From Proteromonas lacertae (taxonomy: Eukaryota > Sar > Bigyra > Opalinata > Proteromonadidae): a stretch of 64,000 bases of DNA. Made by a program: the position numbers and the translations under genes. The stretch lies in NCBI GenBank assembly GCA_002245135.1, contig NGBS01000609.1:1-64000 (forward strand), in the 5' to 3' direction. Positions 1 to 64,000 of the stretch are shown here, one piece after another (position 1 is the stretch's first letter; every line of letters starts with the position of its first letter). The notes under the pieces are model-generated. The model did not search any database, was not told where the DNA came from, and saw nothing but the letters and a program-made list of their open reading frames with translations.

Positions 1-2
1 CT

Positions 3-689
3 TGGTGACATTGGAGGTGTAAAGGTAGGACTTTGGCTACTTAATAAATCATCAGCAGATGTTCTTGATTCAGTATCTTTCACAATTATACCCATTGGTT
101 CATCAACAAAATCAGAATCCTTAACAATCTTTCTTTTCTTTAAATGAATTAATTCATCATCACTATCAATAACTGCTTTTGTTTTAGGTTTCTTTACAGT
201 ATCAGTTCTTCTTTTATAAACTCTTTTAGGTTTTTGAGGTACAGTTGGTGGTGGTGGTTCTTGTTGTGGTTGTTGTTGTTGTTTTAACTGAGGTTGAATA
301 AAAGGTTTAATCGGTTTTACATTTGGTTTTACTATACTCTTCATCTCATCGTCACTAAAGTATAAATTCATATACTCATTTTGATCTAATGTTTCTAGAT
401 GTTTAATGGGAATTAACTTCTGATTATCAAACTTACATGAAAAGCAATAATAAACTGCTGTAGCTGACTTCTCTAATTCGATATAGTTGAATTGTGGTGG
501 ACTTTGCTTCTTCTTTGATTTTTTGCTGTCATCATAAGCCAAACTTTGAATATACATTTCGTCGCAAAATGTCTTTAAATGCTGGATGTTACGACTCACT
601 TTCTGATAGAACTCATAAGCCTGTCCCTTTAATGGGAGCTGGGAGCATAATTCTGAATTGGTTGGTTGTTTGACTCTGTCTGCTGGCAT
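3..689 (-). CDS. Hypothetical charged protein, 3' end outside window
   Basis: An open frame of 229 codons starts at ATG 689-687 and runs off the left edge without a stop. The N-terminal 120 residues look folded and mixed in composition. After that come a glutamine/proline tract (several Q in a row, then PPPP), then lysine/arginine-rich and aspartate/serine-rich segments including KKRK-like clusters that could act as nuclear localisation signals. I recognise no family. It heads a run of four intronless genes on the same strand, unlike the spliced genes to the right. The start is supported by the lack of an upstream in-frame ATG and an AT-rich leader. Role unknown; a nuclear protein is an inference from composition only. 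Confidence 0.6.
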   Translation of the reverse strand, partial: MPADRVKQPTNSELCSQLPLKGQAYEFYQKVSRNIQHLKTFCDEMYIQSLAYDDSKKSKKKQSPPQFNYIELEKSATAVYYCFSCKFDNQKLIPIKHLETLDQNEYMNLYFSDDEMKSIVKPNVKPIKPFIQPQLKQQQQPQQEPPPPTVPQKPKRVYKRRTDTVKKPKTKAVIDSDDELIHLKKRKIVKDSDFVDEPMGIIVKDTESRTSADDLLSSQSPTFTPPMSP

Positions 690-871
690 TTTTGATTGAA
701 TGATTGAATAATTAATTTTCTATTAAAGTAAAAAAATGAAAAAAATAAAATACTGAAAATGAGTAAGAAAAGTGTGAATGAAAAATAAAACGGTTTTTCT
801 TTATGTAATATTTAAGGGGTACAAAAAATAACTTTCAAAAATCAAATACGAAAAAAAGACTATATATAAAA

Positions 872-1255
872 TTAAATATTTATGATTGGTTTTTGAATTT
901 CAATCTCAGGTTTATTAATAGGAATAATTTCTATTTCTGTTTCTAATTGCTCTTCATCTTCATTATCACTAGCATTTCTAGAATTTATTCTACTATTTTC
1001 AGGTGTTAAAGTAAATGGAATAGCAGAAACAATAGTAGATTTTCTTAATGCTAATTGAACAGCAGGTTCTGGCTCAGCTAATATTTCACTTAATTCTGGA
1101 GGACAGGCTTTATGATAACACCATGCACATATTCTCTTGCATTTATAAAGAACCCATAGAACTACACAACCTAATAAAATATACAGTTCTTGTTTCAAAC
1201 CATTTAAAGTATCTTTCATATCACCTAACATAACTATAGATGTATTATATGGCAT
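872..1255 (-). CDS. Small single-pass membrane protein, unknown
   Basis: This 127-residue ORF has one clear hydrophobic segment at about residues 23-40 (YILLGCVVLWVLY) followed at once by a basic, cysteine-rich patch (CKRICAWC) and a long acidic, hydrophilic C-terminal half. That layout suggests a single-pass protein with the cysteine patch at the membrane face. No family recognised. It lacks introns and is tandem with its neighbours, 182 bases after the start of the partial gene at the left edge and 65 bases before the end of the zinc-finger gene. A small membrane protein in a compact intronless block is also seen in virus-like elements, but that is only inference here. Confidence 0.5.
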   Translation of the reverse strand: MPYNTSIVMLGDMKDTLNGLKQELYILLGCVVLWVLYKCKRICAWCYHKACPPELSEILAEPEPAVQLALRKSTIVSAIPFTLTPENSRINSRNASDNEDEEQLETEIEIIPINKPEIEIQKPIINI

Positions 1256-1320
1256 ATTATGTGAAATTGTTTATATATAAAAACGCATAGAAATATAAAA
1301 ATGAATTTTTAAACCAAAAG

Positions 1321-1905
1321 TTAATTAATTATACAAGTAGGTGATGTAGTTAGATCTACTGTAGCTACCCCCGGGATAGAACTTGTAGGTGTTTCTACTT
1401 TAGCAATATCTACCTTTGGTCGACCCTCGGCGGTAGAACTACTCTCTACTTTACGCTTCTTATCTTCTCCACTATTATCACTTCCTTTCTTTACTTCTTC
1501 ATATCTTCTCTTCTTCTTATTTCTACACTCTGTACAAGATTTATAGAATACACCTTCACTCTTATAACCAAATTCATCATTAGCTTTCTTCTTACCACAA
1601 GTACTGCATATCTGTGAATCTGGATCTGACTTTGTTATATCCTTTCTTTTTTTAGATTTAGATTCACTTTGTTTTTCTTCCTTCACTTCTTCTTCTTCCA
1701 TTGTTATATCAATATCATCACCTGGTTGTTCACTCCATTCTGGATCATCTTCATACTCTTCAATCACAGAATACATACCATCCAGCATATCCTTAAATAC
1801 TTTAATGATTAATGATTTTACTTCAGACATATCATTCTCATACATTTCACCTTTTTGTAAGTGTTTTTCAATACTAACATCGAGTTCATTTTGTAAATCA
1901 CTCAT
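1321..1905 (-). CDS. C2C2 zinc-finger protein with acidic and basic tails
   Basis: 194 residues. At about residues 98-127 there is a four-cysteine finger: CSTCGKKK, a spacer with an aromatic F/Y pair, then CTECRNKKKR. This C-x2-C...C-x2-C layout with a basic trailer is a common small zinc-binding module in fungi, protists and large DNA viruses, usually linked to nucleic-acid binding. The N-terminal part is acidic with likely helices (EDDPEWSEQ, then EEEEVKEEK); the C-terminal third is basic then low complexity. No introns. It is in the same orientation as its neighbours. DNA or RNA binding is an inference from the finger and charge pattern; no specific family is assigned. Confidence 0.55.
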   Translation of the reverse strand: MSDLQNELDVSIEKHLQKGEMYENDMSEVKSLIIKVFKDMLDGMYSVIEEYEDDPEWSEQPGDDIDITMEEEEVKEEKQSESKSKKRKDITKSDPDSQICSTCGKKKANDEFGYKSEGVFYKSCTECRNKKKRRYEEVKKGSDNSGEDKKRKVESSSTAEGRPKVDIAKVETPTSSIPGVATVDLTTSPTCIIN

Positions 1906-2033
1906 TTTAATTTATGTAAATTATTTCAAAAATCGCAAGAAATTTACGAATGAAAAGAATTATGTAATATTATGTTTATTTCTATTCAACCAATCAAAAA
2001 ACAAAAATTCAATTAAAACCAATGATTTAAGAA

Positions 2034-2387
2034 TTAGTTATGAAATCTTAGTCTTTCTTCAATGATGTTTTTTTCATCAATACCATAACGCTTTAACATC
2101 TTTGTTTTTCTGCGCTCTTCTTCAGGATCAACCCATTTTCTAGGACGTATGGTTGCTTGTGCTACTCTAGTTGGTTTATGAATTGCACGCCATTCTTCAT
2201 ACTTTCTGTCATCCTCATCAGCTGTATCAGAAATATACCACATTACTACTGGAGGTGATGGCGGTGGTGGTTGAGCTACTATTCTAGCTACTTCACTTTC
2301 AATGATTGCATAGATTCTTTCAAAGTCTTCATCTTCACGCTTATTTCTATCTTCTATATTAACATTCTCGATCCAAATTCTTGACAT
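2034..2387 (-). CDS. Small hypothetical protein with proline run
   Basis: The open frame extends upstream to 2447, but the extra 20 residues are a hydrophobic read-through of AT-rich leader, so I place the start at ATG 2387-2385 (MSRIWIENV). The 117-residue product is highly charged, with a PPPPSPP run near residue 40, a WYISDTADEDD segment and a basic, arginine-rich C-terminal third. No family recognised. It is the first gene of the intronless minus-strand block, and the inverted repeat at 2532-2614 lies just upstream. The start choice is moderately sure, the function unknown. Confidence 0.5.
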   Translation of the reverse strand: MSRIWIENVNIEDRNKREDEDFERIYAIIESEVARIVAQPPPPSPPVVMWYISDTADEDDRKYEEWRAIHKPTRVAQATIRPRKWVDPEEERRKTKMLKRYGIDEKNIIEERLRFHN

Positions 2388-2531
2388 TCTTTTGAAATTA
2401 TGATTGATAAAAAACAATAAGAAAAAGTTAAATGAAATTATATACAAAAAACAAAAGAAAAATTTTAACCCATAAAATTACTCATACACTAAAATATATA
2501 AAGAAATTTAAATTCACCGCTTGCTCCAGTA

Positions 2532-2614
2532 TAACCCGTACCAAAAACTAATTTACACTCAAATCGCTTATTCTTACCTGTAGAAGGCACCTAAGAATAG
2601 TCTGGTACGGGTTA
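2532..2614. repeat. Inverted repeat with 11-base arms, locally GC-richer
   Basis: TAACCCGTACC at 2532-2542 is repeated exactly in inverted orientation at 2604-2614 (GGTACGGGTTA), with a 61-base spacer. The stretch 2515-2640 is visibly less AT-rich than its surroundings. It sits between the intronless minus-strand gene block and the first spliced plus-strand gene, so it could be the relic end of an inserted element, a regulatory site, or chance. Only the repeat itself is certain. Confidence 0.5.
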
Positions 2615-2657
2615 CCCACCTACAGTGATATTCTTACGGTTATACATATATTTTAAG

Positions 2658-4448
2658 ATGGTATTAACTTATAAAAAGGAGATAATAGATAAGATAGTTA
2701 ATTTAAGCGAAATAGAACTGGATGACACTAGTTCTAAATTACTTTATAGTGAAAAATTAAATTTAGAAGGTTGCACAGCTGAAAATGGAGTAGAATATAC
2801 TTTTTCGTATAATCATTTATTTTTATTGTTTTAATAGTGGATTGAAAGAAAAATGTCAAACAGCTAATGAAGTGGATAATGTATTAACTATAATACAATC
2901 TGCTAAAACAATAACCTGTAAGAAATATACATATTCAGAAGTTGATTTCGAAACTAAATGTTATATAAAAATGAATAACGACGACAAAGACTTTTATGAA
3001 GATCGTATATTTATATAGGTAATAACTATATTATAATTTAAATAGAAAGTTTAGAAGAAATTAATATCAAATTGAATAATGTGAAAGGAGATACATATGC
3101 ACCTGCATTTGGCACAACGATAAAAAATCCTGAATTAACATTAAAGATTGAAGAGAATAAAGTTAGTACAGTTAGTTATGATTTAGACTCTTTTAGTTAT
3201 TCTACTATTAGCGCAAAAGTAGTAAATGAAGGAAAATATTTAAAAGCTATAACAGATGGTGATATATATTTCTTATGTTTAGAAAGTAGCTGTAAGTATA
3301 TATGTCAAGTAGAAGATTATGATTCTGATTGGGGCATTTACTATAATCCATGTTATAGAAAAGCAAATTTTGATAGTGAGTTTAACACTGGTTATAATAC
3401 AGTATACAAATCTGCGTTAAATTATGATCCAAGTAAAGATAATCTAAGAAGATCATTATTAGAAGAAAAAGAAGAAGAAAACAAGAAAGAAGATAAAGAA
3501 GGAAAAGGATATTACTATGAAGATTTATCTAATAGTTACAAAGGTTATTTCTTAATTGGTGATGTATTAACAATAATAGAACAAACAGGTAGCAATGCAA
3601 AACAAATAAAATTAGTATTAAAACTAACAGATAGTATGTATATATATATATATAATATAGAATCTGTGAAACTTGAAGATATTGATGATGTAAAGAATGA
3701 AGGGAATGTTGATGTAACAGCAAGTGGAATTGAACCAAGTTACAACTCTAATAGTGAAGAGAAATGTAAATCTTTTGTATCATTGAAAAATTTAATAGAA
3801 AACACACAGTGCAATGTTATGGTTGATAATTTTTTTGATTACTCAAAAAGAGAATACAATATTACTGAAAGTGAGGGGAAAAAAGTCTTAACAATTTATG
3901 ATATGAGTGATTATGAACCTCATCCAATTAATACAATTACATTTGAAGAATATGATTCAACAAAATTGAGTGATATAATTAAAACAATAACATCATACAC
4001 CAGACCAATTCCTGATAATAAATGTGTAAAAGAAAATACAACATCAAGTGAAGGTGAAGATGTAAGAATTTCATTATATAATAAGGTTTTTTACATTAAT
4101 TCAAACAAAGCTGAAGAAAAATCAAAATCAATGAAATTCAGATTTAATGGAAAAAATGATGATACATTTTATAATAATATTTATAATAATTATTTTGCTA
4201 GTATCAATGATAATCAACAATATTTGTTTGGAAATACACAATATTTCTATCACAAATATGTCGATTTTAAAGGAAAAGATTATCCTGATTGTAATGAGCA
4301 ATTGAAAAATGATGCTCTTAAGGAATTTGAAAATAGAATTAATGAAATAAGAGAAGTAGATGGAATTCAAGATGATGGAGATAATGGAAGTGTAGAATAT
4401 ATGGTAAGTATATTCTTATTATCCTTATTATTGATTATATTCATATAA
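2658..4448 (+). CDS. Spliced unknown protein with C-terminal hydrophobic tail
   Basis: Three exons join in frame: 2658-2806, 2838-3004 and 3046-4448, with introns of 31 and 41 bases (GTATAA...ATAG and GTATAT...ATAG). The product is about 570 residues. It contains scattered cysteines (KYICQVE, NPCYRK, DNKCVKE, DCNEQ), an acidic-lysine stretch (LLEEKEEENKKED) and ends in a strongly hydrophobic segment (SIFLLSLLLIIFI), as in a tail-anchored or GPI-processed surface protein. The frame is open upstream to an ATG at 2625 (MIFLRLYIYFK), which could be the true start, but it is not a convincing signal peptide. An AT run at 3634-3660 looks intron-like but keeps the frame if read through. No family recognised. 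Confidence 0.6.
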
Positions 4449-4533
4449 ATCTCAATATATCACTTTTTTAATTATTGGGTTGTCCAAAAAATATTTTTAT
4501 ACCCCATTTTTATTCGTTTTATTTTTTTATTTT

Positions 4534-7500
4534 ATGAGTAATAACAACAACAAATCAGTAATACCTTATTAATATAATATAAAATAGAATAACAAAAGAT
4601 TAAGCAACGGTGGTAGAAATGTAATATCTCCTGAGCTAAAAGTTCCTAGTTTTGAATCTGATATCGTATTTATATAAATATAGAATTATACTTATGATAA
4701 ATAGAGTAATGGAAGTGAAAAAGCTATAAAATTATTAACGCCTGACAAATTACAGATGGACAGTCTACTGGACTACAAGAGTCTTTCTCAAAAGAAACCT
4801 CCCAAATCTCATATTCAAGAAGCAATAGAAAAGCCTTATCCCTCAACCTGTCTTTTAAATCCGTTTGAACCTAAACTGGTTGGTTTAAGTGATTATTATG
4901 TTCGTTATCACGAATTACGAAGTAAAAATGATAAAAAGGATGAGCCAAATTCTGCTCGAACTAATTACATCAAAGCTGTATATTAATTATCATTAATATA
5001 ATGAAATAGTGTGATAATTATGGGATAATTCCAGAACCACTAGCAATAATACCACATCCAGATGATTTAACCACTATAAATTTAAAGAATTACAATATAG
5101 GTGATAATTATGCAACTGCTCAATCTTTAGCTTTAAAATCCAATAAAACTGCAGTAAAATTAGATATATCCAATAACCGACTAACAAGTAAAGGAATCTT
5201 ACCAATTTTAGAAGAATTACCGAATAATATAAAAGAGGTTGATTTATCTGAAAATACTCTGTCGAAAAGTACAATTGATAAATTAACCAGTATAATTGTA
5301 GCACCTTATCACGGTTTAACGTATATATATATAATTATAATATAAATAGTAAATTATATTTGAGAAATACACATTTAGCTGATAATTGGGTGATAGTATA
5401 TAAATATATATATTATTATTATTATTAATTATAGAGTTTAATGAATACTCTTAAAGACCACGAATTACTGCAATATTTAGATTTATCTTACAATGAAATA
5501 TCCAATCGTGCAGCTGAAGTTATTGGTGAATGTTTAACTCAAAATCAAGGAATTAAAGGACTTTCATTAGCATGGAATCAATTGAGAGGAAGTGGAGCTG
5601 TAGCTGTAGTTCAAGTATAATAATAATTATTATAAATAGGGGATAGTAAATAATACTCAATTAGAAGTAGTGGATTTATCCTGGAATGGATTATCACCTG
5701 TGAATAAATCAATAGAATCAGCTGTACCAAAACTTTGTGAATTATTTGAAAAGAATCCAACGATATTACATTTAGATTTATCCCATAATCATTTCAGTAA
5801 AGAAGATATAGAGAAGATGAATGAATCATTAGCTACCAATCATACATTACTTGGTTTACATATGGAAGGAGAGAATTGTATAATTGATGCACAAGGTTAT
5901 ATTCAAGCGAGAGAAGAGACTGTAATCAATCCATTGAAAGGAGCTTATTATAGTTCAAATACAAGAACAAAACCATTGTGGGATTGTAGTCCAAGTATAT
6001 ATCTATAAAACTAACATTATTTATTTATCTTTTCTTCTTCTTTCTTTTTTTGTAACTTTTTATATTCATGTTATTTGTATTTATTTTATAGAGGATTGTT
6101 ATAGAGACAATGCAGATTGTTGGATATGTGGTGGATGGAGACAATATACAATCAAGTATACACCAGGTAAAAGTGGTCCAGAAGCAGATGATGTTCGAAT
6201 TTGTTTCTCTTTTGACGCATATGTTCCAATGTCAATGGATAAAGAAGATGGTGCATTTGTAATGACAAGAATGTTTCCACCAGGTAGATCAAATTTTGTG
6301 TTTTTATTGGTGAGTAATCATGAATATAAACCAGTAATCCATGCTCAAGATTTGGATAGAGATATATTGGGAATAGAAAACAGTATTTATTTTATTAACA
6401 TATTTATAGCAATTCCTGGAGTAGAAGGAATGTCATTTAGTGTTGCTAATTTCCTTGATAATGAAGTAAGATGTGAACCTTTATTAGATTATCCATTACC
6501 ACGAAGTAGAGAAGCTGCTAAAGCACCATTACCACCTCCACCACCAAAAGAACCATGGAAATTCCAACAATCAATATTCTTTGGCTATAATCGTGATAAT
6601 GATGAATTCTTAAAGAAATGTTTTGAAGCAGATTGGAGTCATACAAAATGTGCTAAATTTATAAAAAATGAGGAAGATTTAGAAGCTACAAAATTACTAT
6701 TAAAAACGAATTATAAGAAATTGAAAGATATTTATAAGTATTATACGGTGTGGGGAGAAGGAGATCCATTTTCAATGAGATGGAATTCTTTTACTGAGTT
6801 TTGTATGAATTGTCAAATTCCTGATGATGTTACTTGTGCTTTGAAGGATTTAGATACCATATTTATAGCTACAAATGTGTTTGTTGGAGCACCAGTATAT
6901 ATATTATTAATTATTAAAATAGAGACCAAAAAGAAACAATGAAAGAGCATTTATGAGGTATGAATTCTTAGAAGCTGTTACTAGAATTGCCATATCAAAA
7001 GTATTAATTATATTATCATTATTGTTGTAGTATATTAAATCACAAACTGTCTCTACTGTACATGATGCAGTGAAATTGTTATTAGAAAAGAACTTATCAA
7101 AAGCAAAGACATTTGATGTAGATGGATGGAGATGGAAGAGATTGTACAATGAAAAATGCGATTTGGTTTATAAAGAAAATAGACAACAAATTCAATCACT
7201 GTTTGATAGATATAGTGGAAGAGAAGCATTACCAGGTGAAAAGCCATTCATGTCACTTGCAGAATATACAGAATTAATAACTCAAGCCGGCTTATTGGAT
7301 GATGGATTAGTTCAAAGAGACTTGCAATACAGTTTTGTTAGATCAGAAGCAACACCATTAGATGAAGTCACTACATTTGAAGATACTAAAATGCATTTCT
7401 TGGAGTTTATTGATGCACTTGGACAGATTGCTGAATATAAGAAGTATCCAGATTTACCACAAGTATATATAATATATATTTATTTTCAATAGGAAACAGC

Positions 7501-7864
7501 ACATTTAGCAGTAAAATTAGAAAGAGTAATTCAATCATTATTACCACTATTAGATCGTAGAAGAAGTAGTGTTACTTCAGCATCAACACAAAGACAATCT
7601 GTTATTGGTGAAAATAGTCTTGATTCAGCAAGAAGAGCTTCAATTGCTAATGCTTCGCAGAATAGAAGATCAATGATAAATTTACAACCAATCAACACAG
7701 TTACAAATTCTCCAAGAAGAAGATCTGTAGCTCTTGATAGTGGAAGAAGATCAAGCATAAAAAGAAATTCAATAGTTAATCCTGGAAGTAAACAAAGATC
7801 ATTTGTTGGAAAGAATACTATGACTGGTATAAGAGAAACAAGTCCTCCTGATAATCAAAAGTAA
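4534..7864 (+). CDS. Leucine-rich-repeat protein with conserved C-terminal region
   Basis: Twelve exons join without a frame break: 4534-4557, 4588-4665, 4705-4977, 5010-5320, 5350-5389, 5435-5614, 5640-5994, 6092-6382, 6410-6894, 6923-7000, 7031-7462 and 7493-7864, giving 972 residues. The introns are 25-45 bases except one of 97. The N-terminal 400 residues hold ribonuclease-inhibitor-type LRRs (VKLDISNNRLT, LQYLDLSYNEIS, LEVVDLSWNGLS, LHLDLSHNHFS). A middle region with TIKYTPGKSGPEADD and a PPPPP linker follows, then a helical region and a serine/arginine-rich tail with RRSS repeats. The LRR part suggests a protein-binding scaffold. The architecture recalls LRR proteins of flagellated protists, but I cannot name the family. 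Exon structure is well supported by LRR periodicity across introns. Confidence 0.8.
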
Positions 7865-8022
7865 TTAATGAATTATAATGGAATATTAATTTATTTTATT
7901 TTATTGTTGTAAATGTATATATGTATGTTGTTTGCTGGTAATTATAAATACATCAAATCATTAGAACAACAAGAAAAGATATTAGAATTAAATTATCAAC
8001 AATATTAAATGAGAATGATCTA

Positions 8023-8459
8023 TTATTCATCACCTAAACCTTCTTTAATTGTTACTGTAACTGAATCTGTACCAAAATTCTTCTTTATAAACTCACTTTT
8101 CACTTCTTCTGTTTTAATCTCTTTCTTCTCTTTCTTTGATTTGTCATTTTTGTTGTTATTTGGAATATTTTCAAACATATAATCGTATTTTTCTAATAAT
8201 TTTTTCTTTTCTTGTTCAATCTAGTAAAGTAGTAATCTGTTACAAATACTTCTTTTCTTTGTTCTTTTAAAAATTGTTCATGTTTCTTAGCTTTCTTTGC
8301 AACATATTGCTTCTTCTTTTCTACTTTCCTTTTATGAAATCCTGTCAAATATTCTCTAAAATATAATAAGATCATCTCATACTCTCTATCTTTCGCATCA
8401 AAAGATATATATAACTTTTTATTCTTTGTAGAAGTCTTCTGTCCTCTGCTTTTCACCAT
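8023..8459 (-). CDS. NOL12: Nucleolar protein of the NOL12/Nop25/RRP17 family
   Basis: Three exons (8459-8383, 8355-8250, 8220-8023) separated by 27- and 29-base introns give 126 residues. The hallmark EEYLTGFHKRK appears across the first splice, followed by a long basic helix (VEKKKQYVAKKAKK), an acidic/basic linker and the typical C-terminal SVTVTIKEGLGDE ending. In yeast and humans this family acts in the nucleolus in processing the 5' end of large-subunit rRNA and is reported to have 5'-3' exonuclease activity. Start ATG 8459 is used because the upstream frame is hydrophobic read-through. It is divergent from the CDP-diacylglycerol synthase gene with only 54 bases between the two start codons, so they share a promoter region. 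Confidence 0.85.
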
Positions 8460-8513
8460 GCAAAATATTGTTTTCAAAAAAACTATTCGTTTCACATCCT
8501 TTTTCTTTTTTCA

Positions 8514-9912
8514 ATGAGTTCTGATTTAAGACAAAGAAATAAGCAACAGCGTAACCCAAATTCTGATGTGCCATCAAATGCTGAACCAAATGCACAAGTT
8601 ATAGATAACGAGAAGAAACCATCAACCATTTGGAATAGAATTATATTTGGTGCAGCAATGGCAATACCATTTATTCTTCTTTGTATTTACGGTGGAATAT
8701 GGGGGATGATCTTTTTAATTTTTGGAATAGAAGTAAGTATTTTATTATTTATGTATAGGTTTCTATGTATTATGAGTTAACTAATGTGCGTTACAAAGAA
8801 GCTAAAGAGAGAGAAATCCCTCACTTTCGTACTCTTGCTTGGTATTCTCATCATTTTTTTAGGTTATTCTTATACATATAGGGGTTTATTATTTACAACA
8901 ATGTTCAGCGTATATGGTGAAAGATTATTGACAGTGTTTGTCTCAAAGTATCCATTTTTAGATACAATTATTCAATATCACTCGTATAAATATAGATTTG
9001 ACGATCTCTTTATATAGATTTATATATACAGTAATGTATGTCGGTTGTTTTATGCTATTCGTCCTAAGTCTAAAGAAAGGTTATTACAAATATCAGATAG
9101 GTCAGTTAGCCTGGAGTACATTATCCATAGCATTGATTGTAATTCAAGCCAAAACCGTCTTTCATAACATATTAGAAGGGAAAATATGGTTCTTTATCCC
9201 AGCAGCATTAGTAATATTAAATGATATTTGGGCATATGTTGGTGGTAGATTATTTGGTAGAAAAATATTCAATACAAATCTTATCGATGTATCTCCTAAG
9301 AAAACATGGGAAGGCTTCTATGTAGGGTTAATTATGACTGTCATTTGTGGATTATTAATTGCAACTTATGCAGCTACAGTATATAAGTTATTATTGTTGT
9401 TGTATAGTTTCGCTCTTTAGTTTGTCCATATGATAATTACAACTGCATCTTACCAAATGTGTTCATTTATAGAGATTATAAAGTATTGGGATTTAATATG
9501 AAATTTATGCCTTTTCATGTATTTATTTTAATTTATTTATTGTCATGATTAGATGCATGTTATATTTTTAGCTTTGTTTGCTTCAATTTGTGCTCCATTC
9601 GGTGGATTCTTAGCTAGTGGTATAAAAAGAGCTTATGAAGTTAAAGATTTTGGTAATGTTATTCCTGGACATGGTGGCTTGATGGATAGGTTTGATTGTC
9701 AGTTCATTATGGCAATGTACACCACAGCTCATTATAAGACATTTGTAAAGTATATTATTCTGCTTAATTAATTATATTCATATAGACCATTAACAATGGC
9801 TTCAGTTTCTGATTTATTAACGAAAATAGTTTCATTAAGCCAAGAAGATAAAATTGTTCTTTATAATCAATTCACTGAGTATTTGAATAATTCTGGTCTA
9901 TTGAACCACTAA
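8514..9912 (+). CDS. CDS1: Phosphatidate cytidylyltransferase (CDP-diacylglycerol synthase)
   Basis: Seven exons (8514-8732, 8759-8841, 8882-8983, 9018-9378, 9408-9518, 9553-9749, 9786-9912) give 399 residues, a normal length for the eukaryotic enzyme. It makes CDP-diacylglycerol from phosphatidate and CTP in the ER membrane, feeding phosphatidylinositol and cardiolipin synthesis. The family signature is complete near the C-terminus: [20 protein letters not shown] followed by GLMDRFD. Upstream motifs [21 protein letters not shown] and SPKKTWEG are also family-typical. Several hydrophobic segments follow a hydrophilic N-terminus. It is divergent from the NOL12-like gene. Introns are 26-40 bases. 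Confidence 0.95.
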
Positions 9913-10095
9913 TAATAATAAACTTTTATTATATTTCTATAATGTTGTTTAATTTTGGCATTTTAAAGCATATCAACCGATTGGGACATTAATTTATTTA
10001 TATCTCATACTAAGTTAAATAGAAATGTGCTTTAGATTTCGAGAAAATTGATATAGCTGTTTGTTATAGTTTGAATTTTTGAATTTTTGGTTTTG

Positions 10096-11306
10096 ATGTT
10101 TTCTAAATTTCTCTTTGTATTTTTGTTATTTCATTCAGCAATCTATGGTATACACAATAATGTCATTTAAATAGCTGGCTTCTATCAATATAATCCCAAT
10201 ATTCAACAAAGATTAGAAGATGGTAGACAATGGCATAGTAAGATCGAATCGGAACAATCAGACTGTTGGAAAGTATATATTACTAAATAATTTATAGAAT
10301 GTTGCCCAAAAAATTACTTCAAGCTGTAAAAGCATGGAAGTTTTTGAACAACGAAAACTAGCAGTTCAATTTACTATCTGTCATTTAAGAGCTAGTGGTA
10401 TATTGATGTTTATCTTATATTTTAATCAGATCGTTTAATTCCAGATTTTTCTGATGATGGTAACCTTGAAGAGTATGCAAGAAAGAATCTACAAGGTGAT
10501 GCGTTTAATTCTTATACTGCATTTTTCATTCATGTTGATAACTTATGTTTTTATTTACAAAATCAAGAATGGCAATCTAATGCAGAAGTAACAATTAATC
10601 GTTTATATGATACATCTAGAATTATGTCAACACAAATGTATATATATATATAATATTACAATATAGTTCATCTGTATTAAATAACCAAGAAGCAATTTTA
10701 GAACAACAAATCAAATCATTAGAAAATGAAAAACAAATGTTAGAAAATGAAGACCAAATGATTAACAAATTAGAACATACCAAAGAATTACTTGAAAGCT
10801 TTCAAACAGATGTAAGAGAATCATTTACAGTTGTAACATCCAAAGTAAAAGAACATAATGAAGAATTAGAATCAATTTTTTCAACAATTCATAAAGCAGT
10901 AACACATATTTATAAACTACAAGTTGGAATAACGAATGATTGGTTTAAAATCAAATCATTTTTATTTTATTTAACTATGATATTTATATGTTATATAATA
11001 TCAAGCCCTATTCAAGTTATCAAATACAGACCTCATTTTTATGCTTTAATCTCAATCAACTTTATTGTTGAATTGTTTATTAGTTCAATATGTTATGAAG
11101 TTAAAAATCCTGAGTTTGTTGATGAATTGACTCATTACACTAGAATGATATTGATAACACTTTGTTTTATAGCTTTTGGATATGCAATAATCAATTATGA
11201 AGATATAACAGCAAAGAATTATAACTTGTTATTGGATATTCAAGAGAAAATTGGAAATAAGAATGATATTGAAGAGAAAAATGAAGAAGAAATTAATGAG
11301 TATTGA
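10096..11306 (+). CDS. KAR5/GEX1/Brambleberry-type nuclear-fusion protein
   Basis: Five exons (10096-10147, 10175-10272, 10298-10397, 10430-10637, 10667-11306) give 365 residues with every phase consistent. A signal peptide (FSKFLFVFLLFHSAIYA) leads into the family's cysteine-rich luminal domain: SDCWKN, TSSCKSM, KLAVQFTICHLRAS, then FNSYTAFFIHVDNLCFYLQ. A long coiled coil (about residues 155-235) and C-terminal membrane segments follow, then a charged tail. This is the order seen in KAR5 (yeast), GEX1 (plants) and Brambleberry (fish), nuclear-envelope proteins needed for nuclear membrane fusion after mating or fertilisation. It implies that the organism has, or recently had, a sexual cycle. 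Confidence 0.85.
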
Positions 11307-11471
11307 ATATATATATATTAAGCGTTGAATTATTTATTTTGATTATCTTATTGTTTTTTTGTTTGTGTATTTTAGAAGAAGATTTAAAATATAAGAAAAA
11401 GAATAACAACAAAGGATATTATTTATTATTTATTATTTACTCTATAGATTGTTTAGATTTTCGAATATGAT

Positions 11472-12075
11472 CTAAATAATTATAATATAAATATATTTTA
11501 TACATTTAGGCATCATATATTGTCGATATTCTCTCTGTTTTATTTTTCTAACACCACTTACATCATTTCCTTCTACTTTTTTACCCTAATTTTTCTACAT
11601 TACATATACTTTGTATACTTTTGTTGAGTCAAAGCCTTCAAATCCCAATAACATCTTCATTTGTTCTTCTGAATCAAGATCTTGCAGTTTAGGATCTTTA
11701 AAATATAGTATATAAAGAAATAATACCATCTAAACTAATTAACTGTTCTTCTTTTGGTTTAACATCTTTCAAAGATTTTGTATCTTCTTTTCTATAATTT
11801 CATAATATTCATGAATTACATACTTCTCTAAATTATTCTTTACTTTCTTATCATTATCATCAGGACTTAATGATCTATTAGATTTTCTTCTGGATCGCTT
11901 TCGTTCCATTTCTCGTATTTCACGTTCATGAGAGTAGGATCTTGACCTAGATCTTGAATGAGAGCGAGGTGACCTAGAACTTGTGTGTTTTCTATAAATA
12001 AAAGGGCAAATAGTACTTATGAGATTTTCTCCTATTTCTACTTCTGCTTCTACTTCGACTTTTTGACCTTCCCAT
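11472..12075 (-). CDS. SNRNP27: U4/U6.U5 tri-snRNP 27 kDa protein (SNRNP27)
   Basis: Exons 12075-12017, 11991-11824, 11791-11727, 11695-11619 and 11585-11472 join in frame (about 160 residues; the human protein is 155). The N-terminus is an RS domain (SRSRSRSRNRRKS, then SRSRSRSYS), and the C-terminus carries the family core MKMLLGFEGFDSTKGKKVEG and YRQYM. The protein is part of the spliceosomal tri-snRNP. One intron ends AAG instead of the usual TAG. The usual glycine/asparagine-containing last residues after YRQYM are missing: the frame ends in an isoleucine run encoded by what could itself be an intron (GTATAAAA...TTTAG), so the 3' end is uncertain. Confidence 0.85.
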
Positions 12076-12238
12076 TTTATAAAAATATATTCGTTTTATA
12101 TGTAAAATTCCCCCCAAATCCCCCAATTAAAATTAATGGTTCGAAAATTCGGCAAAATATATTCATTTATTGAATTAAAAAGGAATATATAAGACAATAT
12201 CATTAATAAACATATTCATTAAATTATTAGCATCTATA

Positions 12239-14327
12239 CTATTCTTTACACTTGTTATAATCATCTGGATTATAATCATAATAGTAATCATTATAATCTC
12301 TTGTAACACTTTTATGTTCAATAATATTTCTACGACAATAACATGGAATACTATTTCTAATGATTAATGAACATTTATCTCTGGGATTATACTTTCTTAT
12401 CACCGGATATTCATTATTCAAAATATCATCTAATTTATTTTCAACTTTGGAATAGAATTTTAATATTATCGCTGGATGTATATGCCATGTATTATCATAT
12501 ACCATATAATCATCAATTACACATGAACATATATCATTTACACATAGTTCATTTGTTACATTTATTATATGATAGTTTGGAATATTTAACATTGGAAAAT
12601 AGTTTATAAATGTTGAGTTTATTCCATTTATTGTATAACATCTTGGTAATTTTCTTGTTATACATTCTCCACATACACAAAAATCTTTATTCTTTCGAGA
12701 CATTGGATGGTTAGTAAATGTTATTATTATATCACTTCTTTTGCTTAATGAATAAACAAATTCTTTATATATTTCTACAAATGTGTCATATGTATTAGCT
12801 AGTACATATGTGTAAAAACTAAATACTGGAATTATAATATGAAAATATGAATTAATTTCTGTAAATTTTCTAACCACAAAATCTGCATTTGCAATAAAGA
12901 TAAATCTTAAAGTCAAATTTCTAACATAAGCATACTTTCTTAGAATCCATAACCATTGAACTGCATATGAATCTCCTATTACTAATACTGATTGTTTTGG
13001 ATTGTAATTCTTTGGATAATATTTACAAAAATCACATATAATATCTCCAAAATATTTAAATAATAAATATTGATCATATATATCAATTTTTGTATAATTA
13101 ATTGGTTTATCAAAATTGTGTAAATGTAATGGAATAACTCTTTCAACATAATCATCTGGTTTTGATATAATTGATAATATATAATCAGATATCTTGTTTT
13201 CTAATGAATTTACTAAGATAGGATTATATTCCAATAATTTATGATGATAATAATCATATTTTATAATAAATATATAAACATTTACAAAAGGTATTAAAAA
13301 CAAAATAGTATTCATCATTAAAAGTTGAATTTGAGATATTCTTAGCTTTTGAATTCTTTTATCATATATTTCATATAACAATATGCTTGAAATAAATATA
13401 ATTAATATTTTTAAATACTTATTATTTGTCGGCAATAATTCAATCAAAGGATAATGAACTAGATACATCACATAAGAACATTTGCCTATGTATTTAATTA
13501 TTCTGTTATTCATAATTATATTCTTCATCTCTTTATGACTGATTATTAATAAACTTATAATTATTATGCAAAATAACATAATCTGATTAACAATTACTTT
13601 TTCAATGTTTGATATAATCAAATCACCAACAAAATGAAATGCAAATAGAGAAATTGAAAACAATAAACATAATACATATTCATTTATGTTGTTTTGATAT
13701 TTGGATAGTTTTAACAATCCACCTATATTTAATTCAAACATACGATAAAATAATGAATAATATACACTAATATCATCATAAATAAACATAATTTTTAAAC
13801 CATAAGTAAATGATAAGAGTATCAACACAGTCATTAAATACACTGATGTTTTCTTCAATATAAACAAAATTATTGGATATATTAAATAATATTGAAACTC
13901 TATTGATAATGACCAATAATTTAATATAGCACTAGGATGTAAATTACTAAAATAATCTTGTTTTATACTTATGAAATACTGATTTGATAAGAATAACGAA
14001 CTATAATAAATATCATTGAAAATAATTGGATTTGTACTATTTTGGTGCATTTTATATATAAGATAAAATAATAAGACTACACAAGAACATGGTAATATTC
14101 TCTTCAAACGACTATTTATGAAATTAAAATATGAATTTATGGACATATCTATATTTGATTGCAGTGATTGCAGTTATGAAATATCCTGATATAAGAAAGA
14201 AAATATCTACTCCCATATAGCCATAATTGAAATATTTGAAATGAAGATGGAATAATAACACAAATAGTATTGAATATCCTCTCAATCCATCAATATGATG
14301 GATATACTTTTTATTTTTGTTTATCAT
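12239..14327 (-). pseudogene. Acyltransferase-3 / SGNH protein with a one-base frameshift
   Basis: The N-terminal piece (14327 to about 14150) has the acyltransferase-3 start HHIDGLRGYSILFVLLFH followed by YMGVDIFFLISGYFIT. The rest, in another frame from about 14146, continues with FNFINSRLKRILP, HPSAILNYWSLSIEFQYYL and SYVMYLVHYPLIEL. A C-terminal SGNH hydrolase-like domain follows with a GDSYAVQW block and a final D...HIHP block. Acyltransferase-3 plus SGNH is the layout of bacterial OafA-type O-acetyltransferases that modify surface glycans. No GT-AG intron fits between the two pieces, and one base separates the frames. Either the gene is broken or the base is a sequence error. It is intronless, in contrast to neighbours, which would fit acquisition by transfer. 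Confidence 0.8.
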
Positions 14328-14537
14328 TGCTGTATATTTCTTTAAAATAAAAAAAAATCAAATTAAAAAACGGATATAATATTGGTAAAGATAATAATGA
14401 AGCTAATGGTGTATTTTATACTGTAAACAGTTCTTAGTAAGTTCTATATTACAATAATTTCATATTAAGACTGTAAATGCATTATTTCATTTAGGCGAGT
14501 AATTTATCTCATCTTTGTTATATTAATAAATTACTAA

Positions 14538-15217
14538 ATGAAATATTCGATTATATATTTACTTCTATTTTTGTTTATCAAATTATCAGTTATGCAATCG
14601 AACATTGTATATAATCCATCCATTATATAACGAAAATATATTAGGGGCTTATAGATTTTTTGACACCTTAGTTAATTATTCAATTATCTGGAATAGAAAC
14701 ATAGATTTGCTTTTATAGATGTTGTGTGAAATATGAACCAATAGTGAATAATTATGCAATTAATACTTGGGAAGATAGATTTTATGATATTTTATTATAT
14801 TTGAAATATGAGGATTTAAACAAAACAAACGAAGGAAATAATCTATATAATGAGTTATCGAAAGATTATAGAATTAAAGTAATTAAGTATGGAAATTATA
14901 AGTTGAATGAGTTGTTTAAATATTCAAATCAATCAAAATTTGTTTTATATTTCTCATTTTATGATATAAATCCTTCTGCATTAATGGAAATACAAAATAT
15001 GGGAGTGTTTGTAATAACATTTCAAAATGAATTAATTGATAAAAATAATGGTATTTTTCTTCCAGAATTGGAGTATAATATTACAGAAGCAGTGAAGAAA
15101 ATAGGGATAATAACTCAGAGCAAATATGATAGTGTATATTTAGCTAACTATAACAGAAAGAAACATGATTGCATTAATTCGTTCAAAATGTTTTTAGATC
15201 AAGTAAATGTAAACTAA
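14538..15217 (+). CDS. Secretory-route protein, possibly glycosyltransferase-like
   Basis: I propose two exons, 14538-14606 and 14705-15217, joined by a 98-base intron, giving 193 residues. The first exon encodes a signal-peptide or anchor segment (YSIIYLLLFLFIKLSV). The second is an undisturbed frame containing NPSALMEIQNMGVFVITFQN, which resembles the C-terminal lobe of GT-B glycosyltransferases, where an acidic residue and a glycine precede a conserved hydrophobic strand. The similarity is weak and the protein is short for a whole enzyme, so it may be a fragment. The upstream exon and intron are less sure than the second exon. It faces the acyltransferase gene head to head. Confidence 0.45.
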
Positions 15218-15440
15218 ATTTTCAGAGTATTCAATTGTATTTTAATAGAATATTTATATATCTCATCCTATTTTAAATATTAGAATAAATACATGTTTTT
15301 AATAGGAATATAGCAATTATGCAATATTATCGTTTTTATGTTATTTACTATGCGTGTGTGTAGGTGGTGGTAAAAAAAACATATTCTATTCAAATTAATG
15401 TAATTTAGTCAAAATGATATATAAATATATCAATTACTGT

Positions 15441-16160
15441 TTATCTCAACTGCTTTGAAAAATATTTATTAATTATATAATCCCTCTTCTTCTTTAGTGA
15501 ACAATACATACAATAACAACCATTCTCATAAGAAAATCTACATTTTGATCTGTCACATAAGCATCTATAGCAATGTGTTGGTATCTCTGGAGTAATATCC
15601 CAATCTCTTAACATTATACTGATTGGGATATTTAGAGAGCACCAAAAACAAATATATGGTTTGTTTTGAATAGTTGGTTTTGTATCCTCACTATATATAA
15701 ATAAATAGTTCTTGTCAAATTCATTATTACATTTATAACATGTCTCTTTTTTGCCATAATTCTTCATGCCTCTCAAAGCTCCTTTTGATTTTAATATATT
15801 TTCTCTTCTTTTTTTCGAATTATATCTTCTCTTGTAAATTAAACAACCATTCTTCTTTTTACTTACTTTATTCAGTTTTGATTTATTTTTTTTAACTTTT
15901 ACAGGTTGTAGATTTGGAACTGTTACTCTAAAGCTATGGCTTTGATCCAAACGTGAATTAGATTCACATAATTGGCTATTAAGTGCGTTTAATCCTTTCA
16001 GTTCATCTAATTGATTATTGTTTTCAAGTATATGTTGTTGCTCTTCTTCAGTTGGCTGATTATTAATTAATCTATTTGTAATTTCTTCAACTACAAAGTC
16101 TAAAGAGTTTTTACTAGGTATAATATCATCTAATAGTTCTAATATATCTGGCTTTGACAT
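15441..16160 (-). CDS. Unknown protein with cysteine-rich C-terminal half
   Basis: A single uninterrupted frame of 239 residues. The N-terminal third is acidic and asparagine/glutamine-rich. A lysine/arginine-rich centre (KVKKNKSKLNKVSKKKNG) could direct it to the nucleus. The C-terminal half has paired cysteines that look like two or three zinc sites: ETCYKCNNEF, YICFWCSL, THCYRCLCDRSKCRF, NGCYCMYCSLKKKR. I do not recognise the family. The cysteine spacing argues for a zinc-stabilised fold, perhaps binding nucleic acid. No introns are needed. Confidence 0.55.
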   Translation of the reverse strand: MSKPDILELLDDIIPSKNSLDFVVEEITNRLINNQPTEEEQQHILENNNQLDELKGLNALNSQLCESNSRLDQSHSFRVTVPNLQPVKVKKNKSKLNKVSKKKNGCLIYKRRYNSKKRRENILKSKGALRGMKNYGKKETCYKCNNEFDKNYLFIYSEDTKPTIQNKPYICFWCSLNIPISIMLRDWDITPEIPTHCYRCLCDRSKCRFSYENGCYCMYCSLKKKRDYIINKYFSKQLR

Positions 16161-16621
16161 TTATAAGGGAATTTTAACCAATAAATATGTGGTTTTTAAA
16201 AAGTTCGCTTTTATTCATTCTATTTTTTTATCATCTAAATGTACATTAATTTAAAAGGTTTTGAAGTAATAGAATCTACTGATATATATATATTTCTATC
16301 TCTACAAGACTAGCTATTTTCATTGCTCCTTCAAGATATGATATTACCATTATCCCCATCCTAATTCATAGTAATATAGTAATCGAATATAATAACAAGG
16401 TAACTAACCACTGTAAGGGAGTATCAAGATATTCCTATTAATCTTTAAAAACTATATATAATTGTGTATATTTGATAATTGTTATTTTTATAAATGCTTA
16501 ACAAATGTTAATAGGATTAAAAATGATAGAATAAGTAATACATCGATACAATGTATTATCCTGTATTATCTATAAATCCCTATATACAAAGAATTATAAC
16601 AATAAAATAATAATAAAATTC
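16161..16621. other. Intergenic stretch without a recognised gene
   Basis: These 461 AT-rich bases lie between the start of the cysteine-rich gene and the end of the VPS13 gene. I see no open frame of note, no RNA gene and no repeat beyond short TA runs. It probably holds the promoter of the cysteine-rich gene and the 3' flank of VPS13. Confidence 0.5.
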
Positions 16622-19600
16622 TTAATTCTGATTTTGGTTCAAAATCCATTGGTATAACATAGTTGTCTTTTCATCATCGAGTATATAATCGTATTTCTGT
16701 AAATACTGCAATATTGAGACAATCAAAGGAATATTATGAGAGGATGAAAATGAAATAATAAAATGGTTTTCAAATTTCAACCTATTCTCAGGCAATACTT
16801 CATATCTTGAATTTAACGGAATTGTTGTTATTAATTCATTCAATTTCTCTACAATATATACATTAAATATATATATATATATACTATTAGCAAGACAAAT
16901 GAACCTAGAAAATATTCCAAATAACCTTTGATTTGTAGATTCAACACAATATAATAACTTCAATTCATTTCCATATTTCTTTACTGTATCTTCTAATAAA
17001 TTATATAATAAACATTCATTATCACTATATTCATATATTCTATTCTTATCAATTATTCTTTTGTATCTACAACTCTTATAATCATCTTCTGAGCCGAAAT
17101 AAGTAGTATTTACTGTTGAGACAATATTATTCACTTTATTTAATCCCTATTCATAATAAATAATAAATAATAAATAATAAATATATGATATTATATACTT
17201 CAACAATTCTATCTTTACTAATTATTGATTTTATTCCTCCTAATATTCCACTGTTTTTATCATCACTATTTCCTCCTCTTCTTTTTCCATGCTTCTTTTC
17301 ATAATATGATGGTGGAGGAGGTGGAGGAATGTTCAAAGATGATTGATTTCTTGATCTTGTTATTGAATTATTAATAGCTGAACTTAAACCATCTGTAAAT
17401 ACATCCACTGAATTCAATAATCCTTTTGCAGTAGAATGTAATAGTTTACCTGCACCTCTTGTTATACTTGTAGTTTTACCTATGAAAGATTTGTCTTTAA
17501 AATCATCTAATTCAGATCTAAAGTCTTGTACACCTTCTCCTATACTTTCTATTAAACTAACTGGATTTCCAATTAACGATAAACTTCCACCTAAACGGAG
17601 TAAACTCTTCATAACTGCGTGTAAGTAATATTTCTGTAAAGTTTTGTATATGTGAACACTTGTACAATATAAGTTTCTATTATCATAGGCTGTGAATGAT
17701 AATGAGCTTGATTTTATGTTTCCTAATAATGAACCACCAAATGATAAGAAGGATAAATATTTCCCCCAAAATGGTTCTTTTTTCAATAATAATTCAATAT
17801 TTGCATTTCCAATTGAACATGAGAATATTGTTTTGATTTCTTCAATCCTGAACACTTCAACAAACACATAAGCAATATCAAATGCTAGTGGATCAAGTAT
17901 AACATGCCTATTTATGCAAATAATAATAATAGTAATAATAATAATTAATACGGATCACTATATATAAGTAATTTATGGAATGAATCTTCTTCTATCATAT
18001 CGATGATATTTAAACTTTTGATATATTCAATGATATAAACAATGAATTCCCAGTTTATATTGACAATAATAGGCTATTTATACAATATAGTAATAATAAT
18101 AATATATACATTTATATTGACAAGAATCTTCTTAAACTTATTATTATTCAAATAAGAACAAATCAACTTAAAGAATGGTTCTTTAAATTTCATATTCTTA
18201 TGCAATAGCATAGGATATAATTTATTATCCCGTCGATTATCAGCAATTTCAATCGTATCAATTTCAGATTCAATTGTCAAAGTATTAGATTGAATTGTAT
18301 GTAATTTGAAGTTAGTAACCAAAATAGAAGCAACTTCTTGTGGTAAATTATCAATAAATGAAACACATATTTTTGGGATATTTATAGCTATATTTCTATC
18401 TTGAATATTTGGCTCACAATTTGTCTTAAAGAAATTTGTTTTTAGTAATTTCTGACTATTTCTTATAATACTTGAATAGATTGTTATTTGATAAATTGCT
18501 TGTAATTGTTTCATTTCAATTAATCCTTTTTCTTTATTTTCACATTTTATAAGTCTATAATATAACTGTACTGGTATTAATTGACAGTTATTTTGATCTG
18601 ATGTTAAATTTGGATTTAAATTGACTGTAAGTATTGAATTACTACTCTTTACATTGATTAAACCACTTAATACCTCTTTTCCATCTTTATTTTCAAAGAC
18701 TATTTTCATTTCATCATCATTACAATCTTCAATATAAATAATAGAGAAATAGAATAATCCGCTTTCATCAGATTTTATTTCATAAATATTCTCTTTGTTT
18801 ATTATTCTACATGTCAAATAATCATTACATAAAAATCCTTTGATTTGCAATAAATCAATAATTATATTCTTATATTCATTATTTCTACTTGAATAATCAT
18901 GAATATCTCTCGTCTTAAACTCATTTTTAATAATGAATATTTGTTTAGTGTAATTATCAATCACATTTTTTAATACTTTATTATCATGACTGTATTCTAA
19001 TGGTTCAATAAATATAGTTTGTAAATTCAATTGTATATCAGTTCTAATACGAATTGGATTTTTACCGCTATCATTATTATTTGTTGGAATATATTCATAT
19101 TGCTGTTTATTAATATCATATTTATAATGATATATAACATTACTACATATCTTTATCTTTTCATCCAATTCTATATTTATTGGATATAAGTAAATATCGA
19201 ATAAAATAGTGGATGAACTGAAGAAAGTGTAATGTTTTTGTTGATATGGGAATAGTAATTGACCTGGATCAAAACTTGGAGGTTTTATGTTATTCTCAAC
19301 AATATAAACATAATAATTGGGTAATAGATTATGAATAATTGTAGAAGAATCAACTTTACTACAAATATTCACATCTAAAACATTTGTACCAATCTTAGCA
19401 TAATATGTCAATCTACAATACATTTTGGATTTACTTTCATTATTATATAATCTTATAACTCTACTGATTTCAGGATGATTCAAATAATTGGATTTATAAC
19501 TATCACCACCATTCTTTACAGTTAATGAATTATGAATATTTTGTTTATAATATTGAAAACAATGATGTGCTTCAATCGCAGAAATGCTTTTTTCAGTGGA

Positions 19601-22600
19601 TATTTCAATAGGAATTGAGTTATTGTTGAAAACAGCATAATATGATTGAATAGAGATGATATAAGTAGAAGAATAAATACCTGGTCCTTTTCTACAGGAT
19701 AGCAAAACATCAAAATATTCTTTTCTTTTACTACGAAGTGTATATTTTTGAACAGAATTTTTAATATCTTTGATTTCCAATGGTTTTATATCTTTTAAGT
19801 CAATATTTTCATCTAATGTTAATGACAATAATTGATTCGATGTTTTAGGTAAATAATCACATAAACAAAGATTATTCTTATTGTTTAGCAAATGTCTCTT
19901 TTCTGGAAATTCATATTCATTTCTAGAATATACTTCAATATCATGAGATTCTAATTTAAAAACAGATTTCTTTTCAGAATGTTTAAAGACAATTGAATAT
20001 ATATCCAAACCACTATGATTCAATAATAACACTGGTGTGGTGATCTTTAGAAAAGGTGAATTAGAGAACAGCTTTTTTGACCATTTCAATCGTAATATGA
20101 AATTATTTCTTAATTTTGAACTATATAATTCACATATTCCATTCTTCTTTAAGAATTTAGTTGATACTTTTGATTCTTCAGTGAATAGTGAATAATCAGC
20201 AACTAATTCAGGACAACTTATACTCACTTGATAAGCAGCAGATGAGAATGATTTCAAATATAAAAGAGGTATTTTCTGTTCAGGTAAAATAATAATTTGA
20301 GTGATGATTTCTCTTGTTTTTGGATGTGCAATTCTTACATTCAACGGATATATAAATCCATTTTCAATACATATAATTGGTGATAATATGATTTTATACA
20401 ATACAAAACCACCTGTACAAGTTGTTCTATTCACTTCTATTGCAACATATCTTTGTGATGTAATTTCTGAATAATCTTCTTCTATAAAACTACTAATTAA
20501 ACTTAATTCATTCGGATGAATAATCACTTGATGATTCATTTCTTTCATTACTATTCTTTCTACCTGTTGTTGTATTAGTTGTAGCTGTTCCTGGAATTAA
20601 TAATTCTTCATAAGTCTCTGCTTTATTTCCTTTAATATGATAGTGATCAAATAATCCAATATAAGAAGCAATTGGTCTACGGAAATATCCATTTTCTAAT
20701 TCAAATTTAGCTGTATTATTCTTCGTATATAAGACAGGCATACCACATGAATGTAATGGTTCAATATTTGTTTCAATTGTTACAGTTTTCTTACCATAAA
20801 CACTACAAGTCACTTTTACTGGCTTTGTAAAATGATTTACAATAACATATTGACTAGTTAGGGTTAAGACTTTTCCATCTGGAAATGTATCGATAGATGC
20901 AAATATTGTTAAATGTTGATTTCCATACTTTAATGAATGTGAAGATGGTTGATTATCGTCTAATCCTATATATACATTTCTATTACCCATTATTCCACTT
21001 CTTTCTATTTCTTCTTTCTCTTTTTCTTCATGCTTCTTTATTATCACTTCTATAGGTAAATAACAACTTTCTATTATTGTAATAATTAGATTCAATTGAT
21101 TGAGATGGATAAGATAAACAGGGAATTGTGATTAATTGCCTTTCATTTATCAATTGCCAATCGTATGATGGATAATATGAATATTTTATTATATCAGAAA
21201 GTGGATTGAGATTATATGGAGGTTTTATAATGGAAGTTGAAATTGGTTTTTCTTTTGTTTCAAGTAATGGAATTATATTCTTTATAATGACACTTGTATC
21301 TTGAAAATCGAATATTTTTATATCAATTAATATTATTTCATCCTTTTTTCTATCTTTTTCTTCTTCTTCCTTTTTTCCCTTTTCTTCTATATCTCTTCTA
21401 CCATTTTCTATACAATGGAAATGTATTATATCATCCTCCCAATCTATATTATTAATTTCATACTCTTCAATTTCATTCAACATATAATTAGTGATAATCA
21501 ATCTATACTCATCAATAGTATATGTTATAATATAACTATAATCATTTCTATTGATTATTCCCCTTGAAGTATATACTTTCTTAGATATTCTAGATTCAGG
21601 TAAAAATCGAATTTCCTTCTGGAAATCATGTAAAATTCCATTCATTTCAGATAATGAACAATAAAGAGGAATATTCAATTGATTATCAACATGAATAAAC
21701 ATGTTTGGCTCAATATTATAATAACTATATTTATAATTCTTCTCCTTATCTTGAGTCAAAGAATGAATCAATGAGTTTGTTATATTTATATTGATTTTAT
21801 CAGTGATATTAAACACCACATCTAATTGATAATGTATTCGCTAAACTTTCAATATTACAATGACCAGAAAGTGGTGTTTTATCCACAAATGGTTCATATA
21901 TATTTTGGTTAGTGTTATAATAATAACAAGCAATAGAACAAAATATATTCAATGATCTTGATTGAATCATTGATAAAACAACTTCATTAATTGATATACA
22001 TACTGGAATATGAAGTGTTGGATAATATTGAATTACTATTCCAGGAGTGGTAAGTGTTAAAGACACTATAACATTACTATATCTATTAATAATTGGAATA
22101 AACTGATTGAATGTAGGTATTCCTGGAGTATTTAATGTTGGATTGGCATTATGATTATTATTAGAATCATTATTATTATTACTATTATTGTTAGATTTAT
22201 CGTATTTCGTTTCTATTGGAATTGTCATTGAATTTGATCTATTATATGTTTTAGGAGATGTTAATGGTGAAGCTAATTCAGGATTATTTGCATTTTTATT
22301 ATTATGTTTCTTTTTAGATGAATATCTTTGCTGCCATACATCATCTGGTATATATTCATGAATTAATTTCTTTAATATTGATAAATCATATTCGTTGATT
22401 AATATATCCAATTTATCACTACCTTCAAATGTTATATCGAAATGAGTTGAATCTGTTAATTCACTAGTTAGATAAAAGCCACATGGTTTTACTATATATT
22501 CAAATGAATTGTTATTATTATGGTGATGAGCAAATATTCTTCTACAATCCAATAAGAACAGTTCAATATATATTTTATTACTAAGTTTGGGATGGATTGT

Positions 22601-24032
22601 CATATTAGAACTACTGGTTAGTTTTATATCTAATGAATAACTACTTGCTGGGATAAGAATTGTTAACGATTCTAACTTATAATTAACATTAATTGTTTGA
22701 AAAGTTATAGCTTTTTTACTTTTCAATTTTTCTCTTTTTCTTCTTTGATAATTATTCACAAAATTGTATATTATCTCAACATTCCTATGATATTGGTAAT
22801 AAAATATTTCTGGATATGGCTTTGGAGTGAATATAATATTATTTATCCTTGCATCAACACTTAGAGTATTTTGAAGTGACTTGATAATTAACATTTTGAA
22901 GAATAAACTAAAATTATCTTTCTCACTACCAATGGTCAATATTTTGTCTTGATTATTTGCTAATAGACTGATATAACCTAATTGTAGTTGAGTGTAATAA
23001 GCAATATTGTTATTGTTATATCTACCACTAATACTATTACAATATACAATAAATAAACAATTATTCTGATATATTAATGAATTACTTGGAACTAAAGATT
23101 GAATAACAAAGTCTTTATTGAATAATGATAAATTGAGTGAAGATATTGTTAATTGATTTTCACTATCAATATGTAGATTTTTAATTGCTTTATCATATAA
23201 TATTTTCATATTTGCTTCATAGATTAATGAATAAGAATATAGTACAATTGGTAAATATGTTCCATTTTGAGTATTCTGTAATAATTCTGGAATAGATATA
23301 ACTATAGAAGATGAAGTAACTTCTAATTGCAATTGATTGTATGATTTCTTATATATTTTCATTTCTTTATGATCTTCACGTAAGTGTAAATAGATTTGTG
23401 ATAATAAAGTGTTGGTTAAACCATAGATGGGAGATGGAAAAACGAAATAATTGTATAAGAAAATATAATCATCAAATAATATTGATAGAGTTAATCCTCC
23501 AATACTATTAATATATATATATATATATATTATATACTTTACTTTAACACTATGAGCTGTACTGTCATTATTAGGATTGTCCTGATGTATGAATATAAAT
23601 GGAGTTTTGATCTTTTCATTATTATTATTATTATTTTGACCTGTTAGTATCATTTGATTACTTGAATTTTGTAATGAAATATCAAATAATCTTCCCCAAG
23701 TCTCTTGTGTTGATTGTTTATGATTGGCATAATATGAAATGTGATGTAAAGTTAATTGAAATGGATTATCACTTACTATAATATAATAATAATAATATAT
23801 ACGATTATCTTTATATAATTTAACATTTACACTTGGACAATATATATAAATTGATCTTTGAATGTCATTCTCTAAACATATTTCCCAATAACTTTTAGTA
23901 TTTAATGATGATTCATAGGATTCGTATAATTCTTTTTTCATTTCTTCAGACCAATGCCATTCTTCTTTTTCTTCGTTATTTTGTTGAGATGAACTTCCAA
24001 TAAACCAAGACCAAAGTGATACATTATTCTAA

Positions 24033-24076
<44 letters not shown>

Positions 24077-25652
24077 TTGAGGTCTATGTGATTGTTCAAT
24101 TTCAATTTCTTTTAATGCAATTTTTCCTATACACTAAAATCTCTTTTGATTCAAAATCATTTTCCAAATCTATCATTTGCAATTCTTCTAGTTTTGTCAA
24201 TGGATTTAACCATTCTACATTCTGTTTTCGTTTGTATAATGAAATATAATGATTTCTCTTTTCTTTATGTTCAATATAATTAATATTCTTAATCTTGGAT
24301 TTACAAGTCCTTATTTCTCTTATAACACTTTTTACAGCAAATTTCCACCATAAATGAGGTTACAAAACAAAACATTTAAATTAAAAAAAGCTTAGATAAA
24401 ATATAAAAAAGATATATTCTCTATAATACTAACATTTGGATGAAATAACACATACTTTTCTTTATGAATCAAATTACTTACATATAAAATACAATTCTGT
24501 ATTGAATTATAGACTGGTTGGCATATATATATTTCAATAGGAGATATATGATAAATCATTGTAATTGGCTGTAATATTCTATCTCTTATTATTATATACA
24601 ACTCAATTATTTCTATCGCTCTTTTTCTATCATATTCTTTATCTTTTTCATCAAATATTTTCATAAATTTTTGTTTGATTTGACTTGATGTCAGTGTTAT
24701 TACATTCTCAGGAATTGAAATGAGTGTTTAGTATATCGAATACAATTGTTTCTGTCATATTTGGCTGAATTATTCCTAATTCATATTGAATTGATGATAA
24801 TATGGTTTTGATAGTATGTTTTCGCAATTCTCTTTCATTATTATTCACCTTTATTAAACCATCGGCATGAATTGGACTAATTATTGGATATTGAATAGTC
24901 TTGGAAGGATTTGAATAAGACCTATTTATATAGAGAATAAATTAATTCAATTTATACACTTCAATATCAGAGACTTGAATTGACTTTATAAATTCATTGG
25001 GATTAGTTGATGGCTCATTATCAAGGGATAAAATTACTCAAAATACCACTGACAACATATGGATTTGAAGGATTTGAACTAAGTATGTATAATAACACAT
25101 TATTATATACTAATTATCTTCAAAATTAATAACAAAACTATGAACTGATATAGATAGGTTGTGTAACAAGTTAGTAAGAAAGGAACTCCAAAATGAACTC
25201 ATTTCTACTTCTTTTGAGGATTTGTAATACTGTTTCTCGTAACTTTCCATCGCTTCTAACTTGCTTCGTTTTAATTTTTGGTCTATATCTTCTTCACTAA
25301 CAAAATTATATGAAAAATGATCTTCCACAGACAATGTCAGTTCAATTTTGTCAATTTCTATACTAATACTCTGACTGCTAAAAATTCCCCAACTTATCTA
25401 TTTATATAACTCACTCTATATACTAGAACTTTCAGATTCTTTATTATTCCATATTTCACTTTAAAGGGAACATTCAGATCATCAAATAACGATTTTTTGA
25501 TTGTCTATTTAACATATACATGCAAAGTATACTAAACTAGGTAAATTAAGCTCTCCTGACAATATAGAAAATCTTAACTCTTCCTGTGTGATATTCTCAC
25601 ACAGAAACGATAGGAGAGATGATAGTTTAACACTTATATACTCTTCAAACAT
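16622..25652 (-). CDS. VPS13: VPS13-family bridge-like lipid-transfer protein
   Basis: A 9 kb gene on the minus strand built from many exons. The start at 25652 (MFEEYISVKLSSLLSFL) matches the chorein N-terminus, and the next exons give LNVPFKVKYGIIKNLKISWG, the typical second chorein stretch. The body is the long repetitive hydrophobic-groove region. The region at about 18.1-20.5 kb corresponds to the VAB/SHR-binding part, and at about 17.2-17.9 kb to the VPS13 C-terminal domain (GNPVSLIESIGEGVQDF). The end is joined through a 52-base intron (DRIVE|GLNKVN) to the final exon ending at 16622. VPS13 proteins transfer bulk lipid between organelles at contact sites. Introns I checked (for example 25652-25330, 18074-17870, 17151-17134) keep frame. 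Internal exon borders were not all resolved. Confidence 0.9.
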
Positions 25653-26074
25653 TACAAGAATATTTTTTCATAGCCCCAATTTATTTTTGCATAACCCTAA
25701 TTTTAATTTCTATTTTTTAAGAATAAAAGAATTAAGGATAATAGAATATACAACCATTAATCAAAAGATTAAAAAATAATAAAATAATAATAATCATTAA
25801 AAGTGGATTAATAATGATATTCTAACCAAAATCCTTTAAACGAATAAAATGAGAAAGTCACAACATAAAATAAATAAGCAACAGAATGTTCCAAGCACTA
25901 ACAGCAATATTAATAAGCAAAGTAAATCAAAAGTTAAAACACATGATAATCACCTTTGATATTAGAAATTTTACTGAAAACTAATATTACATTGATTTAT
26001 GGTTTACTATTGATTAATGGTTTAATTTGCTAAACCCAAACTCTTTAAATTTCTCTTTTACCAATTAAAATAAG
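25653..26074. other. Upstream region of VPS13 up to the duplication edge
   Basis: These AT-rich 422 bases lie between the VPS13 start and the left edge of the inverted duplication. The only open frame is a 36-codon lysine/asparagine-rich one at 25850-25960 (MRKSQHKINKQQN), too short and too low in complexity to call a gene. No RNA or repeat seen. Confidence 0.4.
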
Positions 26075-26324
26075 TACTACACAATTCCAAAGAATAATGA
26101 TAAGATATTATATGTATTATTCTATGAATGGCCAAAACACAGTGATAGTAAATTGACATTAACCATTCCCAAAGCAACAGATAATACTAAGATTAGTTTA
26201 TTGGGAGATAAAAAAGGATATAAATTTACAATTGAAAATAGTGAAAGCGGTATGATAATTCATTTCCCAATATTTGAATTTGATGATATTCCTGATACCT
26301 TTGCTTATGTGTTGAAATTATAAA
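26075..26324 (+). pseudogene. 3' fragment of the GH29 fucosidase gene
   Basis: From about 26075 the sequence matches the last 250 coding bases of the intact fucosidase gene at 45566-47466 almost base for base (it would read LYVLFYEWPKHSDSK), but in the opposite orientation. A single base change turns a late GAA codon into TAA. Everything upstream of the fragment is unrelated to the fucosidase. It is therefore a dead fragment carried along with the left arm of the inverted duplication and marks where the arm begins. Confidence 0.9.
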
Positions 26325-29300
26325 ATGTGAATTAATTTTCTAATAATAATGAGTATTTCTTTCTATTTTTTATGTTTTATATCAAAAGCTTGATAAGGTT
26401 TGTGTTTATTGAAACAGCTATTTTTTTTGAAAAGCTTTACTCACATTCATTTTGATATTTGAAGAGACAAATTATCTATAGTTATGCAGTCAGAATCTAC
26501 CTTAGATCAGAGTGTGATAAACGAAATAAAACTAACTGAAGTTGATGTTATAAATGGCAAAGCTTTCTCTTATTGTAAGGATCCTTTTATTTTAGTCCGA
26601 GATTGCTTCCTTCGGATTTACTGTGAGATGAAGAGTGTTATAAGCAACAGTAGAGAATCTAAATATCAAAAATGTTTTTTAGTGTATGGCAATGAAGGAA
26701 TGGGTAAAACAATGTTAAGCTGTTTTCTTGCTCACTGTTTCAGCAAAGATAAATATTTCGAGGGATATAATATTGTTTTTTACTGTTATACACGAGAAAG
26801 AAGTAAAAAATACTGTTATTATTATCGAGAAGCTTATGGTGTTGGATATGAAGAAATAAAAGATCTACCCTATACAAAGAGAAAAACAATAGTGATTAGT
26901 GATAATTATCCAATTAAAGAAGATGATTACAGTAATGCTGAGATAGTGATTATGGTATCTTCACCAAGTGCAGATAAATACAAAGTTATGAGTAATAAAA
27001 GAGCTCCAGTACAATTCTATTTACTACCTCTCACATCAGAAGAAATCAACTTCTGTAAAAGAATAGAATATAGGTTGTCTGAAATAGAATATATATATGA
27101 AAATGAATTTGATCCAGAAAGAGATGGTTTACCATCATATATACCAGCATCATACAATGAAATGTATTATATATATGACACTGATAGAATCGATGTAATT
27201 CCAGAAAGAATAAAGTTTAAATCAGATGAAATAGAAAGAAAAATTTTAACAACATACTTCAATGAACCAAAAAGATTTAAATATTTATATCATGCATTTA
27301 AGGATCAAAGAAATGGAATGATATTTGAAAGAATGTGCCATATTATTATAAAAGATAGGTTGCTTGATAATCAGAATATTCTATATATAGGAGGTAATAT
27401 GTGTTATCATGATAATATGAAAGATTTTGTTGATAAATATCTTCACTCAGATGAAAAGATATACGGAAATAGTGATATTTCTAATACCATTATATGTTGA
27501 TTTTAGTGAAAATCAAGAATTTCCAGCAATTGATGGCTGTATAATTAATATATTCAATATTACATCTGTTCAAATGACAATTAAAGATGATCATCCCACA
27601 GAAGATACAATAATTGTATTTCTGAATGTATATTAATATATTATTATACTTGATTAGATGATATACAGTTACTATAAAGATGTGATGATAGGCTACATAT
27701 TAAATACTCCTACTAATCCATTTCCAGAAGGTATTTCACAAGCATCTTCACTTTATGATCTTGGTTATATACCAAGTAGTTTAAAGAAATATATAATATT
27801 CAAAATGGATCAACGTAAAAGAATTCTATGTGAAAGTTATGTATATTCTATTATTTCTTATATTATTTCTAGTTCTTAATCAATGAAATTAACTGCAGAA
27901 GATATATCGACTCTGATTTGATGAATATGTATAGTGCTGATAGACAGGCAGAATTCAAAGATGTTATGGATAGTGATAAGACAAAATTTGAAGAATTAGG
28001 TGATTGAATTATCAGCCTAAATGTATAATGAATATATTGAAATGCTATTCAAAGAAAATGAAATTTAAGTATATAGATAAACTTAAAGTTTTAATAAAAG
28101 AACAATTAGAAGCAATCAAACAACAATTAAAAGAAGAATATGATAGATATACTACACAATTGTTAAGTATTTCAGAACCAATTGAAATATTTAAAATGAA
28201 AGTCAGATTAGCCATATTTAACAATATCATAAATATAATTGATAGACAATTAGAAGAATCAGTAAATGATGAAGTATTTAGCACCCAAATGAATGATTTA
28301 AAGAATGCAAATAAATGATTATAAAGCAAAAATAGTAGAACAAATAGATGTAGTAGATGAGTCATTCGAAAGTCGATGGAGCGAATTACTAAACAAAGCC
28401 AGACGAATTGAATGAAAGAGTAAAGGAATTACATAACGAAATTGAAATGATAAAAGAGCAACTACAAGAATTGCTTGACAGATTGAATTATTTCCTTAAC
28501 CAGTTGAAAACAAATGAACCAGTTTTAGAATTAATTGATTTAGTTTCATCATTACAAAAGAATTTATCTGATATATCAAACAGAATAACCACATTATATG
28601 GTGGAATAACCGAATCACAAAATGATCCAGAAAAGTTAAATAAAATATGTGATAGTATTCAAGTATTGAAGAGTCACCTTTATATGATACATAAGCTGTT
28701 CCAATCATATTTACAGTTTAACTTGGACAATGATCTTGAAACATGTTTATCATATTTGAGACTTTTCCTTAAATATTTTAAAGCAGATATGGACATAGAA
28801 GATAATGATGATGATAAATCATCTATACCACCTTCATCAACTACTGAAGTTAATGGAGAATCAATAAGTGATAATGACAAGGAAATATCTACTGAAGAAT
28901 TAACCAATTTACATAATAAACTTCTTTCATTACAATATCAACTCCAATTGTTAGGTATATGCGATCTTGAAGTAGGAAATGAATTAGTGAAGAATAAAAT
29001 GAATTCTGAAATAGGAGAATATAGTGAAGATTACAAAAAGTTGTTGCATGATTTAGAAGATTATTTAATCGATGAATATTACATTGATTTAGATGATGAA
29101 GAGAGAGAAGATATGAAAAATGAAATTATTACTGTATATTATGTTATTATTATTATTATAGTCAATTGACAATAATAGAAGCTATGATCGTACTGAATTA
29201 AACAGATGTAATCCAATATTTAGAATTATATTTGTTACATATGATCATGATGAAGTTACAACAAAACTTGTAATAGGTGAAGAAGATTTTGGATATTATG

Positions 29301-32300
29301 GCAAAGAATTTAAAAATGAAATGATAAAAGAGATGAATAAGACATATATTTGGAATCTTTCAAAAACAGATGAAGAGAATATAATAGAAAACACAACAAG
29401 GTTAGTAAGACCAAATAAAAATATTCTAAATGAAGACCAAAAAAAAATAATCAGATCTGTAAAATCAAAAAGACTTAGATTTTCTACTTTAAATTTGACT
29501 ACAAAAGAATTATTAAATGTTTATAATCAAGAAACAACTCCTGAAAGATTTACTGCAAATACAACATTTAAATTCAAGCCAAAAGAATATTCCAATTTAC
29601 TTATAAAAGAACCTTCGAAAAAGCCAATTAATCCTGAAAAAGATATTAATGAGTTGGTTAAAGAATTTAACAACAACATTATTATGAATCAAGCTAATAA
29701 AACTGATAGTTTAAAAGTAATTATAGATGAATATAATGATTTTGTAAATGAATTAAATACATCAAATGGTGAATTGAAGTTAAATGAAGATAATAAAAAG
29801 ATAATAAATGGTATTGAAAATTTATGTAGGAGAATAGATGAACTTGTAGTACTGAATGAAACGATAGATGAAGTAATGCATTTGAAAAATTATATTGGAT
29901 TAACTGTTCCTACCAGAAACTATGTGAATAAATTATTATCAGAATTACCTATTGATGAGACTAAGAAGTGGATAGATGATAATTTATCTAATTTAGTCTT
30001 TCCTATTACTAAACAAGCTGAAGATAATTTACTTCATCGCTTATCTATTGTAAATGAAGAGAAAATTAATAAGTTTATACTGACATTACCTTACATTGTT
30101 ATTAAAGAAGGAATAGGTAAATTACTATGTGAATTACTATATGCTGTAAGTAAAAATTACATAGAAAAATTTTCATTTGAATTGCCTGTTAATGCTACTC
30201 AAAATGTAGTTGTTAAGTTATTAGCTGAATTACGTATTACAATTGATGAAGATTCTATAGATCAGTTTATATCTAAATATCCTGTTCCTAAAGAAGATGA
30301 TATTTATCAATTTTTATTAGCATTACCTGTTGATGGTACTAAAAAGCATATTGATAAGTTATTATCTCAATTACCTATTCCTATTAATGAAGATAATAAA
30401 GAAAAGCTAATATCAATATTATGTGTTGGTAAAGAAGAAGATATTCAGAATTTCATACCTGATTTAATTAAAGATGCTACTAAAGAGTATATTGACAAGT
30501 TAAAACCTGCCTATAATTTAATATCAATAATGAAAGGAAATTTAAAAGATTTTTGTTCTACCTGTACAAGTATATTTATATTAATATAATATTGTAATAA
30601 TAGAAACAAATGAATTATGTCGAATATTTGAAAAACCAGTGATTATAAACTATGATAATACAATAAGCATTGGATGTGATATATTCCAATATCCTGAAAG
30701 GAGAGTGTATATCCGAGATGTTTATAAAGATATATGGAATGAATTGAAATATTATATATTCTTTTTGAAAATACGAGAAGTTAAACGTGAAAGTTTTGAT
30801 GATATTAATGCTATTGTTGAAATAATAAATGAATGTATAAGAGAAGATAATGAAGAGAATAATAAAAGAAATATAAATATTATTAGAGAATATATTATAA
30901 AAGGAAAATGTTTTGAAGAGAAAATAGCTGTTCTAGATGATATGAACAATAAAATATTTAGAGGTAAAATCAGAAAGGAATATAATGGAAAAGAATACAA
31001 AGCAGTTAAATGCTTTAAAATTTTATTAAGAGGAAATCCAGGATGTGGTAAAACCTCCTTTATAATATTCATGCTGAAGAAGATCATTGAGTTAAATGAA
31101 AGAATTAGTGATGATAGATTAAAAATTGATGCTAAAGTATTTAAAAATGGAGGTGATCATGATTTCAATAAATATCGATTAGTAAAAGAAAATGTTCGTG
31201 AAGGTATTAATAATCCAAAACGCTCTGATATAGCTATAACAGATTCATATAACTTAGATACAAGAGATGCAAAAGCTTCAATTATATTATACATTACTGC
31301 TCCAGATTATAAGAATTATAAAAATTTTATAGTAAATAATCGTAATAAATTCTATTATTATATGGATGTATTTAGTAATGATGAAATAAAGGAATGGGAA
31401 GAAAAATGTTTAACAACTAAACTGACATATTCAATATATAAAAATGGATTCAATAGTAAATATGGAAATGTTCCAAGACATATCTATTATGCAGCAATAT
31501 ATGATGTATGTTATGGTAGAGATTATTGGGATGAGTTATACTCAATAGGTATTAAGAGAATAATTGGAGGTATTGGATATATGGAATTTCTAATGAAATA
31601 TCTATTTCCAAGTGAGTCTGCAGAAGATAAAATATCTAATTATAAATCAGAAAGATTTGATATTACATTATGTCATTTGATAGTGAAATATTCTATACCA
31701 TATAAAGATGAAGTGAATAAAATCAAATATTATGATAGAATCAATGAATATGAAATGGAGTTTATATCTGATGAAGTATTTGATTATATTTATGATAACA
31801 TAAAACACAAAGCTGAAAAAGCAGATATTAATGATATTCAAGGGATTTTTAGGAGTATTTATAATAAAAAAGATCATCAATTATTTCAATTACTATTTGA
31901 AGAACTAGTATTTTACAACTGCTTATATAATGGAGAAAAATTAAAATATAAAAATAATACAATAATAGAAACAATTGATAAGAATGAATTTGACACTTTT
32001 AAAGAATTATTCAATGTTGATATATATTCTACTAAAATGAAAGGTGTGTATTTAGTTCATTTAGCAACTGTTGAGAATAGAGAAATGATTTATTTGATGA
32101 ATAACTGTTTTATTCATATTATAAATGATCCAAGCGAAGCCAAAAGAGAATGTAATGAAATAATTGATGAATGTATTATTCAACTGTCAATGAAAATGAA
32201 ATGGTTAAATTTTCATTATATATTTGTTTCTTCAAAAGGCAAAACTTCTAAACAATTAAAAGTAGAGAAAAAGTTTATATCTCATTTAAAGCCAATAATA

Positions 32301-32305
32301 GATCT
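26075..32305 (+). repeat. Left arm of a 6.2 kb inverted duplication
   Basis: This segment matches the reverse complement of 39630-45826 along its length. The match begins inside the fucosidase 3' fragment and ends near the 3' end of the CR gene. Long stretches are essentially identical, introns and upstream sequence included, with short strongly diverged patches near 29.35-29.45, 29.95-30.35 and 31.08-31.30 kb. The two arms are separated by about 7.3 kb that holds the virus-like element. Confidence 0.9.
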
Positions 32306-32465
32306 AACAACTAATGAACCTGGTATAGTGAGTCTTAAACCATCAAATAATGGAACATATTATTGTGTAAATGGAGAGAGGATAAAAGTTATTATATTAT
32401 ATTATCGATCAGAATTTGAGAAAGAAGTGTATGGAAAAGATTTTGGTTTAAAATTACTTTATTAA
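26484..32465 (+). pseudogene. Giant CR-type two-NTPase gene, copy A (frameshifted)
   Basis: Five exons join in phase: 26484-27627, 27658-27840, 27873-29133, 29162-30569 and 30604-32465. The order is P-loop NTPase 1 (Walker A VYGNEGMGKT; Walker B-like IVISD), a restriction-endonuclease-like region (QEFPAIDGCII...SVQMTIKDDHPT), a coiled coil (about 28.05-29.1 kb), a tandem 16-residue repeat (29.9-30.5 kb), P-loop NTPase 2 (LLRGNPGCGKTS) and a C-terminal region. An NTPase followed by this nuclease motif is the layout of Crinkler/RHS (CR) proteins. Relative to copy B, extra bases break the frame near 27489, in 27990-28080, at 28309 and at 28396, so copy A is either decaying or carries consensus errors. 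The C-terminal 50 residues differ from copies B and C. Confidence 0.8.
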
Positions 32466-32746
32466 ACCACTTTTAATGATTATTATATATTATAATGTTT
32501 ATATCTTTTGATTAAGGGTTATATACTTTATTATCAGTATTTCTTTTAATGTTATACATCACAAAAAGAAATTAAAATATAATAATGAGTAATAAAGGGT
32601 TTTTGATTCAAAAAAATAGCCGTTTATGTGTTCTATTTCACCCTATAGTTTTTTCACCCTTAGAAACATAATTAGACAATAAAAAATACATCAATCGATT
32701 CGTAATATTATGCTGGGCTCAAATATGCCCTTAAAAAATCGATACT

Positions 32747-33312
32747 GTTGATCCGCCGTTCAGCTAAATACGCCGTTGAGCGTTAAGAAGACTTTTTTCA
32801 ATTCTAATATCATAAACGTAACCTCTGCCCTTCAATATTACTAATCAACACTTTGTTTTCCAAAATAGTTACGTTGGCCTAATATCGTATAGTAGTGTTT
32901 AGGTTCCTGTACTGGAAACAATTTTTATTTTTATATTATTTTAAAAGCTTATAACAATAGCAGACATCGGGATAAAGGTTTTAAATAGAAAAGGAATACC
33001 TACTTATTGCATTTACCTACTTAAAATTTATTTTGAAAAAACAGGCTTGAATGAAGCTTGAATAGATTTTTTATTTTTTCGTTTTTAAGCGTCCTAACAT
33101 CTAAATATGTGTGATTTAATTGCTTAAACTAATGTATTTTTAACTCCAGTAGTGATTGAAGCAAAAAATTAAAAATATATATCGCAGATGAAGCTTATAT
33201 GACAAAGTAAGATTATATTTGCATATAACTCGCCATTAAACCACACACTATCATTTTAGAATTGAAAAAGTCTTCTTAACGCTCAACTGCGCATTTAGCT
33301 CAACGGAGCAAC
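32747..33312 (+). repeat. MITE-like repeat, left copy
   Basis: 566 bases with terminal inverted repeats of about 50 bases. One end reads GTTGATCCGCCGTTCAGC and then TTGAGCGTTAAGAAGAC, and the other end is the reverse complement of a closely related sequence. It matches the reverse complement of 38043-38655 over nearly its whole length, with a handful of substitutions and a short deletion near 33170. It encodes nothing. The paired, inverted arrangement means the two copies could also act as long subterminal inverted repeats of the larger element. Confidence 0.8.
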
Positions 33313-33324
33313 AGATACATATAT

Positions 33325-33368
33325 CATGATCACAATATGGTGCGATATGACACCATATGGTGATCATG
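33325..33368. repeat. Near-perfect hairpin
   Basis: CATGATCACAATATGGTG at 33325-33342 pairs with CACCATATGGTGATCATG at 33351-33368 with one mismatch, leaving an 8-base loop. It lies just outside the left MITE-like copy and about 100 bases before the plus-strand ORF, within the virus-like element. It could be a terminator, an operator or a replication-related structure; nothing more can be shown from sequence. Confidence 0.6.
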
Positions 33369-33463
33369 TCATCTCAAATAAAACGAATCTATTTTTCTAT
33401 TATTGAAATTTCTTATAAGACGTATATTACATATCAAAATAATGCTAATTAATTATGTAAATT

Positions 33464-33766
33464 ATGAACAACACCCCCACACAAAAAAAACAATCAAATC
33501 ATTTGAATCAATGGTATTTTGAGTTAACACACAAAATGATTAACATGATTATGAGTCAACGTTTGATATTAGTGTTTGTAGGTCCTTGTGACTTAGGAAA
33601 TAGAGATTATCCGAAAGTTACATACACACCAACAATGAAAAAAGTAATCATCAGAATGCCACAAAGATGTTTTAATGGTAAGATGCCAATATTCTTCAAA
33701 TGTACTCATATGGATACAGAGATGATAGAATATATTGAAACTCATACAATATTTCACCACACATAA
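33464..33766 (+). CDS. Small hypothetical protein inside the virus-like element
   Basis: 100 residues starting at ATG 33464, with mixed composition (SQRLILVFVGPCDLGNRD, then VIIRMPQRCFNGKMP) that looks like a real small globular protein and not low complexity. It is convergent with the protease ORF, the two stops lying about 25 bases apart. No family recognised. It is intronless, as are the other ORFs of the element. Confidence 0.45.
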   Translation: MNNTPTQKKQSNHLNQWYFELTHKMINMIMSQRLILVFVGPCDLGNRDYPKVTYTPTMKKVIIRMPQRCFNGKMPIFFKCTHMDTEMIEYIETHTIFHHT

Positions 33767-33791
33767 AAAAAATAATTAAGAAATAATTATA

Positions 33792-34784
33792 TTATATTAA
33801 ACCAAATTGTTTTTTCATTAACCTAATTTTTGCTTCACCCACTATTGTATTATAGTCAGTAGCCTTTTTGAAACTACACTGATCTCTTAAAATATTTTTC
33901 AAAAAATTAATAGCAAAAAAACCGCAGTTAGCAGTATTTGAATTTTGATTATGTACTCCATTGATTTTAAGTTCATACTTTTCATTATGATACTTCTTTA
34001 ATTTTTTCAAATTTTTTTTAAATTCTTCCAAGCGTTGAGGATCTTCACCAAATGAATCATAGTACAGGAATTGCTTCTTGATATTGTCAACTACTAAGGC
34101 CACCCAATGACCTATAGAATCAGGGCTAGCTTGTGTGGTGAGTGTATTGATTATGATTCCCCATTGATTCTTCTTTTTGGGTATAGGAAGTACAAGCTCG
34201 TCCCAGCAGAACACTCCCATGAACTTTCCGTGGAAATTATTGAACTCATTTTTCACAATTAACTCTATATCAAAGTTCGATAAGGCATCTGAAGTGATAC
34301 TGTTATACAAAACTTTCCTACGTGAAATTAATTTCTTTACTTTTTTATTATTTCCATTACCTATTCCAAAGTAACTCATAGCTTCACTGAGTTGTTTTGC
34401 TTGATCTAAATTACTCACTGCTCTACCAAAATTAGTGAGTGAACTTGGAATTGTTTGTTGTGAACGTCTCACGTAGTTATCCATTTTGATTGCATTCTTG
34501 TGTTGATATGGTGTTGGTTTTAACCAGTTTAATAAACCACCTGCATCTAGCAAACCAAAACAAGCAGTCAATGCACTGAATACTGTTCCTATACCTGCAA
34601 CAGTTTGTAATGTACCTGTTGGATCAGCTGCAACAACAGTTTTTGCCATTGATGGCATAGCTTTTGATAATTCACTAATACCTTTAACTGCTGCTGCAGC
34701 AGTTGTTGCATCACCTCCATTTGCAGCTGCAGCTACAGTTGCTGCTGTTTTTAATGTATCACCTACATTTTTTGCATCTATATT
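33792..34784 (-). CDS. Adenain-like (C5) cysteine protease module
   Basis: The frame is open from just after the TGA at 34785-34787 down to the TAA at 33792; the first ATG is at 34658. The C-terminal 180 residues carry the C5 protease layout: MGVFCWDELVLPIP, a strand ending in IIINT, then SIGHWVALVVD (catalytic His), FLYYDSFGEDP (catalytic acid region), a glutamine before the active site (VHNQNSNTANCGFFAINFL) and the catalytic Cys in NCGF. In adenoviruses, Polinton/Maverick elements and large DNA viruses this enzyme matures capsid precursors. The N-terminal part is alanine-rich, then hydrophobic. It lies in the same frame as the upstream ORF, separated by that single TGA. Confidence 0.85.
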   Translation of the reverse strand, partial: NIDAKNVGDTLKTAATVAAAANGGDATTAAAAVKGISELSKAMPSMAKTVVAADPTGTLQTVAGIGTVFSALTACFGLLDAGGLLNWLKPTPYQHKNAIKMDNYVRRSQQTIPSSLTNFGRAVSNLDQAKQLSEAMSYFGIGNGNNKKVKKLISRRKVLYNSITSDALSNFDIELIVKNEFNNFHGKFMGVFCWDELVLPIPKKKNQWGIIINTLTTQASPDSIGHWVALVVDNIKKQFLYYDSFGEDPQRLEEFKKNLKKLKKYHNEKYELKINGVHNQNSNTANCGFFAINFLKNILRDQCSFKKATDYNTIVGEAKIRLMKKQFGLI

Positions 34785-36506
34785 TCATATATTAGAAAAT
34801 TTGTAGAAGAATGGAACTAATAGAAATAAGTATCGAACATATGGATGAGTATTGAACATAAATGAAACACCAAAGTTATACAACAAGTCTACAGGTAACC
34901 ATGATTTTTGAATTGCTTCAGGTAACATTGACTTAACTTTTTCTGAATTACCATAATACAAGTCAGTGATAGCAGGTAATCTACCACCTGATAGCATACG
35001 AATTATTTCATAGTAGTCGAAAATGAAGTACCACATTACATACAAGAACCCTGATGTTGGTAGCTTGGATTTTTTCCATAACCAATAAGCCAAACATGTC
35101 ATTACTATTGCACGAACATATTTCATTGCATGATCTACTTCAAACATTTGAGGAGTAACTCCACCTACCAAATATGACTTCATTGTATAGTATATTTGTG
35201 GAAATATCCTAAATACATTCTCTACACACAGGAACAAATTACCAGCAAAACCCATAAAATCAGATTCACGTAATGAATCGAGTGCTTTTTGAAATTGTGA
35301 ATTTTCAAATTGTGCCCATGAACTACATGCAGTTTTCACTAAACCAATAGCTATTTCATATTTTTGTTTATTATCTGCATTCACCCACTCTTGAGGAAGT
35401 GAGTGACCTAACTTCTCTCTGTTATAATCAAAGTTAATGAAATCTCTACTATTTTGTGATGCTATTTCATTCAGTTCTCTATATTTATCTTCATTAATCC
35501 ATATATGCGGTTCTTTATCTATATCTATAGCACTATTCACTAGTTCTTGATTTTTTGGATCTAATGCCCATCTATAAAATTTTGATCTTTCTAATATCTC
35601 TTGATCATCCATATATCTTTGTGCCTTTTGATTATTCAATGCAATATATTCTTTTACTTTTTCAGCTCGATTCGGATCAAAATTATATGGATCTGAATAT
35701 TGATTGATCTTACTTACTCCATCAACTAATTCATTTTGCAAATACTCCTGCTGTAGTAATAGTTTGTTATAATATTCTATTGCATCTTTATCATTACCTG
35801 TTAATTTATCCCAAGTTGAGGTCAACCAATCTTGTCTATAATTTTTATACGCTGCTAATTGAGGATTCTTTTCTATTATCTCTTGTAATGATTTATAATT
35901 TTGTAATTTAGGAAATTTTTGTAACAAAGGATCTGTAACTCTATTCATTCCATTATCATATGCCTGAACATCTGCTTCTGTAACATATTCAGGCCAATTC
36001 AAAAGATAGCTTCTTGGATTAGATGTATCTAATTCTGCTAATGGGAATGTTCCTCTTAAATGTCCTTTTTTCTGTTCACGATCTAGCATATCATAAAAAT
36101 TAATATGATAATTGTTAGGCAACATTGAAGCATAATTATTAGTTAATGCATATTGAACTTCTTTTCGAGCTTGTCTATTCAAACCTGGACTAAATAATTT
36201 ATCATAATTCCAATTAAAATCATATCCTACCGTTTCTTTTGGTATATATGGTTGAATATATTCTGGTATTTGACTTGGCTGTAATTGTGATGTTCCATTA
36301 TAAGCAGCACTAGCAGTATCATACATTTGTTGTCTTGGATTAGTAATAATGACATGCTTATTAGGACCAACACTTTGACCCACTCTTAATGGTATAATAC
36401 CACTATTACCACCTAATTCCTTAGTAGCCAAGAGATGCCTCCGTGGGATACTCTCTAATTTTAGTTTATTTCTTCTGTGATGTTTCTTATGCTTGAAATG
36501 AACATG
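34785..36506 (-). CDS. Middle segment of an element polyprotein, membrane-associated
   Basis: The frame is open from just after the TAA at 36507-36509 to the TGA at 34785-34787. It has no ATG near its beginning; the first in-frame ATG is about 60 codons in, which argues that it was or is translated as a continuation of the upstream ORF. It starts with a strongly basic stretch (HFKHKKHHRRNKLK), continues as a soluble, helix-rich region with many tyrosines and tryptophans, and ends with several hydrophobic segments (AIVMTCLAYWLW, GFLYVMWYFIFDYY, YLFLLVPFFYKF). I recognise no capsid signature. Same strand and frame as the protease and the N-terminal ORF. Confidence 0.7.
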   Translation of the reverse strand, partial: HVHFKHKKHHRRNKLKLESIPRRHLLATKELGGNSGIIPLRVGQSVGPNKHVIITNPRQQMYDTASAAYNGTSQLQPSQIPEYIQPYIPKETVGYDFNWNYDKLFSPGLNRQARKEVQYALTNNYASMLPNNYHINFYDMLDREQKKGHLRGTFPLAELDTSNPRSYLLNWPEYVTEADVQAYDNGMNRVTDPLLQKFPKLQNYKSLQEIIEKNPQLAAYKNYRQDWLTSTWDKLTGNDKDAIEYYNKLLLQQEYLQNELVDGVSKINQYSDPYNFDPNRAEKVKEYIALNNQKAQRYMDDQEILERSKFYRWALDPKNQELVNSAIDIDKEPHIWINEDKYRELNEIASQNSRDFINFDYNREKLGHSLPQEWVNADNKQKYEIAIGLVKTACSSWAQFENSQFQKALDSLRESDFMGFAGNLFLCVENVFRIFPQIYYTMKSYLVGGVTPQMFEVDHAMKYVRAIVMTCLAYWLWKKSKLPTSGFLYVMWYFIFDYYEIIRMLSGGRLPAITDLYYGNSEKVKSMLPEAIQKSWLPVDLLYNFGVSFMFNTHPYVRYLFLLVPFFYKFSNI

Positions 36507-37196
36507 TTATCTTCTACCTGAACCTGTCTTTGGATATCCATCTAAAGACATGCCAAATAAACCATAATTTACTTTAGGCCATAAAACAAATTGTTTTCCC
36601 ATACCATTAATTAAATTACACACATCTGATCGTGCTTCTGGAGCATTACGACCACATTGATATTTGAAATAATGTAAATAATCTACTAATTGATCTATTG
36701 TTCCTCCATAGTTTGAAAACTTTGATATAATATCTAATGGCAATCCTACATTTTTACATACATTTTCTAAATCTTGTTTTGTATTATTCATAACCATTTG
36801 CTTAACTGATTCATAATCATATTGATTAATCAAAAATGGTTGTAATTTTTCCATAATAGCATCAACATTATATCTTTGTTGTTGTTGTTGTTGTAATGGT
36901 TGTGTGATATTTTGGAATGTTGGCTGGGCTGTTGCCTCCGTGGAGGCAGCAACACCTGCCATCATTCCGGCGTAATTTGCAGCATTTGAACTTTGATTAT
37001 TATAACCTGCACCAGTTGCAGGTATTGAAGTTGTAACATTAGAACTGGCCCCAGTTGTAGTACTATTAGTTGTATTATTATAACTGGTGCCAGTTGTAAC
37101 ATTCGATACTTGAATATTTGAAGTGGCCGGCGCACTCGTCGAATTTGTTGTTGTAGGAGTAGCACCAAATATACCTCTGAACCAAAATTGAAACAT
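36507..37196 (-). CDS. N-terminal segment of the element polyprotein
   Basis: Starts at ATG 37196 (MFQFWFRGIFGATP); the frame is open 11 codons further up but without another ATG. The first 110 residues are threonine/asparagine/serine-rich with a run of glutamines. The remainder is a globular-looking helical region (IMEKLQPFLINQYDYES, then LVDYLHYFKYQCG). It ends at a TAA, and the same frame continues open into the next ORF. No known family. With the two downstream ORFs it forms a frame of roughly 1,135 codons broken by just two stops. Confidence 0.65.
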   Translation of the reverse strand: MFQFWFRGIFGATPTTTNSTSAPATSNIQVSNVTTGTSYNNTTNSTTTGASSNVTTSIPATGAGYNNQSSNAANYAGMMAGVAASTEATAQPTFQNITQPLQQQQQQRYNVDAIMEKLQPFLINQYDYESVKQMVMNNTKQDLENVCKNVGLPLDIISKFSNYGGTIDQLVDYLHYFKYQCGRNAPEARSDVCNLINGMGKQFVLWPKVNYGLFGMSLDGYPKTGSGRR

Positions 37197-37640
37197 ATAA
37201 TATAGTAGCCATTTAAAATATTTACTCAAAAGTATTTCAACTAGTTAGCGTTTAAAATACTTTGAACGACTTGGAATTTAGGCTCGAGCATGACTTAATT
37301 TATTTTGTTAAATAGAAAGAGATATGGAATTTTATATTTTCAAAAATATATATTATGATGTATTTATTTATGATATATTAGAAAAATCAAATAAAAAACA
37401 AAAGAAAGTTAAAAAAAATGAATCGAACGTTCGAGTTAAATCGAATGATATAAATTGTATTTTTATATATTTTTAATTAATTGATTATTTGAAAACAAAA
37501 TTAATGGAGTAGAGATAATTTTACTTCAATATATTAGTTGTAATTATAGCAGTCAACAATTTAGCAATATTGTTTTTAATTTAAGAATATTGTCAAGTAA
37601 ACAAAATTATTTCAGCAGATACCAGTATACATATATTATT
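37197..37640. other. Non-coding stretch upstream of the element polyprotein
   Basis: About 440 AT-rich bases with no credible open frame. A short TCGA-containing patch (37418-37447, with CGAACGTTCGAG) forms a small palindrome. It is the likely promoter region for the minus-strand ORFs of the element. Confidence 0.4.
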
Positions 37641-38713
37641 ATTATTTTGGTGATTTCCAACAATACTGCAATAGCGTTATAAAATGCAGTATTATACATG
37701 ATCCAACTGATTTCAGAAATCAAATTAGATATTTCAAAGATATACTGTTATACCTATTTGATTACAATCCAAATTATAAGTAAAATATTGTATAATATAT
37801 TTTATAATATTAATAAATAGTATGATAGAATGTTAGATTGGATATATATCGATCTAAAAGTGATTGTATATAACCCGAGTGGTTACACAGATCAGAAAGG
37901 AACATATGATGAAATTGAAAAGCAATAAAAAGAAAAAGAAGAAAAAAAGAATCAACAACAAGTAGAGAAGAACAAAACCAAATCACCAGTAAAAAGAAGA
38001 AGAAAGTATGATGATGATCATGATGATGATGAAGATAAAGATGTTGTGCGCTGTTGAGCTAAATGCGCAGTTGAGCGTTAAGAAGACTTTTTCAATTCTA
38101 AAATGATAGTGTGTGGTTTGATGGCGAGTTATATGCAAATATAATCTTACTTTGTCATATAATCTACATCTGCAATATATATTATTTGAACTTTATCCCA
38201 ACATAATGAAAACAATTATAATTTTATTTTTAATTTTTTTACTTCGATCACTACTAGAGTTAAAAAAACATTAGTTTAAGCAATTAAATCACACATATTT
38301 AGATGTTAAGACACTTAAAAACGAAAAAATAAAAATCTATTCAAGCCTCATTCAAGCCTGTTTTTTCAAAATAAATTTTAAGCAGGTAAATGCAATAAGT
38401 AGGTATTCCTTTTCTATTTAAAACCTTTATCCCGATGTCTACTATTGTTATAAGCTTTTAAAATAATATAAAAATAAAAATTGTTTCCAGTACAGGAACC
38501 TAAACACTACTATACGATATTAGGCCAACGTAATTATTTTGGAAAACAAAGTGTTGATTAGTAATATTGAAGGGCCAGAGGTTTCGTTTATGATATTAGA
38601 ATTGAAAAAAGTCTTCTTAACGCTCAACGGCGTATTTAGCTGAACGGCGCACAACAAAAGATAAAGATGGCAGTGATGATGATGCAAGTCCAGTAGTAGA
38701 TCTGATAGAATAG
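37640..38713 (+). pseudogene. Broken host-like gene split by a MITE insertion
   Basis: A readable stretch (QQYCNSVIKCSIIHDPTDF, KDILLYLFDYNPNYK) continues across a 43-base GTAAAA...AATAG intron into DRMLDWIYIDLKVIVYNPSG, then meets an in-frame TAA after IEKQ. A lysine-rich and aspartate-rich tail follows (VEKNKTKSPVKRRRKYDDD). The 613-base MITE at 38043-38655 interrupts that tail, after which the frame resumes as KDKDGSDDDASPVVDLIE and a stop at 38711-38713. It is spliced and compositionally host-like, so it looks like a cellular gene fragment caught inside or beside the element. Identity unknown. Confidence 0.5.
38043..38655 (-). repeat. MITE-like repeat, right copy, with flanking direct repeat
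   Basis: 613 bases whose ends are GTTGTGCGCTGTTGAGC and, inverted, GTTGTGCGCCGTTCAGC; the terminal inverted repeats extend about 50 bases. AAGATAAAGAT lies directly before it (38032-38042) and again two bases after it (38658-38668), consistent with a target-site duplication of about 11 bases, though the host sequence is itself repetitive here. It is the reverse complement of the left copy at 32747-33312 with roughly 50 extra bases inside. Confidence 0.8.
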
Positions 38714-38821
38714 GACTGCTAATTAAGTCCTTAAAATTTATTTTTATAAAAATTCTCATATAAAATTATTTATATGCGTAGCTAATTATACGCAAAATTT
38801 TTATTGTCTAATAAAAATAAC

Positions 38822-38856
38822 TAAAGGGTTATAGCACACTGTGCTATAACCCTTTA
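38822..38856. repeat. Perfect 17-base-arm hairpin at the element end
   Basis: TAAAGGGTTATAGCACA at 38822-38838 and its exact reverse complement at 38840-38856 flank a single base. The right arm overlaps the right terminal inverted repeat of the virus-like element, so the hairpin is part of or next to the element terminus. The left element end has only the outer half of this sequence, not the full hairpin. Confidence 0.8.
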
Positions 38857-38870
38857 TTACTCATTATTAT

Positions 38871-39007
38871 TTGTTATACAAAGATTTACCAGGTGATGAC
38901 ATTCTTGACAATGGAGCGCTTGGACTTCGATTCTTTAAAACTATTTTTGGAGAAGTAGAAGAGATAGAACTTAATTGATTTACAGAATACACTTTAGATT
39001 GGTTCAT
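38871..39007 (-). pseudogene. 5' fragment of the giant coiled-coil gene
   Basis: It reads as the first 45 residues of the coiled-coil gene at 59358 (starts MNQSKVYSVNQLSS) with one residue changed, then stops dead at 38871, where the virus-like element begins. Its upstream flank (39008-39441) is also an almost exact copy of 59359-59864. The fragment is the edge of a direct duplication of the segment starting at 59222. Confidence 0.9.
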
Positions 39008-39441
39008 TCTATTATTTTATAGAAAATTTATTTTGTTTATACCTCAAGATGTTTATTTACTTTCTCTAATTACAAATATAAAATGATTAAAATTTAAAAA
39101 TGGCTTGATTGATTCAAATCTTTCAAAAATGATTTTGTTGATTTTTTCATAGAATATATAGTAAATTCAGCAATACCATCGATTTTCGAAGTATTTCATT
39201 TGAATTATATGAATAGACGAAATAACTAATAGAAAAGTATAAGTGAAGTCTCTTTAGTTGTAGAAGATGAATGTGATATTGAAATGATAAAGATCATATG
39301 TAAATGTGATAAAAAGAAATAAGAGTTTTAAATGCGTAGAGAATCCCTCATTTATGTTAGATTGTTATAACTCGAATATGAGTTGATTTAGAAAATATAA
39401 TCTTTATCAAGTAATGATATTTGAAAGATAACTTATTTTTG
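39008..39441. repeat. Direct copy of the 59359-59864 spacer
   Basis: This non-coding stretch between the coiled-coil gene fragment and the 3' end of CR copy B is nearly identical to the spacer between the intact coiled-coil gene and CR copy C. Only a few substitutions distinguish them. It carries no gene. The homology continues leftward into the coiled-coil 5' fragment and rightward into the CR gene. Confidence 0.85.
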
Positions 39442-42400
39442 TTAGATTGTTGTTTTTTTTTCAGATGGTGGCTGTTTAACATCATTTGGTGAAGATGGTA
39501 GTTGTATATTTTTTAGAATAAAATCCTTTCCATACACTTCTTGCTCGAATTCTGATAAATAATACTTTAAATCAATTTTATCTTCTGATATTTCTATATT
39601 CTGTTTAACTGGTTTATAAGTTATTGGATCTAGTATTGGCTTTAAATGAGATATAAACTTTTTCTCTACTTTTAATTGTTTAGAAGTTTTGCCTTTTGAT
39701 GAAACAAATATATAATGAAAATCTAACCATTTCATTTTCATTGACAGTTGAATAATACATTCATCAATTATTTCATTACATTCTCTTTTGGCTTCGCTTG
39801 GATCATTTATAATATGAATAAAACAGTTATTCATCAAATAAATCATTTCTCTATTCTCAACAGTTGCTAAATGAACTAAATACACACCTTTCATTTTAGT
39901 AGAATATATATCAACATTGAATAATTCTTTAAAAGTGTCAAATTCATTCTTATCAATTGTTTCTATTATTGTATTATTTTTATATTTTAATTTTTCTCCA
40001 TTATATAAGCAGTTGTAAAATACTAGTTCTTCAAATAGTAATTGAAATAATTGATGATCTTTTTTATTATAAATACTCCTAAAAATCCCTTGAATATCAT
40101 TAATATCTGCTTTTTCAGCTTTGTGTTTTATGTTATCATAAATATAATCAAATACTTCATCAGATATAAACTCCATTTCATATTCATTGATTCTATCATA
40201 ATATTTGATTTTATTCACTTCATCTTTATATGGTATAGAATATTTCACTATCAAATGACATAATGTAATATCAAATCTTTCTGATTTATAATTAGATATT
40301 TTATCTTCTGCAGACTCACTTGGAAATAGATATTTCATTAGAAATTCCATATATCCAATACCTCCAATTATTCTCTTAATACCTATTGAGTATAACTCAT
40401 CCCAATAATCTCTGCCATAACTTACATCATATATTGCTGCATAATAGATATGTCTTGGAACATTTCCATATTTACTATTGAATCCATTTTTATATATTGA
40501 ATATGTCAGTTTAGTTGTTAAACATTTTTCTTCCCATTCCTTTATTTCATCATTACTAAATACATCCATATAATAATAGAATTTATTACGATTATTTACT
40601 ATAAAATTTTTATAATTCTTATAATCTGGTGAAGTAATGTATAATAATAGTAAAGAATTTGCTTGTCTTTCAGAAAGGTTATGTGAATCTGATATAGCTA
40701 TATCAGAGATATTTGGATTGTTAATACCTCTATGGATTTTTTCTCCAATTAATCGATATTTATTGAAATCATTATTACCTCCATTTTTAAATACATATAC
40801 TTCAATTTTCAATTTATTATCATTAATTTTTTTATTTAATTCAATGATCATCTTCAACAAGAATATTATAAAAGAGGTTTTACCACATCCTGGATTTCCT
40901 CTTAACAGAATTTTAAAAAACGTAACTTCATCGAAGTTTTTTCCATTATCTTCCTTTCTGATTTTACCTCTAAATATTTTATTGTTCATATCATCTAGAA
41001 CAGCTATTTTCTCTTCAAAACATTTTCCTTTTATAATATATTCTCTAATAATATTTATATTTCTTTTATTATTCTCTTCATTATCTTCTCTTATACATTC
41101 ATTTATTATTTCAACAATAGCATTAATATCATCAAAACTTTCACGTTTAACTTCTCGTATTTTCAAAAAGAATATATAATATTTCAATTCATTCCATATA
41201 TCTTTATAAACATCTCGGATATACACTCTCCTTTCAGGATATTGGAATATATCACATCCAATGCTTATTGTATTATCATAGTTTATAATCACTGGTTTTT
41301 CAAATATTCGACATAATTCATTTGTTTCTATTATTACAATATTATATTAATATAAATATACTTGTACAGGTAGAACAAAAATCTTTTAAATTTCCTTTCA
41401 TTATTGATATTGAATTATAGGCATGTTTTAACTTGTCAATATACTCTTTAGCAGCATCTTTAATTAAATCAGGTATGAAATTCTGAATATCTTCTTCTTT
41501 ACCAACACATAATATCGATATTAGCTTTTCTTTATTATCTTCATTAATTGGGATAGGTAATTGAGATAATAACTTATCAATATCCTCTTTAGGAGTATTA
41601 CTAGGATTAGGTATTTTTGACAAAAATTGATGAATATCATCTTTATTAGGAACAGGTAATGCTGATATTAACTGATCTATAGAATTTTCACTTATAGTGA
41701 TTTTCAATTCAGCTAATATCTTTTTAATATCTTCTTTTGTAACATCAACAGGCAATTCAGATAAAAACTGTTCTATGTAATTTTTACTTACAGCATATAG
41801 TAATTCACATAGTAATTTACCTATTACTTCTTTATTAACAATGTAAGGTAATGTTAATGTATATTGATTAACAACAGAAGACATGTAATTAAGTAACCTA
41901 TTTTTGTTATCTTCATTTATAGGAAAGACTAAATTGGATAAATTATCATCTATCCACTTCTTAATTTTATCAATAGGTAATTCTGATAATAATTTATCCA
42001 CATAGTTTCTTGTAGGAACAGTTAATCCAATATAATTTTTCAAATGTTTTACTTCTTCTTTATCTTTATTCAGTACTACAATTTCATCTATTCTCCTACA
42101 TAAATTTTCAATACCATTTATTATCTTTTATTATCTTCATTTAACTCCAATTCACCATTTGATGTATTTAATTCATTTACAAAATCATTATATTCATCTA
42201 TAATTACTTTTAAACTATCAGTTTTATTAGCTTGATTCATAATAATAGCATTGTTAAATTCTTTAACCAACTCATTAATATCTTTTTCAGGATTAATTGG
42301 CTTTTTCGAAGGTTCTTTTATAAGTAAATTGGAATATTCTTTTGGCTTGAATTTAAATGTTGTATTTGCAGTAAATCTTTCAGGAGTTGTTTCTTGATTA

Positions 42401-45400
42401 TAAACATTTAATAATTCTTTTGTAGTCAAATTTAAAGTAGAAAATCTAAGTCTTTTTGATTTTATAGATTTGATTATATTCTTTTGGTTTTTATCTAAAG
42501 AACATTTTCCTGATTTTGTTATTTCTGTTCTTGGCCTTTTTGCAGGATTTACAAAATCCCAAATATATGTCTTATTCATCTCTTTTATCATTTCATTTTT
42601 AAATTCTTTGCCATAATATCCAAAATCTTCTTCACCTATTACAAGTTTTGTTGTAACTTCATCATGATCATATGTAACAAATATAATTCTAAATATTGGA
42701 TTACATCTGTTTAATTCAGTACGATCATAGCTTCTATTATTGTCAATTGACTATAATAATAATAATAACATAATATACAGTAATAATTTCATTTTTCATA
42801 TCTTCTCTCTCTTCATGATCTAAATCAATGTAATATTCATCGATTAAATAATCATCTAAATCATGCAACAACTTTTTGTAATCTTCACTATATTCTCCTA
42901 TTTCAGAATTCATTTTATTCTTCACTAATTCATTTCCTACTTCAAGATCGCATATACCTAACAATTGGAGTTGATATTGTAATGAAAGAAGTTTATTATG
43001 TAAATTGGTTAATTCTTCAGTAGATATTTCCTTGTCATTATCACTTATTGATTCTCCATTAACTTCAGTAGTGGATGAAGGTGGTATAGATGATTTATCA
43101 TCATCATTATCTTCTATGTCCATATCTGCTTTAAAATATTTAAGGAAAAGTCTCAAATATGATAAACATGTTTCAAGATCATTGTCCAAGTTAAACTGTA
43201 AATATGATTGGAACAGCTTATGTATCATATAAAGGTGACTCTTCAATACTTGAATACTATCACATATTTTATTTAACTTTTCTGGATCATTTTGTGATTC
43301 GGTTATTCCACCATATAATGTGGTTATTCTGTTTGATATATCAGATAAATTCTTTTGTAATGATGAAACTAAATCAATTAATTCTAAAACTGGTTCATTT
43401 GTTTTCAACTGGTTAAGGAAATAATTCAATCTGTCAAGCAATTCTTGTAGTTGCTCTTTTATCATTTCAATTTCGTTATGTAATTCCTTTACTCTTTCAT
43501 TCAATTCGTCTGGTTTGTTTAGTAATTCGCTCCATCGACTTTCGAATGACTCATCTACTACATCTATTTGTTCTACTGTTTTTGCTTTATAATCATTTAT
43601 TTCATTCTTTAAATCATTCATTTGGGTGCTAAATACTTCATCATTTACTGATTCTTCTAATTGTCTATCAATTATATTTATGATATTGTTAAATATGGCT
43701 AATCTGACTTTCATTTTAAATATTTCAATTGGTTCTAAAATACTTAACAATTGTGTAGTATATCTATCATATTCTTCTTTTAATTGTTGTTTGATTGCTT
43801 CTAATTGTTCTTTTATTAAAACTTTAAGTTTATCTATATTTAAATTTTCATTATTTTGAATAGATTTCAATATATTCTTAACTTTAGGCTGTAATTCAAT
43901 CACCAATTCTTCAAATTTTGTCTTATCACTATCCATAACATCTTTGAATTCTGCCTGTCTATCAGCACTATACATATTCATCAAATCAGAGTCGATATAT
44001 CTTCTGCAGTTAATTTCATTGATTAAGAACTAGAAATAATATAAGAAATAATAGAATATACATAACTTTCACATAGAATTCTTTTACGTTGATCCATTTT
44101 GAATATTATATATTTCTTTAAACTACTTGGTATATAACCAAGATCATAAAGTGAAGATGCTTGTGAAATACCTTCTGGAAATGGATTAGTAGGAGTATTT
44201 AATATGTAACCTATCATCTTATCTTTATGGTAACTGTATATCATCTAATCAAGTATAATAATATATTAATATACATTCAGAAATACAATTATTGTATCTT
44301 CTGTGGGATGATCATCTTTAATTGTCATTTGAACAGATGTAATATTGAATATATTAATTATACAGCTATCAATTGCTGGAAATTCTTGATTTTCACTAAA
44401 ATCAACATATATGGTATTAGAAATATCACTATTTCCGTATATCTTTTCATCTGAGTGAAGATATTTATCAACAAAATCTTTCATATTATCATGATAACAC
44501 ATATTACCACCTATATATAGAATATTCTGATTATCAAGCAACCTATCTTTTATAATAATATGGCACATTCTTTCAAATATCATTCCATTTCTTTGATCCT
44601 TAAATGCATGATATAAATATTTAAATCTTTTTGGTTCATTGAAGTATGTTGTTAAAATTTTTCTTTCTATTTCATCTGATTTAAACTTTATTCTTTCTGG
44701 AATTACATCGATTCTATCAGTGTCATATATATAATACATTTCATTGTATGATGCTGGTATATATGATGGTAAACCATCTCTTTCTGGATCAAATTCATTT
44801 TCATATATATATTCTATTTCAGACAATTCACACTCTATACTGTTACAAAAGTTGATTTCTTCTGATGTGAGAGGTAGTAAATAGAATTGTACTGGAGCTC
44901 TTTTATTACTCATAACTTTGTATTTATCTGCACTTGGTGAAGATACCATAATCACTATCTCAGCATTACTGTAATCATCTTCTTTAATTGGATAATTATC
45001 ACTAATCACTATTGTTTTTCTTTTTGTATAAGGTAGATCTTTTATTTCTTCATATCCAACACCATAAGCTTCTCGATAATAATAACAGTATTTTTTACTT
45101 CTTTCTCGTGTATAACAGTAAAGAACAATATTATATCCCTCGAAATATTTATCTTTGCTGAAACAGTGAGCAAGAAAACAGCTTAACATTGTTTTACCCA
45201 TTCCTTCATTGCCATACACTAAAAAACATTTTTGATATCTAAATTCTCTACTGTTGCTTATAACACTCTTCATCTCACAGTAAATCTGAAGGAAGCAATC
45301 TCGGACTAAAATAAAAGGTTTTCTACAATAAGAGAAAGCTTTGCCATTTATAACATCAACTTCAGTTAGTTTTATTTCGTTTATCACACTCTGATCTAAG

Positions 45401-45417
45401 GTAGATTCTGACTGCAT
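39442..45417 (-). CDS. Giant CR-type two-NTPase gene, copy B
   Basis: The best preserved copy, with introns at 44245-44274, 44030-44061, 42751-42778 and 41328-41361, all AT-rich, 28-34 bases, GT...TAG. Joined, it encodes roughly 1,900 residues: NTPase 1 (VYGNEGMGKT; IVISDN; MVSSPSADKYK sensor-like strand), an REase-like motif (EFPAIDSCII followed by VQMTIKDDHPT), a long coiled coil with acidic linker, 16-residue repeats (IDKLLSQLPIPINED type), NTPase 2 (RGNPGCGKTS; IAISDS) and a conserved C-terminal domain. CR proteins of oomycetes, chytrids and trypanosomes share the NTPase-nuclease core. A single missing A in a run at 42126-42129 breaks the frame in the repeat part, so either this copy is also damaged or one base was lost in sequencing. 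Confidence 0.8.
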
Positions 45418-45826
45418 AACTATAGATAATTTGTCTCTTCAAATATCAAAATGAATGTGAGTAAAGCTTTTCAAAAAAAATAGCTGTTTCAATAAACACA
45501 AACCTTATCAAGCTTTTGATATAAAACATAAAAAATAGAAAGAAATACTCATTATTATTAGAAAATTAATTCACATTTTCTAATTTCAACACATAAGCAA
45601 AGGTATCAGGAATATCATCAAATTCAAATATTGGGAAATGAATTATCAAACCACTTTCACTATTTTCAAATGTAAATTTATATCCTTTTTTATCTCCCAA
45701 TAAACTAATCTTAGTATTATCTGTTGCTTTGGGAATGGTTAATGTCAATTTACTATCACTGTGTTTTGGCCATTCATAGAATAATACATATAATATCTTA
45801 TCATTATTCTTTGGAACTGTGTAAGC
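39630..45826 (-). repeat. Right arm of the 6.2 kb inverted duplication
   Basis: Reverse complement of 26075-32305. The right arm passes intact into the full fucosidase gene, while the left arm stops within it. On its inner side the right arm passes into a second duplication shared with 59222-60000. The right arm therefore keeps the natural neighbours on both sides and is the better candidate for the parental copy. Confidence 0.9.
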
Positions 45827-47466
45827 TATATTTTTATTTTTAGCATTATCAAATGGAACTTTATATGGTTTTGTTTTATAAATAGCTTCACCATTTATTT
45901 TCATAAATCTTCCAATATCTCTTAATCTTTCTTCATATTCTGGAGTTATTATTCCATCAGCTGTTGGACCAACATTTATTAACATATTACCACCTGTTGC
46001 TATCACTGTTATTAAGTCTCTTATTAACTCTTTTGAGGAATAAAAATCACTTAATCTTTTAGTTTTATCATAACACCAACAATCTTTTGTCATTGTAAAA
46101 CAACATTCATATTTCTCATCCAGTGTTGCATCAGGAATAAATCGATCACTTCCTGTTAAATAATCACCACTACCATCATATCCCCATCTTGAATTAGTTA
46201 CTACTGTATTCTTAACTGGACTTGATGAGTATAACCAACTTAAGAATTTTTCATTTTGATAATATAATTCTCGTTTATCCATTTCATCAGAACCATCTGA
46301 CCATATTAAATCAGGTTTATAATCATTAGTTATTTGAATCAAAGAGGGATGCAATACTTGTTCTGTATATTTCGTTGTTTTATCTTTCTTATCTTTTTCC
46401 CATAAGGCATTTCCCCATTCTTTTATACTGTGATATAAACCCATTTTCATTCCTGTTGCTTTTACTGCTTTGGTTAATTCACCTGTTAAATCTCTATGTG
46501 ATCCTCTTTCTACTGAATTATATAAGTAATGTTGTGGAGATGGATAATTACAGAATCCATCATGATGCTTTGTTGTTAATACTACATATTGAGCACCAAC
46601 ATCTTTAAACAATTCAGCCCATTCACTTGCATTGAATAATTGAGCTTGAAACATATCAGCAAATTGATCATAAGTGAATTTCTTACCATTACATGGATAT
46701 TTATCTTCAGCTATTCCACTACATCCATACATCTTGTTATGATATTGAACATAAGCTGCTTGACCATTATGAAGATATTTATAATACCATTCGCTTTTGA
46801 AAGCTGGAACACTGAATAAAGTCCAATGAATGAATATACCAAATTTGGCATCATCAAACCATTTTGGAGATGGTCTTGCAGCTAATGCAGCTGGCTTTTC
46901 TGGATATGGAGGTAAAGGACATGCTTTATCTTCATAGGTTGAATTACAAGCATAAGAAGTTGAAACTGTGAAATGATAGTTTATTTTTCTTCTTATTAAT
47001 ACATTGGTGATTTTTGCATCTGAGATTGATTTATCACAAACAAAATCCATTGAAAACATTTTCGTTACGATTGCACCCATCTTTTCACCATCTATATACG
47101 CTACTCTTGCTCCTTTGTCAGGATTTTTAATCTCGCTTGGTAGAATTATCTCGGTTTTGTTAATGCCTAATGACACACATACATCATTCTCTATTTTATA
47201 ACCTGTTGATGCTACAACGCTGTTACACTTTTCAGGAACATCAACAACATTACCTCCAACTAAGAATATAATTCAACAAATATACGTCGCAAAAAATAGT
47301 TAATCCCATCCTTCTCATATTGCATCGATTTCAACTCTGTTAGTCTACATAAATCATATCTGTAACAACCCTTCTCATCATTTGATGGAATTGACAAAAT
47401 ACATGAGTTACAAGTAACAAAAGCAAAAGCTACCACAAAAACAAACAAATAATTGAGTTTATTCAT
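45566..47466 (-). CDS. Secreted alpha-L-fucosidase, glycoside hydrolase family 29
   Basis: Two exons (47466-47286 and 47259-45566) with a 26-base intron give about 625 residues. A signal peptide (YLFVFVVAFAFVTC) leads an unusual N-terminal extension of about 140 residues with paired cysteines, then the GH29 catalytic domain: WFDDAKFGIFIHW, VVLTTKHHDGF, DLIWSDGSD (the aspartate of this motif is the catalytic nucleophile in the family) and TGGNMLINVGPTADG. A C-terminal beta domain ends in ILYVLFYEW. It removes alpha-linked fucose from glycans outside the cell or in a lysosome-like compartment. The 3' end is copied at the edge of the left arm. Confidence 0.93.
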
Positions 47467-48285
47467 ATTTTGTTATAAACCAATAGAATTTTTGTAATTG
47501 TGTTATTCAAAAAAGTGAGAATAAATATAGAAGAATGATAGATATAACAACAAAATTAAAATATAGGTAATGATTATAAACTAAAAAATAATAAGTGACT
47601 TCATTCAACAAATGTATAACATACAAACACAGAGTTTAATATATCTAATTCATTACTTCCAATTAATACTTTCAATTTATCAGCAAATATGTTATAATAA
47701 CTATATCTAAAAGCAGAAATACTATATTGTGAATGTATATTTCAATTAAGGCTATAAATAATAAAAGAGTATTTAATACTTAAAATACTGATTCAATTGT
47801 AGCCATAATCATGATAACTATCTGAATAATGCAGAATGATTTAAATATTGGTTAACTATTGCTCTTAATAGTATCTTTCTAGAAAATTCTTCATTTATTA
47901 TTAAATGCTTATGGCTTAACAAATATTAAATAAGTAAATGTATTATTTCATACTTTTAATATATCAAGTAAAGATGACCATAATTCTGTAAGATAGCCAT
48001 ATTGTTAACTTTTGTTGAATATTTCCATCTATGTTACAATATGTTGTAAAATAGCTAGTATAGTGTTATATATTTAACGATATATTTATTAGCAAATTAG
48101 TAGTTTTCAATACCCAAATTTAATACATGTTTTGTATATAATTTATTATTATCTATATTACCCTATGGTGTAAAACAATTTTGAGGAATTTATTTTGTAA
48201 ATAGTGTTTGATATAATGATATTTGATTTGCTATGGAATGACATATTTTATCAAGCCCATAATTCAAACTTGTTTTCTATTTTAA
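47467..48285. other. Long AT-rich intergenic region
   Basis: About 820 bases between the divergent fucosidase and LicD-like genes. No open frame of note, no RNA gene and no repeat recognised. It should hold both promoters. Confidence 0.5.
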
Positions 48286-49204
48286 ATGATAATTAAAGAA
48301 GCATTTGTTTATTCATTAAAAAACCACAAGCATATAATTACTGTTATTATGCATACAGTTATAATAGTAGTAATAGTATATTATTCGTGGTTAAATTTCG
48401 AGAATAAATGTAATATGTCTGTAAATTTAAATGATTTACTAGAAATTACAACCTATATGTTTAACAGAAAAGGAATAGATTTTTGGATAAACTGGGGTAT
48501 ACTCTTAAAGTAATTTTAGGTGTTTTACTTGGTTATGTTCGAAATAATAATATCCTAAATGAAGATTATGATTTAGATGTGATAATAAATGGAAATGATT
48601 ATGATCGAATAATGTCTTTAAAGTCAGATTTTAAATCTTACGGTTATAGTCTTTATGGTAAAAACGATAAAATCCCTCACAACATATTAGGTAGAATGTG
48701 GCGTAAGAAGTTAGTTCGAGTGAGTGCGAGATTATATAACGATAAAAGTGGTTATTATATAGAATTCTTCGAAAATTATATAGTTCCTCCTGGTAAAGTA
48801 TAAATTTATATATACTTAAGAATTAGATAAATGAAATAAAAAGTAAATATCCTTCAGTAGAATTGCCTTCTCATATTTTCAATAACATTTCCTATGTTTG
48901 TATTGGAAGACAAAGTGAAAATCCAACAGCTACTGAAATATGTTTAGAATATGATGATATTTATCCTTTACAAAGAATTGAAGTATTTCCTCAACATTTT
49001 GACTTATTAGCTCCAAATAAGATAGAAAATGTATTAAAAGAAGAATATGGTGAGAATTATATGATTCCCGTATTGAAAGGATATAAAGCTTTAGTTTGTT
49101 ATACAGATCCTTTAAATGTGTCTTTATTGTTGAGTTTTTTATATTTATTATATGTGCTATATAATGTAAAGTGTAGATTTAGAGTAAGAAAACTAAAAGA
49201 ATAA
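48286..49204 (+). CDS. LicD/fukutin-like membrane protein
   Basis: Exons 48286-48496, 48520-48797 and 48827-49204, separated by introns of only 23 and 29 bases, give 288 residues. An N-terminal membrane anchor (IITVIMHTVIIVVIVYY) makes it a type II protein. The family signature crosses the first intron: NW|GVLLGYVRNNNIL followed by NEDYDLDVII, the nucleotidyltransferase-like G...G...R and DxD-type motifs of LicD and fukutin proteins. These transfer phosphorylated groups such as phosphocholine or ribitol phosphate to glycans. A second hydrophobic stretch near the C-terminus (LLLSFLYLLYVLYNV) is unusual for the family. A Golgi glycan-modifying role is inferred. Confidence 0.85.
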
Positions 49205-49287
49205 TTTTTGTTAGAATTATTGGGTATTTGATTAATACAATTCATAATAATAATAATATATATACATATATTTATAAATTCAATTAC

Positions 49288-52200
49288 TTATTCTAAATCA
49301 TCATTATCATCATCTTCTTCTTCTTCTTCAACTTCTCCTTCTTCATGAGCTATCTCTTTAAAACTTCTCATTAATTCATCATTCTCTTTCATAATTCCAT
49401 CAATACTTGTTTCAGATGAAGAAGTGGATGATGAACCATTATTATCATTATCAATTACATTCATTAGTATTGGATCAGATAAACAATCATCTATTATTTT
49501 ATCCAATATCTCATCAGCTATTTCACTTTCAAAATTCTCTATTGAAGTATTTATATTATCATTGAAATCTTGTTGAATTGACATTAATAAAGGAGATATA
49601 TTACCTATTGAATATGAATCAATTCTATTTATTCTATTTGTAATCCATTGGCATATTTGAAATGGTTCATTTCGATTAATATTTTCACTTAATGCAAAAT
49701 TAACTCCTGTTGTTATTTGGTTGAATAAATCATATACTAAATCACAGTATACATTCAATTCCATGCATTTTATATCTTCTTCATATGCTTTTTCACCATA
49801 AAATAACTCTTTTACATCTTCTATACTATAATATTTAGTTAATAATAATATTAAAGTGACAAATGTTTGTTTACTAAGTACAATTGCTAAATAATTATTT
49901 GAAGGAACAAGTTCTAGTTTACAGATGGAAATTAATTCATTGATAGCTGATAGATTCTCAGTTAATTTAGTGATTTCTTTCTCTAAGTCTCTTTTAGTCT
50001 TTTTTGCTTCAAACATTGCATCTAATGCATACTTATTTGGACTATTTTTTATCTCTTCGATTTTATCAGACAATTCTAATAATTCTTTCCTTTTTTGATT
50101 TAAGTCATTATTCACTATTTCTGATTGTGATTTTATTTCTTTTAATTTATCTAATAATTCACCTGCTTCTTCATAAAGTGGTTTTATTAATTCTCTTTTT
50201 GATATTACATCATGAAGTATTAATTCTTTTTCATTTTTAAGACTTTCAATTTGGCTCTTTAATTCTGCTTCAGCGTTTGGATTAGTTGACCATTCTACTA
50301 ATTGAGATAATTCAATTTCAAAATCTTTTTCTAATTCTTTCAATTGATACATCTCATTCTCTTCTGATTCTAATTTATCTTTTTCATAATCACATTTTAA
50401 ACTGATCATTTGTTTCTGTGTATTACATTCTTCTATTTGGGCCATTAAATTACCATTTTCTTCGACTAGCTTATACCTTTGATTTGATTCATCCTCAAAA
50501 TCTTCAATTGTCTTTGCTAATTCTTCATTACTATTGATCTGTTCTTTTAATACTTTTATTTGATTATCTATTGCCATAATTCTCATTTTCACTTCATCTT
50601 TTTCATCAATATAAAGATATGTTAGTATTGGATATTCTTCATAGGATACTTCATCATTATAACTTATATTATTATCAATTATAAATGATCCAACACCTAT
50701 TTCATTGTTATTATCACTAAAGCTTGATTCTGGTTTGAATGATTGTAATTGTTGTTGTAATTTTGTTATGGTATTAATTTTCATTTTCATTTCCAATTCT
50801 AATCCATTTATATCGTTAATCTTTTCTTCTATTTCTAATTTATCATTTGCAATAATTACATCTTTATTCTGTAACTGCTCATGTAATAGTTTTACTTCAT
50901 TTCTCAACTTCTTTTTCTCATAATCAATTTCTTTATTATTTTCTTCATTTTCTTCTTCTTCTTCTTCTAATGATGAATCTATTTTATCTCTCAAACTATT
51001 TACTGTATTCTCCAATTCTTGTATCTTTGCATTCTTTATTATCATATCTTTTTCTATTTGTTTTTTCTTATTTTCTATATCTTCTAATAAGGATTTGGTT
51101 GCTTGATACATTTGATTCATTTTATCATATTTATTTTGTATTTCATTTATTTTACCATTTAATACCTCATTTTCTTCTTTTAATAACTTTATATTTTCTG
51201 GATTATCTTCTTTTTCTTCTTCTTCAGATGAATCAAAATCATCTCTCATACTTCTAACACTTGTTAATTGTTTCAATAGTTCATTCTTTCCTTCAGATAA
51301 AACATTAATTTCAGTTTCATATTCAGATACTTTTCTCTTTAAATCAAAGTTCTGTGATCTTAAATCAGATATTTTATTATTCAATTTATTGATTTCTGTT
51401 GGATAATCAACTCGAGGTGATATATCTTCATCATTTTCATTTTCATTATTATTGAAAATATATTCGTTATTAATATTGTCGTTACTAATATCAGAATCTT
51501 CAGTTAAATGTTTAATCATCTCTTTTTGATGTTCAATAGTTTTATTCAATTCAATAATTTCATTGTTTAATATAGACTTTTCATTTTCACTATTTCTTCG
51601 GATATCTTTGATTTTTTGTTGTAATGAATATTTCTCTTGATTTAAAGCATTTTGATCTGATTGTAAATAGAATAATTCTTCACTTATTGTAGTATTTTCA
51701 TCTTTTAACTCTTTTATTATTTTATTTAATCTATTAATTTCTTCTTGATCTTTCTTTACTATTTCTTCATTCTCTTCTTCTTCTTTTGTTTTTTCTATTT
51801 TATTATTAATTGTTATTGGATTTGTCATTTCTTCTATTGTTTTAACTAAATCTTCTTTCTCTTTTTCTAATTGTTCATTAGTTTCTTGTATTTCATTCAA
51901 ATTGTGTTTCATTTTATCCAACTCCTCTTGTTTAGATAATAATTGCAAATTCAACTCATTTACTTCACTTTCATTCTCATTATTATTGTTTGAATTATTA
52001 TTTGTTTCTATTTTAATTTGATGGTTTAAATCATCAATTTGTGATTTTAATCGATTATTTTCATTCTCCAATCTTTGAATTACCAACTCATTTTCATGTG
52101 ATTTATTCTCTAATTCTTCCATTTTTCTACTGTAATTATCTTGTAGATTCTTCATTTCATTCACATTCTTCTCAGATTGTTGTAATAATGAATTAATTTG

Positions 52201-53846
52201 AGTTGTTTTCTGCTTATTTGCATTGTCTAATTTTATCACTTTCTTCTTCAATTCTTCATTTTCATTACATAAATACTCTATTTCACTTTGTTTATCACTT
52301 AATTTGGCTGTTAATTCATTAATTCTATTCTCACTGATGGTTAAAACTACACTATTATCTGGATTTTGTTCAATGGATTGGTTTAATAATATACTTAATT
52401 GTTCATCATTTTTCATTTGTTCATTTTTATATTTTGAATTTTCTTCTTTTAATTTTTCAATTGTTTTTTCCTTTCATTTCATTCTGTTGTTCTAATAATT
52501 CAATTTCTTCAATTTTACTATTTAATTCAGATTCTAATCCTTGTAATAGATTTGTGTCATCATTCATTATGTTTCAATTCAGAGATTTGCTTTGTTCAAA
52601 TCATTTATTAACTCATCGGATTGTTTTTGTACACTTTTAAATGATTCAATTGTATTATTGATCTCATCATTCTTCATTTCTATCTCTTTTTTCAATTCAT
52701 TTATTATTTTATCCTTTTCTCTTACTATTTCTATATCTTCAACATCTTGTTTTAAGTCTCTAGTTGATGTTTTATATTCTGTTTCATAGGTTTCGAGTTT
52801 ATTTTGAAGGATATTTAATTTACTTTCTTGAGACATTATTTCTTTAATGAAATCATCATTCTTTTTGTTTAGTTTGTCAAGCTCATCCTCAAGCTTTTCA
52901 TTTTTGAGTTTTAATTCTTCTTTTTCTTTCTCTATATTATCATTTTCTTCTTTTATTTGTTGTATTTCTTTATTTAATTTGTCAAGCTTTTCTTCAAGCT
53001 CTTGCTTGTTCTGTTTCAATTCATTCTTCTCATTTTCTTTAATTTCTATCGTTTTTGTAGATTCATTCGACTCATTGGTTAGTGTCTCAAGCTTCCTTTC
53101 TAGCATTTCCCATTCTGGTTCAATCTCTTCTTTCTTATTCTCTAAATCTTCTTTTTCTTTTCTTATTTTCTCGAGCTCATTCTCAAGCTTTTCAATTTTT
53201 AATTTCATTTCTTCCTTTTCATTTTCATTTTCCTTTTTCAATTGTTCAATTACTTTCTGTGATTTCACAATCTCTTCATCTTTTCTTCCAACAGTACTTT
53301 CTAATTCATTCATTTTCTTCATCATCTCGTTATAACCATCATATCTTTCATTTGATTGGTTGATTTGTTGGTGTAAACTATCAATTTCCTCCTTTAATCC
53401 CTTTAATTGTATCTTCATTATCTTTAATTCTATTTTTTAAATTCTCAATAATTCTCTGTTTAGTTTCAATATTCATTGACATTTCACTATTTTCCATTGC
53501 AGTTTTTAGATAATTGATTTTCTAACTCACTTATTCTATCATTATATTCCTTAATTAATTCATTTCTTTCTGATTTTATATCATCATATTTATTGTTTAT
53601 ATCATTATAACATCCTATTTGTTGTTTAAGTGCTGAATTTTCACTGGAAAGTAAATTCATTTCACTTTGTAAAGTATTAATCTCCATTTCTGATTCTTTT
53701 ATCTTCTCTTTCAATTCTTTATTTTCATTTTCCATTTCATTTATTCTATTCTTTAATTCATCAATTTCTTTTTCTCTTAGTTTGATTGTTTCATCATAAT
53801 CAATTTCTACAACATCTTCACTATCTTCTTCTTCTTCACTTCCCTC

Positions 53847-53880
<34 letters not shown>

Positions 53881-56800
53881 GATTGTAATTCATTCAATCT
53901 CAATTTCAATTCTTTAATCTCCTCTTCTTTCATTATCAATTTATTCTCTAATTCGGTTTGAGTTTTAACTAATTCATCAACTATTGATTTAATATCATTA
54001 TTATTATCATCATCAGGTGTTGTCTTATTATCAATTAATCCACTTATCTCTTTCTCCTTCTCTACAATCTCTTTCTCTAATGACTGAATCTTATCATTCA
54101 ATTTCTTAATATCACTTTCTTTTTGTAGTAATAGACTATCATTCTCATTAACTTTACTCTTTAATTCATCTATTATTTCATCTTTCTCTTTAATTGTTTC
54201 ATCATATTGTATTTTATATCCTTCTACTTCACTGGCTCTTTGATTTATAGTATCAGATGCCTTCTTTATTATGTCAGTCATACTATCTCTCTCATCTTTT
54301 GCTGATCGATATAATGTCAATAATTCATCATATAATCTTTGTTGTTTTTGAATTTCAACGAAATCTCGTTGATGAGCATCTTCTGCTTCAGATATCTTTT
54401 GATTTAATTCATTGATTTGGTTATGTAAAGATTCAATTTCATGTTGTTGTGATTGTATACTTTTATTCAATTCATTTTTATTATTACCTCTATTTTCTTC
54501 ACCTTCTTCTTCTTCTTCTTCTTCATTCCACTCATAATGTGATAAACTCAAATCGTTTGATGATGATAATTGAATGCATTGTTTCTGTAGTTCCTTTATT
54601 TGATTTGATTTCTCACATATCATTTGATTGGAATTATTTAACGCTTTTAACATTTCACTTACTCTTTCTTCATATTGAGTTAGTAATAGATTAATATTGT
54701 CTTTTTCGGATATTATTCTATTATAATTGACAGTTAATTCTTCATTTTCATTTTCCAATTCTTTTATTCTGTCTTTTAATACTTCATTATCTTCTTCTAA
54801 TTCATTCACTCTTTCATTATTATTATCATTAATATTAAAAGATGAATTTGGATTAGTGATATGATTCAATAACTCCTCCAAAGTGGCTGATTTCCTGTTT
54901 AATTCTTTATTTAATTCATTTATTCTATTCTCATATTCTTCTTTCATCATTTCAATCTCTTCTTCTTCTTCATTATTATTATTATTATCAAAAGATATAT
55001 TTTTATTTTCCATCTCTCTTTCTAACATTTCCACTTGTGATTTCAATTCTTCATTGGTCTTTGTTAATATTTCATTATTACTATTTAACTCATTTATTTT
55101 GTCACTTAATTCAGTGATAGTATCACATTGTTTATCATTATCATTTCTACATATACTATATGATTCCTGTAGATCATTTAATGATGATTGTAATGATTTA
55201 TTTCTATTATTGGCTAGTTCTAATTCAGTCTCTAGTTTGGTTACTTTGCTATCTAATTCATCTATTTGTCTTTCATAATCATCAATTGCTAGTTGAGAGA
55301 TTGATTCATTATTATTACGATTATTACTTTGTAATTCTTTTATTTGTTGTTTTAATTCATTATTTTCTTTTTCTAAATCTGAAGTGTTGTTCGGATTAGA
55401 TTTAATCTCACTTATTCTACTAAACAACATATCAAATGCACTTGATTTTATCTCCAATTGTTTATTCAATTCATCACATTTCAATTGAAGTGATTTAGTC
55501 TCATCATTCTTCTCATTCAATTTTTCATTTAACAGTTTCATTTCTCCTTCTATTTCATTATTATTTGTGGAAGTATTTGTGGAAGTATATTCATCTAAAT
55601 GTGTTATTTCATTGCTATTATAAACACTCAATTGTCTTTCCAATAACACTTTCTCAGCAATCACTTGATTCAATTCATTCTTTATACTTTCAATTTCATT
55701 TCTATACTCTTCCTTATTTTTTGTTAATAATATTTCATATTGTTGGATATTCTTATTTAATTCATTAATTTCTTTATCTTTTTTACTTATAGATTCTATT
55801 AAATCATCATTTGTTTGCTTTTCTTGACTGATTGTATAGTTTAATGTATTGATAGCTGATTGTTTTGTTATTACATCTGATTCAAGGGTATTTATTTTAG
55901 ATTTATATTCATCATCTGTGTTGGAAGATTCTAAGATTTGAATTTTCTTTTTTAACTTCTCATTCTCTTGATGAATATTATCAATCATTATATTTTTACT
56001 ATTGATTTCATCTTCAAGAATTGTTATTTTACCTTCATATTTACTTTCAACAATCTGTTGGTTTGGTATTTCAGATTCATATTCAGTTATATTGTTTCTT
56101 AATTCAATTATTTGATTATCTCTATCAACTATATCTTGTTCAAGTTTAGAATTCTGCGATTGTAATTCGTCTATTCGTACTAATAACGACTTGTTTTCTA
56201 TATCTAATTTATCATATTTTGTATCAATTTCCATTATTTTATCATTCGCTTCATTTAATTGGATAGTCAATAAATTGATTTTTGTACAAGCCTGGGCTTG
56301 ATCTAATATTTCATTATTTTGATCAATCGATGTTGAGGTTGAAATCATTGAAGCATTTGTATTATTATTAAAATATGAAATAATAATATTTAAATTCTTT
56401 CTAATATTATCCATCAATTTCTGGATACTATCTATTACATTCTCTTTATTACTATTTATATTTATTATTTTACTCTTTATATCATCAGGTAAGTTATTAA
56501 ATTCATTAAATGATTCAATTATTGACTGTAAAGTAACTCGATAACTCTCTTGATCTTCTTGCAGGCATTCTAATTCACTTTGAAGTATAACAATTCTTGA
56601 ATCTAATTCTTCACTTATTTCAAATGATATTGTATCATCATAAATAGAGAGAATTGGATAATTTAAAAGTGTTAATTTTTGATATGATAAATCGAATGAA
56701 TCGTTACTTTCTCCTTCATCTCTTCTATTACGGATTGGTGTGATTAGAACATCTTCATTTTCATGGTTTATTATGGTAATTATATCTTTATTATTGACTA

Positions 56801-59358
56801 TTGCTAAACTCTTATCTTTTAGGAGTGATTCTAATTCTTCATTCTTCATAACCATTTCTTTAATTTTTTCATCTTTTTCTTTCATTTTCTTATCATTTTG
56901 TTGTTTTATTTCATTTATTTCATTCTCTAATTCATTATATTGTATTTGTATCTCTTCATATTTATCATTTATTATCTTATTATCATCTAATGATTTTCTC
57001 AATTGTTTGAGTAAGGTTTGAGTTCTTTCAGGTGAACCTACGTTCTTTGTAACGGCTACATCATGCAAATGTGAAATTTCTGCTTCCATTGTGGAGATTT
57101 GTAGTTGCAATTGATTAACTACATCATCTTTATCGTGAATTGAAGATTGTAATAGCTGAATACTCTTCTTTTGGTCTTTTATTAAGGATTTATTACCTTC
57201 ATTCTGCTTAATATAGTCATTATATTCATTCTTTAATATTCCATAAGATTCTTGAAGATCACTATATTGGGACTGAATTCGAGCTTGATTGGCTTGAAGT
57301 CGTTTCACATCCAAGTTTTGCTTGTTTATTAATTCCTCAAACTTTGATCGATCAATAGATATACGATTATATTGAGTTTGAAGTGTTTTATACTCTTCAT
57401 CTTTCATTTCTAACATTTGCTTCGCCTCATTTATCTCATTTTCTAAATCTTGCTTATTACTCTCATAATCACCTATCGAATCTTTAAGCTGGTCTAATTC
57501 ATTGTCTTTTAATTCATTCTCTTTATTAATTCTAGAAATTTGTTCAGTTAATTGTTGATTTTCTAACTCTACATTCTTCATATTTTTATTAATCTCTTCA
57601 TTCCTTTGTTCTTCTTCAGATAATTGGTTTTGTAACGCTTTCACTAACTCATGATATTCTTCTTCTTTATTTTGAGACTCTTTTACACTTTGTTTCATTT
57701 TATTTAACTCATTTTCTAACTTCTTTATCTTATTCTGATAGGTTGATTTATTATCCATTAATTGAGAATTATAATTGTGTTTTTGAACTTCAATTTCATT
57801 CTCTAAGCTGTGATTGGTTAGTTTTAATTGCTTTATAGTCGTTTCATATTCTTCATTCTGTAATTGCAATTCTTTCATTGCATTTTTATAAGCAATTTCC
57901 ATCTTCGATATTTCATTATTTAAACTCTTTTTATTATTCTCTTCTAGCTCTTTCTTTTCAATTTCAAATTTCTCTTTTATCTCATTTATATTCCTATCTG
58001 AATCTGATTTTATCTTATCTAATTCGTAATGCAAATCTTTATTTTCATCACAAACAATCTTATAATCATTTTCCACCTTACTGCACATTTGTTGTTGAGA
58101 TAATAATTTCTGTTGTAATTGGGTAAAATTTTCTTTCTTTATGTTATACTTTTCTATCAATTTTTCATGTTCTGAGACTAAATCATTATAATTATCTTTT
58201 AATATATTAAACTTCTTTTTAAACTCTTTATTTTGAGTATGAGTTTTTTGGCTATTTTCATATAATTCTTGTTTTTCTTTGTCTATTTTATTCATCTGTT
58301 TTGTAAGTTCAATTATTTGTTTATTGTAGTCTGATGTTGTTTCAATTCTTTGGTTTTTAGTTTTGATTTCTTCTTCTAGTGATTGTAACTTTGTCTGTAA
58401 ATCGTTGTTCAGATTCATAACATCATTGTATTTGTTCAATAAGTCCTTCTATATATATATTAATATATATATATATATATATATATACATTATTCTTATT
58501 ATTTTTTCTCAATTCAGCTATTTCACTAGTTAGTGTGTCTATTAATGAATCTGTTCTCATATCAATAAATGGATTCTATAACAAAATATAATAACAAAAA
58601 TAACTTATAAAAAAAAAATATATATAAGTAAAATAAAAAATAGATTTATATATATATACATTTATTGAAGTTTCTTGCATTACTGATCTTATTGTTTCTA
58701 CCAACACTTCAAAACATTGTTTATAATAATTCTGATAAGTATTTATCTGTCTATTCTCAGTCTGTAATGTAATTACTTCATCTCTTACGAGATTTATCAC
58801 TTTCATTATATTATCTTCACTCATTTTGAACATATTTCTGTTGGTTTGAATAAAGTCATAAATAAGATTCGATACAATGAATTCTACGACTTTGTTAGAT
58901 TTGAATTTGTCTTCATCTTCTTCTGCCATTAAAAAACTGATTCTACTTCTGATATTTCTTAAAATCTCTGCTAAATTCACATCCCCATATGTCGTAGAAA
59001 AACTCTTTATTTCTGGACTTCTACAAGTTAAGCATTGCTCAATTTTGTGTAAACTTTTCAACAGTACTATCACACACTCTCGATTCTCATATAAACTACT
59101 ACTACTATCTTTAAATAAAGTACGACTGATGTTGCTATCATTCGCACGACTTAGCAGTGATGAGTTCTGAGCTTTGGATGCAAACTTTGAAGTAAATGAG
59201 CTTTTTGACACAGAAGATTGGTTGTTATACAAAGATTTACCAGGTGATGACATTCTTGACAATGGAGCGCTTGGACTTCGATTCTTTAAAACTATTTTTG
59301 GAGAAGTAGAAGAGAAAGAACTTAATTGATTTACAGAATACACTTTAGATTGGTTCAT
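49288..59358 (-). CDS. Giant coiled-coil protein (golgin/centrosomal-like)
   Basis: About 3,300 codons. The first exon (59358 to about 58663) encodes a serine-rich head (SPSAPLSRMSSPGKSLY) and a non-coiled helical domain of about 150 residues (EILRNIRSRISFLMAEEDED). A small exon (NPFIDMRTDSLIDTL) follows between introns with long TA runs, and then an almost unbroken coiled coil from 58439. Acidic low-complexity linkers (EEEEEGEEN, runs of N) interrupt it; the tail is acidic (EGEVEEEEEDDDND). Frame breaks occur at about 53415-53520 and 52440-52600, although coiled-coil sequence continues through both in another frame. Golgi tethering or centrosomal scaffolding is plausible for such proteins but nothing here decides between them. 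Confidence 0.75.
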
Positions 59359-59864
59359 TCTATTATTTTATAGAAAATTTATTTTGTTTATACCTCAAGA
59401 TGTTTATTTACTTTCTCTAATTACAAATATAAAATGATTAAAATTTAAAAATGGCTTGATTGATTCAAGTCTTTCAAAAATGATTTTGTTGATTTTTTCA
59501 TAGAATATATAGTAAATTCAGCAATACCATCGATTTTCGAAGTATTTCATTTGAATTATATGAATAGACGAAATAACTAATAGAAAAGTATAAGTGAAGT
59601 CTCTTTAGTTGTAGAAGATGAATGTGATATTGAAATGATAAAGATCATATGTAAATGTGATAAAAAGAAATAAGAGTTTTAAATGTGTAGAGGATCCCTC
59701 ATTTATGTTAGATTGTTATAACTCGAATATGAGTTGATTTAGAAAATATAATCTTTATCAAGTAATGATATTTGAAAGATAACTTATTTTTGTTAGATTG
59801 TTGTTTTTTTTTTCAGATGGTGGCTGTTTAACATCATTTGGTGAAGATGGTAGTTGTATATTTT
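59359..59864. repeat. Spacer between coiled-coil gene and CR copy C
   Basis: No gene. Nearly identical to 39008-39441, as part of a direct duplication that begins inside the coiled-coil gene at 59222 and runs on into the CR gene. It includes the promoter of the coiled-coil gene, so a promoter copy also lies beside the virus-like element. Confidence 0.8.
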
Positions 59865-62800
59865 TTAGAATAAAATCCTTTCATACACTTCTTGCTCGAA
59901 TTCTGATAAATAATACTTTAAATCAATTTTATCTTCTGATATTTCTATATTCTGTTTAACTGGTTTATAAGTTATTGGATCTAGTATTGGCTTTAAATGA
60001 GATATAAACCTATTCTCTACTTTTAATTGTTTAGAAGTTTTGCCTTTTGAAGAAACAAATATATAATGAAAATTTAACCATTTCATTTTCATTGACAGTT
60101 GAATAATACATTCATCAATTATTTCATTACATTCTCTTTTTGCTTTGCTTGGATCATTTATAATATGAATAAAACAGTTATTCATCAAATAAATCATTTC
60201 TCTATTCTCAACAGTTGCTAAATGAACTAAATACACACCTTTCATTTTAGTAGAATATATATCAACATTGAATAATTCTTTAAAAGTGTCAAATTCATTA
60301 TCATCATCTATTCTTTCTATTATTGTATTATTTTTATATTTTAATTTTTCTCCATTATATAAGCAGTTGTAAAATATTAGTTCTTCAAATAGTAATTGAA
60401 ATAATTGATGATCTTTTTTATTATAAATACTCCTAAAAATCTCTTGAATATCATTAATATCAGCTTTTTCAGCTTTGTGTTTTATGTTATCATAAATATA
60501 ATCAAATACTTCATCAGATATAAACTCCATTTCATATTCATTGATTCTATCATAATATTTGATTTTATTCACTTCATCTTTATATGGTATAGAATATTTC
60601 ACTATATAATGACATAATGTACTATCAAATCTTTCTGATTTATAATTAGATATTTTATCATTATAAGACTCACTTGGAAATAGATATTTCATTAAAAATT
60701 CCATATATCCAATACCTCCAATTATTCTCTTAATACCTATTGAGTATAACTCATCCCAATAATCTCTACCATAACATACATCATATATTGCTGCATAATA
60801 GATATGTCTTGGAACATTTCCATATTTACTATTGAATCCATTTATATATATTGAATATGTCAGTTTAGTTGGTAAACATTTTTCTTCCCATTCCTTTATT
60901 TCATCATTACTAAATACATCCATATAATAAAAGAATTTATTAGGATTATTTTTCTTAAAATTTTCATAATTCTTATAATCTGGTGAAGTAACATATAATA
61001 TAATTGATGTTTTTGAATTTCTTTTGTGAAGGTTATATGAATCTGATATAGCTATTTCACATTTATTAGAATGATTAACTTCATTTACATTTTCTCCAAT
61101 TAATCGATATTTATTGGAAATATTATTATTGGCATTTTTAATTACTAATGCTTCAATTTTCAATCCAAGTGTATCTTCTATTAATTCCTCTGATTCTATC
61201 ATTTTAATTTTATCTTCATCCTGTTCATTCTTCATTCTTTCAATTCTTTTATTCAATTCAATGATCTTCATCAATATGAATATTATAAAAGAGGTTTTAC
61301 CACATCCTGGATTGCCTCTTAATAGAATATTGATAATTCTTGATATATTTTCTTTTAAGATTTTTCTTTTCAAAATTTTATCTTTCAAATCTTGTAAAAA
61401 GATTTCATAATCTGTATTACCATCATATTCTCTGATCTTAACATTTTGATCATCTTCATTTAAACATTCATTCAAGATATTTATTATTAAATTACTACAT
61501 TCTTTTTTTCGATAAATTAATAAGTTCTTCAATTTAACAAATAATATGATATATTTCAATTCATTCCAGATTTCTTTATAAACTTTTCGAATATACACTC
61601 TCTTTGTAGGATATTGATATGTTTCACATCCAATACTTATTGTATTATCATCATTTAGAATCACTGGATTTTCAAATATTCGACATAAATCATTTGTTTC
61701 TATTATCATTATATTTATATTTATATACTTGTGCAAGTTAAACAATAATCTGTTATATTACATTTCAATTTATTTAATGAATTATATGATGATATTAACT
61801 TTAATTTATAATCTTCACTAATAACAGCAGGTGATTCAATAAACTCTTTCAAGTGTTTTACTTCTTTATTTTCATCCAATTTTATATTTTCATTCACTTT
61901 CTTCCATTCATTTTTTATATATTTCATTAATTCTTTAATATCTTTATTTAACTCAAATTCATTATTACATTCATTTAATCTTTTTATTATATTATCATAT
62001 CTAATTATTGTATCTTTTAATAAACTTTCGTTATTAACATTATTTCTTTGATTAAAAACAATATCGTTGTTAAATTCATTAATCATTTCTCTAATATCTT
62101 TTTCAGGATTAATTTCATTTTTCAAAGGTTCTTTTATAAGTAAATTGGAATTTTCTTTTGGTGTTAATCTGAATGTTGTATTTGCTGTATATCTTTTCAT
62201 TTCTTTTTTAGCATCCATTTTACTTTTATCTTTATTATTGAAGTATCTATTTAAAATTTCTATTTCTATTTCTTTTGATGTAAACTTTATTCTTTCAGGA
62301 ATTATATCGATTCTATCAGTATCATATACGTAAAATCTTTCATTGTATGATGATGGTATGTATGATGTTAAAATATCTCTATCTGGATCAAATGTGAAGT
62401 TATTAACTTCACATTTTATTTCATACAGCTTATCCTCGCAGTAATTGATTTCTTCTTGTGTGAAAGGCAATAAATAGAATTGTATTGGACATCTTTTGTA
62501 TCTCATTTCTTTATACTTATCTGCATTGGGTGAAGATATCATTATCAATATCTCATAATTGTTGAAATCATCTTCTTTAATTTCACAATTATCACTAATT
62601 ACTATTGTTTTCCTGTTTGTATATGGCATATCTCTTGTTAGTTTATATTCTGTTCCATAAGCTTTTCGAAATAATTGCAACTTTTCTTCACCTTCAGATT
62701 TACTAACTATAACAACATTATATTCCTTAAAATCCTCATCTATATTCAAACAATAGCCAAGAAAATAGCAGAATGTTGTCTTACCTATTCCCCTGTTGCC

Positions 62801-63010
62801 ATACACTAAAAAACATTTTTGATAATTAAATTCAATTCCATTCTTAATATTACTCTTCATCTCACAATAAATCCGAATGAAGCAATCTCGGACTAGAAGG
62901 AATGGACTATCACAACTAAAGAATGCTTTGTCATTAATAATTTGCTTTTCAAGTTTTATTTTTCCTATTCCATCAAAATCAAAGTCGATAACACTAGTTG
63001 ATATTTCCAT
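59865..63010 (-). CDS. Shortened CR-type gene, copy C
   Basis: Start at ATG 63010 (MEISTSVIDF); the frame reaches 63082 but the extra residues derive from the conserved upstream sequence. One intron (61700-61728) joins the two halves. NTPase 1 has Walker A VYGNRGIGKT and Walker B-like IVISDN. After residue about 270 the sequence jumps (MDAKKEMKRYTANTTF) straight to the part that follows the coiled coil in copies A and B, so the REase-like and coiled-coil domains and nearly all 16-residue repeats are absent. NTPase 2 (LLRGNPGCGKTS) and the C-terminal domain follow. A missing G near 59881 ends the protein early (EVYERILF) compared with copy B. It could be an ancestral short form or a deletion derivative. 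Confidence 0.8.
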
Positions 63011-63189
63011 AACTGAAGAAGGAAAGTTTGTAATAAGGAAATAAATGAGATTTGAAAATAATAACCGTTTCAATAAACACAAACTATATCAAGCTTTTGA
63101 ATATAAAACATTAAAATAGAAAGAAATGCTACTTCATTCGAGAAATAAATAGAAATATATAAAACATAAACAAAATAAAAAGTAATCAA

Positions 63190-64000
63190 TTATTTCTTCT
63201 GAATACTAAACAGACGAACTGCACTATCACCTCCACCAATCGCTAATAAACTTGGATCACTAGGAGAAAAATCTAAACTAAACACTCCTCGAGTTAAACC
63301 AGATATTGTTCCTATCAATTCATTTTTATTATCATGATCAAATATTTTTGTTTCATTTGAGCCACTACCACCAGCTGCAAATAAACAATCTTTACCTTTA
63401 CTGAATTCAGCTGTATATAATAAACAAGGTTCACCTTTATAACCACTCTGAAACCAAGGAACTGTTTCAATTAATTTGCCACTTGGATAATCCCATATCT
63501 GTAATTGTTCATCAGGTCGCCAAGAACCAGTTAAGATTTGATTATCTCGAATATCAACAGAATCTCCTGATATATGAGGTCCATAGAAACTTTGAACAGA
63601 TTCTTCCACTCTTAAATCCCAAATTTGTACAGTATTATCCCAGCCACCACTTATTAACACATTCTTATCGGTTGGATGGAATTTTAACGAAAATACACGG
63701 TTTGAATGTCCTGGTGCTGCTTTACCATAGCCTCCAGATAAGGTACTGATTAAAGCTTTACTAGACTCATCATATAATCTGACTTTATAGTCTTTACCTG
63801 CTGCTGCAAATACTTCACCATCTGGTCTATAATCTACACAAAGTAAGGGATTCTCTTTATCTGTTATAGTGTTTAAACATTTTCCTGAAGTTAAATGCCA
63901 ATGTTGAACATTACCGTCAGAATCTATTGTTTTTATATGAATTTATAAATATACCAACTGATAATAAAACATTCTTTGTTTTTGCACGACTGCCTTCAGG
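63190..64000 (-). CDS. WD40 repeat protein, 5' end outside window
   Basis: The gene runs off the right edge; a 31-base intron (GTATAT...AATAG) sits near 63930-63961. At least five WD40 blades are readable: GNVQHWHLTSGK, YKVRLYDESSK, ISGGWDNTVQIWDLR, LTGSWRPDEQLQIWDYPSGK, TKIFDHDNK and SAVRLFSIQKK at the end. The segment FYGPHISGDSVDI followed by LTGSW is reminiscent of a conserved uncharacterised WD40 protein found in several eukaryotes. A propeller scaffold for protein interactions is expected. Convergent or tandem partners are not visible within the window. Confidence 0.85.

Follow-up and report, generated by a model that had tools for sequence, protein, structure and literature searches.

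A decayed Polinton/Maverick fragment whose relatives probably carry a C5/Ulp1-type protease at the end of a long membrane/core precursor

In the window (by which we mean the whole 64,000-nucleotide stretch of the Proteromonas lacertae genome analysed here) a single minus-strand frame runs from 37196 to 33792 (1,135 residues and stops), is interrupted only by a TAA (36507-36509) and a TGA (34785-34787), and raises the question of whether it represents a polyprotein ending in its own maturation protease and, if so, what the two stops mean. The original prediction described three minus-strand ORFs sharing one frame of about 1,135 codons, the middle one without a nearby ATG, and both points were reproduced (the earliest ATG of the middle piece lies at 36326, roughly 60 codons in). 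The protease piece matched the Pfam families Peptidase_C48 (PF02902, 5.6e-8) and Peptidase_C5 (PF00770, 4.7e-5), both above the curated cut-offs, and the Pfam scan of the first and middle pieces returned zero families above cut-off. In many near-family copies the blastn alignment breaks off at 33507 on one side and at 37184-37185 on the other: the range first given (33792 to 37196) describes the frame correctly and falls short at its low end, the homology covering about 33507-37185. The window copy lacks at least the first 245 residues of the relatives' protein, together with the rest of the element. We consider that the locus is probably (with a rough probability of 0.8) a decayed Polinton/Maverick fragment, in whose relatives a frame of 1,392-1,595 codons ends in a C5/Ulp1-type protease that would mature a membrane/core precursor. 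The features are as follows.

About 33507..37185, minus strand: probable Polinton/Maverick relic, truncated at both ends (blastn ends of near-family relatives)
36510..37185, minus strand: first piece, a linker part rich in T/N/S and Q (without the 245 or more N-terminal residues of the relatives)
36507..36509, minus strand: in-frame TAA, apparent lesion of the window copy (junction open in 34/36 near-full-cover near-family rows)
34788..36506, minus strand: middle piece, with hydrophobic segments near its end (and helices in a low-confidence model only)
34785..34787, minus strand: in-frame TGA, apparent lesion of the window copy (junction open in 42/46 full-cover near-family rows)
33792..34784, minus strand: third piece, a C5/C48-type cysteine protease at the C-terminus (Pfam) preceded by a hydrophobic segment and a basic linker, ending in TAA at 33792-33794
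33795..34289, minus strand: catalytic domain, from DALSNFDI (invariant residues in 7 fused and stand-alone rows)
34107-34109, 34056-34058, 33945-33947 and 33924-33926, minus strand: presumed catalytic His (H226), Asp (D243), Gln (Q280) and Cys (C287)
36408..36413, minus strand: candidate cleavage site 1, conserved Gly-Gly (LGG) preceded by a basic stretch (GG in 6/7 aligned rows)
35160..35165, minus strand: candidate cleavage site 2, conserved Gly-Gly in LxGGVT (GG in 6/7 aligned rows)
33464..33766, plus strand: convergent ORF remnant adjoining the polyprotein, 150-155 codons in near relatives (position, strand, DNA match)

A search of the window's own assembly (50.2 Mb, 1,181 contigs) with the protease piece gave at least 138 matches, and since many of these relatives read the pieces as one frame, the observation goes beyond chance. 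Near relatives are 95.6-98.4% identical to the window in DNA over the main aligned stretches (blastn), in line with the suggestion that the frame had been recently disabled. The same genome was searched for homologous elements carrying the stops, a check named in the original prediction. At the middle/protease junction, a 216-residue query returned at least 146 rows, from which 46 full-cover rows were used and 100 partial ones dropped; among the matches listed, 42 of these 46 near-family rows were open (24 rows being identical to the query), and stops occurred in the window itself, C888, C155 (19112) and C906. At the first junction, a 181-residue query gave 115 rows, of which 36 (starting no later than residue 9 and complete to the last) were used and 79 dropped; 34 of these near-full-cover near-family rows were open, with stops in the window and in C565. 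Where fetched relatives cover the position of the window's TAA or TGA, all of them are free of a stop at that point. As most near-family rows are open across both junctions, we read the two stops from these alignments as lesions of one copy and not as readthrough signals. A number of the dropped partial-cover rows carry stops, so that many copies must be regarded as decayed. The diverged families appear in the junction lists as partial matches only, and their open frame rests on frame inspection of the fetched regions.

Inspection of frames in 20 fetched regions and 8 loci from the genome search revealed continuous frames containing the whole protease in C436 (1,392 codons), C181 (1,544), C953 (1,394), C79 (1,401), C343 (1,399), C1166 (1,423) and C209 (1,595), as well as in C1060 (1,243 codons, its start lying in another frame). 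The first 92 codons of C436 hold zero ATG, for which reason its start has probably been lost, and C1077 is open for 1,364 codons, but its frame stops inside the protease. Identity to the window amounts to 78% (protease piece) and 65% (middle part) in C1077, and to 47-54% and 31-37%, respectively, in C79, C343, C1166, C209 and C1060. Broken copies have a stop inside the protease piece (C888, C824 and C188) or in the protease (C1091), or are split in the middle part (C293) or upstream (C139). About 125 residues spanning the middle/protease junction are missing in frame from both C701 and C202 (L013 and L014), a shared deletion that leaves a long frame open.

C-terminal fusions were also found in proteins from other sources, namely P0001 (1,354 aa, 43%) and P0002 (952 aa, resembling the other fused proteins in the protease only); the homologue searches beyond this genome found these two alone, and none in viral contigs. 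In total, three dissimilar precursors carry a fused protease. The third type occurs in C676, C107, C901 and C1043, all four fetched copies having some break, and in C676 and C107 its precursor shares one frame with most or part of the protease. Other lineages of the same genome have stand-alone proteases of about 190-204 codons: the C674 type is present in at least 12 rows (residues 1 or 3 to 190, 97-100% identical, all open), and a 194-codon frame in at least 27 rows among the matches listed, 3 with an internal stop. In C674 the stand-alone gene is opposite in direction to its structural neighbours. Separate ATG-initiated genes, named at the outset as evidence that would speak against a fusion, are thus present only in other, separate lineages and not among the relatives of the window element. 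A single branch (support 99/98) separates 14 fused from 5 stand-alone rows in an unrooted tree of 19 protease domains (16 different), with one change of label needed; the tree program issued a long-branch warning, and the stand-alone sample comprised C674/C774 and three types of one row each, with L045 classed by frame length. Being unrooted and subject to the long-branch warning, the tree is compatible with fusion as well as with fission. As a separate observation, five similar 228-codon frames (C346, C343 (21411), C807 (30953), C164 and C734; 96-97% identity) hold only protease residues 84-288 and may have arisen secondarily from the fused gene as a stand-alone form.

All 7 scanned proteases, fused and stand-alone, matched both PF02902 and PF00770 at E <= 0.05, the C5 match alone falling below its cut-off in diverged copies. 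H226, D243, Q280 and C287 (numbering of the window piece) are invariant in 7 fused and stand-alone rows, and we take their catalytic roles to be those of the homologous residues in C5/C48. The protease profile matched solved C48-type proteases in the PDB (membrane thiol protease 5b5q, 7e-5; SENP1, 7.9e-5), with no adenovirus protease among its 22 matches there. Judged by these sequence comparisons, the domain belongs to C48/C5, the stronger affinity being to C48. AlphaFold models of the protease piece (pLDDT 34.8) and of the middle piece (pLDDT 42), each built on a two-row alignment, were too low for use. The catalytic part gave dN/dS values of 0.04-0.15 in every pair with dN above zero (the C1077 comparison covering 94 codons), and zero replacements in L009-L010 and L018-L019. 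The linker gave 0.90-1.07 in three near-family pairs, about 1.19 against C1077, 0.97 for L009-L018 and 0.49 for L018-L023, and among C79, C343 and C1166 its values were 0 and about 0.5; the middle part ranged from 0.08 to 0.9. In these dN/dS comparisons the more distant pairs are near saturation. Since the ratio in the protease stays at 0.04-0.15 wherever dN exceeds zero, we regard the fusion, on substitution patterns, as an old and selected feature.

The gene neighbourhood points to a Polinton-type element. A family B DNA polymerase (PF03175, 1.1e-6, above cut-off; L019 37-1341) shares its contig with a fused copy. An rve integrase match in a stand-alone lineage (1.7e-6) scored 28.6 bits, below its 32.6 cut-off, and ORFs of 442-457 codons beside fused copies cluster with this rve-like protein, their own Pfam match being 0.21 or absent. 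An ATPase-like gene gave weak FtsK/AAA matches below cut-off, and its profile had only two PDB matches at E <= 1, both to the packaging NTPase B204 (0.03 and 0.17). A conserved ORF of about 470-500 codons near fused copies is the capsid candidate: Pfam and PDB profile searches gave it zero matches above cut-off, and a DUF4106 search, run without positive control, found no match. It adjoins the third-type precursor in 3/4 copies; the 1.1 kb covered downstream in C901 gave no match to it.

Could the pieces nevertheless be joined in some other way? The original prediction had allowed for expression by stop readthrough, and programmed readthrough or recoding, in which both stops are functional and yield nested products, would account for pieces that are exactly in frame and separated by single stops only. 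We consider it highly improbable, as the fetched relatives covering these positions read through without a stop, most near-family rows are open there (42/46 and 34/36), the long frames end in TAA in 9/10 copies examined, and the window copy is truncated at both ends. Equally improbable in our estimation is a coincidence of frame, by which separate genes were joined through stop loss in one expanding family: many near-family copies are indeed recent, as the 24 rows identical to the query indicate, but fused frames also occur in families only 31-54% identical, and the fusion recurs in a dissimilar precursor (C676/C107) and in P0001 and P0002.

A third reading accepts the long frame and holds that the protein remains uncut, its protease serving as a tethered enzyme of deubiquitinase/deSUMOylase-like type that would act on host proteins. 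The matches to C48/Ulp1, SENP1 and chlamydial-type deubiquitinase structures, stronger than those to C5, are what such an enzyme would lead one to expect; the position of the gene beside PolB, integrase-like and ATPase-like genes, and the view of Polinton proteases as maturation enzymes in the available text of PMC3671162 and PMC4028283, argue against it, and we judge it unlikely. We return to the decayed Polinton/Maverick fragment with a precursor-maturing protease as the probable reading.

The six long proteins compared have a common order: a basic N-terminal region (missing in the two near-family rows), a hydrophobic stretch, a low-complexity linker and a basic PRRH stretch followed by Gly-Gly, succeeded by a middle region with the second conserved Gly-Gly (LxGGVT), a hydrophobic segment, a basic linker and the protease. 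With P0002 added to the alignment, 6/7 rows, two of them near-identical, have GG at each of the two sites; P0002 is without GG at both, which counts against a maturation at Gly-Gly. In the four polyproteins tested, [MIL]xGG was no more frequent than in shuffles (p 0.16-0.67), and for this reason cleavage at the Gly-Gly sites is put forward as a hypothesis. The motif [MIL]xGxG, with 6 occurrences against 1.44 expected, was over-represented in small basic neighbours, a signal that we rejected: these proteins are partly homologous, and a control set (PolB, integrase, capsid candidate, ATPase) was likewise in excess (3 seen, 0.75 expected, p 0.04). By profile comparison (mostly of single sequences and thus of low sensitivity) no homology was found among the three fused precursors or between them and proteins of the stand-alone lineages, the best match being a stretch of the main precursor against P0002 (HH probability 7.6%; small neighbours 11.4% at most). 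The proposed polyprotein with its own adenain-like protease holds in so far as one continuous frame of the relatives contains a long precursor and a C-terminal adenain/Ulp1-type protease; its cutting into several proteins is what we infer. A DUF4441 match was noted in the variable region of one copy.

With its basic start, hydrophobic segments, flexible linkers and conserved Gly-Gly, the precursor is probably a particle-internal membrane/core component. The fused protease would be carried into the assembling particle at a fixed stoichiometry and would there mature its own precursor, and probably other core proteins too, at Gly-Gly sites. We hold it to be an evenly balanced proposition that one event attached the maturation protease to the tail end of a rapidly evolving membrane/core precursor in a whole Polinton-type clade and that the arrangement was kept while the precursor diverged beyond recognition, which would amount to a dsDNA-virus polyprotein strategy beside sister lineages of the same genome that have a separate protease.

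The adenovirus endoprotease (C5), of Gly-Gly specificity, is encoded by a separate gene and uses a peptide cofactor derived from a precursor; the element described here has in common with it a related catalytic domain (by Pfam) and candidate Gly-Gly sites. In the protease-scaffold fusions of herpesviruses and phages, to which we liken the element, the protease reaches the procapsid within an inner structural precursor, which such fusions mature; there it is usually N-terminal (C-terminal in the element here), and both protease and virus lineage are unrelated. As in Polinton/Maverick elements (Polintoviricetes), PolB, integrase-like, ATPase-like and C5/Ulp1 protease genes occur together. The excerpts available of PMC3671162, PMC10120064, PMC6431247, PMC11071308, PMC12721341, PMC4028283 and PMC12220804 place the Polinton protease among the core genes, and those of PMC3671162 and PMC4028283 count it as a separate core gene, in contrast to its place here at the C-terminus of a 1,392-1,595-codon frame; the original expectation that a fusion would be unusual for Polintons agrees with this. 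A processing protease within a larger Polinton protein has a precedent in the OTU-type (vOTU) domain inside the Polinton polymerase (PMC11071308, in the part available), which differs in protease superfamily, in carrier (the polymerase) and in proposed target. No C5/Ulp1 protease fused to a structural precursor was found in the available parts of the Polinton literature searched, the founding Polinton/Maverick descriptions lying outside this scope, and novelty is provisional. Adenovirus-like and Polinton-like maturation proteases are treated as separate genes, and a conserved fusion would show delivery and control in cis. Furthermore, one genome offers a natural comparison of fused and unfused proteases, and the fused precursor is a protein likely to be part of the Polinton particle, whose existence is still inferred.

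The relic is surrounded by a giant inverted duplication (26063-33310 / 38047-45838), whose arm stretches are 93-99% complementary, with two at 80 and 87%; the arms carry NACHT/STAND-like P-loop genes (below the Pfam cut-off), and related ORFs were seen by eye at 59865-63010. Two units of about 0.5 kb (32775-33287 and 38070-38628) flank the relic in inverted orientation with a common 18-bp motif at both ends, and no exact match to them was present in the other 33 of the 34 loci compared. A fragment at 38900-39020 (minus strand), apparently interrupted, repeats by eye the beginning of the host ORF located at 59358. A minus-strand ORF with a CxxC-type motif (1321-1905) is, by eye, similar to a 250-codon ORF of a stand-alone lineage (L026 433-1182) and may represent a further Polinton piece where the window begins. 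In another locus (L034 466-2154, minus strand) triosephosphate isomerase is fused in frame to a GAPDH-like part (GAPDH by eye), a hint about the host's lineage that speaks against a parabasalid, and the window itself contains an alpha-L-fucosidase gene (PF01120, 4e-104) at 45566-47080 on the minus strand.
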